Assembly: GCA_002841335.1 (NCBI GenBank)
Contig: PHEY01000002.1
Location: 1 to 64,000 of the forward strand
Origin: Actinobacteria bacterium HGW-Actinobacteria-2
GTDB taxonomy: Bacteria; Actinomycetota; Actinomycetes; Propionibacteriales; Propionibacteriaceae
Direction: 5' to 3'
DNA: 64,000 bases
Under the pieces are notes generated by a model. It made no database searches. It had not been told where the DNA came from and saw nothing but the letters and a program-made list of their open reading frames with translations. The first letter of the stretch is position 1. Every line of letters begins with the position of its first letter. The position numbers and the translations under genes are program-made. Of this stretch, positions 1 to 64,000 are shown in pieces.

Positions 1-95
1 GGCAAGCCACCGGCCACCACGGCACCCTCACCCACACCACCACCGGCACCCGCACCCTCGACGTCGGCGAACTCCAATCCCTCATCATCGGCTGA
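1..95 (+). CDS. C-terminal end of an unidentified protein (5' truncated by window edge)
   Basis: An open frame runs in from the left edge and ends at a TGA at 93-95. The visible tail is about 30 residues, rich in Thr, His and Gly and ending LDVGELQSLIIG. Codon use is high-GC like the neighbours, so it is probably a real gene end. I do not recognise the family and too little is present to assign a function. Confidence 0.5.
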   Translation, partial: QATGHHGTLTHTTTGTRTLDVGELQSLIIG

Positions 96-161
96 AGCCA
101 CCTGAAGCCCATCGGACGCGCCGCGTAGGGGGCTCGTTCACAGACAAGGCACAATGGAGGC

Positions 162-1460
162 ATGTCAGCGCTCACCACCAAGGCGGCACCTGCCGCCCTG
201 TCGGTGGGTGAGCGGCTCCGCCTGCGCCTCGCGATCACCGCGGGCAATGCCGCTGCGCTGGCGTCCCGACTGGCCGGAAAGGGCTCGGGAGCTTCGGTCC
301 GCGGCCAGATCCTGACTCGCCTGGTGCCCGACGCTTTCGACCTGCTGCTGCAAGGACGTCGCGTCCTGTCGGTCTCCGGCACCAACGGCAAGACCACCAC
401 CACCCACCTGCTCGCCGCAGCGGTGCGCGCCGGGCTCGGCAGCGACGCCGCCCGCCTGGTCACCAACGCCGACGGCGCCAACCTGCACTACGGCATCGCC
501 TCGGCCCTGTCGCAGGCCCGCCGCGCCGACATCGCCGTGATCGAGACCGACGAGCGCGTGGTCTCCGACATGATCGCGGTCGCGCGTCCGGAGATCCTGG
601 TGCTGCTCAACTTCAGCCGCGACCAGCTCGACCGGCACCACGAGATCAAGGCACTGGGACGCGCCTGGCGAGTGGCGCTGGAGAAGGCCGGGAGCGCCGG
701 CCCCACCATCGTCGCCAACGCCTGCGACCCGCTGGTCGTCTGGTCCGCCGGGACGGCCGCCCGGGTCATCTGGGTCGAGACCGACACCGTGTGGCATGCC
801 GACGGCGCCCTGTGCCCGGCCTGCGGCGAACTGCTCGTGCGGGTGCCCGCCGACGGCCGCGACACCTGGGACTGCCCCGGCTGCGAACTCACCCAACCGG
901 CATCCGACTACCGCGTTGAGGGCACAAAGATCGTCCTCCCGGACGGCAAGCGAGTCTCCCCCGACCTGCAGGTGCCCGGGTCGTTCAACATCTCCAACGC
1001 TGCCTGTGCGCTGGCTGCCGCCATCGAGTTCGGCGTCGGTATCGACGCCGCCCTGGCTGGCATGCACACGGTCACCTCGCCGGCCGGACGCTTCGCCACG
1101 GCCCGCTTCGGCAGCACGGACGCCCGACTGCTGCTGGCCAAGAACCCAGCCGGCTGGGCCGAAGCCCTGCCCCTGGCCCAATCCGATCCGGTGGTGCTGG
1201 CGATCGACTCGGTGGCCGCCGACGGCAAGGACGTGTCCTGGCTGTGGGACGTGGAGTACGAGCAGTTGGCCGGACGCCAGGTGATCTGCACCGGCCCGCG
1301 CGCCCAGGACCTCGCCGTCCGGCTGAGCTACGCCGGCGTCGAACACACCATCACCCGCGACTTGGAGGACGCGATCGCCACCTCCGGCGCGGCAGCCGTG
1401 GACGTGATCGCCACCTACACCCCGTTCCAGGCGTTGCTGAAGATGGCGGGGCTACGATGA
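162..1460 (+). CDS. murT: MurT, lipid II isoglutaminyl synthase (glutamine-hydrolysing) ligase subunit
   Basis: Mur-ligase-type subunit that activates the D-Glu alpha-carboxylate of lipid II so that ammonia from GatD can convert it to D-isoglutamine, a cytoplasmic peptidoglycan-maturation step. The 432-residue length fits MurT. The Mur-ligase P-loop GTNGKTTTTH lies at about residues 72-81, and a zinc-ribbon-like insertion with CPACG and later CPGC Cys pairs at about 217-245 is typical of MurT and absent from MurC-F. The C-terminal part corresponds to the DUF1727 domain. The ATG at 162 has a GGAGG just upstream. The end overlaps gatD by 4 bp (ATGA), indicating translational coupling of the two subunits. 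Confidence 0.93.
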   Translation: MSALTTKAAPAALSVGERLRLRLAITAGNAAALASRLAGKGSGASVRGQILTRLVPDAFDLLLQGRRVLSVSGTNGKTTTTHLLAAAVRAGLGSDAARLVTNADGANLHYGIASALSQARRADIAVIETDERVVSDMIAVARPEILVLLNFSRDQLDRHHEIKALGRAWRVALEKAGSAGPTIVANACDPLVVWSAGTAARVIWVETDTVWHADGALCPACGELLVRVPADGRDTWDCPGCELTQPASDYRVEGTKIVLPDGKRVSPDLQVPGSFNISNAACALAAAIEFGVGIDAALAGMHTVTSPAGRFATARFGSTDARLLLAKNPAGWAEALPLAQSDPVVLAIDSVAADGKDVSWLWDVEYEQLAGRQVICTGPRAQDLAVRLSYAGVEHTITRDLEDAIATSGAAAVDVIATYTPFQALLKMAGLR

Positions 1461-2182
1461 AACCGGTAGAGATCGTCCTGGTGTACCAGTCGCTGCTCGG
1501 CATCTACGGCGACCGCGGCAACGCCATGGTGTTGCGCAAGCGCTTGGAGTGGCGCGGGATCGACGCCACCTTGACCATCGTCGAGCCCGGCGATGTGGTG
1601 CCGTCCACCGGCGCGGTGTACCTGCTCGGCGGCGGCGAGGACGCCGCTCAGATCTCGGCAGTGAAAGGCCTGAAGTCCGACGGGCACATCTTCGGCGCCG
1701 TGGAGCGGGGCGCGGTGCTGTTCGCGGTCTGCGCCGGCCTGCAGATCGTCGGCAACACCTTCACCGTCGGCGAGCACGACGAGGTGATCGAAGGCCTCGG
1801 CCTGCTGGACGTCGACACCCGCCGCGGCGACGTCCGCGCGGTCGGCGAAATCCTCACCCATTGGACCAAGCCTGATGGCACCGAGTCCCTGATCACCGGC
1901 TTCGAGAACCACGGCGGCTTCACCACCCTCGGCCCGAAGGCTCAGCCGTTGGCGCGGGTGGAGATCGGCATCGGCAACGCCAACGACGGCGTGGACGGCG
2001 CCGTCCAGGGCACGGTCATCGGCACCTACCCGCACGGGCCAGCGCTGGCTCGCAACCCTGAGTTGGCCGATCATCTCCTCGAACTGGCGCTGGGACGCCA
2101 GCTCGATCCGCTGCCGAACCCCGAGCTGGACGAGTTGCGCCGTCAGCGCATCGCGCACGTCCGCAAGCACGGACGCGGCTGA
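1457..2182 (+). CDS. gatD: GatD, glutamine amidotransferase subunit of lipid II isoglutaminyl synthase
   Basis: Class I (triad) glutaminase of about 241 residues that releases ammonia from glutamine for MurT. The start is the ATG at 1457 inside the murT stop (ATGA); an in-frame extension upstream lies within murT and is rejected. The nucleophile sits in FAVCAGLQIVG (Cys about residue 92), and the catalytic His is in YPHGPALARN (about residue 193). The order murT-gatD with a 4-bp overlap is the usual arrangement in actinobacteria and staphylococci, so the pair is assigned with high confidence. Confidence 0.93.
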   Translation: MKPVEIVLVYQSLLGIYGDRGNAMVLRKRLEWRGIDATLTIVEPGDVVPSTGAVYLLGGGEDAAQISAVKGLKSDGHIFGAVERGAVLFAVCAGLQIVGNTFTVGEHDEVIEGLGLLDVDTRRGDVRAVGEILTHWTKPDGTESLITGFENHGGFTTLGPKAQPLARVEIGIGNANDGVDGAVQGTVIGTYPHGPALARNPELADHLLELALGRQLDPLPNPELDELRRQRIAHVRKHGRG

Positions 2183-2191
2183 ACCGTCCGC

Positions 2192-3004
2192 TCAGGCGTC
2201 GGCGCGACGCTTACTGAACCGGTGCAGCAGATACACCCCGCCCAGCACCGCCACGGCCACCGCGATCACCACCAGGTCCGGCACCTTCGCCGTCCCGGCC
2301 AGCACGCGGCTCTCCACACCCATCGACTGCTCAGCCGACATCAACCCCGGCAGTGCGAGGGTGCCGTCGGTGACGATCAGCAACACCCCGAGCAGCACCG
2401 TGACCAGGCCGCCGATCACTGATGTCCAGGCGTTCGACCAGCCGCCGATCACCAGTTGGCGCGGACGCAGCCAGTCACGCAGCTTCGGCACCCGATCCCA
2501 GGCGAACGCCAGCACCAGCAGCGGCAACACCATGCCGGCGGCGTAGACCAGCAGCACCAGTCCGCCGTAGAGCGCATTGCCGCCCACCGCGGCCAGGGTG
2601 AACACCGCACCGAGGATCGGCCCGGCGCACACCGTGCCCATGCCGAACACGGTGCCCAACAGGTAGACGCTTAGCGCCGATGCCCCGCCGTGGCCGTCCA
2701 GACGCCCGATGCCGGGAATCGAGACACCGGCCACTTGCAGCAGGCCGAGCACGATCACCAGCACGCTGGCGCCGATCACCAACGCCGCGCGGTTCGCCGA
2801 GATCAGCGACCCCAGACTGCCGGCCAGCATGCCCAGCGGCACCAAGGTGGTGACCAGCCCCAGGTAGAACACTCCGGTGCGCACCACCAACATGCCCGCA
2901 CTGGAGAAGGCGTAGCTGAAGAAGGCCGGCAACAGCATCACCGAGCAGGGGCTCAACAGAGTGAGGATCCCGCCCAGAAAAGCGCCCGCCAGCCCGACCG
3001 ACAT
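2192..3004 (-). CDS. CcdA/DsbD-family transmembrane thiol-electron carrier
   Basis: Polytopic membrane protein of 270 residues with about six hydrophobic helices. Two conserved Cys lie in helices at LLSPCSVMLLPAF (Cys20) and GTVCAGPILG (Cys126), the pair that carries reducing equivalents across the membrane in CcdA proteins. It follows the DsbA-like gene by 2 bp on the same strand, so the two probably form one redox operon that supplies or removes electrons for an exported thioredoxin-fold protein. Cytochrome c maturation is possible, but no cytochrome genes are visible here. Confidence 0.85.
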   Translation of the reverse strand: MSVGLAGAFLGGILTLLSPCSVMLLPAFFSYAFSSAGMLVVRTGVFYLGLVTTLVPLGMLAGSLGSLISANRAALVIGASVLVIVLGLLQVAGVSIPGIGRLDGHGGASALSVYLLGTVFGMGTVCAGPILGAVFTLAAVGGNALYGGLVLLVYAAGMVLPLLVLAFAWDRVPKLRDWLRPRQLVIGGWSNAWTSVIGGLVTVLLGVLLIVTDGTLALPGLMSAEQSMGVESRVLAGTAKVPDLVVIAVAVAVLGGVYLLHRFSKRRADA

Positions 3005-3006
3005 GG

Positions 3007-3768
3007 CTACTTCTTGGCCAGCTCGGTCTCGATGGCCGACTGGAAGTTCATCAGCGGTTGGGCACCGTTGACCACCTGATTGCCGACCACAAAGAACGGC
3101 ACCGAGTTCACTCCCAGCTTCTGTGCCGAAGCGGTGGCATCGGTCACTTGCTTGCGCAGCGCGGGATCGTCCAAGGCGGCGGCGAAGGCCGTCATGTCGG
3201 GGACGCCGGCGGTCTTGGCGAAGCCGATCAGCGTCTCCTTCGGCAGATCAGGGTGTCCGCTGTCGGGAGCGGCGGCATAGAGCGCCGTCATGAACTCGTG
3301 GTACTTGCCTTGGGCACCGGCAGCGCGGGCCGCCACCGCCGCGTCGACCGACTGATCGCCGAACAGGGCCGCGTCATGCAGCTCGAAGCGCACCTTGCCG
3401 GTGTCGATGTATTGGGTGAACAGCGTCGGCAGGGTGTCCTTGGCGAAGGCCGCACAGAAGGGGCAACGGAAGTCGGTCCACTGCACGATCACCACCGGAG
3501 CCTTCGGATCACCCCAGGCCATCGGATCGTCGGCCTGCGCGCGGGCGACCTTCTCCGCCATGGTCTGCCCAGCGGCGTTGGACGACGGCGTGACCGCACC
3601 GCCGGTCGAGCCAGGGGTCGCCACTTGCTGGGTGACGATCACCACCAGCAGGAACACCGCCATCGCCGCCAAGGCGACGTTCAGCCGCTGGGACGTGCGC
3701 AGCTTGCGCTGGAGGTCAGGAATCGAGGGCGCAGGCCCCGGGCCGTGGGGCCGTTCAGCGTCCGACAC
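3007..3768 (-). CDS. DsbA-family thioredoxin-fold protein, membrane-anchored
   Basis: Extracytoplasmic thiol-disulfide oxidoreductase of 253 residues. After a short cytoplasmic N terminus there is one membrane anchor at about residues 29-47, then a low-complexity linker and a DsbA-type thioredoxin domain with the active site CPFC (Cys102, Cys105) and the cis-Pro region NSVPFFVVG. Probably oxidises or isomerises secreted proteins. It lies directly upstream of the CcdA-like gene (2 bp gap), a natural electron partner. Confidence 0.9.
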   Translation of the reverse strand: MSDAERPHGPGPAPSIPDLQRKLRTSQRLNVALAAMAVFLLVVIVTQQVATPGSTGGAVTPSSNAAGQTMAEKVARAQADDPMAWGDPKAPVVIVQWTDFRCPFCAAFAKDTLPTLFTQYIDTGKVRFELHDAALFGDQSVDAAVAARAAGAQGKYHEFMTALYAAAPDSGHPDLPKETLIGFAKTAGVPDMTAFAAALDDPALRKQVTDATASAQKLGVNSVPFFVVGNQVVNGAQPLMNFQSAIETELAKK

Positions 3769-3816
3769 AGGTTCCTCCCGGAGTAGATGGCGAGCACGAA
3801 GTCGTGCTGAACCAAC

Positions 3817-5169
3817 CTATCCGGGTTGCGGCTCCGGGGTAGGCACCTCGCTGGCGGCATCCTCCTCCGGCGCCTCGTAGCGCTCGGTCAGCCACCGATA
3901 GGACTTGGTGGCGAACGCGCCGAGAGTCAGCAGCAAGCCCAGCACTCCCGCGATCAGGAACACCAGCGCGATCCCCCGCGCCTGCCCCTCGCCCAACAGC
4001 CAGCTCCACTGCGTCCGGCCGGCGTCGGTGTTCATGTAGGGAATGATCGCGAACTCCGCGATCGGTCCGATCGCGAAGGTGCTCAGCGGCGCAGCGGCCA
4101 CCTCGACCGCCTGCGCCAGCCCGAACACTCGTCCCTGTTTGGCGTAGGGGACGACCTTCTGCAGCAGCGTCTGCTCGGCCGCCTCGGCGACCGGCACCAG
4201 CGCCATGTAGAACAGGACCCCGACCGCCAACAGCCAGATGTTCTCTCTGATGGTGAACAGTCCGGCGATCATCCACATCGCCACATTGGCCAGCAGCAAT
4301 GCGCGCAGCGGCTTGGCCCCCAGCCCCTTGCGGGCCACCCAGACCGACCCGATCATGAAGCCGAAGCTGAGCACACCCCACAGCACACCCCACACCTCCA
4401 CCGACACCAAGGTGAGGCCGTAAGGATCCATCAGCGCCATGAACGACCCACCGAGCAGGTTGTTGAACGTCGCGAACAGGATCAGCGCCGTCAGCCCGGG
4501 TACCGCGATCACCGCGCGGAACGCGCCGGCGAAGTCGACCGGCTTGGGCACCCCGTCCGGATGGAGCACTTCCGGCTCGGGAATCGACACGGTCAGCAAA
4601 TGCAGCAACGAGGCGATGGTCAGGGCCACCGCGATCCACAAGGTGATCTGAATGCCGAGCATGCCGACGGCGAGGCCGGAGAACACCGAGGTGATCGCGA
4701 AACCGAGCCCGTTGACCATGCCCACCTGGCCGTTGGCCTTGGCGCGTTCGGGTTCGTCCACGAGCAAGGTGACGCAGGTCGACAAGGTGATGGCGCGGGC
4801 ACTCTCCACGACCGCCCCGACCAACACCAGGGTCGAGAACGTCCAGAACGCCACGCTGCCCACGGTGAGGATCTGCGCGGTCGGCACGATCAGGAAGAAC
4901 ACCAGGGACGCGGCGAACGCCACTGCGGTCACCGTGGTGACCACCACCATCACCTGCTTCTTGCGCCAGCGGTCGACCCAGCTGCCGAACGGCACCGCCA
5001 TCACCGCAACCAGCAGCATGTACACCCCACCCAACAGTGCGTTGGCCAGCACCGAGCGGGTCTCCAGGTAGATCCAGAAGATCAGGGCAAACCACAAGAA
5101 GCTCGTCGTCACATTGGCGATCAGCGTGTTCACCAGCAAGCCCACGAAGCTGCGTCGCTTCACATCCAT
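3817..5169 (-). CDS. MFS transporter
   Basis: Major facilitator superfamily protein of 450 residues with about 12 hydrophobic helices. The loop between helices 2 and 3 carries the MFS-like GSWVDRWRKK motif. It resembles MFS multidrug/macrolide exporters of the MefA or enterobactin-exporter type, but the substrate cannot be deduced. AAGGAG precedes the ATG at 5169. It is separated from the redox pair by about 50 bp on the same strand and may be its own unit. Confidence 0.85.
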   Translation of the reverse strand: MDVKRRSFVGLLVNTLIANVTTSFLWFALIFWIYLETRSVLANALLGGVYMLLVAVMAVPFGSWVDRWRKKQVMVVVTTVTAVAFAASLVFFLIVPTAQILTVGSVAFWTFSTLVLVGAVVESARAITLSTCVTLLVDEPERAKANGQVGMVNGLGFAITSVFSGLAVGMLGIQITLWIAVALTIASLLHLLTVSIPEPEVLHPDGVPKPVDFAGAFRAVIAVPGLTALILFATFNNLLGGSFMALMDPYGLTLVSVEVWGVLWGVLSFGFMIGSVWVARKGLGAKPLRALLLANVAMWMIAGLFTIRENIWLLAVGVLFYMALVPVAEAAEQTLLQKVVPYAKQGRVFGLAQAVEVAAAPLSTFAIGPIAEFAIIPYMNTDAGRTQWSWLLGEGQARGIALVFLIAGVLGLLLTLGAFATKSYRWLTERYEAPEEDAASEVPTPEPQPG

Positions 5170-5253
5170 CTGCGCTCCTTACCCGGTCCTCCATCCTGTC
5201 ATGCGCCACTGACATCGCAGGATGGTCAGCTTCACCACCTTCGGTGGCGCGAT

Positions 5254-5283
5254 TTCACACTCCGCCACCGGCTGAGGTAGAGT
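5254..5283 (+). promoter_or_regulatory. Probable tRNA-Lys promoter
   Basis: TTCACA at 5254-5259 and TAGAGT at 5278-5283 are separated by 18 bp, and the -10 ends 10 bp before the tRNA 5' end. Placement is right for a vegetative sigma promoter, though both hexamers deviate from consensus. Confidence 0.4.
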
Positions 5284-5293
5284 TTCTGCTCGC

Positions 5294-5366
5294 GCGCCGC
5301 TAGCTCAACTGGCAGAGCAGCTGGCTCTTAACTAGCGGGTTCGGGGTTCGAGTCCCTGGCGGCGCA
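5294..5366 (+). tRNA. tRNA-Lys(CTT)
   Basis: Complete cloverleaf of 73 nt. The acceptor stem GCGCCGC (5294-5300) pairs perfectly with GCGGCGC (5359-5365). The D stem is GCTC/GAGC, the anticodon loop is CTCTTAA with anticodon CTT at 5327-5329, and the T loop is TTCGAGT. The discriminator is A5366 and the 3' CCA is not encoded. Confidence 0.97.
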
Positions 5367-5371
5367 CAGAA

Positions 5372-5402
5372 AGAAGCCCCTGGCCATCGGTCAGGGGCTT
5401 CT
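5372..5402 (+). terminator. Rho-independent-like hairpin after tRNA-Lys
   Basis: An 11-bp perfect stem (AGAAGCCCCTG against CAGGGGCTTCT) with a 9-nt loop begins 6 bp after the tRNA. There is no strong T run, as is common in actinobacteria. Confidence 0.7.
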
Positions 5403-6004
5403 GCCGCTTCTGGGCCGAGCCGGTCCGCGTCACTCGGCGGGCCTCACGGCTCACACCCCTGGCGGTCTCTGCTGCTCCGGCGCCAAAGGCATTCGAAGCG
5501 ATCGGCGGCAACTGGACGCCCGATTTCGCCGCAACCAAGGGTGCTCTCGTCTGGACTACTGCCTGCGCCGAGGCACCACCACGCCCATCCAAACCGATAT
5601 CCAAATCTTCTTCAGGGGGCGCGCTCTCAACCTCACTGACGGCGGCCCGCCCCAGATCATGGAGTCACCATGAAGGTCAGGATGGCGGGCAGGCTCGGTC
5701 GGTCAGACTCTCGTTGGAGACTGATTTGGAGTTGCCGTCGCCCATCCGCGAGGCGTCTCGTCGTAATGCAACGAGCCCGTCAAGCCCATCGAGTCCCCAC
5801 TCGGAAGGGTGGATAGGCCGACGACACGGATGAGACCGTCAACCGAGCATCTACCCCCGAGGACCCGCTCGGGCGAGCCACCTGGTTCCCACACCTGGAG
5901 GGAGGGGCGCGGGATCGCGCGGTGCGTCGACGCCGTTACCCGGGGCGGCCATCTCCCCGGAGCCACTCCCAAAGCAAGGTCGCCCCCTCCCGCTAGCGTC
6001 AGCC
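5403..6004. other. Gene-poor stretch downstream of tRNA-Lys
   Basis: About 600 bp with only short overlapping open frames on both strands and no recognisable product. Base composition is more mixed than in the flanking core genes. No direct repeat of the tRNA 3' end or integrase was seen. Confidence 0.5.
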
Positions 6005-6895
6005 ATGAAGTGGGACTGCGCAATCCTCGACGGGTCGCTCGCCGCAGCACCATTGAGACACCTGTTCATGAGAACATGCGAATGTCCAGAGGAGGGAAAG
6101 TTGGAAGAGGATACGTTCCAAGCGGGCTTCGCGCTGCCAATGCCGCGCGCGGGTGACTTATGGCCACTGCTCTTCTTCATCGAACAGTCCGTGACAACAC
6201 ACCTGAAGCTATTGAAGACCGAGCCACCGCGGGTACACGTGGAGCTTGAGTCTGGCAACGCGTCCTACCGCAGAAGTTCCCTCGCCGCCGCGAGAGATGC
6301 GCTAGTTAGCGATGAAGGCCACAACGTCCCAGACGAGTGGTACATAACGTGGGTAACGCCCAGCCTCGCAGTCACCGTTCCTCACTGGCGAGTCGATACG
6401 GAGTTCCGCGTCAAGATCAGCGGCCCAAATCGCCTAGTCGTAGAACAGAACAAGGCGACACTCGAAGATCAAGTGGCTCGCTTCGCGGCCCGGCTCGCGG
6501 CCGGAGAAGTGCCCGCACCTGTGGAAACGACCCAGATCGCGACCGCGGAGACCCTGAGTCCCGCTGCGGAGCCAAAACCAAAGCGTCTTCCCGAATGGAC
6601 GAACAACTCTCTGATCGGAGGAGTGCTTGCGGGCGTTTTGGCGCCAGCGATTCTCGCAAGCCTCGGATGGTGGGGCAAGCTGGATGCAGCTACCTCGTCC
6701 AAACTCCTCACATCGGCATACATTCTCGGCCTGACCGTCCTGCCGATAATCACCTGGACTCTGATCACGTCCATGGGCAAGCGCCCAGTCGATCCGATCG
6801 GCTGGTGGAAGTTGGCCGGGCGGATGAGTCTGATTTGGTTCGCTGTCTGTGGCGTTGCCGCATACGGCGTCGGCCTGTGGTTCTTGTGGGCGTGA
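6005..6895 (+). CDS. Hypothetical protein with C-terminal membrane segments
   Basis: Unrecognised 296-residue protein. The N-terminal two thirds look soluble (many charged residues, and Trp at DLWPLLFF and DEWYITWV). A Pro/Ala/Lys-rich linker at about residues 180-200 leads to three likely membrane helices near residues 203-220, 232-253 and 272-292, ending GVGLWFLWA. Codon use is less GC-biased than in the flanking genes, suggesting horizontal acquisition. The start is uncertain: the ATG at 6005 has no clear ribosome site and an in-frame ATG at 6068 is an alternative. No function is proposed. Confidence 0.6.
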   Translation: MKWDCAILDGSLAAAPLRHLFMRTCECPEEGKLEEDTFQAGFALPMPRAGDLWPLLFFIEQSVTTHLKLLKTEPPRVHVELESGNASYRRSSLAAARDALVSDEGHNVPDEWYITWVTPSLAVTVPHWRVDTEFRVKISGPNRLVVEQNKATLEDQVARFAARLAAGEVPAPVETTQIATAETLSPAAEPKPKRLPEWTNNSLIGGVLAGVLAPAILASLGWWGKLDAATSSKLLTSAYILGLTVLPIITWTLITSMGKRPVDPIGWWKLAGRMSLIWFAVCGVAAYGVGLWFLWA

Positions 6896-6922
6896 CCCAT
6901 AGCCCCATAGCCCCATAGCCCC
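6896..6922. repeat. Short tandem repeat, 8-bp unit
   Basis: Three copies of the 8-bp unit CCCATAGC follow the end of the hypothetical membrane gene almost immediately. Possibly a slippage-prone microsatellite; no function is evident. Confidence 0.75.
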
Positions 6923-7128
6923 AACCAGCGTGCCTACTTTGCCGCCCGACGTCCCACTTCGGCCCGTGAGTTCGCCGCGCGTACGAATAGTCGTGGTCAA
7001 GTGAGCAGGCTCAGATGGACCGTCCGAGATGGGGGTGTCAAGATCGACCCTCCCACCTTGGGGATGGTTGCCGCGACCCTGGCCGCCTGCAGCCGCGATC
7101 CTTCTCCGTGACCAGACTCATCACCCAG

Positions 7129-8826
7129 CTATGGACGAGTCACCGCCACGTTCGCCGAGTACGGCAGCACGTACAGCTGGGTTCCCTGCTTGGTGAACAG
7201 GCGGTTCGTGCCGTCCCAGGTGCCATTGCTGTTGACGAAGCAGAAGGTGAAGTTCGGCGGATTGGCCACCGTCACCTTCCACCAGTGCCGCCCGTTGAGG
7301 TAGCCCTCATAGGTCATCACCTTGTCGCCGGTGAGGCCGTTGAACGGGTGCATCGTGTAGGACGTCGCCGAGGCGAACTCGGCGTAATGAATGGTCACCG
7401 ACAGCCGATACCGGGCGATGAAGGACGCATACCGCGCCAACCCCAGCCCGCTGTTGACGTTGTCGATGCGCAGCACCGTCAACCCGACGTAGCTGGCCCA
7501 ATCGAAAGCGTTGACGATGTTGTTCCAACCTGCGTCGGTGGTCACTCCACCCGACAGCGCATTCTCGCCCTTGATCATCACCCCGAGCGCGGCCGCCTTG
7601 GCCGCCACCCAGAACACCAGGTCCTGAGCCAGCGAGTAGGCCGGCGCAGTGTTGTCGTTGCTCATCTCCAGGCAGGTGAAGTGCAGGATCACCTGCCGCG
7701 TCGTGGCGATCTGCTTGGCCAGATTCACGATCCGCTGATAGCCGTGGCCGGTGGCGTCGGCGTTCATGTCGACGCTGGTCTGCACCAGCCCGGCGGCCAC
7801 CTCTGCCGCCCGCGGATAGGACGGGTTGGTCATCGCCCAGTGCACGCCAGGGATCTTGTAGCCGATCGCCGCTGAAGCGAAGGACGTCCCCAGGCCGGAC
7901 AGCACGGCTTCCACCACGGTCTTGCCGTGAGTGATCAGCGATTCGTTGTACCAATCGATGAAGTCCTTGCCATAGGTGGTGGCTCGGTAGGCATTGGAGG
8001 TGAAGAAGTTGGTGCCATCCGAGGGTGGCATGATCTGCGACGTGTTCGTCAGCGACGTCCCCCAGGCGGCGTTCACGCCCGCGAGGTTGGTGTACTTGGC
8101 CAGTGTCCACGCCCGGAAGCCGGCCACCGCCAGTGGCGAGTAGGCCTGCAGCGCACCGCGGGTCGGGTAACCGGTGTTGGTGTCGTGGGAGTTGTAGGAC
8201 GGATACCGCAGTTCCCCGGCCGGGCCGAGGGAGACGTTGACTTCCTGGACGTCGGAGCCGTAGCTCGCCGAGTACTTGTTCTTGAAGGCCGTCGCAAAGG
8301 CGGTGTACTCCCCCTTCACCAGCTGGTCGGCCCAGCCTTGAACGGTTTCGGAGTTGTAGTTGCCCTGCTCGGACTTGTACTTCAAGCCGTTCGCGTCCAA
8401 GGTCACGCCGTTGAGGCTCTGCCCGGTGTACTTGCTCCACACCCAGCCGGGAACACCGATGGCGCACTGATCACCGACGTTTCCGCCGCACTGGTGGAAG
8501 GAGAAGATCGGCACGATCTTGAGCCCCTTGGCCTTGATCGCGGAGAACACCTGGTCGTAGTAGGACCAGTCGAAGGTTTGGTCGGAGGTCTCCACCTGGC
8601 CCCACCACACATCGACGGAGACGGCATCGACGCCGTACTCCTTCACGGTCTGCAGCTGAGCATTGAAGGCGGTGAAGTCAGTGACATGCAAGGGGGCCAT
8701 CACATTGGCGGTGAAGTTGGCATTGCCCGTGGCGGTAGCGGCTTGGGCGGGCGCCACCGGCACGATGACGGTCGTAATGAGGAGAGCGAAAGAGGCAACG
8801 ATCGAGCTTCTGATGCGGGATTGCAC
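7129..8826 (-). CDS. Secreted beta-amylase (GH14) with C-terminal starch-binding domain
   Basis: Exo-acting beta-amylase releasing maltose from starch non-reducing ends. From a GTG at 8826, preceded by AAAGGAG, the protein has 565 residues with a signal peptide ending PAQA (about residue 29), so it is exported. The GH14 barrel carries VDVWWGQVE, the first catalytic Glu in GPAGELRYPS (about residue 205) and the second in IKGENALSGG (about residue 421). The last 90 or so residues (VTIHYAEFA, then GRHWWKVTV and FVNSNGTWD) look like a CBM25-type starch-binding module. An in-frame extension upstream of the GTG would bury the signal peptide and is rejected. A sugar-binding lipoprotein gene lies next upstream on the same strand. 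Confidence 0.92.
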   Translation of the reverse strand: MQSRIRSSIVASFALLITTVIVPVAPAQAATATGNANFTANVMAPLHVTDFTAFNAQLQTVKEYGVDAVSVDVWWGQVETSDQTFDWSYYDQVFSAIKAKGLKIVPIFSFHQCGGNVGDQCAIGVPGWVWSKYTGQSLNGVTLDANGLKYKSEQGNYNSETVQGWADQLVKGEYTAFATAFKNKYSASYGSDVQEVNVSLGPAGELRYPSYNSHDTNTGYPTRGALQAYSPLAVAGFRAWTLAKYTNLAGVNAAWGTSLTNTSQIMPPSDGTNFFTSNAYRATTYGKDFIDWYNESLITHGKTVVEAVLSGLGTSFASAAIGYKIPGVHWAMTNPSYPRAAEVAAGLVQTSVDMNADATGHGYQRIVNLAKQIATTRQVILHFTCLEMSNDNTAPAYSLAQDLVFWVAAKAAALGVMIKGENALSGGVTTDAGWNNIVNAFDWASYVGLTVLRIDNVNSGLGLARYASFIARYRLSVTIHYAEFASATSYTMHPFNGLTGDKVMTYEGYLNGRHWWKVTVANPPNFTFCFVNSNGTWDGTNRLFTKQGTQLYVLPYSANVAVTRP

Positions 8827-8898
8827 GGTGCTCCTTTGAGAAGGGAGGCAGCGCACAGCAGGCCCAGCCCGAGCGACGCTGCCCACGGGGGTTACCCC

Positions 8899-8927
8899 AG
8901 TTTGCGAGCCGCTTCCAGCGCTGTCAA
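8899..8927 (-). promoter_or_regulatory. Candidate promoter of the beta-amylase gene
   Basis: On the minus strand a perfect TTGACA (8927-8922) is followed after 17 bp by CAAACT (8904-8899). The spacing is ideal and the -10 is weak. The spacer contains GCGCTGGAAGCGGC, which may hold a LacI-type half site. Confidence 0.35.
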
Positions 8928-8951
8928 TGAGCACCTCGGGTGCGCACGGGC

Positions 8952-10250
8952 CTACTTCAGCAGGTCGGTCAGCTTCGTCTGTAGGCCCGTCAGGACGGTC
9001 ACCGCCTGCTCCTTGCCGGCAACCACCGGCACCAGCGCGGCCGCTATGGCCTGGTTCAGTTCCGCGTAGTGCGTGGTGACCGGGAGCGGGCGCGCCGATG
9101 CCAGCGCGGCGTCGAACACCGGCAGGGTAGGCACCTGCTTGACCAGCGCGGCGTCCTGATACAGCCCGGCCTGCACCGGGGCGAAGCCGTTGGCCGCGAG
9201 TTCACGCTGGGTCGCCGGGGTGCCCAACCATCGGATCACGTCGGCGGCGGTGGTGTCATTGCGACCGTAGGTCGACAGGCTCAGTTGCAGGCCGCCCGCG
9301 TTGGGCACGGCCGCGCCTCCCGGACCGACCAAGGCCGCCACCCCGACCCGTCCGGCCACCGAGGACGAACCGTCGGTCGCCTCGAGCATCCGGGCGTCGA
9401 CGAGGGGGCCGCGCAGGAAGATCAGCTTGCCGTTGGCGAACGCCTCGGCGGCCTCACCGTCGTCCCAGGTCAGCGAGTCGGCGACGATGGTGCCGATCTT
9501 CACCGCACTCACCAGACGATCGACGCCGACCGCAGCTTCGGCCGTGCCCAGGGTCGGTTGCCCCGAGGGACCCAGCACGCTGCCGCCGGCGGCGTTGATC
9601 GCCTCGATCACATTCCCGGTCAGCGGATCGGACGCACGCAGCCCCGTCCCGTAGCAGCCCGCGGTGACCTCCGGTTGAGTTCGTAGCTGGTCACAGGTTG
9701 CGGTCAGCTCGGTCCAGGTCGTCGGCACCTTGCCCCCGACGCGCGACAACAAGTCCTTGCGGTAGTACAAGACACTGGCCTCGGCGGTCACCGGGTAGCC
9801 GTAGCGCACGCGGTCTGCGGTCCCGGCCGCGGCTGGTCCGGGCAGCATGGTGTCGGTGGGGAAGGTGGCGGGATCCAGTTGCTGCACCCACCCCTTGGCG
9901 CCGAACTCGGCGACCCAGGCCGAGTCCAGGGCGAGGATCGTGTTCTCGCCACTCTTGGCGGCCGCATCTTGAGCGAGCTGATCGTGGCGAACCGTCGGAT
10001 CGGCCGACAGTGCCCGGATCGTCACCGGCTCGGTGGGGTGCGCGCTGTTCCAGCTGGCTGCCAGCTTCGTCCAGGCCGCGGCGTTGACGTCGGGCACGGC
10101 AAGCATCACCGGCCCCCGCTCCGGGGCTCTCGTGGTCGCCGGACTGGCCGACGGAGTCGGGCTGGGGCTGGAGGTGCAGCCGACAGCGGCCAGCGCGAGC
10201 GCTGCAACCAGCAGCGTCCGACCGGCTCGCCGGGTGGTGGTGCGCCTCAC
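8952..10250 (-). CDS. ABC-type sugar-binding lipoprotein (orphan)
   Basis: Extracellular solute-binding protein of 432 residues. The lipobox is LAAVGC with Cys25, followed by a Ser/Pro/Thr-rich tether. The body has the family-1 solute-binding pattern, including YGYPVTAEASVLYYRKDL and a late NGFAPVQAGLY segment, consistent with maltose/trehalose-type binding proteins. No permease or ATPase gene adjoins it, so it may feed the importer encoded near 13-14 kb or one elsewhere. The GTG start at 10250 overlaps the DUF3618 stop (GTGA), an odd coupling partner. The beta-amylase gene follows downstream. Confidence 0.85.
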   Translation of the reverse strand: MRRTTTRRAGRTLLVAALALAAVGCTSSPSPTPSASPATTRAPERGPVMLAVPDVNAAAWTKLAASWNSAHPTEPVTIRALSADPTVRHDQLAQDAAAKSGENTILALDSAWVAEFGAKGWVQQLDPATFPTDTMLPGPAAAGTADRVRYGYPVTAEASVLYYRKDLLSRVGGKVPTTWTELTATCDQLRTQPEVTAGCYGTGLRASDPLTGNVIEAINAAGGSVLGPSGQPTLGTAEAAVGVDRLVSAVKIGTIVADSLTWDDGEAAEAFANGKLIFLRGPLVDARMLEATDGSSSVAGRVGVAALVGPGGAAVPNAGGLQLSLSTYGRNDTTAADVIRWLGTPATQRELAANGFAPVQAGLYQDAALVKQVPTLPVFDAALASARPLPVTTHYAELNQAIAAALVPVVAGKEQAVTVLTGLQTKLTDLLK

Positions 10251-10555
10251 CGATCGCGGAAGATCGAACGGAGCACCACGGCGAACGTCACTGCGCCTGC
10301 GGCCGCGGCCAACACCAGGGCGACCCGCTCGATCCGGACGCCCTTTTCGTTGACCAACTGGTCCTTCACCTTGTGATAGCCGGAATCCACGAAATCCCGG
10401 GCGTCGGCGACGGTGTTGCGGACGATCGCCTTGGGGTGCACCTGGTTGATCAGCCCGGCCAGGTTCTCAGCCAGCCGATCGCGGGCGGCGGCGATGTCGG
10501 CCTCGATCTCGGCACGACTACGCGGTGGCTCCGCGGACGGGGTCTGCGCTGCCAT
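10247..10555 (-). CDS. DUF3618 domain protein
   Basis: Small 102-residue protein with the DUF3618 signature: an acidic/Ala-rich helical start (SRAEIEADIAAARDRLAENL) and a C-terminal hydrophobic helix (VALVLAAAAGAVTFAVVL) ending in basic residues, so probably membrane-attached. Function unknown; family members are actinobacterial and often sit near a bcp-type peroxiredoxin, as here (divergent, 90 bp away). It overlaps the next gene by 4 bp. Confidence 0.85.
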   Translation of the reverse strand: MAAQTPSAEPPRSRAEIEADIAAARDRLAENLAGLINQVHPKAIVRNTVADARDFVDSGYHKVKDQLVNEKGVRIERVALVLAAAAGAVTFAVVLRSIFRDR

Positions 10556-10645
10556 GACGCCTCCTTAGCACGATGGTGCCCCCAGCCTATGCCCACGCTC
10601 AGTACAGGCCCACGCTGAGGGAGGCAAATGCCTTAAGGTGGCCGC

Positions 10646-11128
10646 ATGGCTCGACTGGAGAGTGGCGACACCGCCCCCGCGTTCACCCTTCCCGACACCA
10701 ATGCTGCGCCGGTCTCGTTGGCCGACTTCGCCGGCTCCAAAGTGGTGCTCTACTTCTTCCCGGCCGCGATGACTCCCGGCTGCACGATCGAGGCCAAAGA
10801 CTTCAGCGAGGCCGTCGACCAGTTCGCCGATGCGGGCTACCAGGTGGTCGGCGTCTCGCCGGACGCCCCGGCGAAGCTGGCGAAGTTCCGCGACAAGGAG
10901 CAGCTCACCTTCCCGTTGCTCGGCGACCCGGAACGTCAGGTGTTGGACGCCTACGGCGCGTACGGCTCGAAGATGCTGTACGGCAAAGAGGTCACCGGGG
11001 TGATCCGGTCCACCTTCCTGATCGACGTGGACCCCACCGGCGTGGGCACGATCACCGACCCGCAGTACAACGTGCGCGCCACCGGTCACGTCGCCAAGCT
11101 CACCAAGCAGTTGGGCATCCGGGTCTAG
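10646..11128 (+). CDS. bcp: Thiol peroxidase of the Bcp/PrxQ family (one-Cys form)
   Basis: Cytoplasmic peroxiredoxin of 160 residues reducing hydroperoxides. The peroxidatic Cys46 is in MTPGCTIEAKDF. The second Cys found five residues later in E. coli Bcp is Lys here, and no other Cys exists in the protein, so it must work as a one-Cys enzyme with an external thiol, possibly mycothiol or mycoredoxin (inference). The gene is divergent from the DUF3618 gene. Confidence 0.92.
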   Translation: MARLESGDTAPAFTLPDTNAAPVSLADFAGSKVVLYFFPAAMTPGCTIEAKDFSEAVDQFADAGYQVVGVSPDAPAKLAKFRDKEQLTFPLLGDPERQVLDAYGAYGSKMLYGKEVTGVIRSTFLIDVDPTGVGTITDPQYNVRATGHVAKLTKQLGIRV

Positions 11129-11146
11129 CTCCCCCGCGGGGTCGAC

Positions 11147-11848
11147 TCAGGGAACGATGCCCTTCAGGGCTGCCGCCAGGGCGTCCCGGTCACCGTCGAC
11201 GTCCAGGTCGGCCGCGCTGCGTCGTCCCCACAGCAGCAGCGCCAGCTGCTCGGCGGTGCCACTCACTCGCACGGTCGGCGCCGACGCCTCGGCCGCATCG
11301 ACCACCAACTCCTCGGCCTCGCCGGACGTGAGCACGACGCGTACCTCCGGCGGCGCGGTGCGGCCCAACCGCACCTGCCGCGGCTGCATCACCGTGACCA
11401 CCTCATCGGCACAGTCCCACCACTCGTCGGGTGAGAACTCGGTGACCAAGCCAGCCGGAGTGCGCAGGTCCCACAGATGCACCATCGTCTCCAGAGCCTG
11501 CCGGCGGTGCCAGAACGCTCGGGTGCCGACCCGCGGCTCCTCGGCCGGACGATCGTCGTCCAGCAACGTCCAACACGGCTCGTCCGGATCGAGCTCGCTC
11601 AAAGTGGTGAACAGCACCGACGCGGCGGTGCGATAGTGCGCCACCAGGTCGTCTCCGGGTTCGAGGCGGACCTTGGGTCCACCGGCCCGACGAGCGGCCC
11701 AGGTGTAGATGTCGGCCAAGTGCAGAGCCAGGTCCCGCGCCGTCCAATCCCCGCAGGTGGGGATCGGCAGATCGGGGTCGATCTCGCCGAGGGAATCGGC
11801 GAAACGCCGTTGGTAGTCGCCCAGTCGCTCCAAGTGAGTAGCTGCCAT
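11147..11848 (-). CDS. Maleylpyruvate isomerase-family mycothiol-dependent protein
   Basis: DinB/MDMPI-fold protein of 233 residues. The N-terminal helix bundle carries PIPTCGDWTARDLALHLAD, where His and Asp would help bind metal, with AFWHRRQALETMVHLWD further on. A C-terminal domain with VRVSGTAEQLALLLWGR is the MDMPI_C pattern. Members use mycothiol, supporting an actinobacterial host. The specific substrate is unknown. It is convergent with bcp. Confidence 0.85.
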   Translation of the reverse strand: MAATHLERLGDYQRRFADSLGEIDPDLPIPTCGDWTARDLALHLADIYTWAARRAGGPKVRLEPGDDLVAHYRTAASVLFTTLSELDPDEPCWTLLDDDRPAEEPRVGTRAFWHRRQALETMVHLWDLRTPAGLVTEFSPDEWWDCADEVVTVMQPRQVRLGRTAPPEVRVVLTSGEAEELVVDAAEASAPTVRVSGTAEQLALLLWGRRSAADLDVDGDRDALAAALKGIVP

Positions 11849-11952
11849 GGCTCAGGGTAACTCCACGCTCACCGATTGGCGCGATTCACTAGGCGTAACT
11901 CGGGGCCAGTAGGCTCATAGGTAGCCAGTGTTGCCGATGTGAGGACGCGTCC

Positions 11953-12552
11953 ATGAGTTCGATCGATCTTTATCTGTGTCGCCATGGCCGCACTCCGTTG
12001 AATGCGGCCGGACGTCTACGCGGCCGCCTGGACCCTGATCTCGACCTGGTGGGTCAGTCCGAAGCCCGCGATCTGGCCGATCTGCTCAGCCCCCTGCAGC
12101 CCACCCGCGTGGTGTCCAGCCCGTTGGGCCGCGCCCGTCAGACCGCGACGCCGATCGCGGTCGCCGGTGGTCTGGGAGTCGAGTTCGACGGACGTCTGAT
12201 CGATCGCTCCTACGGCCAGTTCGACGGTGCCCTGCGCGAGGACCTGATCGCCCAGTACGGCTCGATCAATGCCGCCCCCGGCCTGGAGCCCGAAACAGAG
12301 GTCGCCGAGCGGAGCGTCGCGGCCCTCACCGATCTGGCTCTCAGCGGCGCGTCCGGTCCGATCGTGGTGGTGACCCACGACGCGGTGCTGCGCTACGCGC
12401 TGGACGCGTTGGTTCCCGACTACACCCCCACGGAGCTGCTGCCACCGCGGACCGGCTCGTGGGCGTTGCTGCGCTATACCGACGGCGTCTGGGAACTCAT
12501 CCAGGCCGACAGCAAGGACGACCCGATCGAGACCGCACTGGCCGAGCGCTGA
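11953..12552 (+). CDS. Histidine phosphatase (phosphoglycerate mutase-like) family protein
   Basis: 199-residue member of the RHG family. The phospho-acceptor motif LCRHGRT is at residues 9-15, and the second catalytic His is in VVVTHDAVLRYAL. Length fits small broad-specificity phosphatases or cobalamin-type phosphatases; no cofactor pathway genes adjoin, so the substrate is open. ATG at 11953. Followed by a strong bidirectional hairpin. Confidence 0.88.
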   Translation: MSSIDLYLCRHGRTPLNAAGRLRGRLDPDLDLVGQSEARDLADLLSPLQPTRVVSSPLGRARQTATPIAVAGGLGVEFDGRLIDRSYGQFDGALREDLIAQYGSINAAPGLEPETEVAERSVAALTDLALSGASGPIVVVTHDAVLRYALDALVPDYTPTELLPPRTGSWALLRYTDGVWELIQADSKDDPIETALAER

Positions 12553-12577
12553 GGCACGACACAGACCCAAGACACAG

Positions 12578-12614
12578 CAGTGGGGCCCGGACGGTGGACG
12601 TCCGGGCCCCACTG
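12578..12614. terminator. Bidirectional terminator hairpin
   Basis: A 16-bp perfect stem (CAGTGGGGCCCGGACG and its complement) with a 5-nt loop lies between the convergent histidine phosphatase gene and the sugar-permease gene. It can serve both strands. Confidence 0.85.
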
Positions 12615-12624
12615 TGTTGTGCGA

Positions 12625-13520
12625 TCAGCCCTTCACACCGCCAGCCAGCAGGCCACGGACGAAGTAGCGCTGGAGGGAGAGGAACACGACCATCGGCACG
12701 ATCATCGAGATGAAGGCCGCACTGGAGAGCAGATGCCACTTGCTGCCGAAGCTGCCCGACAGACCGGCGGTCACCGCCTGATCGGCATGTACTCCGGAGC
12801 AGCGAAGGTCAACGCCACCAGCAGGTCGTTCCAGACCCACAGGAACTGGAAGATCGCGAACGACGCGATCGCCGGCACCAACAGCGGCAACAACACTTGG
12901 AAGAACACCCGCACGTGACCGGCGCCGTCCACCCGGGCGGCCTCGATCAGCGAGCGAGGAATCTCCTTCATGAAGTTGTGCAGCAGGAAGATCGCCAACG
13001 GCAACCCGAAGATGGTGTGCGACAGCCACACCGTCCAGTAGGTGTTGGCGAGCCCCCAGTTCACGTACTGGGTCAGCAACGGCACCAGCGTGACCTGAAT
13101 CGGCACCACCTGGAGCGCGAAGACGAAGGCGAACAACAGGTTGCGGCCCTTGAAGTCGATCCAGGCGAAGGCGTAGGCAGCCAACAACGCCAGGATGATC
13201 GGGATGACCACCGCTGGAATCGTGATGATGAACGAGTTGAAGAACGAGTTCAACAGGTTGTTGGTGCCCAAGGTGTCGACGTAGTTGTCGATCGTGAAGT
13301 CCGGCTTGGCAAAGGCCGTCCACCAGCCGGTACGCCGAATGTCGGCTTGGGTTCGGAACGAGGTGATCAACAGACCAGCGGTCGGAACCGTCCAGAACAC
13401 CGCGATGATCACCGCGATCAGCGAGGCGGCCGGCGAGGTGAGTCGGGTCTTGGCATCGACCTGACGCTGCTCTCTGCGGGTCAGCTTGCGGGTCGTTGCG
13501 GGGCGCATTTCGTCGCTCAT
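12625..13520 (-). pseudogene. Carbohydrate ABC permease (MalG-like), interrupted by a frameshift
   Basis: Second inner-membrane permease of a CUT1 importer. From ATG 13520 the reading frame gives about 249 residues with the EAA loop EAARVDGAGHVRVFFQ, then hits TGA just after APEYMPIRR. The rest of a normal MalG tail (AGLSGSFGSKWHLLSSAAF through YFVRGLLAGGVKG) continues in another frame to a TGA at 12625-12627. Total span is 896 nt, one base short of a 298-codon gene plus stop, so a single-base deletion near 12777-12786 explains everything. The gene is otherwise intact and unlikely to be old debris, so either a very recent mutation or a sequencing error. It overlaps the upstream permease by 4 bp. 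Confidence 0.85.
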
Positions 13521-14494
13521 CGCTCCCCCTCCGAGATCCGCATCTGGCGGACGTTGTAGACGATGATCGGCACGATCATGATGAACAGCAGGACCGCGAG
13601 GGCCGCGCCGATGTCAGGACGTCCCTGGACGAAGCTCTGGGTGTAGAACTCCTGCGCCACGATCGAGCTGTCGAAGTTGCCGCCGGTCATCGTGTAGACG
13701 ATGTCGAAGGACTTCAGCGTGCCCATGGCGATCGTGGTCAACACCACGATGATCGCCGGACGCACGCTCGGCACGGTCACCCACCAGAACAGCCGGACGC
13801 CGACCGCACCATCCATCTTGGCGGCCTCGATGGTCTCGTCCGGGATGGCCTTGATCGCCGCCGACAACACCGTCATGGCGAAACCGGCCTGGATCCAGAT
13901 CATGACGATGATCATCATGAACGTGTTCAGTGGCGGGTTCAGCAGCCACGGCTGCGGCGTACCGCCGAGCCAGACCACCACCTGATTGAGCAGACCGATC
14001 TGATCTTTGCCGGGCTTCATGTCGTACATGAACTTCCAGATGATGGAGGCACCCACCATCGAGATCGCCATCGGCAGGAAGATCAGCGTCTTCGCGAACT
14101 TTTCCACCCGGGTGCGGTCGACCAGCACGGCGTAGACCAGGCCGAGCGCGGTAGCCGCGAGTGGAACAACCACCACCCAAGCCAGGGTGTTGCGCAGAAC
14201 TATCAGGAAGCCTTCGTCGGTGAAGATCGTCTGATAGTTGGTCAACCCGACGAAGTCCGCCCCCGTCCGGTTGTAGAAGGAACTGCGGATCGTGAGCAGA
14301 CCGGGCCACAGCAGGCCGAAGGTGATCAGCAACAGCGACGGACCGAGGTACCCCGATACCGGGACCCATTTGGGCAGTCGCGGGCGATCGACGATGGCCA
14401 GCACGAGGCCCATCACGATCGCGAACAGCAGAATCGCCAGGAACATCACCACGAACTTCTCGGGCAATGTCTCAGGCTTGAGGATCCAGGTCAT
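13517..14494 (-). CDS. Carbohydrate ABC permease (MalF-like)
   Basis: Inner-membrane permease of 325 residues for a CUT1 importer, with several hydrophobic helices and the EAA loop EAAKMDGAVGVRLFWW that docks the ATPase. It follows the binding-protein gene on the same strand and overlaps the next permease by 4 bp. Resembles alpha-glucoside importers of the AglF type. No ATPase gene is present, which is common for CUT1 systems sharing a MsiK-type ATPase. Confidence 0.9.
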   Translation of the reverse strand: MTWILKPETLPEKFVVMFLAILLFAIVMGLVLAIVDRPRLPKWVPVSGYLGPSLLLITFGLLWPGLLTIRSSFYNRTGADFVGLTNYQTIFTDEGFLIVLRNTLAWVVVVPLAATALGLVYAVLVDRTRVEKFAKTLIFLPMAISMVGASIIWKFMYDMKPGKDQIGLLNQVVVWLGGTPQPWLLNPPLNTFMMIIVMIWIQAGFAMTVLSAAIKAIPDETIEAAKMDGAVGVRLFWWVTVPSVRPAIIVVLTTIAMGTLKSFDIVYTMTGGNFDSSIVAQEFYTQSFVQGRPDIGAALAVLLFIMIVPIIVYNVRQMRISEGER

Positions 14495-14518
14495 ATTGAG
14501 GTCCTAACCGAAGGGACG

Positions 14519-14559
14519 CGTTGGGTCCGGGCTCGCAGGTGCGACGCCCGGACCCAACG
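14519..14559 (-). terminator. Intra-operon hairpin between binding protein and permease genes
   Basis: A 14-bp perfect stem (CGTTGGGTCCGGGC and its complement) with a 13-nt loop lies just after the binding-protein stop. Such hairpins usually attenuate read-through or protect the upstream mRNA so that the binding protein is made in excess. Confidence 0.7.
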
Positions 14560-14573
14560 AATCTCCTTGCGAG

Positions 14574-15950
14574 TTACTTAGCCGGCCAGGACTTCTCGAT
14601 GGCGTCAGCCACTTCCTGGCTGCTCTTGTTCAGAGCGATCCAGTTGGTCATCTGCTTCCAGAAGGAACCAGCGCCCACTGCCGACGGCATCAGGTCGGAA
14701 CCGTCGAAGCGGAAGGTGGCCTTCGGGTCGGTCAGGATCTGGTACGACAGCTTGTCGACCGGCTTGACCAACTTGTTGACGTCCAGCTTCTTGTTCGCCG
14801 ACAGCCAGCCACCGTTGGGGGTGGCGTCAGCCTTGGCGTTGCTCCACTCGGGGCTGGCCAGGAAGGCCTGGAAGGCCTGAACCTCAGGCTTGTCGGAGAA
14901 CGCAGCCGCGAACTCGCCGCCGCCCAGGACCGGCTTGGAGTCGGCGCTCATGCTCGGGAAGTAGAACGCCCACACATCGCCGGTCTCGCCAACCGTGGTG
15001 CCCTTGTCCCAGTTGGCCTGGTAGAAGGACGCCTGGCGGTGCATGTAGCACTTGCCGTCAGCAACCGGAAGACCGGCTTCGGTGAAGGACGTGGTGGCAA
15101 TGGACTTCACGTCGCCCAAGCCGCCATTGACGTACTTGTCGTTCTTCAGAATGCTGCCGACCTTGTCGATCGCCGTGACGACCTTGGGATCGTTGAACGG
15201 GATGGTGTGATCGACCCACTGGTCGTACACATCGGTGCCGTTGACGCGAAGCATGACGTCCTCGACCCAGTCGGTTGCCGGCCAGCCGGTAGCGGTGCCG
15301 GACTCGATGCCTGCACACCACGGCTTCACGTCACCACTGGGGTTGTCCGCGACGATCTTGTCGCTCAGCGCGATCATCTCGTCCCACGTCTGCGGAACCT
15401 GGTAGCCCTTGTCGGCGAAAGCACTCGGGGAGTACCAGACGAACGACTTCACGTTGGCGCCCACCGGCACCGCGTAGAACTTGCCGTCCACCGAGCCGTA
15501 GGTCTTCCACGCCGGGTCGTAGTAGGTGTCGACGTTCTTGCTGGCGAGGTCGCCCGCGGGGAACACCTTGCCGGGGTTGTCCTTCACCAGCGTGGAGAGC
15601 AGGCCGGGCTGCGGGATGTAGGCGATGTCAGGGGCGTTGCCGGCCTTCAGCCGCACCGGCAGCTGAGCCTCGAAGTCGCGCGATCCTTCATACTTGATCG
15701 TCGCGCCGGTGCACTTCTCGAACGGCTTGTAGGAATCGGTGTGCGGCTTGGCCTCGGCATCGCTGGCGATCGAGGTGAAGACCGAGATGGTCTTACCGGT
15801 CAGGTCGCCGTACTGGGCGTAGGCAGCACAGTCACCGGCAGCGCTCCCTGATGCCGATGGAGTGGTGCCCGAACTGCAGGCGGCCATCGCCAACAAACCG
15901 GAAATGGAAGCAGCAGCGATCAAAACGCGAGTCACGCGTGCATGTGACAT
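14574..15950 (-). CDS. Sugar ABC transporter substrate-binding lipoprotein (alpha-glucoside type)
   Basis: Family-1 solute-binding protein of 458 residues, first gene of the importer operon. The lipobox is AMAAC (Cys25). The body includes GKTISVFTSIASDAEA, an APDIAYIPQPGLL segment and a late WPATDWVEDVMLRVNGTD region typical of AglE-like alpha-glucoside binders. A GAGGA ribosome site precedes ATG 15950. Given the secreted beta-amylase and the pullulanase in this window, maltose or maltodextrins are likely substrates (inference). Confidence 0.9.
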   Translation of the reverse strand: MSHARVTRVLIAAASISGLLAMAACSSGTTPSASGSAAGDCAAYAQYGDLTGKTISVFTSIASDAEAKPHTDSYKPFEKCTGATIKYEGSRDFEAQLPVRLKAGNAPDIAYIPQPGLLSTLVKDNPGKVFPAGDLASKNVDTYYDPAWKTYGSVDGKFYAVPVGANVKSFVWYSPSAFADKGYQVPQTWDEMIALSDKIVADNPSGDVKPWCAGIESGTATGWPATDWVEDVMLRVNGTDVYDQWVDHTIPFNDPKVVTAIDKVGSILKNDKYVNGGLGDVKSIATTSFTEAGLPVADGKCYMHRQASFYQANWDKGTTVGETGDVWAFYFPSMSADSKPVLGGGEFAAAFSDKPEVQAFQAFLASPEWSNAKADATPNGGWLSANKKLDVNKLVKPVDKLSYQILTDPKATFRFDGSDLMPSAVGAGSFWKQMTNWIALNKSSQEVADAIEKSWPAK

Positions 15951-15998
15951 TGGTCCTCACTTCTCTGTGAACGGACCCCCCGAAATGGGGGCTACTCC

Positions 15999-16018
15999 GG
16001 ACAGTAACCCCGCTGTCC
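15999..16018. promoter_or_regulatory. Candidate operator upstream of the sugar importer
   Basis: Inverted repeat GGACAG-N8-CTGTCC about 50 bp before the binding-protein start. A G/C-rich hairpin (CCCCCC, GAAAT loop, GGGGGG-like) lies between it and the gene. The regulator is not in the window. Confidence 0.3.
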
Positions 16019-16066
16019 CCCGTAAGGGCACCTCTCCACGCACAAAGTTATCAAGCTGTGACCCGT

Positions 16067-16082
16067 GGTAAATCGTGTTACC
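16067..16082. promoter_or_regulatory. Second candidate operator upstream of the sugar importer
   Basis: GGTAA-N6-TTACC, a small perfect inverted repeat about 115 bp before the importer start, in an A/T-richer patch that probably holds the promoter. Confidence 0.25.
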
Positions 16083-16144
16083 TAGCCACGACGGATGGCC
16101 TCATCGTGAGACGGATCTTGTGAAGTCGCCGCGACTACGCTATG

Positions 16145-16226
16145 TGCCGGAGAAGGGACTTGAACCCTCACGCCCGAAGGCACAGGAACCTAAATCCTGC
16201 GTGTCTGCCAATTCCACCACTCCGGC
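16145..16226 (-). tRNA. tRNA-Leu(TAG)
   Basis: Complete 82-nt class II tRNA on the minus strand. The acceptor GCCGGAG pairs perfectly with CTCCGGC, and discriminator A is at 16145. The anticodon stem CAGGA/TCCTG frames the loop TTTAGGT, anticodon TAG. A long variable arm (TGCCTTCGGGCG) identifies Leu. CCA is not encoded. Confidence 0.95.
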
Positions 16227-16295
16227 GACCGCCGTTGAGTTTAGTGGCTCTCACCCCACCCCGAAGCACCGCGAAGATCGGCCTTTCCCGCGCGG

Positions 16296-16345
16296 GCTTC
16301 GACCCTTCGATGGGCTCGAGCCAGGCCCGGCTCAACCAGCCCGCC
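16296..16345. repeat. Degenerate copy of the dispersed TCGA-rich intergenic repeat
   Basis: CTTCGACCCTTCGATGGGCT followed by CGGCTCAACCAGCCCGCC resembles, in the opposite orientation, the repeat units that follow it (they contain CGCTGGTTGAGCAG). Marked as a diverged member. Confidence 0.45.
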
Positions 16346-16346
16346 C

Positions 16347-16387
16347 CCGCTGGTTGAGCAGTGAGCGCGGCGAACGTGTCGAAACCA
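16347..16387. repeat. Dispersed repeat unit 1
   Basis: About 41 bp beginning CGCTGGTTGAGCAGTGAGCG and ending CGAACGTGTCGAAACCA. First of four near-identical units repeating every 68-69 bp between tRNA-Leu and dinB. Confidence 0.85.
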
Positions 16388-16415
16388 CCCCGCACATGCA
16401 GCCCAGTCGACCCAC

Positions 16416-16456
16416 CCGCTGGTTGAGCAGTGAGCGAAGCGAACGTGTCGAAACCA
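16416..16456. repeat. Dispersed repeat unit 2
   Basis: Same unit, with GAGCGAAGCGAACGTGTCG in the middle. The 28-bp spacers between units are related in composition (CCCCGCACATGCAGC-like) but less conserved. Confidence 0.85.
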
Positions 16457-16482
16457 CGCCGCCGGCGGCCCCGCTACCCCCA

Positions 16483-16524
16483 CCCGCTGGTTGCGCAGAG
16501 CGCGAAGCGAACGTGTCGAAACCA
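16483..16524. repeat. Dispersed repeat unit 3
   Basis: Same unit with two small changes (GGTTGCGCAGAGCGCGAAGC), ending CGTGTCGAAACCACC. Confidence 0.85.
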
Positions 16525-16551
16525 CCCTGCGGGCAGCTCAGTCACCCCCGC

Positions 16552-16593
16552 CCGCTGGTTGAGCAGAGAGCGCAGCGAAACGTGTCGAAACCA
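16552..16593. repeat. Dispersed repeat unit 4
   Basis: Same unit with one extra A (GCGAAACGTGTCGAAACC). It ends 15 bp before the dinB stop codon. Confidence 0.85.
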
Positions 16594-16608
16594 CCCCGCA
16601 CAGGCAGC

Positions 16609-17925
16609 TCAGTCGGTAGAAACGGGGCCAACGCGCATGGAAAGGGCCGGATCGTCCGCAGCAAAGGTACGTACCGGCCCTGGGCCGGATTCGGCGGTCT
16701 CGAAGCGAACGGTGACCCGCCCCAATCCCGACCCCCACACCCAGCCCGCACCGAACTCGGTGTGGTCGACATCAGCGCCGGGAAGCCAGTCCCGCGGACG
16801 GCGGCTCACCGGCGCCTCGGCCTCCTCTACCACCCGCGCCGAGGCCGGCGCCTCGAGGTCGAACAGCGGCTCCTGGGCGACCTCGACCAAGCCGGCAACA
16901 CCCACTCCCAGCAGTCGCACCCCCTGGCGGACGTCTAGGCCGTCGAGGAGCGATCGGGCCACCTGGGCGATCACCTCAGGACGATCCGTGGCGCCGTTGA
17001 GCGTCCGCGACCTGGTCACCGAGGAGAAGTCGGGCCAGCGCACCTTGAGCGTCACCGTCCGGGCGAAGAGACCGGCCTTCACCAGCCGCGCGGTCACCTT
17101 GGCCGCGTGCTGATCAGCGATCGCCGCCAGCACCGCCGGGTCGGACAGATCGTGCTCGAAGGTGTCCTCCATCGAGATCGATTTGGTCTCCCGCTCCGCC
17201 TCGACCGGACGATCGTCGCGAGCGAAGGCCAGCGCGTGCAGATGCTCCCCTCCGGACTTGCCCAACTCGCGCACCAGCTCGGCCTCCGACAACTCCTGCA
17301 GGTCGGCCACCGTGGCTACTCCCAGCCGGGTCAGTCGCTCCATGGTGGCCGGGCCGACCCCAGGAATCGCCCGCGCAGGCAGTGGGGCGATGGTCTCCAG
17401 CTCAGTGCCCGGACGCACCAGCCGGATCCCGTCGGGCTTGGCCAACTCGCTGGCCACCTTGGCCATGAACTTCGAACTGCCCAGCCCTACCGAGGCGGTC
17501 AGCCCACCGGTGGCTTCGGTCAGCCGTGCCCGCAGGTCGGCAGCCAGCGCCAGCAATGCGTCCTCATCCAGCGAACGCGGCGGGCCGGCGGCCAGATCGA
17601 CGAAGGCCTCGTCCAAACTGAGCGGCTCCACCAGCGGCGACAGCTCACGCAGCAGCCCCATCACGATGCCGCTGGCCTGGCGATAGGCGCCGAACCGGCC
17701 GCCGAGGAAGGCGGCATGCGGACAGCGTCGCCGCGCCTCGTGCATCGGCATCGCCGAGCCCACACCGAACGTCCGAGCCTCATAGGACGCCGTGGACACC
17801 ACGCCACGCAGCCCCACGCCCCCGACGATCACCGGCTTGCCGCGCAGCGAGGGCTTGTCGCGTTGCTCGACGGCGGCGAAGAACGCGTCCAGATCGAGAT
17901 GCAGGATGCTCGCGGTGTCACGCAT
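16609..17925 (-). CDS. dinB: DNA polymerase IV (Y family)
   Basis: Error-prone translesion polymerase of about 438 residues. Palm-domain metal ligands are visible in [13 protein letters not shown] (Asp11) and SLDEAFVDL (Asp105, Glu106), with [13 protein letters not shown] forming the nucleotide pocket. The helix-hairpin-helix [15 protein letters not shown] and the little-finger domain follow. The ATG at 17925 has AGGTGA seven bases upstream and is preferred over an ATG five codons earlier. The length is longer than E. coli Pol IV owing to a C-terminal extension seen in actinobacterial members. No lexA-type box was identified. Confidence 0.93.
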
Positions 17926-17985
17926 GGTGATCACCTGCAACCAATCGCTCTCGCACAGATGCCATCATGGCCGACACCCCGGACG

Positions 17986-18155
17986 ATCTCGCGATGCGAG
18001 GGCCATTTGTTGCACGGTGGCCAGCGGTTTCCGCTTGTCGCAGGGGCTGGCGGTATCCACCGGCCGCAGGGAGGCCAGCAACCCCCGCTCGCCGCCGGGG
18101 CGGCCGGCACGTACCCCACGCCCGCCTGCAACAATCTGCCCTCGCATCGCGAGAT
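17986..18155. repeat. Imperfect long inverted repeat (REP/MITE-like)
   Basis: Two 29-bp arms match at 26 of 29 positions: 17986-18014 (starts ATCTCGCGATGCGAGGGC) and 18127-18155 (ends CTCGCATCGCGAGAT). They enclose 112 bp of GC-rich sequence with no gene. The arm core ATCTGCCC-TCG-ATCGCG resembles the inverted repeat at 23921-23986, so both may belong to one family. Confidence 0.75.
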
Positions 18156-18186
18156 GGGCGGCGTGTCGCGGCGCTCCCAGGGGACG

Positions 18187-18690
18187 TCAGCGCGTTTCGT
18201 TGCGGCGGTACCCCACGAAATCGAACTCCGCGTGCGGCTCGCGCCGCACCTCAGCCCATTCGGTGGGGTCGACCTCGGGGAACCGAACCGAACCTTCGGC
18301 ATCGGCATGCACTTCGGTGAGATCGAGATCGGTCAGATACGGCCACGCCTGGGCGTAGATCGTGCCGCCGCCGGCGACGTAGATCTCCTCATCGTCCAGC
18401 TCAGCGGCCAGGGAAAGCGCCAACTCCACCGAGGTGACCGCGAAGCCGGTGGCCCGCTCGTCGGCGGGTAGTTCGACCGCCTCGGGATCGGAGGTGACCA
18501 CGATGGTGGCCCGGCCCGGCAGCCAGCGTCCGATCGCGTCGTGGGTGCGGCGTCCCATGATCATCGGGTGCCCGCTGGTGACTCGCTTGTAGCGAGCCCA
18601 GTCCTCGGCGAACTCGAACGGCTGGCGCTCACCGTCGCCGAGGACGCCGTTGGCGGCGACGATGGCGATCGCGATGATTCGGGCGCTCAT
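18187..18690 (-). CDS. folA: Dihydrofolate reductase
   Basis: NADPH-dependent reduction of dihydrofolate, regenerating the tetrahydrofolate used by ThyA. 167 residues with the N-terminal [13 protein letters not shown] strand, the substrate/NADPH region [20 protein letters not shown], and [20 protein letters not shown], the typical GG-cofactor loop. Last gene of the rph-rdgB-thyA-folA operon; the ATG at 18690 overlaps the thyA stop by 4 bp. Confidence 0.95.
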
Positions 18691-19481
18691 ACCGAGATCG
18701 GGGCTTTGATTCCGGGGTGCGGGTCGTAGTCGACGATCTCGATGTCAGCCAGTTCGACCGCGTCGATGTCGGTGATCGACGGGTTCAGCACCAGCTTCGG
18801 CAGCGAACGCGGCTCGCGGGTGAGCTGCAGGCGCGCCTGATCGAGGTGATTCAGGTACAGGTGGGTGTCGCCAAGAGTGTGGACGAAGTCGCCCACCTCG
18901 AGGTCGGTGAGCTGGGCGACCAGGTGAGTCAGCAGCGCGTAGGAGGCGATGTTGAACGGCACCCCGAGAAACACGTCGGCCGAGCGCTGGTAGAGCTGGC
19001 AGCTGAGCTTGCCGTCGGCCACGTAGAACTGGAAGAAGGCGTGGCACGGCGGCAGCGCCATCTCGCTGAGTTGCCCGACGTTCCAGGCGCTGACGATGTG
19101 CCGACGCGAATCGGGGTTGTTCTTGATCGACTCGATCACCGTCTTGATCTGATCGACGTGGCCGCCGTCCGGGGTGGGCCAGGAGCGCCACTGGTAGCCG
19201 TAGATCGGGCCGAGCTCGCCGTTGGCGTCAGCCCACTCGTCCCAGATGGTGATGTTGTTCTCGTGCAGCCAGGCCAGGTTGGTCGAGCCACGCAGGAACC
19301 ACAGCAGCTCGCCGAAGATCGAGCGGGTGTGCAGCTTCTTGGTGGTCAGCAGCGGGAAGCCCTCGGCGAGGTTGAACCGCATCTGGTGACCGAACACGCT
19401 GATCGTGCCGGTGCCGGTGCGGTCGGACTTCTCCACACCCTCGGTGAGCACCCGGTCGAGCAGGTCGAGGTATTGCTTCAT
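18687..19481 (-). CDS. thyA: Thymidylate synthase
   Basis: Converts dUMP to dTMP with methylenetetrahydrofolate. 264 residues, the usual ThyA length. It shows [17 protein letters not shown] (phosphate-binding Arg), the nucleophile in [13 protein letters not shown] (Cys146) and the conserved [20 protein letters not shown]. 4-bp overlaps with both rdgB and folA indicate coupled translation. Confidence 0.97.
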
Positions 19482-20086
19482 CGCTTCCTCAGATACTTCT
19501 TCAACAGCGGGACGATCTTACGAACCGCTTGACCGCGGTGGCTGATGGCGTCCTTGACTTCGGGGAGAAGTTCGCCATTGGTCTTGGCGTACCCGTCGGC
19601 GATGAAGATCGGGTCGTAGCCGAAGCCGTTCTTGCCGCGCGGGGTGAGCACCAGCCGTCCGTTCATCACCCCGCGCACCAGGTGCTGGGTGCCATCGGGG
19701 GCGACCATGGCCATCGCGCAGACGAAGCGAGCGGTGCGGTCTTCGTCGCGGGTGTCGTGCAGTTGGGCGAGCAGCAACTTCAGATTGGACGCGTCGGTGG
19801 CCTCCGGCCCCGACCAGCGGGCCGAGCGGACGCCGGGCATCCGGTTGAGCAGGTCGACTTCCAGGCCGGAGTCGTCGGCGACCGCGATACAACCGGTGGC
19901 CGCGACCGCCGCTTTGGCCTTGATCAGTGCATTGCCCTCGAAGGTCTTCTCGGTCTCGGCGGGCTCGGGGTAGGGCGGGAAGTCGTCCAGACCCTTCACT
20001 TCGGCGTCCACTCCGGACGCGGCCAGGACGCGGTGCAGTTCTGCGGCCTTCTTGGCGTTGTGGGTGGCCACCACGATCACGGTCAT
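19478..20086 (-). CDS. rdgB: XTP/dITP diphosphatase (RdgB/HAM1)
   Basis: House-cleaning pyrophosphatase that removes non-canonical purine nucleotides (XTP, dITP). 202 residues beginning [20 protein letters not shown], the Ham1 nucleotide-binding motif, with [20 protein letters not shown] and [12 protein letters not shown]. Overlaps rph upstream and thyA downstream by 4 bp each. The rph-rdgB pair is classical in actinobacteria. Confidence 0.96.
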
Positions 20087-20808
20087 CGGGCCAGTGCCTC
20101 GCTTTGCTTGGCGCTCAGGGTTGCGCAGCCGGCCAGGCCGAGATCGAGCAGTTCGTCGAGCACTGCGCGGCTGAACGGTTCGCCTTCGGCGGTGCCCTGA
20201 ACTTCGATCAGTCGGCCGTCGCCGGTGGCGACCACGTTGAGGTCGACTTCGGCGCGAGAGTCTTCGGAGTAGGCCAGATCGAGCATGGTCTCGCCGTCGA
20301 TGACACCCACCGAGATCGCAGCGACCGAACCGATCAGCGGCTCGCCGACCAGGGACCCGCGCTCACGCAGCCAGGCGACCGCGTCGACCAGGGCGACGTA
20401 GGCGCCGGTGATCGCCGCCGTGCGAGTACCGCCGTCGGCCTGCAGGACGTCACAGTCGAGGACGATGGTGTTCTCGCCGAGTGCGGCGTAGTCGATGACC
20501 GCGCGCAACGAGCGCCCGATCAGGCGGCTGATCTCGTGGGTGCGCCCGCCGATGCGTCCCTTCACCGACTCACGGTCGCCGCGGGTGTGCGTGGCGCGGG
20601 GAAGCATCGCGTACTCGGCGGTCACCCAGCCCAGGCCACTGCCCTTGCGCCAACGCGGTACCCCTTCGGTGACCGAGGCCGCGATCAGCACGCGAGTGGC
20701 GCCGAACTCGACTAGGACAGAGCCTTCAGCATGGTCGAGCCATTTGCGGGTGATCCGCACCTCTCGCAACTGAGAAGGGTCTCGACCATCAACGCGGGTA
20801 CCAGCCAT
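20083..20808 (-). CDS. rph: Ribonuclease PH
   Basis: Phosphorolytic 3' exoribonuclease trimming tRNA precursors. The ATG at 20808 gives 241 residues starting [20 protein letters not shown], exactly the family N terminus; a longer in-frame extension is rejected. Characteristic segments are [41 protein letters not shown] and [13 protein letters not shown]. First gene of the four-gene overlapping operon. Confidence 0.95.
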
Positions 20809-20889
20809 GGCGCCAACCCTATCGGCTGAAACCGACGGTCCTGAGTGGTTCGCTAGGTAGTCTTTTGGTGTTCCGGGATTTGCGTCCGC

Positions 20890-20905
20890 ATACCCTGGGG
20901 GGTAT
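20890..20905. promoter_or_regulatory. CsoR/CstR-type operator
   Basis: ATACCC-TGGG-GGGTAT, a perfect inverted repeat with the G/C-tract pattern bound by CsoR-family repressors (copper- or persulfide-responsive). It sits 32 bp before the start of the small Cys-rich protein and rhodanese pair. No CsoR-family gene is in the window. Confidence 0.6.
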
Positions 20906-20937
20906 CGTTGGAGCAACAGAACGTGAGGAGAACCCCT

Positions 20938-21096
20938 ATGTGCAGTCCCGTCCGTTGTCGTCAGTGCGGTAAGACCACCTGGTCCGGCTGTGGCCAGCAT
21001 GTCGCCATGGTCAAGAGCATGGTTCCGGCCGATCAGTGGTGCGGTGGCCACGGCTCGTCCACCCCGCAGCGCTCCGGCGGGTTCTTCGGCCGGTGA
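20938..21096 (+). CDS. Small Cys-rich protein, 52 residues
   Basis: Starts at ATG 20938 with GAGGAG upstream; the nearby in-frame ATG at 20908 lacks a ribosome site. It begins [20 protein letters not shown] and contains six Cys in all, including CRQC, a lone Cys in SGCGQH, and a WCGGHG near the end, suggesting a small metal- or persulfide-binding ribbon. Similar short proteins occur in actinobacteria beside sulfurtransferases (recalled, not searched). Overlap with the rhodanese gene (GTGA) and the shared CsoR-like operator suggest a joint role in sulfur or metal stress. Function unknown. Confidence 0.75.
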
Positions 21097-21524
21097 GACT
21101 CGCCCCCACAGTTGCCGCAATGGCTGCTGTCGCCGCGTTGCTGAGTGGGTGCTCTTCGACCCCCTTGAGCCCCACCTCGGGTCCGACTGCGGCGGCGGTG
21201 CCGGCCAACGGCACCTCACTCTCCCCTGCTGACTTCGCAGGGGCAGTGAAGCTGCCGAACACGGTGCTGCTGGACGTCCGCACTCCGACTGAGTTCACCT
21301 CGGGACACATCAGCGGAGCAGTGAACGTCGACGTCGAGGCAGCGGACTTCGCCACCAAGGTGGCCGCCCTCGACAAGACCAAGACCTACGCGGTCTACTG
21401 CCGTGCGGCTAACCGGTCGAAGGTCGCGATGTCGGCAATGGTGCAGCTCGGTTTCACTTCGGTGTACGACCTGGCCGGCGGCATCAACAACTGGAAGTCA
21501 GCAGGCGGCGAAGTCGTCAGCTGA
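21093..21524 (+). CDS. Rhodanese-domain lipoprotein
   Basis: Exported single-domain sulfurtransferase of about 143 residues. Starting at GTG 21093, inside the preceding stop, gives a signal peptide with lipobox LLSGC (Cys20) and a Ser/Thr/Pro linker. The rhodanese domain has [19 protein letters not shown] and the active-site loop [12 protein letters not shown] with the catalytic Cys. Anchored outside the membrane, it would handle sulfane sulfur from the environment. Coupled to the Cys-rich 52-mer and followed by a terminator. Confidence 0.9.
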
Positions 21525-21560
21525 TCCCACACCAGCCCGGAATCCCCCAAACCCCCGGAA

Positions 21561-21590
21561 AGAGCCCCCGGCCGCAAGGCTGGGGGCTCT
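21561..21590 (+). terminator. Terminator after the rhodanese gene
   Basis: A 13-bp stem (AGAGCCCCCGGCC / GGCTGGGGGCTCT, one mismatch) with a GCAA tetraloop followed by TGTGGTTTGT. Confidence 0.85.
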
Positions 21591-21607
21591 TGTGGTTTGT
21601 GGGGAGG

Positions 21608-21650
21608 GGTCTCGACACGGTCGCTGCGCGACCTGCTCAACCGGCGGCGC
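21608..21650. repeat. Diverged copy of the dispersed TCGA-rich repeat
   Basis: GGTCTCGACACGGTCGCTGC then CTGCTCAACCGGCGG matches, in reverse orientation, the units at 16347-16593. A partial second copy (TTGCTGCTCAACCAGCGGGC) follows to about 21690. Confidence 0.6.
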
Positions 21651-21742
21651 GTGGGAGGTCTCGGCACGCTTGCTGCTCAACCAGCGGGCGGCTCGCTCAG
21701 TTACCGAGCAGGCGGGACGTGCCGATGGGACACCGGGCTGGG

Positions 21743-21901
21743 ACACCGGGGACGGTTCCTGGCGCCCCACCGTCGCCGCAGCGAGGGGGCAAGGTCCTCA
21801 CCACAGCTGGACACCTGGGACGCGAGGAACCGTCCCTGTGTCCCGGGCGCTGTGTCCCCGGCGACGCAAAGGGTAGGCACACCAGGAACCGTCCCCGGTG
21901 T
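21743..21901. repeat. Inverted repeat carrying the GGGGACGGTTCC motif
   Basis: Perfect 20-bp arms ACACCGGGGACGGTTCCTGG (21743-21762) and its complement (21882-21901) enclose 119 bp that holds another diverged copy (GAGGAACCGTCCCTGTG). There is no gene inside. It ends just before the dapC stop codon at 21908. Confidence 0.8.
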
Positions 21902-21907
21902 GTCGGG

Positions 21908-23011
21908 CTAGGCGGAGGCGGCGAGCAGGCGGGACGCGGCGGCTTCGACGCGTTCATCGGTGGCGGTCAGCGCCACTCGGACGAACTGGGCGGCACCGTA
22001 GAAGTCGCCCGGAGCGACCAGGATGCCAAGGCCGGCGAGGTGGTCGACACTGGCCCGACAGTCCTCGTCGCGGGTGCACCACAGGTAGAGCGATCCCTCC
22101 GAATGCTCGACCCGATACCCGGCGGCCTCCAGTGCGGGACGCAGCAGCGCCCGACGTCGGGCGTAGCGCTCGCGTTGCTCGGCAACATGGCTGTGATCAC
22201 GCAGCGCGGCAGCCAGAGCAGCCTGCACCGGTGTGGGCAGCATCAGCCCGGAGTGCTTGCGAACCTCCAACAGCGGGGCCACCAGCGCCTGATCGCCGGC
22301 GATGAAGCCGGCACGGTAGCCGGCCATGTTCGAGCGCTTCGAGGACGAATGGACGGCCAGCAGCCCGTCCGGCGAGCCGCCGTTGACGTCTGGGTGCAGC
22401 ACCGAGACCGGCTCGGCCTCCCAGCCGAACTCGCCGTAGCACTCGTCGGAGGCCAGAACGGCGCCCACGGCGCGGGCGGCGTCCACCCAGGCCCGCATCT
22501 CGTCCGCGTCGAGGATCCGTCCGTGCGGGTTGGCCGGCGAGTTGATCCAGATGAGCTTCGGGGCAATCCCGGCGATCTCAGCCGGGTCGTCGCAGCAGAC
22601 AACCTGCGCGCCGCACAGCTTGGCGCCCACGTCATAGGTGGGATACGCCGTTGTCGGGATGACCACGACATCGTCCGGTCCCAGACCGAGTTGGGACGGC
22701 AGCAGCGCGACCAGTTCCTTGGTGCCGATCACCGGCAGGACATTCACATCCCGCAGCGGCACCGACGACCAGCGGGTCTGCAGGTAGTCGATGATCGCCG
22801 AACGCAGCTCGGCGGTGCCCCACGTGGTGGGGTAGCCCGGGGCGTCCGCGTGCGCGATCAACGCCTCACGGACCACCTGCGGGGTGGGATCGACCGGCGT
22901 GCCGACCGACAGATCGACGATGCCGCCGGGGTGGGCTGAGGCTCGTTGCCGAGCCCCAGCCAGAGAGTCCCAGGGAAAGTCGGGCAGCCTTGCGGCCAGC
23001 CCCGAACTCAT
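21908..23011 (-). CDS. dapC: Succinyldiaminopimelate transaminase
   Basis: PLP fold-type I aminotransferase of 367 residues in the lysine/DAP pathway, making N-succinyl-L,L-DAP. The N terminus FPWDSLAGARQRASAHPGGI and DLSVGTPVDPTP are typical of actinobacterial DapC. The PLP lysine is in SSSKRSNMAGYRAG (Lys225), with NSPANPHGR and ASDECYGEFGW as cofactor contacts. It overlaps fdxA by 4 bp, the standard fdxA-dapC order in actinobacteria. Confidence 0.93.
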   Translation of the reverse strand: MSSGLAARLPDFPWDSLAGARQRASAHPGGIVDLSVGTPVDPTPQVVREALIAHADAPGYPTTWGTAELRSAIIDYLQTRWSSVPLRDVNVLPVIGTKELVALLPSQLGLGPDDVVVIPTTAYPTYDVGAKLCGAQVVCCDDPAEIAGIAPKLIWINSPANPHGRILDADEMRAWVDAARAVGAVLASDECYGEFGWEAEPVSVLHPDVNGGSPDGLLAVHSSSKRSNMAGYRAGFIAGDQALVAPLLEVRKHSGLMLPTPVQAALAAALRDHSHVAEQRERYARRRALLRPALEAAGYRVEHSEGSLYLWCTRDEDCRASVDHLAGLGILVAPGDFYGAAQFVRVALTATDERVEAAASRLLAASA

Positions 23012-23325
23012 TCCTTCGGAGGAAGGGCGGCAACCAGCGGGTGGTCACCGTCGTAAGCACCGAAGTCAGCAGCGCCGCCGGGCGAGCCGATCTCGGAGAA
23101 GAACTCTGCGTTGATCTTGGTGAACTGAGCCTGGTCGCCCGGAACGTCGTCTTCGTAGAAGATGGCAGCGGTCGGGCACACCGGCTCGCAGGCGCCGCAG
23201 TCAACGCACTCATCCGGCTGGATGTAGAGCGTGCGGGTGCCTTCGTAGATGCAGTCGACGGGGCACTCTTCGACACAGGCCTTGTCTTTGACATCCACAC
23301 ACGGATCGGTGATCACGTAAGCCAT
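23008..23325 (-). CDS. fdxA: Seven-iron ferredoxin
   Basis: 105-residue low-potential electron carrier with 3Fe-4S and 4Fe-4S clusters. Eight Cys lie at 9, 17, 21, 25, 40, 43, 46 and 50, with CVDCGACEPVCP as the canonical bacterial ferredoxin motif and the longer CVDVKDKAC spacing of the three-iron site. The C-terminal extension of about 45 residues fits mycobacterial FdxA. First gene of the fdxA-dapC pair. Confidence 0.95.
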   Translation of the reverse strand: MAYVITDPCVDVKDKACVEECPVDCIYEGTRTLYIQPDECVDCGACEPVCPTAAIFYEDDVPGDQAQFTKINAEFFSEIGSPGGAADFGAYDGDHPLVAALPPKE

Positions 23326-23391
23326 CGGGGACTCCTCACTCAGGGATACTTACCTCGTCGCCAACTGTACGAGTTCTGAGGGGAAAAGGTA

Positions 23392-23874
23392 GTGGATCGC
23401 CACGATGTGCAACCACATACCCGGGTCAGTATCGCGTTTGTAACCGAGGACGGCCCGGGCGAGGCTGTGGGGTGGGTGATCAGCAACGATTCGACATCGC
23501 TGAGCCTGCGAACGCGCTCCGGCGAACGGCTCCTGCCGTGGTCACAGGTGACCAGCTGCCGGTCGATCGGGGTGCCGCGTGGCCGCGACCCGCTGCGCAC
23601 TCCCCCGTCGCAGTTGGCCGAACTGGCCGGACACGCCGGGCTGAGCGGGCGAAAATTCATTATTCGGCTGTCCCAGCTACTGGACGGGCGCGGCCCCGTC
23701 CGTCCTGCTGAAGGCGTGTTCGTCGACGGCGAGTGGGCGGTCTGCGCCGCCGGTGAGGACGTGCTAGCGCGAGCCTGGGCCGCCGCTCACGCCGACGCCC
23801 GCAGCCTGCTGGTGATCGCCACCGACGACCAGGCAACCGAGCTGACAACCCTCGGCTTCACCGAAGCCCCCTGA
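23392..23874 (+). CDS. Hypothetical protein, 160 residues
   Basis: Starts at GTG 23392 after GGGGAAAAGGT, divergent from fdxA. The first 60 residues (TRVSIAFVTEDGPGEAVGWV, then GERLLPWSQVTSCRSIG) look like a small beta barrel. The C-terminal half resembles part of an acetyltransferase-like fold, but no catalytic motif is clear. Similar proteins sit beside fdxA-dapC in related genomes (recollection, not checked). Function not assigned. Confidence 0.6.
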   Translation: MDRHDVQPHTRVSIAFVTEDGPGEAVGWVISNDSTSLSLRTRSGERLLPWSQVTSCRSIGVPRGRDPLRTPPSQLAELAGHAGLSGRKFIIRLSQLLDGRGPVRPAEGVFVDGEWAVCAAGEDVLARAWAAAHADARSLLVIATDDQATELTTLGFTEAP

Positions 23875-23920
23875 CCCCCGCCCCACCCAGCCCCCCAACC
23901 CCAACCCCACACCCCCACGA

Positions 23921-23986
23921 ATCTGCCCCCGAATCGCGCAACTGCTACCGGTTTTTCGGGGGCGCCTGCGCGTTTCGGGGGCAGAT
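23921..23986. terminator. Inverted repeat between convergent genes, probable bidirectional terminator
   Basis: 20-bp arms ATCTGCCCCCGAATCGCGCA (23921-23940) and its near-complement (23967-23986, one mismatch) flank a 26-nt loop. It lies between the convergent 160-residue gene and the DMT transporter. The arm core resembles the inverted repeat at 17986-18155. Confidence 0.7.
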
Positions 23987-23989
23987 CGG

Positions 23990-24067
23990 CTGGGGTCGGG
24001 GTGGGCGGGGCGGGGAGGGCGGGGCGGGGTCGGGGTCGGGGGGCTGGGTCGGGGTCGGGGGGCTGGG
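23990..24067. repeat. G-rich low-complexity tandem repeat
   Basis: Repeats of GGGGTCGGGG and GGGCGGGGC with a repeated GGGGGGCTGGGTC segment. Many runs of three or more G on the plus strand give G-quadruplex potential. C-rich runs occur also at 23876-23915. Confidence 0.7.
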
Positions 24068-24069
24068 GG

Positions 24070-24999
24070 TTAGGTGGAGGTCGGATTGGGTGCTCGACGG
24101 GGTAGGGCGCCCAGCTGGGAGATGACCACGCCGGCCACCATCAGCGCGGCACCGACGTAGCCGCGGACGCCCATCGACTCGCCCAGGATCAGCGCGCCGC
24201 CGAGGGCGCCGAAGACCGACTCCATGGCCATGATCAGCGAGGCGTGCGTGGCCAGCGCGTCCCGCTGCCCGACCACCTGCAGGGTGAAGGCGATACCGAC
24301 ACTGAGCAGGCCGCCGTACAGGATCGGTACCAGCGCCTGATCGATGCCGGTGAACGGGGCCGGCTCGGCCACGAACGCGGCCGGGGTCGACAACACCGAG
24401 CAGGTGAGGAACTGCACGACCGCGAACCGCAGCGCCGACAGCCGAGCGCCGTAGTGGTCGATCACCAGGATCTGGCCGGTCCAGGCCAACGTCGAGGCGA
24501 TCAGCAGCACCTCGCCGAAACCGATGGTGAAGGCGTCGGTCACCGCGATCAGGTAGAGCCCGATCACCGATGAGACCACGCCCAGCACCGTCGAGACGCT
24601 GCTGCGATGGCCGCGGAAGGCGGCAACCACCGGCACGAACACCATGTAGAGCCCGGTGATGAACGCCGCATTGCCCGCAGGGACTGTGGTCATCGCCCCT
24701 TGCTGCAGGGCGCTGGCCACGGTGAGGAAGACGCCCGCGGCGATGCCGGGGCCGAGCACGTCCCGCCACGCCTTGCGGCGGTGCGCAGTGGGGACCTGAC
24801 GCTTGGCCGTCCATCCCCGCCAGGCGATGATCGCCAGCACCACCAACGCACCCAGGGCGAACCGGACCGCGTTGAAGGTGAACGGCCCCACAAACTGGGC
24901 GCCGATACGTTGAGCGACGAACGCGAAGCCCCAAATCGCCGAAGCAAGCAGCAACAGCAGGTTGGCGCGGGTGCGCCGTCCGCTCAACGTGCCAGGCAA
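24070..24999 (-). CDS. EamA/DMT-family transporter
   Basis: Drug/metabolite transporter of about 309 residues with ten predicted helices in two EamA repeats: the first starts LLLLLASAIWGFAFVAQRIG, the second near LIASTLAWTGQILVIDH with the conserved MAMESVFGALGGALILGE. Probable metabolite exporter, substrate unknown. The gene begins 2 bp after the transketolase stop, so it is co-transcribed. The only start there is TTG at 24999, with GAGG directly against it, so the exact start is uncertain. Confidence 0.85.
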   Translation of the reverse strand: MPGTLSGRRTRANLLLLLASAIWGFAFVAQRIGAQFVGPFTFNAVRFALGALVVLAIIAWRGWTAKRQVPTAHRRKAWRDVLGPGIAAGVFLTVASALQQGAMTTVPAGNAAFITGLYMVFVPVVAAFRGHRSSVSTVLGVVSSVIGLYLIAVTDAFTIGFGEVLLIASTLAWTGQILVIDHYGARLSALRFAVVQFLTCSVLSTPAAFVAEPAPFTGIDQALVPILYGGLLSVGIAFTLQVVGQRDALATHASLIMAMESVFGALGGALILGESMGVRGYVGAALMVAGVVISQLGALPRRAPNPTST

Positions 25000-25001
25000 C
25001 C

Positions 25002-27077
25002 TCAGCCGAGCCGGGACAGCGCGAGCTTGGCCTTGGCCGCGACGTTGTCCGCGGTGAAGCCGTACTTGGCGAACAGCACGTTGCCCGAGGCCGACTCACC
25101 GAAGTGGTCGATACCGACGATCTCGCCGGCCTGTCCGACGTAGGCCCGCCAACCGGTGGGCACGCCCGCCTCGACGGCGACCTTGGCCACCCCGTCCGGC
25201 AGGACGGCGGCGCGGTAGTCGGACGGCTGGGCGTCGAACCACTCCAGGCAGGGAGCCGAGACCACGCGGGTGCCAATGCCTTCGGCCTGCAGCGCGTCGC
25301 GGGCGTCCAGGGCGACTGAGACTTCCGAGCCGGTGGCGATGATGACCACCTTGAGCTCACCGTCGGCGTCGACCAGCGTGTAGGCGCCCTTGGCGACCTC
25401 GCTGGCCGGAGCCACGCCGGCGGCGTCCCGATCGATGATCGGCAGGTCCTGGCGCGACAGGATCAGCGCGCTGGGACGATCGGTGTGGGCCAGCGCCAGC
25501 GCCCAGGCCTGAGCGGTCTCGTTGGCATCGGCCGGACGGATCACGTCGATGCCCGGCATGATCCGCAGGCTCTCCACGTGCTCGATCGGCTGGTGGGTGG
25601 GGCCGTCCTCGCCGACGCCGACCGAATCGTGCGTCCAGACGAAGATCGTGGGAATCTTCTGCAGGGCAGCCAGGCGCACCGCACCGCGCATGTAGTCGGC
25701 GAAGACCAGGAAGGTGCCGCCGTAGGCGCGGGTGAGGCCGGTGTTGATGGCGTTGAGGATGTTGCCCATGGCGTGCTCGCGAATGCCGAAGTGCAGCACG
25801 CGTCCGGAGAAGTCGCCGCTGAACTCGTGGCTGGAGCGCTCCGGGGGCAGGAAGGACTTCTGGCCCTTCATGGTGGTGTTGTTGGAGCCGGCCAGGTCGG
25901 CCGAGCCGCCCCACAGCTCGGGCATGGCCTCGGCGATGGCGCTGAGCACTTCACCGGAGGCGGCGCGGGTGGCCTTCTTGCCCGGAGCGAACACCGGCAG
26001 AGCCGCCGACAGGTCGGGGACGACGCCGGCGACCAGGCGGTCGAGCAGCTCGCCCTGGGCGGGGTTGGCGGCGCGCCAAGCGTCGTAGGCGCGCGTCCAT
26101 TCAGCCTTCGCCGCGACCGCACGGGTGGCGGCGTTGGTGCGGGCGTGGGCCAGCACTTCGGCTTCGTAGGGGAAGTTCACGGCCGGGTCGAAGCCGAGTT
26201 CCTTCTTCAGGGCGGCGATTTCGTCGGTGCCGAGCTTGGCGCCGTGGACGCTGTGGCTGCCGGCCATGGTGGGCAGTGGCCAGCCGATGACGGTGGTCAG
26301 CTTGATGAAGCTGGGCTTGTCGGTGACGGCCTTGGCCGCCTCGATCGCCTCGTACAGGGCTTGGAGGTTCTCGGTGTAGCCGGTGCTGCCGTTGGTCCAG
26401 TCGACGTGCTGCACGTGCCAGCCGTAGGCGGCGTAGCGGGCGGCGACGTCCTCGGTGAAGGCGATGGAGGTTTCGCCCTCGATGGAGATGCGGTTGTCGT
26501 CGTAGATGACCACGAGGTTGCCCAGCTTCTGGGTGCCGGCCAGCGAGGATGCTTCGGCGGCGGGGCCTTCCTGCATGCAGCCGTCGCCGGTGATGCAGTA
26601 GACGAAGTGGTCGAACGGCGAGGGCTGACCGACCGGGGTGTTCGGGTCGAGCAGGGCGCGCTCGCGGCGGGCCGCCATCGCGAAGCCGACCGCGTTGGCC
26701 ACGCCCGCGCCCAGCGGACCGGTGGTCACCTCGACGCCGGCGGTGTGGCCGTACTCGGGGTGTCCCGGGGTCAGTGAGCCTTCGGTGCGCAGCGCCTTCA
26801 GGTCGTCCAGCTCGAGGCCGAAACCGGCCAGATACAGCTGGGTGTACTGGGTGAGCGAGGAGTGCCCGATGGACAGCACGAAGCGGTCGCGTCCGAGCCA
26901 GCGGGGATCGGACGGATCGTGCCGCATCACCTTCTGGTAGAGCAGGTACGCCAGCGGGGCGAGCGAGATAGCGGTGCCCGGATGGCCGTTGCCGACCTTC
27001 TCCACAGCGTCAGCCGCCAGGATCCGTGCAGTGTCGACAGCGCGCGCGTCCAGCTCGCTCCAGGTTAGATCGGACAT
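25002..27077 (-). CDS. tkt: Transketolase
   Basis: Thiamine-diphosphate enzyme of the non-oxidative pentose phosphate pathway, 691 residues. N-terminal ANGHPGTA-like motif is GNGHPGTAISLAPLAYLLYQ. ThDP/Mg binding lies in ITGDGCMQEGPAAEASSLAG and DDNRISIEGET. The pyrimidine-domain Glu lies in LHFGIREHAMGNILN, and FVWTHDSVGVGEDGPTHQPI follows. The C-terminal domain is complete. The start ATG 27077 gives the usual length. Followed by the DMT transporter. Confidence 0.97.
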   Translation of the reverse strand: MSDLTWSELDARAVDTARILAADAVEKVGNGHPGTAISLAPLAYLLYQKVMRHDPSDPRWLGRDRFVLSIGHSSLTQYTQLYLAGFGLELDDLKALRTEGSLTPGHPEYGHTAGVEVTTGPLGAGVANAVGFAMAARRERALLDPNTPVGQPSPFDHFVYCITGDGCMQEGPAAEASSLAGTQKLGNLVVIYDDNRISIEGETSIAFTEDVAARYAAYGWHVQHVDWTNGSTGYTENLQALYEAIEAAKAVTDKPSFIKLTTVIGWPLPTMAGSHSVHGAKLGTDEIAALKKELGFDPAVNFPYEAEVLAHARTNAATRAVAAKAEWTRAYDAWRAANPAQGELLDRLVAGVVPDLSAALPVFAPGKKATRAASGEVLSAIAEAMPELWGGSADLAGSNNTTMKGQKSFLPPERSSHEFSGDFSGRVLHFGIREHAMGNILNAINTGLTRAYGGTFLVFADYMRGAVRLAALQKIPTIFVWTHDSVGVGEDGPTHQPIEHVESLRIMPGIDVIRPADANETAQAWALALAHTDRPSALILSRQDLPIIDRDAAGVAPASEVAKGAYTLVDADGELKVVIIATGSEVSVALDARDALQAEGIGTRVVSAPCLEWFDAQPSDYRAAVLPDGVAKVAVEAGVPTGWRAYVGQAGEIVGIDHFGESASGNVLFAKYGFTADNVAAKAKLALSRLG

Positions 27078-27353
27078 CTTTGACCTTCCTCAGGGATAAC
27101 TTCGTTGCGGCGCCGGGACCGCCCTAGTTTCCCACATCTGGGGAGACCGTCCGCCGTGGACCAGCACGTGCCCGCCGGCCCGTGCCCGACTCGAGGTGAA
27201 GACCTCGGAAAGCGAGGCCGCCGCGCACGGAGGTTCGCGGCGCGTAGCACCTGACTCCTGGAGCAGGACGAAAAGCGTCCACACTTGCCCAAAACCGGCC
27301 GCTCGGAGCCATGCACGGCGCACGGAAGGACAGTAGGCTGGCTTGACGGCTGT
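27078..27353. other. Divergent intergenic region between tkt and the nuclease-ATPase gene
   Basis: About 275 bp holding the promoters of both divergent genes. No gene or clear repeat is seen. Composition changes toward lower GC at the right-hand side, marking the left boundary of the accessory island. Confidence 0.4.
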
Positions 27354-29801
27354 ATGCATATCACTCATTGGAAGTGGCAACTCGTGGAACCCATCGATTC
27401 AGCTTTCGAAGCCTTCACGCGCTTGAGTAAGGAAGTCGGCGAGTACCTACACTCGGTCATCACTGAGTCCGATACTCGGATGAAGGTAATAGACCGAATG
27501 TTCGTGGAGGTCTTGGGCTGGCCCCGCCTAGAGTTGATGACCGAGACACACAGTGAGGCCGGGTACGCCGACTATAGCCTGATGGGAGATGGCCTTTGCC
27601 GGGCCGTTGTGGAGGCCAAGCGTGACGGGCGCTCGCTCGGATGCGAGAGCCGTGCCGGCGGCCGAGCCTACAAGCTCGACGGCCCAGTCTTCAGTGACGG
27701 CAACGCACAAGAGGGTATCACTCAAGCGATTTCCTACTGCGCGGAGCAAGGTGCGGAACTCGCATGCGTAACCAATGGACGTGAGTGGATAATATTCCGT
27801 GCAAACAGGCGTGGCGATGGGCATCCAGTAAGGCAAGGACACGCTTTCGTATTCCCGAATCTCGGAGAGATTGAGACCAGCTTTCGACGATTCTTTCAAC
27901 TCCTCTCTAGGGACTCAGTCTTATCCCGCGGATATATCCCTGAGTTCCAGGAGACTGAAGGCAACCCAATTCGCATGTCCGTCTTCAATAAGGCCGTCCG
28001 CCCACAAGGTTCAGCCCGCTCCATCCCTCAGTCTGCACTCGCCGCAGATATGGAGAAAGTCATGACAACCTTCTTCCGACGTCTGACAGGAGATGACGAC
28101 CCCCAACTAATTGAAGCCTGCTTCGTCGAGTCCGACGACAGTCGTACCGCAGAGCGGCAACTCACACGTATCGCCGAGTCGATGACCGCCCGAATTAAGG
28201 ACCTCGAAACGGGCGGCGGCGCCCAACTTGTCGAACTCATCCGACGCACAGCCGATACCCAACGACACGAGTTCGTCGTCATAGTTGGCCAGAAAGGCTC
28301 CGGGAAATCCACCTTCGTTACTCGGTTCTTTAACCTTGTCCTACCTGAACCACTCGCCAAACAGTGTTCGGTGCTCCAGGTGGACCTAGCGGACAACCCA
28401 GGCTCGCTCGAAACCTTGGTCGACTGGCTCGACCGCGCATTTCTCGCACAAGCGGAGATCGCGCTGTTTGAGGGGTCACCCAACTTCGACCAGCTCAAAG
28501 GTGCCTTCTTTGACGAGTACACTCGCCTCAAGAAGGGGCCCTGGAAGGTTCTTCACGATACAGACTTCAGCGAGTTCTCTCAGCGATTCGGAGATCACAT
28601 CGAACAGCTCCGATCCACCCAGCCCCACGTCTACCTAGAAGGCCTAATCCGGAGCGTTGTCGGCGGAAGGAAGCAAGTTCCCGTTCTCGTGTTCGACAAC
28701 ACCGACCACTTCGATATTGATTTCCAACAGCGCGTATATCAATATGCCCAGTCACTCTATGAACGGACCTTCTGCCTTGTAATTCTACCGATCACCGATA
28801 GAACCAGTTGGCAGCTAACCAAACACGGCGCAATTCAGTCCTTTGAACACGAGTCGTTTTTCCTGCCCACGCCAGGAACTCAGCAGATTTTACGCAAGAG
28901 AGTTGAGTTCCTCGAATCCAAAATAGACTCCGATGAGGGCGGGGGTCGCTACTTCACCGATCGCGGGGTCTCTCTTGCAGTTCGAGACTTGCGCGCGTTC
29001 ACTAACGCGCTGCAGAGGCTCTTTTTGCAGTCGGCCACGACAGCCGACTGGATTGGCGCACTCGCCAACTACGAGATACGTAGGGCACTAAATATCGCTA
29101 ATCATTTCATTGTTTCGCCCCACTTGCGTGTCGAGGACCTTGTCGGCGCATACCTCGCTGGCACCTCCGTAAACGTCGAGAACAACGTGATAGAACGCGC
29201 CTTGATTCGCGGTCGATACGACATCTACCCCCAAGCCATGCACGACTCGGTCCAGAATGTCTATGCACTGGAGGCGTCGATGGAAACGACGCCGCTTCTA
29301 GGTGTGCGACTCCTCCAGGCGTTAGCGGACGTGCCGACGATTGAGCGGGAGGGTGCGTTTATCGAGATCGAAAACCTGGAAGCAGTAGCCACCACCATGA
29401 GCATCGACGCTCGCGCCACACGGATGTGGATCGATCAGCTGCTCAAGACGGGTCTGATTTTGAACTTCGACCCAACCGTGCTCGACGTCGACAAGGCTAG
29501 TCGCGTCGAGATTTCGCCCGCTGGAGGCTTGCACTTGGCGTGGGCGAGGTCATCGTTCGAGTACCTGGTTGCCATGTCCGTCACAACCGCCCTGCTCGAC
29601 GAGGTTCGCCACTCCGAGATTCGCTTGGCCTCCGAGCGCCAGCGCTTCCGAACCATGGCGGCATCATTCGCTGAGTATCTGGCCGCCGAGGACTCGCTCT
29701 TCTGCATGGTGCCCGACCACACCACATACTCAAGCCAGTCCCGAATCCGGAGTGGGCTGCTCGAATCCGCCGCGAAGTGGCGGGTTCAAAGGAGGCGCTG
29801 A
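27354..29801 (+). CDS. Large nuclease-ATPase fusion (HsdR_N-like PD-(D/E)xK domain plus P-loop NTPase), candidate defence protein
   Basis: From ATG 27354 the protein has 815 residues. N-terminal module: Asp73 in YADYSLMG, then VVEAKRDG (Glu87, Lys89), ITQAISY as the QxxxY motif and ACVTNGREWIIF, the layout of type I restriction R-subunit nucleases. A linker leads to Walker A GQKGSGKST (about 312-320) and Walker B PVLVFDNTDH (about 443-452). Near residue 680-715, MSIDARATRMWIDQLLKTG looks like a winged helix, as in ORC/STAND-type ATPases. No helicase motifs or methylase partner exist, so it is not an ordinary restriction enzyme. Codons are visibly less GC-rich than in the flanking tkt. It sits beside a toxin-antitoxin pair, suggesting a mobile defence locus (inference). 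An in-frame ATG at 27285 is possible but has no better support. Confidence 0.8.
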   Translation: MHITHWKWQLVEPIDSAFEAFTRLSKEVGEYLHSVITESDTRMKVIDRMFVEVLGWPRLELMTETHSEAGYADYSLMGDGLCRAVVEAKRDGRSLGCESRAGGRAYKLDGPVFSDGNAQEGITQAISYCAEQGAELACVTNGREWIIFRANRRGDGHPVRQGHAFVFPNLGEIETSFRRFFQLLSRDSVLSRGYIPEFQETEGNPIRMSVFNKAVRPQGSARSIPQSALAADMEKVMTTFFRRLTGDDDPQLIEACFVESDDSRTAERQLTRIAESMTARIKDLETGGGAQLVELIRRTADTQRHEFVVIVGQKGSGKSTFVTRFFNLVLPEPLAKQCSVLQVDLADNPGSLETLVDWLDRAFLAQAEIALFEGSPNFDQLKGAFFDEYTRLKKGPWKVLHDTDFSEFSQRFGDHIEQLRSTQPHVYLEGLIRSVVGGRKQVPVLVFDNTDHFDIDFQQRVYQYAQSLYERTFCLVILPITDRTSWQLTKHGAIQSFEHESFFLPTPGTQQILRKRVEFLESKIDSDEGGGRYFTDRGVSLAVRDLRAFTNALQRLFLQSATTADWIGALANYEIRRALNIANHFIVSPHLRVEDLVGAYLAGTSVNVENNVIERALIRGRYDIYPQAMHDSVQNVYALEASMETTPLLGVRLLQALADVPTIEREGAFIEIENLEAVATTMSIDARATRMWIDQLLKTGLILNFDPTVLDVDKASRVEISPAGGLHLAWARSSFEYLVAMSVTTALLDEVRHSEIRLASERQRFRTMAASFAEYLAAEDSLFCMVPDHTTYSSQSRIRSGLLESAAKWRVQRRR

Positions 29802-29833
29802 ACCCCGCGCCTATGCCGACGTCTCGCGGGGGT
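29802..29833 (+). terminator. Candidate terminator after the nuclease-ATPase gene
   Basis: ACCCCGCG pairs with CGCGGGGGT across a 15-nt loop immediately after the stop codon. The stem is short, so only moderate support. Confidence 0.45.
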
Positions 29834-30088
29834 CTTCACAACCACACACCAGCCTCAAGCACACGCCACCTGCGCTAGAGGCCGCCTGGGCTCACCGGCC
29901 CATTGGACGCGCTTGGGCCCATCGAGGCCCCCGCTGGACATCGAGCCGCTGGCCGCCTCTGCGCGGACTCCAACTGGCGGACGGATCACCGAAGAGCAAA
30001 CCGCAGCGCAGTGACCTTGTCGCCGCGAAGGCGGCGGGAGGCGGCTTCCTGGCCAGCAGTTGGGGCCAACTCCTGCTTGGGGACGCCC

Positions 30089-30418
30089 TCAGAGGACATC
30101 GCCACCAACCTCCGCCTCCACTCGGCCCACGATGAGCGGAACATCCACAGCAATGGTCTGCCGGATGATCCCCGAATCGACCAGGAGATAGCCGTGGGCG
30201 ATGCGGTTGCGCATTCCCCACATGAGCGGCCAGTCCTCACCGAAGAGTCGGTCTCGGACGTCCGAGTCGAGGCCGGCGAGCACCTCAATGGCGGCCGATA
30301 GGCGCATGCAGATCGCGTCGACGACCAACTGATCATCAAGGCCGCGAGCGGCGTACCCCTGGAGCGCCTCGAGATGCTGCAGAGCGTCCGTCAGCACCTC
30401 GACCGCAGGCCGACTCAC
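30089..30418 (-). CDS. hepT: HepT-like HEPN toxin (DUF86)
   Basis: 109-residue helical HEPN protein of the MNT/HEPN toxin-antitoxin class. The RNase-type motif is in MRNRIAHGYLLVD (Arg70, His75, Tyr77), the usual RX4-6H plus Tyr of HepT. Such toxins cleave RNA and are silenced by MntA-mediated AMPylation of the Tyr. It overlaps the antitoxin gene by 4 bp, antitoxin first. Confidence 0.9.
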   Translation of the reverse strand: MSRPAVEVLTDALQHLEALQGYAARGLDDQLVVDAICMRLSAAIEVLAGLDSDVRDRLFGEDWPLMWGMRNRIAHGYLLVDSGIIRQTIAVDVPLIVGRVEAEVGGDVL

Positions 30419-30885
30419 AGGGCCACGGCCTCAGCCAGGACGCGCTCGCGCAGGTGTGACTTGAGGGCGGAGTCGGGAACCAGATCCACCTCGACACCCA
30501 CCAAGTGACTGATGTCTTGCTCGAGTCGTCCGAGCCGCATCAGGCTCAGCGGAACCGAGGGCGTGAAGATCAGGTCGATGTCCGAGCCTTCACGATCACG
30601 GCCGGTGGCGACCGAGCCGAACACCCGAACGTCGGCTCCCCCGACGTCGGCCACCAGCTTCTGAATGGCCGAGGCGTTCTTGCGGAGACGCCGACCCAAC
30701 GGCGACGTCCCGCAGAAGTGCAGCAGGCGAGAGACCTCCGGCTGGCTCCGACCGATCTCGGCAGCGATCTGCTTTTGAGTCATGCCGGACGCCGCGGCAG
30801 CGCGGACGGCCTGGATCAGTTCCTCGCGGGCACGACGGATGTCGGCGTCACACCGACGAGCAACCTCAGCCAAGCTCTTGGACAT
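30415..30885 (-). CDS. mntA: MntA-type nucleotidyltransferase antitoxin with N-terminal HTH
   Basis: 156 residues with two parts. Residues about 25-56 form a helix-turn-helix (MTQKQIAAEIGRSQPEVSRL). Residues 83-110 form the minimal nucleotidyltransferase core FGSVATGRDREGSDIDLIF, with GS at 90-91 and the metal-binding SDID at 101-104. It should AMPylate and neutralise HepT, while the HTH likely binds the palindrome at 30892-30911 to autoregulate. Many MntA proteins lack the HTH, so this is a fused regulator-antitoxin. ATG 30885 lies six bases after a TATATT -10 element, suggesting a leaderless mRNA. Confidence 0.88.
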   Translation of the reverse strand: MSKSLAEVARRCDADIRRAREELIQAVRAAAASGMTQKQIAAEIGRSQPEVSRLLHFCGTSPLGRRLRKNASAIQKLVADVGGADVRVFGSVATGRDREGSDIDLIFTPSVPLSLMRLGRLEQDISHLVGVEVDLVPDSALKSHLRERVLAEAVAL

Positions 30886-30891
30886 GTGAGC

Positions 30892-30911
30892 AATATAGCA
30901 CTTGCTATATT
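30892..30911. promoter_or_regulatory. Operator/promoter of the mntA-hepT module
   Basis: Perfect inverted repeat AATATAGCA-CT-TGCTATATT. On the minus strand its TATATT (30897-30892) is a -10 element ending six bases before the mntA ATG, so a bound repressor would block RNA polymerase. Confidence 0.75.
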
Positions 30912-30939
30912 CGCCAGAGGGTCGGCCTCCAGGGCTCAG

Positions 30940-31650
30940 TTAGCTGACAGCCACAGCCGCACGCGGCGCCGGACGCGACGCCAGAATCACCGTGACCACG
31001 GCGGCCAGGATCGCGAAGGCCACGGTCAACAGACCGGTGCCGGGCGGAGTGTCCCAGTTGGCGTCGCTCAGCGCGATCATCGCGAAGTACTCCACCACCT
31101 GGTGCGCGAAGCCGACGGCGGTCGCCGCCAGGAGGACGATCACCGCTCGGCCGAACACCACTCCGCGTACGCCAGCGCCGTACAACGCCATCAGCGCGAA
31201 CACAGCGCTCACCTCGACCAGCGCCCCCAGGACGCCGGCCACGGACAGTTCCGGTCCCACCTGATAGGGCGGCGCCGCCACTGCGGCAACCGCGGCGATC
31301 GCGAGCACCGACGGCAGTGCCGCGGCGACCTTGAAGCCCCACCTCACCGGCAGGGCGCCGACCACGACCAGCCACGACGCTGCCAACAGCAGCGCGGCGA
31401 TCGTCCCCAACGTGCCGATCAGCGTCCAGCCCTCGCCGAAGGTCAGCAAGGGGAACGAGGGCACCGCATTCATCGCCACCCCACATTCGGGACTGAACGG
31501 CACGTCATAGCGATAGCCGTTGAAGATGCTTCCCGAGAACATGCTGCCCAGGCACGGCTGCCAAGAGAGCAACACCGCCGCACCGTCAGCCACAGCCCCG
31601 GCGGCAATCAGCGCCGCCGCAATCACCCAAGACTTACGATTCCCCGCCAT
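30940..31650 (-). CDS. Hypothetical integral membrane protein
   Basis: About 236 residues from ATG 31650, with six or so hydrophobic segments beginning SWVIAAALIAAGAVADGAAV. The first extracytoplasmic loop holds Cys in SWQPCLG and SPECGVAM. A TATGCT element ends six bases before this ATG (leaderless geometry); an in-frame GTG at 31686 is the alternative. No family recognised. It is divergent from the HEAT-repeat gene. Confidence 0.65.
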   Translation of the reverse strand: MAGNRKSWVIAAALIAAGAVADGAAVLLSWQPCLGSMFSGSIFNGYRYDVPFSPECGVAMNAVPSFPLLTFGEGWTLIGTLGTIAALLLAASWLVVVGALPVRWGFKVAAALPSVLAIAAVAAVAAPPYQVGPELSVAGVLGALVEVSAVFALMALYGAGVRGVVFGRAVIVLLAATAVGFAHQVVEYFAMIALSDANWDTPPGTGLLTVAFAILAAVVTVILASRPAPRAAVAVS

Positions 31651-31726
31651 GGAATGAGCATAGAGGGGCGCTTGTTTGACCTTCACGTCGCGTCAAGGTT
31701 TTCACTAGGGGACGGAGGTGGTTGAG

Positions 31727-32407
31727 ATGACCAACAATCAGATCGAAGAAGTGGTGGACCGACTGAAGGCCGAGCTGGAGGCCGAGTCGGCAACCGCACG
31801 ACTGCAGACCGTGATGGCCGCAGGGATGCGTCCGCACGACCGCTACATCGATGTCCTCGTCGAGCGGTTCGGCGTCGAGCCGGACTTCCATGTGCGCGAC
31901 ACGCTCACCTGGGCGCTGATCAGTCACGATCGGACGCTCACGCTCAAGCGCGTCCTGCCGGAGCTCGACTCGGAGAATCCGCAGGCCCGCGCTCAGGCAC
32001 TGCACACCTTGTCAAAGCTGGGTGAGCAGGAGGCGTGGCCGGCGATCACCACCGAGCACCTCACCGACCCCGACGACCGAGTGGCCCAAACCGCCTGGCG
32101 GGCGGCGGCCGCCCTGGTGCCGGACGGCGAGGCTGCGGCGCTCGCCGAGGTGCTCTCGACGCAGTTCGGACGCGGCGACCGTGCCGTCCAGCGCGGCCTC
32201 AGCCGTGCCTTGGCAGCGCTCGGTGACGCGGCCACCCCGGTGATCGAGCGGGCCAAGCAGCATCGCGACGCGGCCGTGCGCGCCCACGCGCTCGCCACCG
32301 AGCAGCTGGTCAAGAACCCCGACGCCGGGTTCGACGTCGCCTTGGCGACCGCCCGGCGGACGGTCGCGCTGCTCGGCGCACCGCTGGTCGATCACGTCGA
32401 GGACTAG
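31727..32407 (+). CDS. HEAT-repeat protein
   Basis: 226-residue all-helical protein. GGAGG lies eight bases before ATG 31727, which is preferred over a GTG at 31718 that overlaps the ribosome site. Repeated helical units with Asp/Arg pairs are visible at DFHVRDTLTWALIS, NPQARAQALHTLSK, DRVAQTAWRAAAALV, DRAVQRGLSRALAALG and DAAVRAHALATEQL, a HEAT/PBS-lyase-like solenoid. Likely a protein-interaction scaffold; partner unknown. Confidence 0.8.
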   Translation: MTNNQIEEVVDRLKAELEAESATARLQTVMAAGMRPHDRYIDVLVERFGVEPDFHVRDTLTWALISHDRTLTLKRVLPELDSENPQARAQALHTLSKLGEQEAWPAITTEHLTDPDDRVAQTAWRAAAALVPDGEAAALAEVLSTQFGRGDRAVQRGLSRALAALGDAATPVIERAKQHRDAAVRAHALATEQLVKNPDAGFDVALATARRTVALLGAPLVDHVED

Positions 32408-32420
32408 CAGTCCCCAGCCA

Positions 32421-32460
32421 CCTACCGTCGCAAGCGTCTAGCTGAGCTTGCGACGGTAGG
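32421..32460. terminator. Bidirectional terminator overlapping the end of the ABC permease gene
   Basis: 15-bp perfect stem CCTACCGTCGCAAGC and complement with a 10-nt loop. It lies between the HEAT-repeat gene and the convergent ABC permease, and its right arm encodes the permease C terminus. Confidence 0.85.
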
Positions 32461-33199
32461 TGAGCATCGCCAGGACGTAGGCCAACACGAGGATGCCCAC
32501 GCACCAGGCCAGGGCGATCGGTAGATCCGCACCCACCGGCTGGCCGGCGAACAGCGCCCGGATCGCATTGACGATCGAAGTCACCGGCTGGTTCTCGGCG
32601 AAGATCCGCACCGGGGTCGGCATGGTCGCGGTCGGCACGAAGGCCGAGCTGATGAACGGCAGGAAGATCAACGGATAGGCGAACGCACTGGCCCCGTCCG
32701 CACTCTTCGCAGTCAGCCCGGGGATCACCGCCAGCCACGTCAACGCCAGGGTGAGGATCACCACGATGCCCAACACGGCCAGCCAGGCGAGCAGGCCCGC
32801 ACTCGTCCGGAACCCCATCAGGACGGCGACCAGCACCACCACGATCACCGAGATCAGGTTGGCCACCAGGGACGTCACCACATGCGCCCACAGCACGGAC
32901 GACCGCGCAATCGGCATGGAATGGAAGCGCTCGAAGATGCCGCCTTGCAGGTCGAGGAACAACCGGAACGCGGTGTAGGCGATGCCGGAGGCGATGGTGA
33001 TCACCATGATTCCGGGCAGCAGATAGGCCACATACGAATCGGTGCCGGTGTTGATCGCGCCGCCCAGCACGTACACGAACAGCAGCATCATCGCGATCGG
33101 CGTGAGCGTGGTGGTGATGATCGTGTCCAGGCTGCGGCTGATGTGGCGCAACGAGCGTCCGAGCAGGACGGCGGTGTCGCCGAAGAAGTGATTGGTCAT
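32438..33199 (-). CDS. ABC-2 type permease of a drug-efflux system
   Basis: 253-residue permease with about six helices of the DrrB type: VLGGAINTGTDSYVAYLLPG, then GGIFERFHSMPIARSSVLW, the ABC-2 signature region, and a late FAENQPVTSIVNAIRALF. The ATG at 33199 overlaps the ATPase stop by 4 bp; a longer in-frame extension inside the ATPase gene is rejected. Partner of the adjacent DrrA-like ATPase; exports a hydrophobic compound (substrate unknown). Confidence 0.92.
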   Translation of the reverse strand: MTNHFFGDTAVLLGRSLRHISRSLDTIITTTLTPIAMMLLFVYVLGGAINTGTDSYVAYLLPGIMVITIASGIAYTAFRLFLDLQGGIFERFHSMPIARSSVLWAHVVTSLVANLISVIVVVLVAVLMGFRTSAGLLAWLAVLGIVVILTLALTWLAVIPGLTAKSADGASAFAYPLIFLPFISSAFVPTATMPTPVRIFAENQPVTSIVNAIRALFAGQPVGADLPIALAWCVGILVLAYVLAMLTYRRKLS

Positions 33200-33978
33200 G
33201 CTGATTCCTCCCCGGCCTCCGGCTCGCCGACGATGGCGAGGAAGACCTCTTCGAGGGTGGGCTGCTTCTCCACGTACTCGACCTTCGCCGGCGGGAGCAG
33301 TGCCTTGAGCTCGGCCAGCGTGCCGTTCTCGATGATGCGTCCGCCGTGCAGGATCGCGATCCGATCGGCCAACTGCTCGGCCTCGTCCAAATACTGCGTT
33401 GTCAGCAGAATGGTGGTGCCACTGGCGGCCAGCTCGCGGATCGCCTGCCACACCTCCAGCCGAGCCTGGGGGTCGAGCCCGGTGGTCGGCTCGTCGAGGA
33501 AGACCACCGGCGGCTCGCCGAGCAGGCTCATCGCGATGTCGAGGCGGCGGCGCATCCCACCGGAGTAAGTGGCCACCCGGCGTCCGGACGCATCGGTGAG
33601 CGAGAATCGCTCCAGCAGCGCGTCGGCGAGTTGGCCGGGGTTCTTCAGGTGTCGCAGCCGGGCGATCAGGACGAGGTTCTCCCGTCCGGTGAGGATCTCA
33701 TCGACAGCCGCGAACTGTCCGGTCAGGCTGATCGACTGCCGAACGTCGGACGCCTGCGCACCCACCGCGAAGCCGTTCACCCTGGCTTCACCGGCATCGG
33801 CCGACAGCAGGGTGGACAGGACCTTGATCACCGTGGTCTTGCCGGCGCCGTTCGAGCCGAGCAGGGCGAAGATGCTGCCCCGCGCGACCTCGAAGTCGAC
33901 GCCGCGCAGGACCTCAACGTCCTTGAAAGACTTCACCAGGCCGCGGACCCGCACCGGCGGCTCCGTCAACAGCGTCAT
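33196..33978 (-). CDS. ABC transporter ATP-binding protein (DrrA-like)
   Basis: 260-residue ATPase powering the ABC-2 permease. Walker A is GSNGAGKTT, the signature TYSGGMRRRLD, Walker B PPVVFLDEPTTGLDPQ and the H-loop LLTTQYLDEAEQL has Gln-Tyr where His often stands, as in DrrA relatives. The C-terminal PTLEEVFLAIVG is the DrrA-type tail. ATG 33978 overlaps the DUF1048 stop by 4 bp. Confidence 0.93.
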   Translation of the reverse strand: MTLLTEPPVRVRGLVKSFKDVEVLRGVDFEVARGSIFALLGSNGAGKTTVIKVLSTLLSADAGEARVNGFAVGAQASDVRQSISLTGQFAAVDEILTGRENLVLIARLRHLKNPGQLADALLERFSLTDASGRRVATYSGGMRRRLDIAMSLLGEPPVVFLDEPTTGLDPQARLEVWQAIRELAASGTTILLTTQYLDEAEQLADRIAILHGGRIIENGTLAELKALLPPAKVEYVEKQPTLEEVFLAIVGEPEAGEESA

Positions 33979-34352
33979 TTCGATTCGCCACCCTCGGCCT
34001 GCTCGGCCCGCGCGATGGTATCGATCAGGCGCGTGCGTTCCTTGTTGATCCATTGGCCTTCGGAGTAGTTGGCCAAGAAGATTTCCACGAAGCCCACCGG
34101 GTCGTCACCCACGATCGCGCGGATCGCAGTGCGGTCGGCGGCGGCCTGCTCGAACAGTTCGATCAGGTCGTCGAACATCCTCACGATGACCTCGCCGGAG
34201 TCGATGCCGCCGAAGTAGGTGAGGTAGCGCTCGATGCCGTTCAGCGCCGTGCGGTAGGCCTCCGGGAGCGCTGCCACCCGAGCCTTGTACTCGTGGTAGC
34301 GCTTCTTCTCATCCAACGATCCGATGAGCTTTTCAACCCAACGTGCAGCCAT
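33975..34352 (-). CDS. DUF1048 domain protein
   Basis: 125-residue soluble helical protein. WVEKLIGSLDEKKRYHEYKA and LPEAYRTALNGIERYLTYFG are the DUF1048 signature; these proteins accompany PadR regulators and efflux pumps. Function unknown. Second gene of the operon, starting 2 bp after the PadR stop and overlapping the ATPase start by 4 bp. Confidence 0.88.
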   Translation of the reverse strand: MAARWVEKLIGSLDEKKRYHEYKARVAALPEAYRTALNGIERYLTYFGGIDSGEVIVRMFDDLIELFEQAAADRTAIRAIVGDDPVGFVEIFLANYSEGQWINKERTRLIDTIARAEQAEGGESK

Positions 34353-34354
34353 GG

Positions 34355-34681
34355 TTACTTACCTCCTTGGAGCTGTTGCAAGCGATCTGCGAGGAAGCTC
34401 CAGGTCCTCCAGAACTCGTCCAACTCGTCTCGTCCACGCTCGTTGAGCGTGTAGACCTTTCGCGGCGGCCCGGACGGGGACGGCACCTTGGTGACGTCCA
34501 CCAGACCCCGCTGTTCGATGCGCACCAGCAGCGCGTAGATCGTGCCCTCGGCGATCTCGGTGAAGCCCTTTTCCCGTAGCCGAGCGGTGATCTCGTAGCC
34601 GTAGGCGGGCTGGCTGGCCAACAGGGCCAACACGATGCCCTCCAGCGTGCCCTTCAGCATCTCGGTGATCTGCTTTCCCAC
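34355..34681 (-). CDS. PadR-family transcriptional regulator
   Basis: 108-residue winged-helix repressor. GTG start at 34681. The PadR domain shows EGIVLALLASQPAYGYEITAR, TEIAEGTIYALLVRIEQRGL and the wing GPPRKVYTLNERGRDELDEF. It heads the efflux operon and likely represses it until ligand binds. The upstream 60 bp is A/T-richer with several ACTACC/TAGTAAC-like half sites (34695-34735), a probable operator. Confidence 0.92.
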   Translation of the reverse strand: MGKQITEMLKGTLEGIVLALLASQPAYGYEITARLREKGFTEIAEGTIYALLVRIEQRGLVDVTKVPSPSGPPRKVYTLNERGRDELDEFWRTWSFLADRLQQLQGGK

Positions 34682-34763
34682 GTCCAGTCCTCGCTACTCA
34701 GTGACACTGACTACCAGTACATAGTAACGCTAGCTACCGTTTTGGCAAGTGCCTCCACCGAAG

Positions 34764-34800
34764 GGTCTCGACACACGGCTTCGCCGCTGCCCAACCAGCG
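34764..34800. repeat. Diverged copy of the dispersed TCGA-rich repeat
   Basis: GGTCTCGACACACGGCTTCG followed by CCGCTGCCCAACCAGCG, the reverse-orientation form of the units at 16347-16593, located between the PadR operon and the CPBP gene. Confidence 0.65.
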
Positions 34801-34842
34801 GGAGCAGGGAGGCGAGCTCAATCAGCTGGCGTAGGAAAAGGC

Positions 34843-35652
34843 CTAGGCGGCCGACGGACGTCCGCGAAACCTTCGCTCAAGCACGAACACCGCAACCCAC
34901 GACATGGCCGCAGTCACCAAAGTGAACGGCGCGGTCGGGAAGATCAGCATCAAGGCGAAGTTCGCAGTGTTGTTCAGCGCATGCATCAGCGCCACCAGCG
35001 CGATCGAGTTGCTCTGCTCGTACACCAGGCCGGTCAGCCACGCCATCGCCACGATGCTCGCGGTGAACCCCGCAATGGTGAAGATCATCACGAACCCGAG
35101 CTGCCAATACAGCATCACCATCAGCGGGTAATGCCACACCGCCCAGATCAGGCCGACCTTCCACGTCGCACCCCACAGCGTCGACTCTCCTGCCCGCAGA
35201 GTCGGTTGCAGATAGCCGCGCCAGCCGAACTCCTCGGTGCCGCTGGTGACCAGGTTCGACACCAGGTAGACCGCGGTCGCCGCCACCGCGCCACCGACCG
35301 TGACCCCCGCCGCCGGGACGCCGGTCGCCACGCTCAACACGAACGCCGGGATGACCAGCACCATCGGCACCCCCACCGCCAAGCCAACACTGCCCACGGT
35401 CGGACGTCCCCACACCGGACGGTACTGGCGCACAGCCAGGTAGCCCAGCAGCGGACCGAACACGCCCAGGTCGAACAGCAGTTGCGCCACGAAGCCGGGC
35501 GAGCCCGCGCTACCGGCTAGGTCGAAGATCGTTCCGGTGGAACTGACCGGTGTCTGCTGCACCGCTCCCAGCCACCAACCACCAATCCACAGAGCCCACG
35601 TCCAGCCGAAACTGATCGCCAAGTAGCTGATCGTGCGAGTGCGTCTGGTCAC
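34843..35652 (-). CDS. CPBP-family intramembrane metalloprotease-like protein
   Basis: 269 residues with about seven helices. The CPBP (Abi/CAAX) motifs are TSGTEEFGWRGYLQP (Glu-Glu-x3-Arg) and a following IWAVWHYPLM, with a third His at ALMHALNNTANFAL. GTG start at 35652. Family roles include prenyl-protein processing, bacteriocin self-immunity and stress signalling; nothing here selects among them. Confidence 0.88.
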   Translation of the reverse strand: MTRRTRTISYLAISFGWTWALWIGGWWLGAVQQTPVSSTGTIFDLAGSAGSPGFVAQLLFDLGVFGPLLGYLAVRQYRPVWGRPTVGSVGLAVGVPMVLVIPAFVLSVATGVPAAGVTVGGAVAATAVYLVSNLVTSGTEEFGWRGYLQPTLRAGESTLWGATWKVGLIWAVWHYPLMVMLYWQLGFVMIFTIAGFTASIVAMAWLTGLVYEQSNSIALVALMHALNNTANFALMLIFPTAPFTLVTAAMSWVAVFVLERRFRGRPSAA

Positions 35653-35865
35653 GATGGGATGCTAGCGAGGACGACCGGCGGCGGCAGCGAGTTCGGCCCA
35701 TCACCCCGCGAAGCCGTCGCTTCGACGAGACCTTCCCCAGGTCTTCGACCCTTCGACAACCTCAAGACACACCAAGATCAACTAGCTGTGCGGGAATAGA
35801 CCGCCCAACCCAACGGTTGAACTCAAGCTGTGCTTCTGCGCGCCGACACCGAACCCAAGGAACTG

Positions 35866-37347
35866 ATGAGCACTCCTGACCTGGCCACCGAGCCCACCCA
35901 GGGCACGACGCCGATCCCGCCGCCGGCATCCGCCGAGAAGCTCCCCCGCCGGACCTTCACGGTCCTGGCGGTGCTGCTCGTCGGCGCCTTCGTGGTGATC
36001 CTCAACGAGACCGCGATGAACGTGGCCCTGTCGCGCATCATGACCGACCTGTCCGTCACCGAACGCACCGCCCAGTGGCTCACCACCGGCTTCATGCTCA
36101 CCATGGCCGTGGTCATTCCGATCAGCGGCTGGTTGCTGCAGCGTCTCACCACCCGCCAGGCATTCGGCCTTGCCATGTCGCTGTTTGCCGCGGGCACCGC
36201 GATCGCGGCGGTCGCCCCCGGATTCGGCTTCCTGCTCGGCGGGCGAATCATTCAAGCCTCCGGCACCGCGATCATGATGCCGCTGCTGATGACCACCGTG
36301 ATGGAACTCGTCCCGCCCCATATGCGCGGCCGAGTCATGGGCACGATCAGCCTGGTGATCGCCACCGCGCCGGCCATCGGACCGACGGTCTCGGGCGTCA
36401 TCCTGCAGTTCCTCAGCTGGCGCTTCGTTTTCGTCATGGTGCTGCCGATCGCGCTGGCCATCCTGTTCGTCGGCCTGCGGTTCGTGCCGAATGTGACCGA
36501 GACCCGCAAGACGCACCTGGACGGGTGGAGCATTCCGCTGGCCGGCCTGGGCTTCGGCGGCCTGGTGTACGGGCTGAGCCTGGTGGGCAACCCGCTGATT
36601 CCCACCTGGGAACTGGTCACCGCCTTGGTGATCGGCGCGGTCAGCTTGGCCGCGTTCGTCCTGCGCCAGCTCGTGCTGCAGCGCACCGACGACGCCCTGC
36701 TCGACCTGCGGACCTTCACTTACCCGACCTTCACGATCGCCCTGTCGGTGATGGCGATCGTGATGATCGTCCTCTTCGGCTCGATCATCGCCACCCCACT
36801 GGTGCTGCAGAAGGTGATGGGGCTTGAACCCCTGGCCGTCGGCCTGATGCTGCTGCCCGGCGGCTTGCTGATGGGCCTGCTCGGCCCGGTCATCGGACGC
36901 CTCTACGACAAGGTCGGCGCGCGCGTCCTGGTGATTCCGGGAGCGATCGTGGTCACCGCGGCATTCGCGATCTACGCCACCATCTCGCCGGCCACCCCGT
37001 GGTGGCACATCCTGGTGGCCAACTTGGTGATGAGCCTCGGCCTAGCCGTGATGATGACCCCGCTGTTCACCACCACCTTGGCCGCACTGCCCCACCACCT
37101 CTACAGCTACGGCTCGGCCATGCTGGGCACGGTGCAGCAGGTCGCGGGGGCGGCCGGGACGGCGCTGTTCATCACGATCATGGCGACGGTCTCCGGTGCC
37201 ACTGACACCCAGGCGGTCAGCACCGAGGCGTTGGCCACCGGGGCTCGCACCGCGTTCATCGTGGTCGGCTGCGTGTGGCTGCTCACCATCGTGGCCGCGT
37301 TCTTCCTACCCAAACACGACCCGGATTCGGTGCCGGAACACCACTGA
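35866..37347 (+). CDS. MFS drug:H+ antiporter, DHA2 (EmrB/QacA) family
   Basis: 493-residue transporter with 14 likely helices. ATG 35866 has AAGGAA close upstream; an in-frame GTG 12 codons earlier is less likely. Helix 1 includes the DHA2 pattern VVILNETAMNVALSRIMTDL, motif C is around VIATAPAIGPTVSGVILQF, and RIIQASGTAIMMPLLMTTVM fits EmrB. Likely multidrug efflux. Single-gene unit. Confidence 0.9.
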   Translation: MSTPDLATEPTQGTTPIPPPASAEKLPRRTFTVLAVLLVGAFVVILNETAMNVALSRIMTDLSVTERTAQWLTTGFMLTMAVVIPISGWLLQRLTTRQAFGLAMSLFAAGTAIAAVAPGFGFLLGGRIIQASGTAIMMPLLMTTVMELVPPHMRGRVMGTISLVIATAPAIGPTVSGVILQFLSWRFVFVMVLPIALAILFVGLRFVPNVTETRKTHLDGWSIPLAGLGFGGLVYGLSLVGNPLIPTWELVTALVIGAVSLAAFVLRQLVLQRTDDALLDLRTFTYPTFTIALSVMAIVMIVLFGSIIATPLVLQKVMGLEPLAVGLMLLPGGLLMGLLGPVIGRLYDKVGARVLVIPGAIVVTAAFAIYATISPATPWWHILVANLVMSLGLAVMMTPLFTTTLAALPHHLYSYGSAMLGTVQQVAGAAGTALFITIMATVSGATDTQAVSTEALATGARTAFIVVGCVWLLTIVAAFFLPKHDPDSVPEHH

Positions 37348-37432
37348 TCCTGCCGGGGCCGCAAGGCTTTTGACGGGCGGCGTTGGCTGAGCCTGGACAA
37401 CCTCTGCCACGACCGCTCGCTACGGTTGATCT

Positions 37433-37873
37433 GTGTTCGACGTGCGCATTGCGCCTGGTCCGGGCGTGCCGGACGGGCTGGTGATCTCTGCAGCTGAGCT
37501 GACAGAGCGCTATTCGCACGCCTCGGGGCCGGGCGGGCAGGGCGTCAATACCGCCGACTCGCGCGTGCAGTTGTCGCTCGATCTGGCCACCACGACCGCA
37601 CTGAGCGACGTCCAGCGGGCGCGGGCGTTGCGCAACCTCGCCACCCGGTTGGACGGCACCGTGCTCACCATCGACGCCGCGCAACACCGCTCGCAACGCC
37701 GCAACCGCACCGAGGCCCGCGAACGCCTCGCCGGCCTGCTGCGGGACGCGCTGGCCCCACCGCCACCGCCGCGTCGCGCCACTCGTCCCAGCCGAGCCGC
37801 GGTGGAGCGACGCCTGGTCAGCAAGCACCGCCGCGGCCAGCTGAAGAGATCGCGCCAGTCGACCTCCGACTAG
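37433..37873 (+). CDS. arfB: Alternative ribosome-rescue factor ArfB
   Basis: 146-residue peptidyl-tRNA hydrolase acting on stalled ribosomes. GTG start at 37433. The catalytic GGQ is in SHASGPGGQGVNTADSRVQL (residues 34-36), and the C-terminal basic tail (RRLVSKHRRGQLKRSRQST) would insert in the mRNA channel. The length and tail separate it from full release factors. It overlaps the pullulanase stop by 4 bp tail-to-tail (CTAG). Confidence 0.93.
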   Translation: MFDVRIAPGPGVPDGLVISAAELTERYSHASGPGGQGVNTADSRVQLSLDLATTTALSDVQRARALRNLATRLDGTVLTIDAAQHRSQRRNRTEARERLAGLLRDALAPPPPPRRATRPSRAAVERRLVSKHRRGQLKRSRQSTSD

Positions 37874-40524
37874 CGGACGAACACCGCCGCCGTCCGCCCG
37901 GGCACCGACACCCAGTCGGCTCCGTAACCGCAGGCCTTGACCACCACATCGGCGCCGGCGGCCTGCACCGGATGCAGCCGGTAGCCGGCCAGATCCATCG
38001 GCAGCGACTGGCGCACCAGCCATGAGGTGGCGTTGAACACCACCAACACCGCCTCGTACGGACGTGCGCCCTCCTGCTCGATGGCCATCACGATCACCCC
38101 GGGCTGAGCCTGCCAACCGCCGGCCACCGGGAATCGCACCGCAGCCTTGATCGCCTCAGCGCTGCCCAAGCGGAACAGCCGCGACGACGACCGCACCCGG
38201 AGCAGGTCCAAGGCGATCTCGTGCGCCCGGTGAATGTGCTCCGGCTTGGGCTTCATCCGCGGATCGGCCAGCAGCGGAGCATAGATGCGCCAGCGATCGG
38301 AGTTCTCCGCGGCCGGCGGCAGCCCCGCGCCGAAGCCGTTGTCGCGCATCGAGAAGTCGAGGAAGTTGAACCAGTCGCCCGAGCGGTAGGAGTTCGCGTC
38401 CAGGCTCTTGCTGCGCAGCATGTCGGTGCCGGCATGCCACAGCACCGCGCCCTGGCCCCACGTCGCCAACGCCAGGCAGAGCGTGTTCTGCCGCACCCGA
38501 TCGGCCATCGACGTAGCCGGATGCAGCTTCAAAGTGAGCGCATCGAACAGGGTCTCGTTGTCGTGGGCATCGACGTAGTTGATGATCTCGGTCGGCTCGG
38601 CGGCGTACCCGGCCGGACGTCCGCCGTAGTCGAGTTCGCGGCCGGCGATCTCGGCGTTCCGCGACAGCGACCCCCACCGGAAGTCGCGCAGGCTGCCGGC
38701 CAGGCTGAGGCTGATCAGGTCGGAGTACCAGGCCAGCCGCTGCTCCTGCTGGCTGCGCTCACCGCTGGCGCCACTGCCGTTGTCGGAGGTCAACAGCCCG
38801 CTGCCAAAGCCTTGTCCACGCGGATCGGCATCCCAGACCGACCCACCACGGACGGCATCGCGCAGCCGGTCGTTGAAGGTGCCGATCCCGGTGCCGGCCA
38901 GCTCGGCTTGGGTGGCTTGGACGAAGCGGGCGTTGTCGGCCACCTCGCCGAAGTTCCAGCCCTCGCCGTACAGCGTGATCGCCCGTCCGTCGACGCCGTC
39001 TGCGGCGAGCGTCAACTCGTCCAGCGCCGCCCGGACCGCCAACAAGTTCTCCCGGCTGTGGTGGCCCATCAGGTCGAAGCGGAAGCCGTCCACCCGGTAG
39101 AGCCGCGCCCACGACCGGCACCCGTCGACCATCAACTTGCCGGCCATCAGGTGTTCGGTGGCCACATTCGCGCAGCAGGTCGAGTTCTCCACCTCACCGG
39201 CGGCGTTGAGCCGGTGGTAGTAACCCGGCACGATCCGGTCCAGCACGCTGCGCGAATCCTGCCCCCAGCTGGCGGTGTGGTTGAAGACCTGGTCGATCAC
39301 CACCCGCAGCCCGGCGGCATGGAAGGCGCCGATCATCGCCCGGCACTCACTCACTCGTCCGGCGCCGTCCGCAGCAGCCAAGGTGGAGGCATACGAGCCC
39401 TCGGGAACGAAGTAGTGCCACGGGTCGTAGCCCCAGTTGTAGCCGTCGCCGCCCGGTCCGCCGACGACCAGTCGCTGCTGCTCGGGACTGTCCGGCGGCA
39501 ACTGCTTGAGCACCTCTTTGGGCGGCTGCTGGCGCCGGTCGGGGTGCTCCTGGACGGTGGCGTTGTCGAACATCGGCAACAGCTGGACGGTGTTCAACCC
39601 GGCCTCAGCCAGCCGCCGCAGATGCGCCATGCCGGCAGTGTCGACCGTGGCGGCCAGGAAGCTGCCGCGCAGTTCGGTCGGCACGGTGTCGTCGTGGACG
39701 GAGAAGTCACGCAGGTGCAGCTCGTAGATCACCTGGTCGACCGGGCTTTCCAGCTGCGGCGCGGCAGCGGTGAGCCATTGGGTCGGCGCCAACGCCGGAT
39801 CGTCGGGGTCGATCAGCACCGAGTGGGTGGAGTTCACCGTGAGGGCCAGCGAATAGGGGTCGGTGACCTGATTGGCCACCACCCGTCCGGCGTAGGGGGC
39901 GAAGACCGTGACCTCGTACTTGTAGCGGGACCCGAGCCAGTCGGCCTCGCCGGTCACCGCCCAGGTGCCGTCGTCGGCGCGAGTCATCGCCACCGCCTGG
40001 GGCGCGCCGCCCGGCGCCGCCCACCGCAACAGTCGGACGTGCTGCGCCGTCGGCGCCCACACCCGCAGGGTCGGACAACCGCCCTGCCAGCTGGGCCCCA
40101 GCACCGCCGACCCGGCCGACGCGTAGAGCTGGTCGAGCACACCGGGTAGCTGCAAACCGCCACTGGCCAGCACCCGGCCGGAGGGGTGATGGACGCTGAG
40201 CATCAGGCGTCCGGTCAGCATCGCCGGCACCTGGTCCAGCACCGTGGGCGGAAGTCGAAGGGCCAGGTAGTTCCTCAGGTGCCGGAAACGTTGCTGCGCC
40301 GCTGCGGGCATCCCGCGCGGATCGAAGCCCAGCCCGCAGGAGCCCCAGGGCACCGGTTCGCTGGCGGCCGGATCGAGGTCACCGTCCAGCGCCCAGTGCA
40401 GGCGCCAGTCCACGGCGTCTGGGGAGAGGCCACCGACGCCCCAGGCCGGCCAGGCGATGAGATCGACGTCGAGCCATTGACCGGGGGTGTGTCCGAGCGT
40501 GGCGGCGCTGGCGGGTGCAGTCAC
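37870..40524 (-). CDS. pulA: Pullulanase-type alpha-1,6-glucosidase (GH13)
   Basis: Debranching enzyme of 884 residues cleaving alpha-1,6 bonds in pullulan, glycogen or starch. GTG start; no signal peptide, so intracellular. A CBM48-like domain (around FAPYAGRVVANQVTDPYSLA) precedes the GH13 barrel with YELHLRDFSVHD, RVVIDQVFNHTAS, the nucleophile in VDGFRFDLMGHH, the acid Glu in TLYGEGWNFGE and NYVDAHDNETLFDAL. Likely acts on imported maltodextrins or glycogen, complementing the secreted beta-amylase. Confidence 0.95.
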   Translation of the reverse strand: MTAPASAATLGHTPGQWLDVDLIAWPAWGVGGLSPDAVDWRLHWALDGDLDPAASEPVPWGSCGLGFDPRGMPAAAQQRFRHLRNYLALRLPPTVLDQVPAMLTGRLMLSVHHPSGRVLASGGLQLPGVLDQLYASAGSAVLGPSWQGGCPTLRVWAPTAQHVRLLRWAAPGGAPQAVAMTRADDGTWAVTGEADWLGSRYKYEVTVFAPYAGRVVANQVTDPYSLALTVNSTHSVLIDPDDPALAPTQWLTAAAPQLESPVDQVIYELHLRDFSVHDDTVPTELRGSFLAATVDTAGMAHLRRLAEAGLNTVQLLPMFDNATVQEHPDRRQQPPKEVLKQLPPDSPEQQRLVVGGPGGDGYNWGYDPWHYFVPEGSYASTLAAADGAGRVSECRAMIGAFHAAGLRVVIDQVFNHTASWGQDSRSVLDRIVPGYYHRLNAAGEVENSTCCANVATEHLMAGKLMVDGCRSWARLYRVDGFRFDLMGHHSRENLLAVRAALDELTLAADGVDGRAITLYGEGWNFGEVADNARFVQATQAELAGTGIGTFNDRLRDAVRGGSVWDADPRGQGFGSGLLTSDNGSGASGERSQQEQRLAWYSDLISLSLAGSLRDFRWGSLSRNAEIAGRELDYGGRPAGYAAEPTEIINYVDAHDNETLFDALTLKLHPATSMADRVRQNTLCLALATWGQGAVLWHAGTDMLRSKSLDANSYRSGDWFNFLDFSMRDNGFGAGLPPAAENSDRWRIYAPLLADPRMKPKPEHIHRAHEIALDLLRVRSSSRLFRLGSAEAIKAAVRFPVAGGWQAQPGVIVMAIEQEGARPYEAVLVVFNATSWLVRQSLPMDLAGYRLHPVQAAGADVVVKACGYGADWVSVPGRTAAVFVR

Positions 40525-40592
40525 ACTCGGATTGTGGCACTGTCAAGCACCGATTCTCGGGAGCCCCACGCGGGAATGCCGTTCTCTACTTG

Positions 40593-42395
40593 TTAACGAT
40601 TCAACGCCGCATACCGCCCGCCGAGGGCCAACAATTCATCATGCGTACCCCGCTCGATGATGCGCCCGGCGTCGAGCACCACGATCTGATCGGCGTCGCG
40701 CACCGTGCTCAATCGGTGGGCGATGGTCAGTGTCGTCCGTCCGGCGCGAAGGTGGTCGAGCGCTGCCTGCAGGTCACGTTCGGTGTCGGCATCCAGTGCC
40801 GAGGTCGCCTCGTCGAGCACCAGGATCGGCGGGTTGCGCAGCAGCGTCCGGGCGATCGCCAACCGCTGCCGCTCCCCTCCGCTGAAGCGGTGCCCGCGGG
40901 CGCCGACGACGGTCTCCATCCCCGCAGGCAGGGCCGCGACGGTGTCGGCCAGTTGTGCTGTGCGCAACGCCTCCCACAGTTGGTCCTCGCTCGCGTCGGG
41001 AGCGGCTCGCCGCAGATTCTCGGCAATGCTGGCGTGCACCAGATAGGTCTCCTGAGTGACCATGCCGATGATCGCGGTGCGATCGGCGGTGGCGAGGTCG
41101 CGCAGGTCGACGCCGTCGACCAGCACCCGCCCGGTGGTCGGGTCGGCGAGCCGGGCCAACAACGAGGCCAGGGTCGACTTGCCCGAGCCGGTCTCCCCCA
41201 CCACCGCGAGTGATCCGCCCGGCGGGATGGTCACATCGATCCCGGCCAACACGTCGGTGTCGCTGTCGGCGAAGCGCAGCCCAACCCCCTCGAAGCGCAC
41301 CTCCCCGCGCACCCGGCGGCGATCAAGACCGACCCCACCGGACGGCTCGGGCACGTCGATCGGCAGGTCGAGGTAGCCGAAGATGCGACTCAGCAGGGCC
41401 ATCGAGGCCACCCACTGCGCGCCGGTGTTCAACAACCCCATGATCGGACGGAAGATCGCCGACTGCAGGCTGGCGAAGGCGATCAGGGTGCCGATCGAGA
41501 TCGGGCCGACCACATTGCCCAACCCGGCCATCAGGTACAGCAGCGCCGGGATCGCGGCGAACACGATGCCCATGGTCGCCATCCGCCAGCGTCCGGCCAG
41601 TTGGGAGCGCACCTCCAGGTCGATCAGCGACTCCGAGGTGGTCGCGAAGCGGGCCCGGTCGGCGGCTTCGCTACCGATGGTCTTGGCCAGCAGTGCGCCG
41701 TTGACACTGAGCACCTCCTCCACTTCGCCGTGCAGTTCGGCCAGCCGCGCTTGCATCGCGCCGGTGATGTCACGGCGCACCAGGGCCACTTTGCGGGTGC
41801 CCCACACTGCCGGCGGGAGCACCAGCAGCGACAGCAGGGACAGCCGCCAGTCGAGCACCACCATGGCCACCGCTGTGGCCACCGCGGTGGTCAGGTTGGC
41901 CGCGATCGAGGTGGCCGTCGAGGTCAGCACCGACTGCAGCCCGGCCACGTCCCGCAGCAGGCGCGACTGGATCTCCCCACCGCGGGTGCGCTTGAAGAAG
42001 TCCAGCGACTGGGCCTGGATGTGGGCGAACACCCGCACCCGCAGAGTGTGCATCACCCGTTGCCCCACCGCTGTCGCCAGCCAGGTCTGCCACACTCCCA
42101 GCACTCCGGTGATCGCCGCAACGGCGACCATGCCGACCACCAGCCACACCAGCAGGCCGAGGTTTTGGGTCGGCAGGGCGACGTCGATGACTTCGCGCAG
42201 CAGGAACGGGCTGGCCAGGCCGACCAGGGAGGAGACCACGATGATCGCCACCACCGCGAGCAGACTGCCGCCGTGCCCGGCGAAGAGGTCGAGCACGCGC
42301 CGCAGACTCACCGGAGACTCAGCGAGTTGAGCGCGATCATTCGGATCGATCCGGGACGGTCCGAAACGTTGGACGGGGGTGTCGAGGGTCACCAT
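40593..42395 (-). CDS. ABC exporter half-transporter (permease fused to ATPase)
   Basis: 600-residue protein: six-helix ABC exporter domain (residues about 30-320), then an ATPase with Walker A GETGSGKST, signature RFSGGERQRLAIARTL, Walker B ILVLDEATSALD and H-loop LTIAHRLST, all intact, so a homodimer can work. ATG 42395 has GGGAGG upstream. Divergent from a MarR regulator across a perfect palindrome, so probably inducible by a drug-like molecule. Confidence 0.92.
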   Translation of the reverse strand: MVTLDTPVQRFGPSRIDPNDRAQLAESPVSLRRVLDLFAGHGGSLLAVVAIIVVSSLVGLASPFLLREVIDVALPTQNLGLLVWLVVGMVAVAAITGVLGVWQTWLATAVGQRVMHTLRVRVFAHIQAQSLDFFKRTRGGEIQSRLLRDVAGLQSVLTSTATSIAANLTTAVATAVAMVVLDWRLSLLSLLVLPPAVWGTRKVALVRRDITGAMQARLAELHGEVEEVLSVNGALLAKTIGSEAADRARFATTSESLIDLEVRSQLAGRWRMATMGIVFAAIPALLYLMAGLGNVVGPISIGTLIAFASLQSAIFRPIMGLLNTGAQWVASMALLSRIFGYLDLPIDVPEPSGGVGLDRRRVRGEVRFEGVGLRFADSDTDVLAGIDVTIPPGGSLAVVGETGSGKSTLASLLARLADPTTGRVLVDGVDLRDLATADRTAIIGMVTQETYLVHASIAENLRRAAPDASEDQLWEALRTAQLADTVAALPAGMETVVGARGHRFSGGERQRLAIARTLLRNPPILVLDEATSALDADTERDLQAALDHLRAGRTTLTIAHRLSTVRDADQIVVLDAGRIIERGTHDELLALGGRYAALNR

Positions 42396-42403
42396 GCGAC
42401 CTC

Positions 42404-42434
42404 CCAATATAGTGTGGTTACCACACTATATTGG
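42404..42434. promoter_or_regulatory. MarR operator: perfect palindrome between divergent genes
   Basis: Two perfect 14-bp arms, CCAATATAGTGTGG and its complement, separated by TTA. TATATT (42427-42432) ends six bases before the marR-type GTG, and TATAGT/TATATT also serve the opposite strand, so a bound dimer would block both promoters. Confidence 0.88.
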
Positions 42435-42438
42435 TCGC

Positions 42439-42858
42439 GTGCACACCGATGAGGCCTTGGCCGAGCTCTTCCTGGCCACCTCCCGCCGAATCCGTCGGGA
42501 GACGATGCAGCGCATCGGTCCCCTCGGGCTGAACCCGCACCTGTCACGGGCGCTGCGGATCATCGATGACAACGCGCCCCTTCGTCCGTCCCAGCTGGCC
42601 GCACTGCTGGACGTCGCCCCCCGCTCCGCCAGCGACACCATCGCCGCGCTCACCGCGTCCGGCTGGATCACCCGCAGCGTCGATCCGGACGACGGTCGGG
42701 CCTACCGCATCGAGCTCACCGAGTCCGGACATGCCCTGGCTGCGAAGGTCCACGCCACCCGGACGGCGGTGACCACCGAAGTCTTCGGCGTCCTGGACGA
42801 AGCCGAGCGCCAAATGCTCTCCGATTTCCTCTGTCGGCTAGGGGTTACCAGCCCGTAG
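42439..42858 (+). CDS. MarR-family transcriptional regulator
   Basis: 139-residue winged-helix repressor from GTG 42439, at the predicted transcription start (leaderless). The core includes LRPSQLAALLDVAPRSASDT (recognition helix region), ASGWITRSVDPDDGRAYRIE (wing) and a dimerising C terminus. Controls itself and the divergent ABC exporter through the palindrome. Starts further upstream would run through the operator and are rejected. Confidence 0.92.
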   Translation: MHTDEALAELFLATSRRIRRETMQRIGPLGLNPHLSRALRIIDDNAPLRPSQLAALLDVAPRSASDTIAALTASGWITRSVDPDDGRAYRIELTESGHALAAKVHATRTAVTTEVFGVLDEAERQMLSDFLCRLGVTSP

Positions 42859-42881
42859 ACTGCTCGCGCCGAAGGGGGTAG

Positions 42882-43265
42882 GTGGTGGGGGTACTCAGAT
42901 CCATTGGGCCGGACATCTATGTCGCGGTCGCCACAGGCATTTGGTTCATCGTCAGCGGCATCAGCCTGATGCGCTACCGTCCGCCGACCGGCAGGCGCGC
43001 ACTCCCGGTCGCCGGTTGGATCGTGGTCACTCGCCGCATTCGCGGCGTCCTGGAATTCCTCGGCGGCCTGGCCGCCATCGGTCTGGCGGCCATCTCCTTC
43101 CTCCAACTGACGTTCCCGCCGATCGGCCTCCCGCTCGGCCTGAGCCTGGCCGCCCTGGCACTGTGGAGCGCCATCGAGGCGTGGGTACCACCGCTGCGCT
43201 GGCTGAAGATCGTGTTGTCCGTGCTCGGCTTCGCTCTGGCGGTCTTCTACGCCGGCTTCCGCTGA
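42882..43265 (+). CDS. Small integral membrane protein
   Basis: 127 residues from a GTG at 42882, about 20 bp after the MarR stop. Three to four hydrophobic segments (IYVAVATGIWFIVSGISLM, FLGGLAAIGLAAISFLQLTF, then ALALWSAIEAWV and IVLSVLGFALAVFYAG). No family recognised. It may be co-transcribed with the regulator. Confidence 0.6.
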   Translation: MVGVLRSIGPDIYVAVATGIWFIVSGISLMRYRPPTGRRALPVAGWIVVTRRIRGVLEFLGGLAAIGLAAISFLQLTFPPIGLPLGLSLAALALWSAIEAWVPPLRWLKIVLSVLGFALAVFYAGFR

Positions 43266-43282
43266 GCCAACACCACCCAAGC

Positions 43283-43318
43283 CTGGGACATCGGGAACCG
43301 TCCACCGTGTGCCGGGCA
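43283..43318. repeat. Single copy of the GGAACCGTCC repeat
   Basis: CTGGGACATCGGGAACCGTC then CACCGTGTGCCGGGC, a diverged relative of the arms at 21743-21901. Confidence 0.55.
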
Positions 43319-43360
43319 GGCGATCCGGAGCGCCCAGCATTTGGCCTAATGTGCGGTCAT

Positions 43361-43372
43361 TCAAACGTTTGA
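43361..43372. promoter_or_regulatory. Candidate operator upstream of pflB
   Basis: TCAAACGTTTGA, a perfect 12-bp palindrome about 110 bp before pflB. The central AACGTT is typical of LacI-family sites. No FNR or Rex consensus was seen nearby. Confidence 0.45.
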
Positions 43373-43484
43373 CTTAGACTCTTCTTCAGCACCTCTCGCC
43401 ACGAGCGGACGGCGCTAACCATCCAATGAAGGACCCCACCCGAACGCGGGGCAATCCGCCGTGCTCGGGCAATGAAGGAGACTG

Positions 43485-45755
43485 ATGACCACCGAGGTGG
43501 AAGAGCTCGCTGGGCTCTACCGGGAAGACCCCTGGGACGGCTTCGCCCGCGGCGCATGGACCGAATCGATCGACGTGCGCGATTTCATCATGGCGAACTT
43601 CACGCCCTACCTCGGCGATGCCAGCTTCCTGGCCGGGCCGACCCCCAAGACCCTGCGCGTCTGGGACACCCTGCAGCGTGACTATCTCAGCGTCGAGCGT
43701 GAGCGCCGCGTCTACGACGTCGAGACCCACATCCCCGCCGACGTGGACGCCTTCGCCCCCGGCCTGATCAGCGACGAGGACGACGTGATCGTCGGCCTGC
43801 AGACCGACGTCCCGCTGAAGCGGCCGATGATGCCGGCCGGCGGCTGGCGGATGGTCGAGACCGCCATCAAGGAGGCCGGCCTCACCCCCGACGCAACGCT
43901 GAAGAAGATCTTCACTCAGTACCGCAAGACCCACAACCAGGCGGTCTTCGACATCTACACCCCGCGGATCCGAGCGGCCCGCAGCTCCCACCTGCTCACT
44001 GGCCTGCCGGACGCCTACGGCCGCGGCCGGATCATCGGCGACTACCGTCGGGTCGCGCTCTACGGCGTCGACCGGTTGATCGAAGCCAAACAGCTCGACA
44101 TGGACTCGGTCAACGACCAGCCGTTCAGCGAGAACTGGGCCCGCTACCGCGAAGAGCACGCCGAGCAGATCAAGGCGCTGGTCAAGCTGCGCAACCTCGG
44201 CGAGAGCTACGGCTTCGACCTGTCCCGTCCGGCCGCCAACTACCGCGAGGCCGTCCAGTGGACCTACTTCGCCTACCTGGCCAGCGTGAAGAGCCAGGAC
44301 GGCGCCGCGATGAGCATCGGGCGGTTGAGCGGCTTCTTCGACATCTACGCCGAACGTGATCTGGCCACCGGCGAGATCACCGAGGACGAGGTGCAGGAGG
44401 TCATCGATGCCCTGGTCACCAAGCTGCGCATCGTCCGTTTCCTGCGCACGATCGAGTACGACCAGATCTTCTCCGGCGATCCGTACTGGGCCACCTGGTC
44501 CGACGGCGGCATGACCAACGACGGCCGCACCCTGGTCACCAAGACGTCCTTCCGGCTGCTGCAGACCCTGCGCAACCTCGGCCCGGCCCCCGAGCCCAAC
44601 ATCACCATCTACTGGGACGCCGCGATGCCGGCCGGCTACAAGGAGTTCTGCTCGCAGATCTCGATCGAGACCTCCGCGCTGCAGTACGAGTCCGACGCCG
44701 ACATCCGCTGCCACTGGGGCGACGACACCGCGATCGCCTGCTGCGTCTCGCCGATGGCCATCGGCAAGCAGATGCAGTTCTTCGGCGCCCGGCTGAACGC
44801 GGCGAAGGCACTGCTGTATGCCGTCAACGGCGGCCGCGACGAGCGCACCGGCAAGCAGATCGTGACCGGCTTCGAGCCGATCACCGGGGACGAGCCGCTG
44901 AGTTTCGATGAGGTCTGGGCCAAGTACGACGACATGCTCACCCACGCGGTGGAGACCTATGTCGAGGCCCTGAACATCATCCACTACAGCCACGACAAGT
45001 ACGCCTACGAGGCCGTCGAGATGGCGCTGCACGACGACGAGATCGTGCGCACCATGGGCTGCGGCATCGCCGGGCTGTCGATCGTGGCCGACTCGCTGGC
45101 TGCGATCAAGTACGCCACCGTCACCCCCGTCCGTGACGAGACCGGCCTGGTGGTCGACTACATCACCGAAGGCGACTTCCCGGTTTACGGCAACGACGAC
45201 GACCGCGCCGACGACCTGGCCCGGCTCGTGGTCAAGACCGTGATGGACAAGATCAAGGCGATCAAGCTCTACCGCGACGCCGTGCCGACCCAATCGGTGC
45301 TGACCATCACCTCCAATGTGGTCTACGGCAAGTTCACCGGCGCCTTCCCGTGCGGCCACCCGGCCGGCACCCCGTTCGCCCCGGGCGCCAACCCAGAGAA
45401 CGGCCGCGACACCCACGGCATGCTCGCCTCGATGCTCAGCGTCGGCAAGCTCGACTACGCCGACGCGTTGGACGGCATCTCGCTGACCAACACGATCACC
45501 CCCGCCGCCCTGGGACGCACCGAGGACGAGCGGGTCGCCAACCTGGTCGGCATCCTGGACGCCGGCTTCGGTGAGGGGCTCTACCACGCCAACATCAACG
45601 TGTTGAACCGGGAGACCCTGATCGACGCGATGGAGCACCCGGAGAACTACCCGCAGCTGACCATTCGGGTGTCGGGCTACGCGGTGAACTTCACCAAGCT
45701 CACCCGCGAGCAGCAGTTGGACGTGCTGTCGCGCACCTTCCACGAAGCGGTCTAA
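43485..45755 (+). CDS. pflB: Pyruvate formate-lyase (formate C-acetyltransferase)
   Basis: Glycyl-radical enzyme cleaving pyruvate with CoA to acetyl-CoA and formate under anoxia. 756 residues, the usual PflB length. The adjacent catalytic cysteines are in [10 protein letters not shown] (Cys419-Cys420), and the radical Gly is in [13 protein letters not shown] (Gly731). AAGGAG precedes ATG 43485. The pflA start touches the pflB stop, and focA follows, giving a complete fermentation operon. Confidence 0.97.
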
Positions 45756-46613
45756 GTGCGCTCAGCTCCCGAATCCGGCTCGGCCGATCTGGCCGTCCCA
45801 CCCCCTGTGCGCGCGAGCATGCTCGGCGGTATCCCGACCGCTGAGCATCTCTCGCGCGCCGAGCTGTTGGTGGGTCAGCGCACCGGCGAGGTCGGTCTCG
45901 TCCACTCCTGGGAGCTGGTCACCGCCGTCGACGGACCGGGCACACGGATGACCACCTTCTTGGCCGGGTGCCCGCTGCGCTGCCTGTACTGCCACAACCC
46001 CGACACCTTCAGTGCCCGCGGCGGGGTGCCGGTGCTGGCCGAGGATCTGCTTGCCCAGATCCGGCGCTACCGTGGCATCTTCGCCGCGACTGGAGGTGGC
46101 ATCACCCTCTCCGGCGGTGAAGCGTTGGCCCAGCCCGCGTTCGTCCGGACGGTGGTGCGCGCGGCGCGCGAGTGGGGCGTCCATGTGACCTTGGACACCT
46201 CGGGCTTCCTGGGCCGCAACTGTGATGATGACCTGCTGGCCGACGTCGACCTGGTGCTGCTCGACGTTAAGGCCGGCGACGAGCCCACCTATCACCGCAT
46301 CACCGGCGGACGCCTGGCGCCCACCCTCGACTTCGGTCGGCGGGTGGCCGCGGCCGGCGTGGAGTTGTGGATCCGGTTCGTCCTGGTGCCGGGCCTGACC
46401 GATGCCCCCGAGACTGTGGCCGCGGTGGCCGACTACGCCGCCTCGCTGTCGACCGTGACGCGGGTGGAGGTGCTGGGCTTCCATCAACTGGGCCGCGACA
46501 AGTGGGCCGAACTCGGCCTGGACTACCAGCTCACCGACACCCCCACCCCGACCGCTGCTGAGCTGGCTGCCGTCCGGGCGGTCTTCACCGACCGCGGCCT
46601 GACCACTTACTGA
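45756..46613 (+). CDS. pflA: Pyruvate formate-lyase activating enzyme (radical SAM)
   Basis: 285 residues. Generates the glycyl radical of PflB using SAM and a 4Fe-4S cluster held by GCPLRCLYCHNPDT (Cys72, Cys76, Cys79, CxxxCxxC). A GGGITLSGGEAL segment is the SAM-binding GGE motif. The GTG start directly follows the pflB TAA with no separate ribosome site, implying reinitiation. The N-terminal extension of about 45 residues is longer than E. coli PflA; an internal start is possible but none has better support. Confidence 0.94.
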   Translation: MRSAPESGSADLAVPPPVRASMLGGIPTAEHLSRAELLVGQRTGEVGLVHSWELVTAVDGPGTRMTTFLAGCPLRCLYCHNPDTFSARGGVPVLAEDLLAQIRRYRGIFAATGGGITLSGGEALAQPAFVRTVVRAAREWGVHVTLDTSGFLGRNCDDDLLADVDLVLLDVKAGDEPTYHRITGGRLAPTLDFGRRVAAAGVELWIRFVLVPGLTDAPETVAAVADYAASLSTVTRVEVLGFHQLGRDKWAELGLDYQLTDTPTPTAAELAAVRAVFTDRGLTTY

Positions 46614-46632
46614 CTCCGTCGAGAGGCCGCCG

Positions 46633-47463
46633 ATGACGACCACCTCCCCCACTCGTGGCCCTGCGTTCGTGCCGCACGTCCTGGACGCTTTGGACGCCAA
46701 GCAGGCGCTGGCCGACGACCGCACCGCCCGCTATCTGGTTCGTGCCGGCATGGCCGGGGTGATCATCGGCGTGCTCTACCTGGCCAACTACGCGATCAGT
46801 GCCAACCTCACTGCCGCCCTCGGCGATCAGGCGGCTTTCGTCGGCAGACTCGCCGGCGCCTCGGTCTTCGGACTGGTGCTGTTCTTCATCGTCTACACCC
46901 GCTCGGAGCTGACCACCTCGACGATGATGATGGTCGGCGTCGGCGTCCAGCAGCGCCGGATGCGTCCCGGGCGCGCCCTCGGACTCCTCGGGCTGTGCAT
47001 GCTCGGCAACGCGCTGGGCGGGTTGGTGATCGCGCTACTGGTGTGGGGGTCGACGCTGCTCAGCGGGCCGACATTGGCTCTGGTCGAGCATTCGGTGGCC
47101 GCCAAGCTCGGTTACTTCGACCACGGCATCGGCGGGGTCAGCGACCTGTTCGTTCGGGCGATCTTCTGCAACCTGCTAATCAACCTGGCGATGTTGGTGG
47201 TCTACAAGGGCATGGTGACCTCCGACTTCGGGAAGTTCGTCGCGTTGTGGGGCAGCATTTTCGTGTTCACGGTGATGGGCTTTGAGCACTCGGTGGCCAA
47301 TACGGTGCTGTTCACCGTCTTCGGGGTGAGCCACGGCATCGACGTCCTTCGGGCAGCGGCCGCGATCGGCGTCGCCTTCGTCGGCAATCTCGTCGGTGGT
47401 GGGGTGCTGATCGGCGCGGTCTACGGCTACCTCAACAGTGCGCCGCGCACCCCCGCGGAGTAG
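46633..47463 (+). CDS. focA: Formate/nitrite transporter (FocA-like channel)
   Basis: 276-residue FNT-family pentameric channel with six helices, including AGMAGVIIGVLYLANYAIS, an FVGRLAGASVFGLVLFF segment and a later MGFEHSVANTVLF where the conserved pore His lies. Probably exports formate produced by PflB and re-imports it at low pH. 19 bp after pflA, same operon. Confidence 0.9.
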   Translation: MTTTSPTRGPAFVPHVLDALDAKQALADDRTARYLVRAGMAGVIIGVLYLANYAISANLTAALGDQAAFVGRLAGASVFGLVLFFIVYTRSELTTSTMMMVGVGVQQRRMRPGRALGLLGLCMLGNALGGLVIALLVWGSTLLSGPTLALVEHSVAAKLGYFDHGIGGVSDLFVRAIFCNLLINLAMLVVYKGMVTSDFGKFVALWGSIFVFTVMGFEHSVANTVLFTVFGVSHGIDVLRAAAAIGVAFVGNLVGGGVLIGAVYGYLNSAPRTPAE

Positions 47464-47627
47464 CGACTCACCGACCTCGATCAGACGTCGGCCACCGGCC
47501 GGATCGTGACCGCCACGCAGCCGAGTCAGCGGCGTCCCGCTCATTAGCCCGCGAGCCCGCAGGCACCGCTTTAGACTCCTGCTGTGGCACCGTCGAACAC
47601 CCTCTCTCTGCGCGGACACGTGAATCG

Positions 47628-49418
47628 ATGACGACTCCCGTTGCCTCCGCCAAGCCCGCCCACGTGCACCCGGTTCGTCGGGTGCTCGCCCTGTACCGGC
47701 CCTACCGCGGACGGCTGATCCTCTCCCAGGTCCTGCTGCTGTTCTCGGCCCTGGCCACCCTCGGTACAGCTGCACTCAACGCGCAGCTGGTCAACGACGG
47801 TCTGCTGGCCGGTGACACCGGGGTGATCGTCGACACCGGCATCTGGATGGCCGTACTCGGCGTGACTGCCAGCCTGCTACTGGCCGGTACCGCGGTGATC
47901 GCAGTGTTCTTCTCCCAAGGCACCGCCTACGTGCTGCGCACCCAGGCCTACGCCAGCATCCAGAAGTACTCGTTCGGCAACTTCGACGCGATGCGCACCG
48001 GAAACCTGCTGGTGCGGCTGAACTCCGATGTGATCAACGTCGCCAACGCCGTGCTCTTCGGTGTGATGCTGCTGCTGTATGCCCCGATCATGCTGGTGGT
48101 CTCGGTCGGCCTGGCCTCGATCACCGCCCCCGGGATGGTCTGGATTCTGGGCGTGGTCACGGTGGTCCTGCTGGCCATCGCGGTGATCCTGATCCGGCCG
48201 ATGGAACGGGCCTACGCGCAACGCCAGAAGCGCCTCGACGAGGTCAACAACTCCATGCAGGAGAACCTGGCCGGCGTCCGGGTGGTCAAGGCGTTCGGAC
48301 GCGAGCAGTTGGAGGTCGACCAGTTCGACCAGCGCACCGAGTTGCTGCGCCAACCGGCCCGGGCGGCCGCCTTCCGGGTGGCGCTGCTGACCCCCGCGCT
48401 GAACACCGTCACCCAGCTGGGCATTGCGATCACCTTGCTGATCGGCGGCGAGCGAGTAATCAGCGGTGACGGCACCACGATCGGCCAAGTGACCGCCTTC
48501 ACCCAGTACCTCAGCCTGGTGGTCGTCCCGCTGGGACTGGCCGCGCTGATCACGCCGTACCTGCTGCGCGGGGTCACCTCGGCCGCGCGGGTCTTCGAGA
48601 TCATCGACACCGCACCGTCCCTGCCGGAAGGAGGCACCACCGAACTGGCCACCACCGGCGGAGCCGAGATCCGGTTCGAGGGCGTCTGCTTCGGCTTCAA
48701 GACCGCCGACGACGACACCGGTGACGTTCTCCACGACATCAACCTGGTGATCAAACCCGGCCAGTCGCTCGGCATCCTGGGTGCCACCGGTTCGGGCAAG
48801 ACCGCCCTGGTCAACCTGATTCCCCGCTTCTACGACCCACGCGCGGGACGGGTGCTGATCGACGGCGTCGACGTCCGCGAGGTGCCGCTGGATCAGCTGC
48901 GCGGCATGGTCGGTGTCGCCCTGCAGGAAGCGGTGCTGTTCCAAGGCGACGTACGCGAGAACGTCCGCTTCGCCGAGCCGAACGCCACCGACGACCGAAT
49001 CAAGCAGGCGGCCGGGGCGTCCGACGCGTTCGGCTTCGTCGAGGCCCTCCCCCAGCGCTGGGATGCGCCGGTGGCCCGCCGCGGCTACAACTTCAGCGGT
49101 GGCCAACGGCAGCGGTTGTCGATGGCCCGCGCGCTGGTCCCGCGTCCCCGGGTGCTGATCCTGGACGACTCGACCAGCGCCCTGGACGTGGCCACCGAGA
49201 CCCGCGTCCAAGCCGCCATTCCCCAAGACGTCGCCGGCACCACGCTGATCTACGTCGCCCAGCGGATCAGCGCGGTGATCGACCTCGATCGGATCATCTT
49301 GCTGGAGCACGGCCGGATCGCCGATGAAGGCACCCACACCGAGTTGCTGGCCCGCAGCGATCTCTACCGCGAGATCTATCAATCTCAACTCGGCGCGATC
49401 GAGGAGGTGTCGGCATGA
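47628..49418 (+). CDS. ABC exporter subunit A (degenerate-site ATPase)
   Basis: 596-residue half-transporter. The six-helix domain is followed by an ATPase with Walker A GATGSGKT and signature NFSGGQRQRLSMARAL. The Walker B catalytic Glu is replaced by Asp (VLILDDSTSALD) and the H-loop His by Gln (IYVAQRISA), so its own catalytic site is weak. This is the pattern of heterodimeric exporters, in which the partner supplies the active Glu and His. It overlaps the partner gene by 4 bp. Confidence 0.93.
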   Translation: MTTPVASAKPAHVHPVRRVLALYRPYRGRLILSQVLLLFSALATLGTAALNAQLVNDGLLAGDTGVIVDTGIWMAVLGVTASLLLAGTAVIAVFFSQGTAYVLRTQAYASIQKYSFGNFDAMRTGNLLVRLNSDVINVANAVLFGVMLLLYAPIMLVVSVGLASITAPGMVWILGVVTVVLLAIAVILIRPMERAYAQRQKRLDEVNNSMQENLAGVRVVKAFGREQLEVDQFDQRTELLRQPARAAAFRVALLTPALNTVTQLGIAITLLIGGERVISGDGTTIGQVTAFTQYLSLVVVPLGLAALITPYLLRGVTSAARVFEIIDTAPSLPEGGTTELATTGGAEIRFEGVCFGFKTADDDTGDVLHDINLVIKPGQSLGILGATGSGKTALVNLIPRFYDPRAGRVLIDGVDVREVPLDQLRGMVGVALQEAVLFQGDVRENVRFAEPNATDDRIKQAAGASDAFGFVEALPQRWDAPVARRGYNFSGGQRQRLSMARALVPRPRVLILDDSTSALDVATETRVQAAIPQDVAGTTLIYVAQRISAVIDLDRIILLEHGRIADEGTHTELLARSDLYREIYQSQLGAIEEVSA

Positions 49419-51196
49419 GCACCACGACGACTCCCCTGGCCCCGCCGAAGGAGCCCCGCGACGAGGGCCGCATGCTCGGCCGCCTGTTCGGCTACATCGG
49501 TGGCCGCGGACGCCGGGTGAAGTTCTGGTCCGCGGTCGGCCTACGGGCGATCTCGGTGGTCGCGCTGACCTCGGTCCCGGCGTTCACCGGCGCGGCAGTC
49601 AACGCCATGCGCTCCGGCGACTCCGCCGCCCTGCACACCTGGGTGATCGGTGCGATCGTGGCCGTCGGCGCCTACGCGCTGTTCGCCGGTTTCGCCGAGT
49701 TCATGATGACCCGGCTGGCCACCAATGCCACGATGAACCTGCAGCGCGACATGTTCGCCACCATGCAGCGGCTGTCGCTGAACTTCTTCGACCGCCAGCC
49801 GGTGGGCCAGCTGATGAGCCGGGTCACCAACGACACCGAGTCGGTGGCCACCTTCAACGAGAACGCGGTCTCCCAGATGATGCGTGGCATTTTCCAGGTG
49901 CTGCTGATCGTCATCTTGATGAGCGTCACCAACTGGCGGCTGACGCTGGCCGCGCTGTCGGTCGTGCCGGTGTTGCTGCTGGTCGGCGCGGTGGTGACCC
50001 GGGCCGCCGGACCGGCGTACACCCGGCTGCAGGAGCAACTCGGTGACCTGTCCGGCTTCCAGGAGGAGACCATCTCCGGGCACCGGGTGCTGATCTCCAC
50101 CCGCCGCCAGGACTGGGCCGTCCATCAGCACGACTTGCAGGCCGGTGAGGTGTTCACCACTGCGTCCAAGGCGACGTTCACCGGGTTGCTGCAGTTCCCG
50201 GCGACGATGGCGATGACCACGATCCAGATGGTCGTGGTGCTGGTCGTCGGTGGCCTGTTGGCCGCCAAGGGCGAAGCCGATGTGGGCGGCGTGATCGCTT
50301 TCGTCGGCCTGGCCGGCCTGCTGGCCTCACCGCTGTCGGACCTGTCGAACCTGGCCACCACCACCTTGTCGGCGATCGCGGCCGGACGTCGGGTGTTCGA
50401 GATCGTGGACGACCGCCCGACCGTGGTCGACGATCCTGCAGCCCAGCCGCTGACGTTCACCGGCGGCAAGGTCGAGTTCCGTGACGTCGACTTCTCCTAC
50501 GTCCCCGGACGTCAGATCCTGCGCAAGAACACCTTCACTGCACTGCCGGGCCAGAAGATTGGCATCTGTGGGCCGACCGGCGCGGGAAAGAGCACCATCA
50601 TCAACATTCTCACCCGCTACTACGACGTCGATGCCGGCGAGGTGCTGGTCGACGACCAGCCGCTGACCGCGGTGACGATCGGCAGTCTGCGGGCGAACGT
50701 CGGGATGGTGCTGCAGGAGGCTTTCCTGTTCTCCGACACGATCATGAACAACCTGCGCTACGCCCGCGAGGGCGCCACCGAGTCCGACTGCATCGCCGCG
50801 GCCAAGGAGGCCAACGCGCACGAGTTCATCGAAGCCCTTCCCGATGGCTACGACACCATGCTGGTCGAGCGCGGCGCCAACCTCAGCCAGGGGCAGCGGC
50901 AGATGCTCACCATCGCCCGAGCGATGGTGGCTCGTCCGCGGATCCTGATTCTTGATGAGGCCACCTCCAACGTGGACACCCGCACCGAGAAGCTGATCCA
51001 GGAGGGCCTGCGCAGACTGATGACCGGCACCACCTCGTTCGTGATCGCGCACCGGCTCTCCACGATTTCCGATGCCGACTCGATCCTGGTGGTCGACCAA
51101 GGCACCATCGTCCAACAAGGCACCCACGACGACCTACTGACCCAAGACGGCCTATACCGCAACCTGTGGTTCAGCCAGTTCAAAGGCAAGGCCTGA
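49415..51196 (+). CDS. ABC exporter subunit B (consensus-site ATPase)
   Basis: 593 residues. The ATPase has Walker A GPTGAGKST, intact Walker B ILILDEATSNVD and H-loop FVIAHRLST, but a noncanonical signature NLSQGQRQMLTIARAM. Combined with subunit A, the pair has one good and one weak ATP site, as in the TM287/288 or TmrAB class. The substrate is unknown; drugs, lipids or peptides are all possible. Followed by a strong terminator. Confidence 0.93.
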   Translation: MSTTTTPLAPPKEPRDEGRMLGRLFGYIGGRGRRVKFWSAVGLRAISVVALTSVPAFTGAAVNAMRSGDSAALHTWVIGAIVAVGAYALFAGFAEFMMTRLATNATMNLQRDMFATMQRLSLNFFDRQPVGQLMSRVTNDTESVATFNENAVSQMMRGIFQVLLIVILMSVTNWRLTLAALSVVPVLLLVGAVVTRAAGPAYTRLQEQLGDLSGFQEETISGHRVLISTRRQDWAVHQHDLQAGEVFTTASKATFTGLLQFPATMAMTTIQMVVVLVVGGLLAAKGEADVGGVIAFVGLAGLLASPLSDLSNLATTTLSAIAAGRRVFEIVDDRPTVVDDPAAQPLTFTGGKVEFRDVDFSYVPGRQILRKNTFTALPGQKIGICGPTGAGKSTIINILTRYYDVDAGEVLVDDQPLTAVTIGSLRANVGMVLQEAFLFSDTIMNNLRYAREGATESDCIAAAKEANAHEFIEALPDGYDTMLVERGANLSQGQRQMLTIARAMVARPRILILDEATSNVDTRTEKLIQEGLRRLMTGTTSFVIAHRLSTISDADSILVVDQGTIVQQGTHDDLLTQDGLYRNLWFSQFKGKA

Positions 51197-51200
51197 CACA

Positions 51201-51248
51201 AAGCGAGGGCGATTTCGCACCGAACATGGTGCGAAATCGCCCTCGCTT
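51201..51248. terminator. Strong bidirectional terminator
   Basis: Perfect 21-bp stem (starts AAGCGAGGGCGATTTCGCAC) with a 6-nt loop GAACAT, between the ABC exporter and the convergent oxidoreductase gene. Confidence 0.92.
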
Positions 51249-51258
51249 CTGGTTCGAC

Positions 51259-51894
51259 TCAGTAGGCGAAGTGGAGGTGGGCTTGGTGGCGGGTGGGGGT
51301 GTCGATCTCGTCCACGACGGCGGTGGCGAAGTCGGCGCCACTGATCGCGGAGTTGCCGTTGTCGTCGAACAGCGCGACTTCGCCGCTGGTGCGGTAGTGG
51401 CCGAGCTTCTCGCCGGGAGCGTAGGCGCCGAACGCGCCGGCCGGGCTGACGAACAGCCAGTCGGCATCGGTGGCGCCATCCAGCAACTCCACCAGAATCG
51501 CGTTCATCTCCTTCGCCTCGTCCGCGAACTGCGCGGGTAGATCGTCACCATCGGCGAACCGCGGCGCTCCCGGAGCCGGACGCAGCGAGCTGAAGCCGCC
51601 GATCGCCACGAAACGCGCGCCCGCCGTAGCCGCGGCATCGGCGATGGCGAGATAGGTGGGACGAAGCTTGCCCGCGTTGCTGCCCCGCGGTGACAGCGCC
51701 GCCACCACGACCTCGGCTCCGGTGAGGTCAGGAACCTCGACGGTGGCGTCCCCGGTGAGGTAGGTGACGCCGGGTACCTGGGCGTCGGGGATGCTGCGGC
51801 TGATCGAGGTGACGTGATGTCCGCGTGCGGCCGCCTCGGCCACGATTGCCGATCCCGCGTAGCCGGTTCCTCCGATGACGGTGATGTTGGTCAT
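51259..51894 (-). CDS. NAD(P)-binding oxidoreductase, atypical SDR (NmrA-like)
   Basis: 211 residues with an N-terminal Rossmann motif TVIGGTGYAGSAIVAEAAAR and a VVVAALSPRG segment, then FVAIGGFSSL. It lacks the YxxxK active site of classical SDRs; atypical members of this size bind NAD(P)H and may act as redox sensors or flavin/quinone reductases. Divergent from an HxlR regulator, a frequent pairing. Confidence 0.85.
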   Translation of the reverse strand: MTNITVIGGTGYAGSAIVAEAAARGHHVTSISRSIPDAQVPGVTYLTGDATVEVPDLTGAEVVVAALSPRGSNAGKLRPTYLAIADAAATAGARFVAIGGFSSLRPAPGAPRFADGDDLPAQFADEAKEMNAILVELLDGATDADWLFVSPAGAFGAYAPGEKLGHYRTSGEVALFDDNGNSAISGADFATAVVDEIDTPTRHQAHLHFAY

Positions 51895-51933
51895 GGTGTT
51901 TCTCCTGTTGATGCTTGTCGTAACTGGTCTTCC

Positions 51934-51954
51934 TTAGTTACTGTAGGTAACCAA
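51934..51954. promoter_or_regulatory. Probable HxlR operator in the divergent promoter region
   Basis: TTAGTTAC-TGTA-GGTAACCAA, an imperfect inverted repeat (TTRGTTAC half sites) between the oxidoreductase gene and hxlR-type gene. A nearby TCGTAACTGG at about 51918 may be a further half site. Confidence 0.55.
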
Positions 51955-51979
51955 CACTCCTTTGGGAAGAAGGCACCTT

Positions 51980-52360
51980 GTGGTAACCACCTTGGACCTG
52001 CGCCCAGGCAACCCTTACGAGGCGGGCTGCCCCACCCGCCACATCCTCGACCGCATCGGCGACAAGTGGACGGTGCTCGTGGTCGGCTCCCTCGGCCAAC
52101 GCAGCCTGCGCTTCTCCGAGCTGCGCCGGCGCATCGATGGAGTCTCACAGAAGATGCTCACCCAGACCCTGCGCAACCTCGAAGAGGACGGCCTGGTTCA
52201 CCGCGAGGTGTTCCCCGAGGTGCCCGTCCGCGTCGAATACCGGCTCACCGAGGCCGGGCTGAGCCTGCTGGAGCCGCTCCGCGCCCTGGAGGAATGGTCG
52301 ATCACCCACCTGCACCACGTCCTCGCCGCGCGCCAGGCCTACCAGCAGGAGGCCAGCTAG
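51980..52360 (+). CDS. HxlR-family transcriptional regulator
   Basis: 126-residue winged-helix protein from GTG 51980, preceded by GAAGG. The conserved Cys of the family is in YEAGCPTRHILDRIGDKWTV. The recognition region includes RFSELRRRIDGVSQKMLTQT, and the wing RVEYRLTEAG. The Cys suggests redox or aldehyde sensing. Likely represses the divergent oxidoreductase. Confidence 0.92.
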   Translation: MVTTLDLRPGNPYEAGCPTRHILDRIGDKWTVLVVGSLGQRSLRFSELRRRIDGVSQKMLTQTLRNLEEDGLVHREVFPEVPVRVEYRLTEAGLSLLEPLRALEEWSITHLHHVLAARQAYQQEAS

Positions 52361-52402
52361 GGGCGAGCAGCGAGGGGGCGGCGAACTCTCTCATCGACCC
52401 GG

Positions 52403-53068
52403 TCAGGGCGTGACGTCAGGCTGATCATCGAAGATGCCGGTTTCGTACGCCATCACCACTGCCTGCACCCGATCCCGCAGCCCCAGTTTGGTCAAGATGT
52501 GGGTGACGTGGGTCTTGACGGTCGTTTCGCTGATCCACAGCTCGACGCCGATCTCGGCGTTGGACCGTCCGCGACAGATGCCACGTAACACGTCCCATTC
52601 GCGAGTGGTGAGCTCGTCCAAGGCCGCAGGGCGGGGCTGACGAGTCTGCCGCGCAAAGGTCGTGATCACCCGCCGGGTCACCGTCGGCGACAGCAGCGCA
52701 TCCCCGTTCGCGACCGCCCGGATCGCAGCCAGCAGCTGCTCGACCGGGTCATCTTTGAGGACAAATCCGCTGGCGCCGACGCGAAGCGCCTCGTAGACGT
52801 ACTCGTCGAGGTCGAAGGTGGTCAGGATCAGCACCCGGGCGTCGGGATCGTCAGCCAGAATCTGCCGGGTGGCCGCCAGCCCGTCCAGAACAGGCATGCG
52901 AATGTCCATCAACACCACGTCAGGTCGATGGCGCCTCACCTGTGCGACCGCTTCGAGCCCCGTACTCGCCTCGCCGACGACGTCGAAGTCGTCCTGATCG
53001 GCCAACAGCATCCGAAAGCCGGCCCGCACCATGGCTTGATCGTCGGCGACGACAACCTTGATGGTCAT
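52403..53068 (-). CDS. NarL/LuxR-family response regulator
   Basis: 221 residues. The receiver domain has VVVADDQAMVRAGFRMLL and the phospho-acceptor Asp in DVVLMDIRMPVLDG, with Lys in GFVLKDDP. The C-terminal LuxR HTH is LTTREWDVLRGICRGRSNAE followed by SETTVKTHVTHILTKLGLRD. It overlaps the sensor kinase gene by 4 bp. The target genes are not evident; the downstream intergenic region is small. Confidence 0.94.
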   Translation of the reverse strand: MTIKVVVADDQAMVRAGFRMLLADQDDFDVVGEASTGLEAVAQVRRHRPDVVLMDIRMPVLDGLAATRQILADDPDARVLILTTFDLDEYVYEALRVGASGFVLKDDPVEQLLAAIRAVANGDALLSPTVTRRVITTFARQTRQPRPAALDELTTREWDVLRGICRGRSNAEIGVELWISETTVKTHVTHILTKLGLRDRVQAVVMAYETGIFDDQPDVTP

Positions 53069-54225
53069 GACTCCCCCACGTTCACCGGGAACCTCGCCGA
53101 CAGGACGAACCCACCACCAGGGGCTGCCCCCGAGGAGGACGTCCCGCCCAAGATCTTCACGCGCTCGGCGATACCCACCAGCCCGCGCCCGTTCCCGTCA
53201 CAGGTGCGAAGACCCACCCCGTTGTCGCGCACGACCAGCACCACGTCTGCACCTTCGCAGCCGACCGACACTTCCGCGCGGGTGGCCTGGGCGTGCTTGA
53301 CCACATTGGTCAGCCCCTCCTGAATGATCCGGTACGCCGAGAGCGCCACCGCTGGCGCGAGTTCCGGTAGGGGTTCGACGGTGAGGGCCACCTCCAAGCC
53401 CACCCGCCGCAACTGCTCAACCAACGGCGCGAGATCCTCCAGGGTGGGTTGTGGCACCCGCTGCACCGCAGCATCGTCGCGATCAAGGGCACCCAAAAGG
53501 CGTCGCATGTCACCCAGCGCTTGGCGCCCGATGCCTTCCACTTCGCGCAAGGCGTCGCGGTCCTCGCCGCGATCACCGGGCAGTCGCTGCCGAACGGCCC
53601 CCACCATCAGCACCATCACGCTGACCGAATGAGCCACCACGTCATGCAGCTCGCGCGCAATGCGAGCGCGTTCCTCAGCGACGGCGGTTCGTGCATCGGA
53701 CTCGCGAGCCAGCTCGGCCAACACCGCCCGCTGTTCGGACGCCTCGGCCTGCTCCACCCGATTGCGCACGGTCAGCCCGACGAACCAGGCCAGCGCGAAG
53801 AAGGCCGGCAAAAAGATCAGCGATGTGAGCGAGGCGCTCGGATCCCCCCGCACCACCAGTGCCGAACTCGCCACCACGATCACCAACCCGATCCGCGCCT
53901 TGCGGGAATCCCGCAGGCTGCCCAGCAACGCGGCCGCAGTGATCCCGGTGAGGTAAGCGCCGAAGGAGCCGGCCACCAGGCGTCCCTCGATGAACGACAG
54001 GGCGGCCGCGATGATCCAGACCGTCACCGGGGCAGCAAACGGAAACCGAGGCCACGCCAGCAGGGGAAGCACCAACGCACCCAACGCGATCAGCACGACC
54101 GGGCGTGGTAACCCGATGGCGGTGAGCTGGGGTCGGACGGCCACCTCCACCACGCAGATGACGACCAGCACGCCGACCACCACCGGCATCCAACCGAACC
54201 GCGGCGATGTTGGCACAGGACTCAC
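53065..54225 (-). CDS. Sensor histidine kinase (HisKA_3, NarX/DesK type)
   Basis: 386 residues. The N-terminal third contains about five short hydrophobic helices with little extracytoplasmic loop, pointing to a membrane-intrinsic sensor. The phospho-His is in RIARELHDVVAHSVSVMVLM, and the ATPase domain holds VALSAYRIIQEGLTNVVKHA (N box) and DNGVGLRTCDGNGRGLVGIA (G boxes). GTG start. The cognate regulator follows directly. Confidence 0.94.
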   Translation of the reverse strand: MSPVPTSPRFGWMPVVVGVLVVICVVEVAVRPQLTAIGLPRPVVLIALGALVLPLLAWPRFPFAAPVTVWIIAAALSFIEGRLVAGSFGAYLTGITAAALLGSLRDSRKARIGLVIVVASSALVVRGDPSASLTSLIFLPAFFALAWFVGLTVRNRVEQAEASEQRAVLAELARESDARTAVAEERARIARELHDVVAHSVSVMVLMVGAVRQRLPGDRGEDRDALREVEGIGRQALGDMRRLLGALDRDDAAVQRVPQPTLEDLAPLVEQLRRVGLEVALTVEPLPELAPAVALSAYRIIQEGLTNVVKHAQATRAEVSVGCEGADVVLVVRDNGVGLRTCDGNGRGLVGIAERVKILGGTSSSGAAPGGGFVLSARFPVNVGES

Positions 54226-54366
54226 CGTCTCAACATAGGTGTTCGACCGGCAGCGCGCCTCCTCCGAAAGATGGATCCTCCCTCCCCAGCAGGCAGGAGT
54301 CCCCGCGACGAAAGACCCATCCGTGCGACGACGCCAGGACGGCTACACAACCAGCACGCTGCTTTC

Positions 54367-55152
54367 ATGAACGATTTCGATCCGCAACCGACTGACCTCA
54401 CCCCGGGCCCTCGGCAGTACTCACTCCCGGTCATCCTGGGCGTGTGGGCAGCCGCCGCTCTCCCAATGGGGCTGCTGGCCTTCCTCATCGTCCCTGCCGT
54501 CATCCCCTTCATTCCGCTGCATCCTGGCCTGGTCTTTTGGATCGCCATGGTGGTCGGCATGGCCTGGCAGTTCGTCCTGGCGCTGCTGCTGCTCAGCCGC
54601 GAGCCGGGCGGCCTGAACTGGGCGTCCCTGAAAGGTCGCATCTGGCTGCGGGCTCCGTCCGACCCGGTGACCGGCGAGAGGCGCGGGACTTTGTGGTGGT
54701 GGGTCGTACCGGCGATCGCTGCCAACTTCTTCCTGGGCCTCGCAGCGACCCAGCTGGACGCCTGCTGGACGTGGGCAGCCACCGTCATCCCAGAACCGGC
54801 CTACACCCAGATCAGCGGGTTGGCCGACCCGCAGTTCCGCGGGCAATGGTGGATCCTCGGACTCGTGGCGGTCAGCAGCGCCTTCAACTACGTCCTCGGC
54901 GAGGAACTGCTCTTCCGTGGCGTCCTGCTGCCTCGCATGGCCGGCGTGTTCGGAAAGTGGGACTGGGTAGCGAACACCTTGCTGTTCAGCCTGTACCACG
55001 TCCACAAGATCTGGTCACTGCCCACGATCCTCCTCAGCAGCTTCGGCACCGCTTGGGCGACCCGGCGCTTCCGCAGCATGTGGATGGGCGTCATCGTGCA
55101 CGGCATCGAAGGCGTGGTGCTGTTCTTCATGGTCGTCTCCGTTCTTGCCTGA
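54367..55152 (+). CDS. CPBP-family intramembrane metalloprotease-like protein
   Basis: 261 residues from ATG 54367 (an upstream in-frame ATG at 54271 gives an implausible Pro/Arg-rich leader). About seven helices. The CPBP motif is NYVLGEELLFRGVLLPRM (Glu-Glu-x3-Arg), with a second His motif LFSLYHVHKIW and a third at MGVIVHGIEGVV. Divergent from the two-component system, so it may be one of its targets (inference). Confidence 0.85.
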   Translation: MNDFDPQPTDLTPGPRQYSLPVILGVWAAAALPMGLLAFLIVPAVIPFIPLHPGLVFWIAMVVGMAWQFVLALLLLSREPGGLNWASLKGRIWLRAPSDPVTGERRGTLWWWVVPAIAANFFLGLAATQLDACWTWAATVIPEPAYTQISGLADPQFRGQWWILGLVAVSSAFNYVLGEELLFRGVLLPRMAGVFGKWDWVANTLLFSLYHVHKIWSLPTILLSSFGTAWATRRFRSMWMGVIVHGIEGVVLFFMVVSVLA

Positions 55153-55220
55153 CCCCGTGGCCGAGCCGGAGGGTGGCGAGTTACAGTCGCTGAGTCAGTT
55201 GCCACTCACCGAGGAGTGCC

Positions 55221-55856
55221 ATGTCACGCACGCGAGTCCACAACTTCTCCATCTCGTTGGACGGGTTCGCCACCGGCGAGCCGCAAACCTTGGAGACGCC
55301 CTTCGGCCATGCCGGACAACGGTTGCACCGCTGGATGATGGCCACCCGCTTTTGGGACGAGAACGGCAGCGACGGCATCGACAATGCGTTCGCTCAGCGA
55401 CACAGCGAGGGCATCGGGGCTGAGATCATGGGCGCCCACAAGTTCGGCCCTCCCGGCTGGCAGGACGACCCTGAGTGGCGCGGCTGGTGGGGCGACAACC
55501 CGCCCTTCCACACCCCGACCTTCGTACTGACTCACCGTCCGCGGCCCGACCTGGTGATGGACGGCGGCACTACCTTCCGCTTTCTCTCCACCGGCCCAGC
55601 CGAAGCGCTGGGGATCGCCCGCGAGGCAGCCGGCGGGCTGGACGTCCGCATCGGCGGCGGCCCGAGCATGCTGCGCGACTTCCTCGCCGCAGGTCTGGTC
55701 GACCACCTGCATCTGGTGGTGGTGCCGATCATCCTCGGACGCGGCGTCCGCCTGTGGGACGGCCTGGAGGGCGTCGAAGCCGACTACGACGTGGAGACGG
55801 TCGCCTCCCCCAGCGGCGTCACCCACCTGACCTTCACTCGCCGATCTGCCCAATGA
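55221..55856 (+). CDS. Dihydrofolate reductase-family protein (RibD C-terminal-like)
   Basis: 211 residues; GAGGAG precedes ATG 55221. Family features are SRTRVHNFSISLDGFATGEP, an EIMGAHKFGPPGW segment, DVRIGGGPSMLRDFLAAGLV (NADPH-binding loop) and HLVVVPIILGRGVRLWDG. These DHFR-like reductases are of unknown substrate and differ from the true folA in this window. Confidence 0.9.
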   Translation: MSRTRVHNFSISLDGFATGEPQTLETPFGHAGQRLHRWMMATRFWDENGSDGIDNAFAQRHSEGIGAEIMGAHKFGPPGWQDDPEWRGWWGDNPPFHTPTFVLTHRPRPDLVMDGGTTFRFLSTGPAEALGIAREAAGGLDVRIGGGPSMLRDFLAAGLVDHLHLVVVPIILGRGVRLWDGLEGVEADYDVETVASPSGVTHLTFTRRSAQ

Positions 55857-55907
55857 TTGTCGGCTCACCGGCCGATCTTCTTCGCTGAAGGCGTGTGACA
55901 ATGGCGC

Positions 55908-56126
55908 ATGGGCATCGAGGCGTGGTGGCCGCTCCTCCGGCGAGATTCGCAAAAGTGGCTGATCAGCAACAACGGTGACGCGCTTGCCGACGACATCGCC
56001 GTAGAGATCATGCGCGCGGGCGGAGAAGTCCGCGGCCAATACCTCCCCGATGCCGACGTCGACTGGGTCGAAGCGCTCGCCAACGGCGAAGTCCCCGACC
56101 CGCCTATCAAGCCCACGTCCTACTGA
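55908..56126 (+). CDS. Small hypothetical protein, 72 residues
   Basis: Starts at ATG 55908, five bases after a GACAAT -10-like element, so possibly leaderless. Features WWPLLRRDSQKWLISNNGD and LPDADVDWVEALANGEVPD; no recognised domain. Coding potential looks real: GC-rich third positions, and Trp-Leu-Ile-Ser-Asn with Asp/Glu-rich tail. Function unknown. Confidence 0.6.
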   Translation: MGIEAWWPLLRRDSQKWLISNNGDALADDIAVEIMRAGGEVRGQYLPDADVDWVEALANGEVPDPPIKPTSY

Positions 56127-56146
56127 CGCTGGCCAAGGATCCTGCA

Positions 56147-56193
56147 CCTGGCGCGACCGGCGACGCACGGGGGACGGCTCCTTTTGCGCCAGG
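56147..56193. terminator. Hairpin between convergent genes, containing a GGGGACGG repeat
   Basis: CCTGGCGC (56147-56154) pairs with GCGCCAGG (56186-56193) across a 31-nt loop that contains GGGGGACGGCTCCTTTT, a relative of the repeat at 21743-21901. May act as a terminator for both flanking genes. Confidence 0.5.
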
Positions 56194-56207
56194 CCGCTGT
56201 CGGGCTA

Positions 56208-58085
56208 CTACAAACTGCGAGCGACCTCGGTAGCGCGCTCGTCCTGACCGGTGGCACGCAGCACCTCGATGAGATCGCCGGCGGCTTCGGCAGCCACCGC
56301 CGGGAGGCCCGCTACCCGGAAGCCCTCGTAGGCCGACTCCAGCGCCCAGATGGCGGCTTCCACGTCACCGGCCTCGCGCTGCAGGCGTCCGGCAAGCCAG
56401 AACGCGTGCGCGGCGTTGTAGGGCTGACCGATTCCGGCGAAGCCCTCACCGGCCTTCATGGCCAGGTCGATCGCTTCTGCCGCGGATCGACCCGGACGGC
56501 GCTGCGACGGCGGCGTGGAGGCGATGGTGCGGGCCAGGACGTCGATCAGCTCCCAGCGCAGCGCCTGGAAGCGGGCCAGTTCGGCCACGGCGAGATCGTC
56601 GGACGGTGACTGCTCCGCGGCGATGCGCTGATCGAGGTGCTCGATCAGCGACACCACGTGATGTTCCACGCCCGCGGTATCCAGGACGTCCGCGGCGACC
56701 GGCGCCCAGTCCCCCAACACGGCAGCGATCAGTGCCGGCTCGGCACCCCCGGCGACCAGCCGGGGAACGGCCAGCGCGAAGGTGTCGTGGGCCAGCGAGA
56801 GCTGGGTGTCCGCCAGCAGATGGGCGGCCTCGGCGTAGTTGACTCCGGCGTCGACCAACTGTCCGGCGGCTTCGTCGGCGAGTGCTGCTTGCTGGTAGGC
56901 GTCGGCCGTTTCAGGGGCGTCTTCGATGTCCACCGCAGCGCTCTCCAGCGGCGAATCACTCGCGGGGGTGGCGACGACGTCGGCTGCGACAACCGGCGCT
57001 TCCGGCGCCACGGCCGGGACGTCCAGGCGGGTTGCGGTCAGCGCGCGATCGAGCTGTCGGCTGAAGAAGCTGTTGCCGTTGCGCTGATCGAACTGTGCGG
57101 CCAACTCCGCGGCTTGCGCGTGCGCCCACTCCCGCACCTGACGGACGTTCAGCTCGCCCAACTGGGTCAGTCCGGTGGGCGCATCGTCGGCATCGGCATG
57201 GGCCGCCAGCCCGGCGACCAGGTGGGTCAGCATCCGCACCTGGTCCAGCGGGGTGGCCCGGCCGGGCAGGAAGTCGGCGTAGTCGCCCCGCAGGAGCGCC
57301 AGCGCTTCGGTGAGCCGGTTGATCCGGCACAAGCCCTCGAACCACAACCCGAGCGAACCGGCCGACATGGTGTGGTTTCCGCCGATGCTCGCCCGAGCCG
57401 CGCTCAGCGCCTCGGCGGCCAACTCGGGCTGCCCCAGTTCGGTGTGGGCCAGCGCCAGGTGAACCAGCGTGCTGTGGGGCTCCCGATTGCAGGTGCCCTC
57501 TCGTCCGGCGCCGACCTCCACGGCTTCGGCGTAGCGTCCCTCCTGCACCAGGAAGCCCACCTGCTGACCGGTGCGGCACGCGGCACAGTCGTCGTACTCG
57601 TCGAACCCGGCGCGCTGCCACGCCTGCCGGGCGTCGTCGGCCAGTGAGCTGCCGATGTCACTCAGCCAGCCGAACCGCGACTTCGCCACACAGGACGTCG
57701 GCTTGCCCGAGACGACGAAACGTCGCTCCATCTCGGCGAGGAAGGCTTCGGCCTGCTCGATCGAGATCGCCGGGTAGGACGCCAGGCTGCCGGCCACCCA
57801 CTTGTACTCCCAGAACAGGTTGGCGGTATCGACATCGTCGAACAGGCTGGCGTCCTCGTCCCACAACCGCAGCAGGCGGGCGAAGCCCACGAAACCACGG
57901 TCGTCCTGATCGGTGAACACGTAGTTCTCCACCAGGTCGAGCAGGGCGGCCGGCAGGTAGTCACGCGGGCCTTCGGCCTCGATGCGATCGGTCAGTGCCT
58001 CGCTAGCTGCGGTGCGGGCCGTGCCGTAGGGCATCTGGCGCAGGCGGGAGAGTTCGCGTCCAGCCTCGTGCGGGGAAAGCGCCAT
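56208..58085 (-). CDS. TPR-like helical repeat protein of the Hsp90-like operon
   Basis: 625-residue soluble protein, almost all Ala/Leu/Glu-rich helices in repeat pairs typical of tetratricopeptide solenoids: for example LVHLALAHTELGQPELAAEA, later QLVDAGVNYAEAAHLLADTQ and AAHAFWLAGRLQREAGDVEA. No enzymatic motif is visible. It follows the Hsp90-like gene by 1 bp. TPR domains are the classical Hsp90 co-chaperone fold in eukaryotes, so a chaperone-adaptor role is attractive but is inference. Confidence 0.75.
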   Translation of the reverse strand: MALSPHEAGRELSRLRQMPYGTARTAASEALTDRIEAEGPRDYLPAALLDLVENYVFTDQDDRGFVGFARLLRLWDEDASLFDDVDTANLFWEYKWVAGSLASYPAISIEQAEAFLAEMERRFVVSGKPTSCVAKSRFGWLSDIGSSLADDARQAWQRAGFDEYDDCAACRTGQQVGFLVQEGRYAEAVEVGAGREGTCNREPHSTLVHLALAHTELGQPELAAEALSAARASIGGNHTMSAGSLGLWFEGLCRINRLTEALALLRGDYADFLPGRATPLDQVRMLTHLVAGLAAHADADDAPTGLTQLGELNVRQVREWAHAQAAELAAQFDQRNGNSFFSRQLDRALTATRLDVPAVAPEAPVVAADVVATPASDSPLESAAVDIEDAPETADAYQQAALADEAAGQLVDAGVNYAEAAHLLADTQLSLAHDTFALAVPRLVAGGAEPALIAAVLGDWAPVAADVLDTAGVEHHVVSLIEHLDQRIAAEQSPSDDLAVAELARFQALRWELIDVLARTIASTPPSQRRPGRSAAEAIDLAMKAGEGFAGIGQPYNAAHAFWLAGRLQREAGDVEAAIWALESAYEGFRVAGLPAVAAEAAGDLIEVLRATGQDERATEVARSL

Positions 58086-58086
58086 C

Positions 58087-59928
58087 TCAGTCTCCTTCGT
58101 CGGTGCGGACGGCTCGAGTGAGCAGGGTGTGCAGGGCGTCGTTGAGTTGGGCGGCTTCGCTGGAGGTGAGTCCGTCGCCGGCCATCATCACCGCCGAAAG
58201 GTACAGCGAGCCGACCGAGGCGGCGAACAGGTCGTCGTCGAAGCTGCCGCCATTGGTCAGCAGCTGTTGGACCATCGGCGCGGCATCGTTGAGCACCAGC
58301 GTCCGGGAGCGTCCGGCGCCGGTGGTGGACAAGCTGTCGAGCAGGCCGCCCCACAAGTCGGGTGCCGCCTGGCGTTCTCGGCTCAGTCGGCGTCGATGCT
58401 CACCTTCGGAGTCGCGCAGCACCATCGCCGGCACCGCGGACGGCTCGAAGCGGCGCGCGATCACGTCGCAGTCGGCCCCGGCCAGCAACCCACGGGCTCG
58501 CACCACCGCACTGGACGCGGCCACCTCCCGCTCGGCGCTCAGCAGGTGCAGCACCTTGACCAGGTCGTCGCTCTTCAACTCCCGGACGCGCCAACCGCGG
58601 CGGGTGCCGAGCCGCTCGAGGATCTCCGAGTCGTAGACATAGCCGGCGTTGACCACGGTGATGCCTTCGGCCCGGGCAACCGCCGACACCCGGCGGTAGG
58701 CCTGGGTGGTGACGGTGTAGAGCACCTCGCCGCGCTCGGCCACTTCCGCCAGGGTGAGCACGCCCTCGGAGGTCTCGTACGGCAGCACGGACGCGGCCAG
58801 ATCGAGCAGATCGTCGTCGCTGCGCGCCAATGCCCGAATGGCCAGGTGGTGGGTCTGCAGCAGGCGATCGGCCAGGGCGGACGGGGCGCTGAGCGTACGC
58901 ATCGTCCAGGCCTTGACCTGCTCCCCCAGCGCGTCGCGGGTGGCGGCGAGCACCTCATCGGGGTGCAGTTGCTCCCGGGACGCGGTCGGCGAGAGCAGAT
59001 CCGAATCGAGCACGGCCCGCATGAAGAATGCCCACTCCGGCAGCACCCCGGGCACCCGGGCGCCCAGCAGCATGCGCTTGATGTAGACCCGGTTCTCCGC
59101 CGAGGTCACCCCGGTGGGTTCGGGGACGATGAAGACCACGCCGGTGAGTCCGGCGATCGGCACCGAGACATCGATGTGCGCCATCGGGGTGAAGCGGAAC
59201 ACCCGCTCGCAGTAGGCGACCAGGGCCGCCTCTCGGGCCGCGGTGTTGGGGTAGCTCACCTGCCAGGGCAGCTCGGGTTCACTGATTCGGCGCCACAGGT
59301 TGCCCGCGCCTTCGACGGCGACGCCGACTGCGACGTCCACCGGCAGCAGCGAGCCGTACTCGGTGGCCAGTTCGACGGCCGCCTGCTCGGTGAGCCAATG
59401 CTCGAAGCCGTGGCGGGCGACCAGCCGGACGGTAGTGCCGACCGGACGGTCCTCGACCGGCAGCGCGGTGAGGGTGAAGGTGCCGTCGGTGTAGCCCACC
59501 CAGCTGATCGCCTCGTCGGCGCGGGCGCTACGGGAGGTGACCTCGATTTGGTCGGCGACCATGAACGCGGCCATCAAGCCGATGCCGAACTGGCCCAGAT
59601 AGGAGCCTCGCCGCTCGCCGACCGAGAACCCCCGCTTGGAGGAGTTGCCGATCGTGGACAGGAACTGCTGGGCATCGGCGGCGGTCAGGCCGACACCGGA
59701 ATCGGTGACCTCGATCGCCGGACGCCCGTCGGCGGCCACGCTGGTGACGATGCGGATGGTCGCCGGGGCGTCCGCGTCCAGGCCGCGGCGCGCGGTGATG
59801 GCGTCCACCCCGTTTTGGAGCAGTTCGCGCAGGTACACCTGCGGACCCGAATACAGGTGGTGCGACAGCAGGTCGACGACGCCGGCGAGATCGACCTGGA
59901 AGCGCTCCACCTCAGCGGCGCCGCTCAC
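58087..59928 (-). CDS. Hsp90-family (HtpG-like) chaperone ATPase
   Basis: 613-residue GHKL ATPase. The N-terminal nucleotide site is complete: YLRELLQNGVDAITA (Glu35 and Asn39), EVTDSGVGLTAADAQQFLST (Asp76, G1 box) and YLGQFGIGLMAAFMVAD (G2 box/lid). The middle domain follows with PEPTGVTSAENRVYIKRMLL and a shorter than usual C-terminal dimerisation region. It differs from housekeeping HtpG and matches a separate actinobacterial Hsp90-like group. GTG start overlaps the YbjN stop by 4 bp; the TPR protein follows, so the three form an operon. Confidence 0.9.
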   Translation of the reverse strand: MSGAAEVERFQVDLAGVVDLLSHHLYSGPQVYLRELLQNGVDAITARRGLDADAPATIRIVTSVAADGRPAIEVTDSGVGLTAADAQQFLSTIGNSSKRGFSVGERRGSYLGQFGIGLMAAFMVADQIEVTSRSARADEAISWVGYTDGTFTLTALPVEDRPVGTTVRLVARHGFEHWLTEQAAVELATEYGSLLPVDVAVGVAVEGAGNLWRRISEPELPWQVSYPNTAAREAALVAYCERVFRFTPMAHIDVSVPIAGLTGVVFIVPEPTGVTSAENRVYIKRMLLGARVPGVLPEWAFFMRAVLDSDLLSPTASREQLHPDEVLAATRDALGEQVKAWTMRTLSAPSALADRLLQTHHLAIRALARSDDDLLDLAASVLPYETSEGVLTLAEVAERGEVLYTVTTQAYRRVSAVARAEGITVVNAGYVYDSEILERLGTRRGWRVRELKSDDLVKVLHLLSAEREVAASSAVVRARGLLAGADCDVIARRFEPSAVPAMVLRDSEGEHRRRLSRERQAAPDLWGGLLDSLSTTGAGRSRTLVLNDAAPMVQQLLTNGGSFDDDLFAASVGSLYLSAVMMAGDGLTSSEAAQLNDALHTLLTRAVRTDEGD

Positions 59929-60398
59929 TCCTCGATGACCGGGGCCGCGTCGGGGAAGGCCTCGGCGAACCGCCCGAAGGCGCCGATGGTGGCCCCGATC
60001 GCCGCCCGCAGATGAAGCGTGAGCTGCTCGTCGGTGACGCCCTTTTCGTAGTCGATGTTGAGTTCACCGCGCACCAGGACCTGGCCGTCGTCGGTCACCT
60101 GCGTGTAGACCTTCGGGAAGAGCTTGTCGATGTTGATCTCGTTGGCCAGCCGCAATGCCTGGAGCTCGTGGTCCTGGGTGAGGGTGCCGTACCAGGTGCC
60201 GCGCACCTGCAGCACCTCTTCGTTCTCGCCGTAGAAGAAGAACCAGAAGTAGCCCTCGTCCCAGCTGGCGTAGATGTCGCCGTCGTCGTCGACGCGATAG
60301 ACCCAGTTCTGACGGTCCAGCGCCGCCTGCACCCGCTGACGCGCCAGCGGCGTAGCGACCGACCCGCCGCCCAATGCCTCTTTGTTGAAGTAACCCAT
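59925..60398 (-). CDS. YbjN-domain protein
   Basis: 157 residues from ATG 60398 (an in-frame start ten codons earlier is less likely). The YbjN domain includes DRQNWVYRVDDDGDIYASWD, FWFFFYGENEEVLQVRGTW and VLVRGELNIDYEKGVTDEQL, resembling type III secretion chaperone-like folds. YbjN proteins are poorly understood and have been linked to stress. First gene of the Hsp90-like operon, overlapping it by 4 bp. Confidence 0.88.
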   Translation of the reverse strand: MGYFNKEALGGGSVATPLARQRVQAALDRQNWVYRVDDDGDIYASWDEGYFWFFFYGENEEVLQVRGTWYGTLTQDHELQALRLANEINIDKLFPKVYTQVTDDGQVLVRGELNIDYEKGVTDEQLTLHLRAAIGATIGAFGRFAEAFPDAAPVIEE

Positions 60399-60557
60399 GC
60401 CCGTCCCCCGATCTCTCGCGGTCGGCATCGTTCCCCGCTACCGACCGCGGCCACGTCTGTGATTTGTCCCGGACGAAGTATCTCGAATCATCACAACTGA
60501 GTCGAAACGACAGGGTCCGAGGGTGGACGCCCGGCGGCATCACGGAGGCCGGGGTCG

Positions 60558-61313
60558 CTAAGAGTCACGGGTCACCCGCCCCACCAACTGTGGGGCCCAG
60601 CCATGCAGCCGCCGGACGACCCCCGCCGGCGGAACCACGATGTCGTCCCGCCCGCGCAACAGCGCCCGCACGGCGGCATCGGCAGCACGCTGGGGAGACA
60701 CCTTGGCCCGCCCTCTTCCTTGCGTCATTTTGGTATCGACCAGCGGCAGCAGAATCGTGATCGATCGGGGCCCCTGCCCGTTGCGCCACTGATGGCGCAG
60801 CGACTCGGCGAAGGCCTGCACGCCCGCCTTGGCCGCACAGTAGACGGGCGCGGACTGCTTGGGCATGAAGCCCAGCGTGCTGGTGAGGAAGGCCACCGCC
60901 GCGTCCGGCTCGCCCGCGAGGTAGGGCAGGGCTTCGGTGGTGAGCGCAATCGGTGCCAGCAGATCAGCGGCTAGTTCACGTTCGGCGACTCCGGCAAGCT
61001 GGGGTGCCGACGCGGCGGTGAACCGCATCGGATTCTGGATCGCGGCGTTGTTCACCAGGAGGGTCAGTCCGCCCATCTGTTCGGCGGCGGTTGCCAGCAG
61101 CCGCGAACGCTCAGCGGAGTGCGTGACGTCGGCACAGACGCCGTGGACGCCGGGAAGCCGAGCGCAGGCGCCTTCCACGGCGTCCTGCCTGCGCCCACAG
61201 ATGACCACCTCGGCCCCCGCTCGGGCGAGCGCGCCCGCCAGAGCGAACCCGAACCCTTGGTTGCCGCCGGTGACAAGGGCCTTCGTTCCGGCGAGATCGC
61301 GTCTGGCAGTCAT
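60558..61313 (-). CDS. Short-chain dehydrogenase/reductase
   Basis: 251 residues from ATG 61313. Classical SDR features: ALVTGGNQGFGFALAGALAR (cofactor glycines), LTLLVNNAAIQNP (NNAG-type), and SAPVYCAAKAGVQAF (catalytic Tyr-Lys). It overlaps the darcynin-like gene by 4 bp; a longer upstream in-frame extension is rejected. Substrate unknown; the C-terminal half includes DTKMTQGRGRAKVSPQRAAD typical of lipid or ketone reductases. Confidence 0.93.
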   Translation of the reverse strand: MTARRDLAGTKALVTGGNQGFGFALAGALARAGAEVVICGRRQDAVEGACARLPGVHGVCADVTHSAERSRLLATAAEQMGGLTLLVNNAAIQNPMRFTAASAPQLAGVAERELAADLLAPIALTTEALPYLAGEPDAAVAFLTSTLGFMPKQSAPVYCAAKAGVQAFAESLRHQWRNGQGPRSITILLPLVDTKMTQGRGRAKVSPQRAADAAVRALLRGRDDIVVPPAGVVRRLHGWAPQLVGRVTRDS

Positions 61314-61573
61314 GCGACCTGGCCCTGCTCGGCGTCTGCGTAGCCGCCCTGGAGGTCGGGAGTCGTCGCCAGCAGGATGTCCGAGGCCCCACCTTCGAAG
61401 GCGTCGACGTCGATCCACCGGGTACTCACCGCGGGATGAGCTCGCAGCGCGGTGTCGCAGGTCCGTTCCCCGATGACGGTCCGCTCGCGGTGGCTGAGCT
61501 GAAGCCAGGCGGGCAGTGCCGTGAGGTGGCCGAAGAGCGTGGCGGCCGTTTGTGTAGCAGTCGTTCCATTCAT
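61310..61573 (-). CDS. Darcynin-like protein
   Basis: About 87 residues from ATG 61573. The darcynin-family pattern is ALPAWLQLSHRERTVIGERT with WIDVDAFEGGASDILLATT further on. Function of the family is unknown; members are small ferredoxin-like alpha/beta proteins. Coupled to the SDR by a 4-bp overlap and divergent from TetR across the shared operator, so likely TetR-controlled. Confidence 0.75.
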   Translation of the reverse strand: MNGTTATQTAATLFGHLTALPAWLQLSHRERTVIGERTCDTALRAHPAVSTRWIDVDAFEGGASDILLATTPDLQGGYADAEQGQVA

Positions 61574-61586
61574 AATCGGGACGATA

Positions 61587-61606
61587 ACTGTAACGTCTGC
61601 TACAGT
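61587..61606. promoter_or_regulatory. TetR operator in the divergent promoter
   Basis: ACTGTA-N8-TACAGT, a perfect inverted repeat. TACAGT at 61601-61606 can be the -10 of the tetR-type gene (seven bases before its GTG), and the complementary TACAGT is the -10 of the darcynin-SDR operon. Confidence 0.8.
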
Positions 61607-61613
61607 CAAGGAT

Positions 61614-62195
61614 GTGGCCCGACCCCTCGATCAGCAACGGCGAAAGCAACTGCTTGCCGGCACCGTGACCTACCTGGGCGAACACGGCTTGGCGGGGCTG
61701 TCACTGCGGCCGCTGGCGACCGCGCTCGGCACCAGCGATCGCATGCTGGTTCACTACTTCGGAACCAAGGAAGCCCTGGTGAGGCAGGCGTTGGAGTCGG
61801 CAATGCCCGAGCTCGGTTTGCCGTCGGACGCGAGCCCGATCGACACCGCCCAACAGCTGTGGGCCCGGATGACCCAGGGCGACCAGCGAACTCGCGTGCA
61901 GCTGATGCTTGAGGTGATGGCGCTGGCGCAGACCGCACCCGAGTACCGCGAACTGGCCCAGGCGGCGACTCACCAATGGCTTAACATCGTCGTCAGCCTC
62001 CTGGTTGCCCACGGTCGCCCGCCCACCCGTGCCGAAACCGAGGCCACCATCTTGGTGAGCAGCCTCAAAGGCCTGGCTCTGGACCTCTTCGCCACCGGCG
62101 ACACCGCACGAGTCCAGCGAGCCGTGGAAGCGCTCGTCACCCAAACCCTGGGTAGTGACGGAGAGTTCGCGACGGCAACTGCGGAGCTGGAATGA
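61614..62195 (+). CDS. TetR-family transcriptional regulator
   Basis: 193 residues from GTG 61614. The N-terminal HTH is GLSLRPLATALGTSDRMLVH followed by YFGTKEALV. The C-terminal ligand domain continues to TLGSDGEFATATAELE. Starts farther upstream would cross the operator. Probably represses itself and the divergent darcynin-SDR pair. The stop overlaps the Imm-5-like gene by 4 bp. Confidence 0.92.
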   Translation: MARPLDQQRRKQLLAGTVTYLGEHGLAGLSLRPLATALGTSDRMLVHYFGTKEALVRQALESAMPELGLPSDASPIDTAQQLWARMTQGDQRTRVQLMLEVMALAQTAPEYRELAQAATHQWLNIVVSLLVAHGRPPTRAETEATILVSSLKGLALDLFATGDTARVQRAVEALVTQTLGSDGEFATATAELE

Positions 62196-62725
62196 ACTCA
62201 GCCCAGACCCTCAGCGAAGCCGATCGGCGCACTCTGGCGCGCTGGGCGGCAGCGTGCGCGGAGCACGTCCTTGCGTTGTTCGCCAGCGATGATGAGGCCG
62301 CCGACGCCACCGTGCGGGACGCGCTCGTCCGGGCGTCCGCGTTTGCCCGCGGCGAGAGCACCGCGGCGATCGAGATCCGTCGGCGGATGGAGGCGGTGAA
62401 GGCAGCCGGTTCGGCCACCACGGCGGCAGGTGCCGCGGCCGCCAGGTCGGTGGCGCAGGCCGCAGCGGTGGCCCACGTGGGTGCCCATGCCCTGGGCGCA
62501 GCGGCGTACGCGGTCAAAGCCGTCTCCCTGACCCACGGGGCGGACGCAGCCCGCGACGAGGTGGCCTGGCAGCTCGCTCAGCTGACCGCCGACGAGCGAG
62601 CAGCCCTGCGTTTGCTGCCACTGCTGGGCACCGACCCCAACGGCCCGCTCGGGTCCGGCCTGCTCACTCAGGGAATCCTGGGCGAGACCGTCCGCGCGAT
62701 TCAGGCGGCGACAAGCACCGCGTAA
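62192..62725 (+). CDS. Imm-5-like putative immunity protein
   Basis: 177 residues, Ala-rich and helical. The pattern LSEADRRTLARWAAACAEHV with AHVGAHALGAAAYAVKAVSL fits the Imm-5 family predicted as immunity proteins of polymorphic toxins. No toxin gene adjoins, so the immunity role is unproven here. Translationally coupled to TetR (ATGA overlap). Confidence 0.75.
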   Translation: MNSAQTLSEADRRTLARWAAACAEHVLALFASDDEAADATVRDALVRASAFARGESTAAIEIRRRMEAVKAAGSATTAAGAAAARSVAQAAAVAHVGAHALGAAAYAVKAVSLTHGADAARDEVAWQLAQLTADERAALRLLPLLGTDPNGPLGSGLLTQGILGETVRAIQAATSTA

Positions 62726-62761
62726 CGCACTCCAGTCGGAGGTGAGCCATAGCCTGGTGTC

Positions 62762-63136
62762 ATGAATGCGGGTCGCGCCAAGGTGTACGCCCGGCGCCGC
62801 AAGCGCCGGATGCGAGGCCGGACCCATGACCTCACCGACGCTCAGTGGGCGGCCCTGGTGGCGGCGTGGGGCGGCTGCGCCTACTGCGGCAGTGCCACCG
62901 GGTCGTTGGAGAAGGACTGCATGCTCCCCATCGCCAACGGCGGTCGCTACACCCTGAGCAATGTGGTGCCGGCCTGCCGATCCTGCAACGCCAGCAAGTG
63001 GAACGCCGAAGTCACCAGCTGGCTTCGCCGCAAGCGTCTCGACGAGGCCGCCTTCCTCACCCGCCAACGCGAGATCTTCACCCAACTCGAGGCTGAGTTG
63101 GACGCCTCTGCCGCCACGCCCGGAACCGACGATTGA
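62762..63136 (+). CDS. HNH-type nuclease-like protein with altered catalytic motif
   Basis: 124 residues. Two zinc-binding Cys pairs (CAYCGS and CRSCNASKWN) frame an HNH core. Where HNH enzymes have Asp-His in DHxxP, this protein has KDCMLPIANGGRYTLSN, so the general-base His is Cys. The Asn in LSNVVPAC and the terminal Asn are kept. The same Cys substitution seems typical of a wider actinobacterial subfamily (recollection). Activity as a nuclease is therefore uncertain. Basic N terminus (ARRRKRRMRGRTH) suits nucleic-acid binding. Confidence 0.8.
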   Translation: MNAGRAKVYARRRKRRMRGRTHDLTDAQWAALVAAWGGCAYCGSATGSLEKDCMLPIANGGRYTLSNVVPACRSCNASKWNAEVTSWLRRKRLDEAAFLTRQREIFTQLEAELDASAATPGTDD

Positions 63137-63203
63137 GTCTCCGGCCCGCAACACGACCGCACAGGCCGCCGCTCGGGTCACCGGGGCGCCGAGCAGGCAT
63201 GAC

Positions 63204-63365
63204 TCGCGGATCTATGAGGGTTATGACGTGGGTGTCCGACCACGAATAAGCAACTCGCGGATTGAGGAAGGTCTTGCGCCCTCGTCGCGGCCTCAAAACC
63301 CTCCTAGATCCGCGACTTCCGGTGAAGGCCGCACCGACCCCCCTCATAACCTCACTCAATCCGCG
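63204..63365. repeat. Interleaved inverted repeats with TCGCGGAT core
   Basis: Four related half elements: A at 63204-63226 (TCGCGGATCTATGAGGGTTA), B at 63254-63270 (CTCGCGGATTGAGGAAG), C' at 63290-63314 (ends CTAGATCCGCGA) and D' at 63339-63365 (ends CTCACTCAATCCGCGA). A pairs with C' (about 20 of 23) and B with D' over their first 12 bases, in an A-B-C'-D' order. No gene within. Confidence 0.75.
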
Positions 63366-63420
63366 ACATGGCTAAGGCACAACCGCGATTCGAGTCGAAG
63401 ACCTGGCTTGGCCACACCGC

Positions 63421-64000
63421 TCAGCTGGAGAAGCGGAACTCCACGACGTCCCCATCGGCCATGACGTAGTCCTTGCCTTCCATGCGGGCTTTGCCAGCCG
63501 CACGGGCAGCAGCAACCGAACCGGCGGCGACCAGGTCTTCGAAGCTGATCACTTCCGCCTTGATGAAACCCTTCTGAAAATCGGTGTGGATCACGCCGGC
63601 AGCCTCAGGCGCGGTGGCGCCCTTCTTGATCGTCCAGGCGCGCGACTCCTTGGGGCCGGCAGTCAGGTAGCTCTGCAGGCCGAGGGTTTCGTAGCCGACG
63701 CGGGCCAGGGTGTCCAGGCCGGGCTCGGTGATGCCCATCTCGGCCAGGAACTCCGCAGCGTCCTCCGGCTCCAGCTCCGACAGCTCGGCCTCGATCTTGG
63801 CGTCCAGGAAGATCGCCTCGGCCGGGGCCACCAGGGCACGCATCTTGTCCAGCAGTTCGGTGTCGGCCAGTTCGTCGGCGTCGCAGTTGAACACGTACAG
63901 GTACGGCTTGGCGGTCAGCAGGAACAGCTCCCGCAGCGGCTCCAAGTCCAGCCCAGCCGCATGGACGCCCACGCCCGAGTCGAGCACCTTCTTGGCCTCC
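63421..64000 (-). CDS. ychF: Redox-regulated ATPase/GTPase YchF, C-terminal part
   Basis: The frame is open to the right edge, so the N-terminal G domain lies outside. About 192 residues are visible. NKP-type context KPYLYVFNCDADE (here Asn-Cys-Asp) is followed by the helical domain and the TGS domain: LQSYLTAGPKESRAWTIKKG, then HTDFQKGFIKAEVISFEDLV and the terminus VMADGDVVEFRFSS, all characteristic of YchF/OLA1. A universal translation-associated P-loop protein. Confidence 0.95.
   Translation of the reverse strand, partial: EAKKVLDSGVGVHAAGLDLEPLRELFLLTAKPYLYVFNCDADELADTELLDKMRALVAPAEAIFLDAKIEAELSELEPEDAAEFLAEMGITEPGLDTLARVGYETLGLQSYLTAGPKESRAWTIKKGATAPEAAGVIHTDFQKGFIKAEVISFEDLVAAGSVAAARAAGKARMEGKDYVMADGDVVEFRFSS

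Follow-up and report, generated by a model that had tools for sequence, protein, structure and literature searches.

The window, i.e., the whole 64,000-nucleotide stretch of DNA that was analysed, carries a nuclease-AAA+ gene in a variable segment between a transketolase and a pullulanase-type gene. The features are listed by window position, with the strand in brackets.

25002-27077 (-): transketolase gene, left hotspot border (matched at E ≤ 1e-100 in 22 of 26 genomes of the genus)
27078-37869 (no strand): variable segment between the transketolase and pullulanase genes (hotspot, from comparison of the flanks), with the nuclease-AAA+ gene as one of several cargoes
27354-29801 (+): nuclease-AAA+ gene, intact open frame of 815 codons as first read; probable true start GTG 27384
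27370-27386 (+): ribosome-binding-like sequence GGAAG (27370-27374) and probable GTG start (27384), where the homologue N-termini align
27390-27953 (+): predicted HsdR_N-type PD-(D/E)xK nuclease domain, about residues 13-200 (model, fold match and residue conservation)
27465-27467 (+): Glu38 codon, nuclease domain, invariant (32/32)
27570-27572 (+): Asp73 codon, nuclease domain, invariant in 32/32 homologues
27612-27614 (+): Glu87 codon, nuclease domain, invariant (32/32)
27618-27620 (+): Lys89 codon, nuclease domain, invariant (32/32)
27723-27725 (+): Gln124 codon of QxxxY, nuclease domain, 30/32
27735-27737 (+): Tyr128 codon of QxxxY, nuclease domain, invariant (32/32)
28032-29123 (+): Orc1/Cdc6-like AAA+ ATPase with lid, about residues 227-590 (Pfam AAA_16/AAA_22 and fold match)
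28287-28310 (+): Walker A GQKGSGKS, residues 312-319 (G312, G315, G317 and K318 each 32/32)
28689-28706 (+): Walker B VFDNTD, residues 446-451 (D448, N449 and D451 each 32/32)
29079-29081 (+): Arg576, sensor-2-like arginine in the lid (32/32)
29292-29588 (+): probable winged-helix region, about residues 647-745 (structure alignments and secondary structure)
29589-29798 (+): C-terminal helices (alignments), followed by cold-shock (OB) domains in several relatives
30089-30418 (-): HepT-like toxin gene, neighbouring cargo (Pfam, 2.1e-12)
30415-30885 (-): MntA-like antitoxin gene (NTP_transf_2 with N-terminal HTH), neighbouring cargo (Pfam, 1.6e-11)
37870-40524 (-): pullulanase-type gene, right hotspot border (Pfam; matched in 18 of 27 genomes of the genus)

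An 805-residue product from GTG 27384 appears more likely than one from ATG 27354, because the homologues' N-termini fall level with window residues 11-13 in the alignment, residues 1-10 have a pLDDT of 27 in the structure model, and GGAAG lies nine bases upstream of the GTG. The GC content of the gene is 56.7%; in 1-kb steps it is 55-60% at 27.0-29.5 kb versus 62-72% elsewhere in the 20-40 kb region (mixed edge steps aside), and GC3 is 0.66 versus 0.91 in the adjacent transketolase gene, bearing out the low GC and deviating codon use described in the original prediction. This composition looks foreign, and the reading of the gene as horizontally acquired is built partly on it. Terminator and promoter scans around the gene gave nothing above chance.

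Across 12 genomes, the gap between the transketolase and pullulanase genes measured between 95 bp and about 28.2 kb. At the same site, one genome carried a GAP1-N1 double-GTPase system (L069) and another a PycTM (Pycsar-type) effector (L068). A pure defence island was rejected given the mixed cargo, which in the window comprises, among others, genes for ABC, MFS and CAAX-protease proteins and in L068 a nitroreductase gene; the ORFs of six further loci (L071, L073, L090-L093) were listed only. The toxin-antitoxin pair said to follow the gene was confirmed by Pfam as HepT-MntA (above the Pfam cut-offs, below the NCBIfam equivalog cut-offs), but it is separate cargo: the nuclease-AAA+ gene was absent where L067 carries the pair and L068 carries MntA, and the pair was thus rejected as a component. 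Pfam scans of neighbouring window genes showed no methylase, hsdM/hsdS, McrB/McrC, replicon gene or transposase among them, so that the absence of a methylase or specificity subunit noted at the outset held within this neighbourhood.

Pfam HSDR_N matched the window protein weakly at residues 66-153 (E 7.2e-4; 19.9 bits, below the cut-off of 25.1), and at E ≤ 0.01 HSDR_N_2 and HSDR_N were found in 9 and 6 of 16 family members, respectively (the two sets may overlap). The modelled nuclease domain (pLDDT 80.2, pTM 0.80) had HsdR subunits and type IIG nucleases as its best fold matches, i.e., 3h1t (Z 10.0, rmsd 5.0, 121 residues aligned), DrdV 7lvv (Z 9.6), BpuSI 3s1s (Z 9.3) and EcoR124I HsdR 4beb (Z 8.2), while the lowest E from Foldseek by itself was 7.6e-3. 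Only 17 of the 815 positions were invariant across the homologues, and the chance that four residues named beforehand would all be among them is 1.3e-7. An HsdR-type PD-(D/E)xK nuclease with intact active-site residues is therefore supported as the predicted N-terminal domain, as originally proposed from Asp73, Glu87, Lys89 and the QxxxY motif.

The predicted P-loop ATPase was recovered with both AAA_16 and AAA_22 above the Pfam cut-off. In structure comparisons, the AAA+ part resembled Orc1/Cdc6 (1fnn; Z 14.6, rmsd 8.9, 326 aligned) and TnsC (7mcs; Z 14.2, rmsd 4.5, 298 aligned), followed by BrxC (9zll; Z 12.7) and RdrA (8hr8; Z 12.4), and CED-4 and Apaf-1 were also among the matches. Asn449, which we take to occupy the usual site of the Walker B catalytic glutamate, replaces the D-E of Orc1/Cdc6-type AAA+ proteins in 32/32 homologues; the Walker A and sensor-2-like arginine of that type are present in all of them, and Arg576 is presumably sensor 2, judging by resemblance. 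For the winged helix, alignments to 1fnn, 2qby and CED-4 reach residues 732-748, but with an rmsd of about 7-9, and its support comes solely from the Cdc6/Orc1 alignments. The full-length model was of moderate quality (pLDDT 73.6, pTM 0.58). The models thus support an Orc1/Cdc6-like AAA+ module and make a winged helix probable within residues ~227-748. The orc1/cdc6 model matched 3 of the 16 family members. As predicted, no helicase in the window protein exceeded the Pfam cut-off (Viral_helicase1 reached 20.2 bits against a cut-off of 21, on the P-loop); a DEAD match occurred in 1 of the 16 members (E 0.0013). Pfam CSD (cold-shock) was detected in 3 of the 16, and the window protein is without it. 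A lost cold-shock tail directly 3' of the gene was rejected, as the one overlapping ORF tested (29569-30135) had no Pfam match at E ≤ 0.001.

The TnsC match would, by analogy to TnsA plus TnsC of Tn7, fit a transposition or DNA-repair protein, TnsA being the PD-(D/E)xK nuclease of Tn7. TnsA was absent among the nuclease fold matches listed, which says nothing against kinship to it. We consider such a role very improbable given that no transposase was found among the scanned window neighbours, that repeats around the gene (26.9-31.0 kb) were short and chance-like, and that the transposase/integrase genes near plasmid relatives vary from locus to locus.

Across 32 homologues with a median pairwise identity of 20%, the invariant residues included Asp73, Glu87, Lys89, Tyr128, Walker A and B residues, Asn449 and Arg576; the nuclease residues were accordingly not lost across the family. 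This set leaves out partial proteins (L019, L029), broken frames (L032, L035), proteins that duplicate or closely resemble included ones, of which some were compared (L031, L033, L021, L022, L024, L025), L076 (which shares a contig with L026), L038-L041 and L045. L043 was retained, its own frame being open though two stops were counted within the wider match, and L006, an annotated CDS without the N-terminus, was used in alignment A1 only. Long branches (the window protein, L077, L078, L011, L016 and L017) make the deep joins of the tree unsure. In the one pair unsaturated throughout (L018 versus L023), dN/dS was 0.051 overall (nuclease 0.056, AAA 0.063, C-terminal 0.051), which points to strong purifying selection in that pair. 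Such selection and the invariant catalytic residues speak against ordinary genomic cargo without a current function, e.g., a decaying selfish or housekeeping gene, a reading to which we give little credence despite broken copies in L032, L035 and E. coli H37, the last carrying IS1.

The gene is rare in the sampled genomes, sparse rather than core. Homologues were detected in 1 of 145 other relatives, in at least 0 of 395 others of the phylum sample and, by profile search, in at least 1 of 341 others of the order sample (at most two candidates per genome scored in the latter two), and a uniform presence in core genomes was thus not what was found. In the genome contig collection, the single-protein scan found no match, and the matches listed from the profile scan, many of them to the P-loop pattern, included at least one partial locus (L019). 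Viral contigs gave no match with alignment A4 and at least one locus among the matches listed with A1; phage records had no match to the window protein, and the PDB had no convincing one by sequence.

Records were fetched for 16 of 29 plasmids, a collection that is mobile by construction, and the neighbours scanned with PADLOC were picked by eye. Neighbouring defence genes were Tmn (L011), AbiE (L086), an OLD family gene (L087) and a type I HsdR (L003), the last as a separate gene with a methylase gene about 3-7 kb from the homologue. A P2-type portal gene lies 340-400 bp upstream of the homologue in four distinct elements, i.e., L015 (the same as L031), L027, L028 and L029, with a gpA-like gene further on in L028 and a weaker one in L027 (35% over 139 residues); no P2 portal was found near the close relatives L009, L030 and L032. 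The gpQ-gpA region is described as an anti-phage hotspot in passages of PMC9122126.

In E. coli, copies covering ≥80% of two query genes were found in 8 and 7 of 5426 genomes, all chromosomal (the genomes H22 and H23 agree in length and position and probably represent one strain). The six copies inspected were all in lambdoid prophages, at no fewer than four sites, each adjoining a DUF977 gene; one of five sampled slots was occupied by a BCCT transporter gene. Carriage by prophages and by plasmids, in some cases with rep genes close by (L004, L012, L017), together with the Orc/Cdc6-like fold, would also suit a factor that maintains the element through its initiator-like AAA+ part (incompatibility, replication control or sibling exclusion), defence being a by-product. 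This is unlikely, as the window copy occupies the transketolase-pullulanase insertion site with no replicon gene found among its scanned neighbours, and as the DUF977 gene was matched in 4002 of the 5426 E. coli genomes versus only 8 and 7 with the two searched subfamilies. Overall, the genomic context is good evidence, short of an unbiased enrichment test, for defence cargo, and it supports the candidate anti-phage system first proposed, through the P2-type slot, lambdoid prophages, plasmids and AbiE, Tmn, OLD and type I restriction-modification neighbours, with "anti-phage" being what we infer.

The protein shares an N-terminal PD-(D/E)xK nuclease with HsdR of type I restriction and with the type IIG enzymes DrdV and BpuSI; unlike HsdR, it has an Orc1/Cdc6-like AAA+ module in place of the SF2 helicase (none above the Pfam cut-off), and the hsdM, hsdS or methylase genes of type I restriction were not found among the scanned window neighbours. 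Its AAA+ core, lid and probable winged helix are ordered as in Orc1/Cdc6 and TnsC, from which it differs by the fused nuclease, the Walker B Asn and an identity of about 10%. The AAA+ folds of the defence ATPases RdrA (RADAR) and BrxC (BREX) are related to that of the window protein; both belong to multi-gene systems and, to our knowledge, have no fused nuclease of this kind. Proteins of the Avs type likewise combine an effector nuclease and a STAND/ORC-type NTPase sensor in a single chain, and carry a long repeat sensor, versus 815 residues in all for the window protein. The PADLOC Avs models matched neither the window protein (E ≤ 1) nor the 16 members (E ≤ 0.01), with which distant kinship is still compatible.

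PglW of type-2 BREX, as characterised in passages of PMC12839542, joins a NERD-type PD-(D/E)xK nuclease at its N-terminus to an AAA+ domain of the STAND/ORC-Cdc6-like kind within a single protein, but is 1400-1600 residues long, with kinase modules and an inactive AAA+, in a multi-gene system; the window protein has 815 residues, an intact Walker A and no partner genes seen. In CoCoNuT systems (McrBC-type; passages of PMC11090510), an NTPase is combined with a PD-DxK nuclease and cold-shock OB domains are fused in some members, with the nuclease and the McrB GTPase as separate proteins rather than one chain with a Cdc6-like AAA+. An McrB-type GTPase with a separate McrC was absent from the Pfam matches of the window protein and the 16 members and from the scanned window neighbours. 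No model of Pfam, NCBIfam or PADLOC 2023 covered the whole protein. The best PADLOC 2023 match of the window protein (0.003) was on the P-loop, and the best over the 16 members were CSD_V (4.1e-8), DrmMI (6.8e-6) and mad8 (7.2e-6), each in 3-4 members. Nor was a protein of this architecture found named among the papers listed or in passages of PMC9122126, PMC9519451, PMC7159879, PMC11090510 and PMC12839542; it may yet be among the P2-hotspot systems in supplementary Table S5B of PMC9122126. As at the outset, the domain order could not be matched to a named system in these sources.

A modification-dependent (type IV-like) restriction enzyme, which would both read and directly cut modified invader DNA and use its AAA+ part as the motor for translocation or gating, is possible but rather doubtful. 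It is in keeping with the fusion of an HsdR-type nuclease to an NTPase, with the lack of a methylase among the scanned window neighbours and with one homologue annotated as "Predicted type IV restriction endonuclease". However, no modified-base reader domain was found by Pfam in the window protein or among the 23 families detected in 16 members (E ≤ 0.01), and the ATPase resembles Cdc6 and carries Asn in place of the Walker B Glu.

Because the gene is rare, its relatives lie in hotspot, plasmid and prophage contexts and its catalytic residues are invariant, we consider it likely that it encodes a horizontally acquired, stand-alone defence protein, an ATP-switched nuclease directed against phages or other mobile elements; its trigger, target and defence activity are what we infer. 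In such a protein, the AAA+/winged-helix part, together with the OB-fold cold-shock domains of some relatives, would bind a nucleic-acid structure typical of invaders, e.g., a replication intermediate, and ATP binding would then assemble or lock an oligomer, as in Orc, TnsC and RdrA. Hydrolysis may be slow, given that Asn invariably replaces the catalytic Glu, and the module would thus act as a switch rather than a motor. The oligomer would bring the N-terminal nucleases together to cut DNA, either the invader's or the cell's own. Since no methylase or specificity subunit lies beside the gene, the protein would rely on its trigger rather than on methylation to discriminate. More tentatively, these proteins may form a family of their own, as yet without a name, of mobile "initiator-nuclease" immune proteins, in which an Orc1/Cdc6-type AAA+ ring recognises invader replication origins or intermediates and its ATP-locked assembly fires the fused HsdR-type nuclease, with the OB-fold (cold-shock/S1) tails of some members widening sensing to single-stranded DNA or RNA.

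If the defence reading is true, this would be a compact single-gene defence family spread over chromosomal islands, plasmids and prophages of the lambdoid and P2-like kinds in at least two named phyla and in the window's host, and its E. coli prophage copies would allow direct testing in laboratory strains. It would pair the nuclease domain known from type I restriction with an ATPase of the replication-initiator type, and would mean that an origin-recognition-type ATPase can act as an immune switch.

The candidate anti-phage gene is followed, as the original prediction had proposed, by a toxin-antitoxin pair:

27354-29801, + strand, nuclease-AAA+ gene, 815 codons of uninterrupted reading frame
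30089-30885, - strand, HepT-MntA type VII-like pair, its antitoxin with an extra N-terminal helix-turn-helix

The predicted compositional difference from the adjacent transketolase gene was borne out (GC 56.7% vs 69.7%; GC3 0.664 vs 0.912), and the dip is limited to about 27-30 kb of the window in a GC-rich host. Because homologue N-termini begin at about the level of residue 11-13 in the alignment, residues 1-12 of the structure model have pLDDT <50, and GGAAG lies nine bases ahead of GTG 27384, the product is more likely an 805-aa protein starting at this GTG, although residues are numbered here from ATG 27354.

The nuclease domain was modelled over residues 13-226 with eight homologues (pLDDT 80.2, pTM 0.80), and fold comparison revealed a resemblance to HsdR and type IIG nuclease domains, i.e., 3h1t (Z 10.0, rmsd 5.0, 121 aligned), DrdV 7lvv (Z 9.6, rmsd 3.2, 130 aligned), BpuSI 3s1s (Z 9.3, rmsd 3.9, 140 aligned), and EcoR124I HsdR 4beb (Z 8.2, rmsd 4.3, 141 aligned). 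Foldseek by itself was weaker (best E 7.6e-3, HsdR again). Among 16 members of the family, HSDR_N_2 was matched in nine and HSDR_N in six (Pfam, E <= 0.01). The protein is not an HsdR, since Pfam detects no SF2 motor above cut-off in it; an McrBC identity was also rejected.

That the nuclease is joined to a P-loop ATPase, as predicted, was confirmed by matches to AAA_16 and AAA_22 above the Pfam cut-offs and by a Cdc6-like fold over residues 232-748 of the full-length model (pLDDT 73.6, pTM 0.58; Cdc6 1fnn, Z 14.6, rmsd 8.9, 326 aligned). The model also resembles many Orc subunits, along with TnsC (Z 14.2), CED-4 (12.8), BrxC (12.7), and RdrA (12.4). Given that the 50 fold matches listed spread over only 2.3 Z, the evidence says that the modelled ATPase part is Orc/Cdc6-STAND-like AAA+, with no single family indicated. 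Across the 16 members, Pfam (E <= 0.01) detected AAA_22 in 14, AAA_16 in 11, KAP in two, CSD in three, and S1 in one (the tail of L017 resembles S1), and the NCBIfam orc1/cdc6 model matched three. The C-terminal tail seems exchangeable, as the close relatives L003, L004, L005, and L007 (957-981 aa) carry C-terminal cold-shock-type OB domains, whereas the window protein and L002 do not, and one member has S1.

The family alignment comprised 32 homologues including the window protein (31 of them distinct, with 17 left as representatives at <=60% identity), with a median pairwise identity of 19.9%. A total of 17 of the 815 positions are invariant, i.e., E38, L54, D73, E87, K89, Y128, G312, G315, G317, K318, D448, N449, D451, P507, R516, R576, and G724. 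Four of the five nuclease residues implied by the original prediction are among them, and the fifth, Q124, is present in 30 of 32. An invariant Asn directly follows the Walker B Asp, the position at which AAA+ proteins usually have the catalytic Glu. Of five pairs tested for dN/dS, four were saturated in most parts; L018 and L023, unsaturated throughout, gave 0.051 overall, 0.056 for the nuclease, 0.063 for the AAA, and 0.051 for the C-terminal part.

In the genomes sampled, homologues are sparse, not the core-genome residents that would have spoken against a defence role. The gene is present in one copy in its own genome, and a homologue (24% identity) was found in one of 145 other genomes of relatives. 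With at most two candidates scored per genome, homologues were detected in 0/395 other genomes of the phylum sample, at least 1/341 of the order sample (profile), and at least 3/397 other genomes from the phylum to which G540 belongs (G540 itself carries a fragmented copy). They occur in 29 of 72,556 plasmid records, and none was found in phage records. Copies spanning >=80% of two subfamily queries were detected in 8/5426 and 7/5426 E. coli genomes, all chromosomal and one interrupted by IS1. In the tree, the window copy clusters with proteobacterial plasmid copies and the virus contigs L026, L075, and L077 (support 100/100), and the two copies detected in its genus and family (L010 and L046) cluster with a Paracoccus plasmid copy (100/100). 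These different clades suggest separate acquisitions, with the caution that long branches make the deep joins of the tree uncertain.

The window gene lies in a segment bordered by the transketolase and pullulanase genes. Both were matched in 15 genus genomes and were on one contig in 12 (own included), with gaps between alignment ends of about 95, 119, 119, 148, 504, 1755, 2520, 2678, 2708, 10400, 10795 (own), and 28215 bp. Given this range, the interval is an insertion site of variable content, and five of the genomes have almost nothing in it. The window gene was absent from all eight transketolase neighbourhoods compared. Beside transketolase, two other genomes carry:

L067 (genome G019), 10495-11748, - strand, 417-aa, 52% GC gene in the window gene's spot, between transketolase and HepT-MntA
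L069 (genome G007, same genus), 3564-9859, + strand, adjoining transketolase, a GAP1-N1 double-GTPase conflict system: calcineurin-type phosphoesterase, GASH, two DO-GTPases, GAP1-N1

The 417-aa gene matched nothing in Pfam or PADLOC at E <= 0.001. The L069 set fits the GAP1-N1 GTPase systems described in PMC7159879; the G007 pullulanase is on a different contig. L068 (genome G008) carries MntA alone, a nitroreductase, PycTM (PADLOC 1.5e-9; under the Pfam cut-off), and a protein that PADLOC calls 'Hydrolase' (1.4e-48). Genes of the ABC-transporter, CAAX-protease, HEAT-repeat, and MFS types are further cargo of the window segment. In the neighbourhoods scanned, the cargo of the site is mixed.

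Elsewhere, six of the 15 E. coli copies were inspected, and all six are within lambdoid prophages, each adjoining a DUF977 gene, on the ttcA side (L021, L022), at potC (L023), rspB (L024), or yccA (L025), or among Rac-type genes (L020). In five hits picked by eye from 40 listed, the cargo of this DUF977 slot is exchanged, one holding a BCCT transporter and another an IS remnant and broken genes together with a methyltransferase of small size. Others carry:

L079 and L080, 5114-7093, + strand, a shared pair of hypothetical genes in two E. coli prophages
L082, 5900-8225, + strand, adenosine deaminase, non-canonical purine NTP pyrophosphatase, and SIR2 genes in an E. coli lambdoid prophage

The SIR2 protein matches ThsA (6.6e-32), and the three-gene set is possibly a defence cassette. 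In four distinct elements (L015=L031, L027, L028, and L029), the homologue has a portal gene of P2 type 340-400 bp upstream, and farther on L028 has a gpA-like gene, matched more weakly in L027; neither gene was found in the close relatives L009, L030, and L032. The gpQ-gpA interval is a described anti-phage hotspot that holds other genes as well (PMC9122126). Ten neighbouring proteins picked by eye, and thus not an unbiased enrichment test, included Tmn in L011 (PADLOC, 7.6e-78; some 0.5 kb upstream of the homologue), AbiEi/AbiEii about 3 kb away in L086 with an adjacent integrase, an OLD-family ATPase in L087, and a type I HsdR in L003. On a Sinorhizobium plasmid (L012, 1448-4283, + strand), the homologue has a caspase-family gene in its vicinity, along with one for a hypothetical protein; this caspase-family protein and three L086 proteins had no PADLOC match.

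The original prediction could not match this domain order to a named system; PADLOC 2023, Pfam, and NCBIfam likewise yielded no whole-protein model, and no name was found in the paper texts searched, though supplementary tables may list one. The main rival explanation is a type IV-like restriction enzyme. The nuclease is intact and joined to a putative ATP switch, the sequence is under strong constraint, and the gene is rare and recurs in cargo slots of phages, plasmids, and islands. These are all traits of single-gene defence systems, and we infer that the family is probably such a system. Based on the folds, the AAA+ and probable winged-helix part would sense nucleic acid, ATP would lock assembly of the protein, and the nuclease would then fire.
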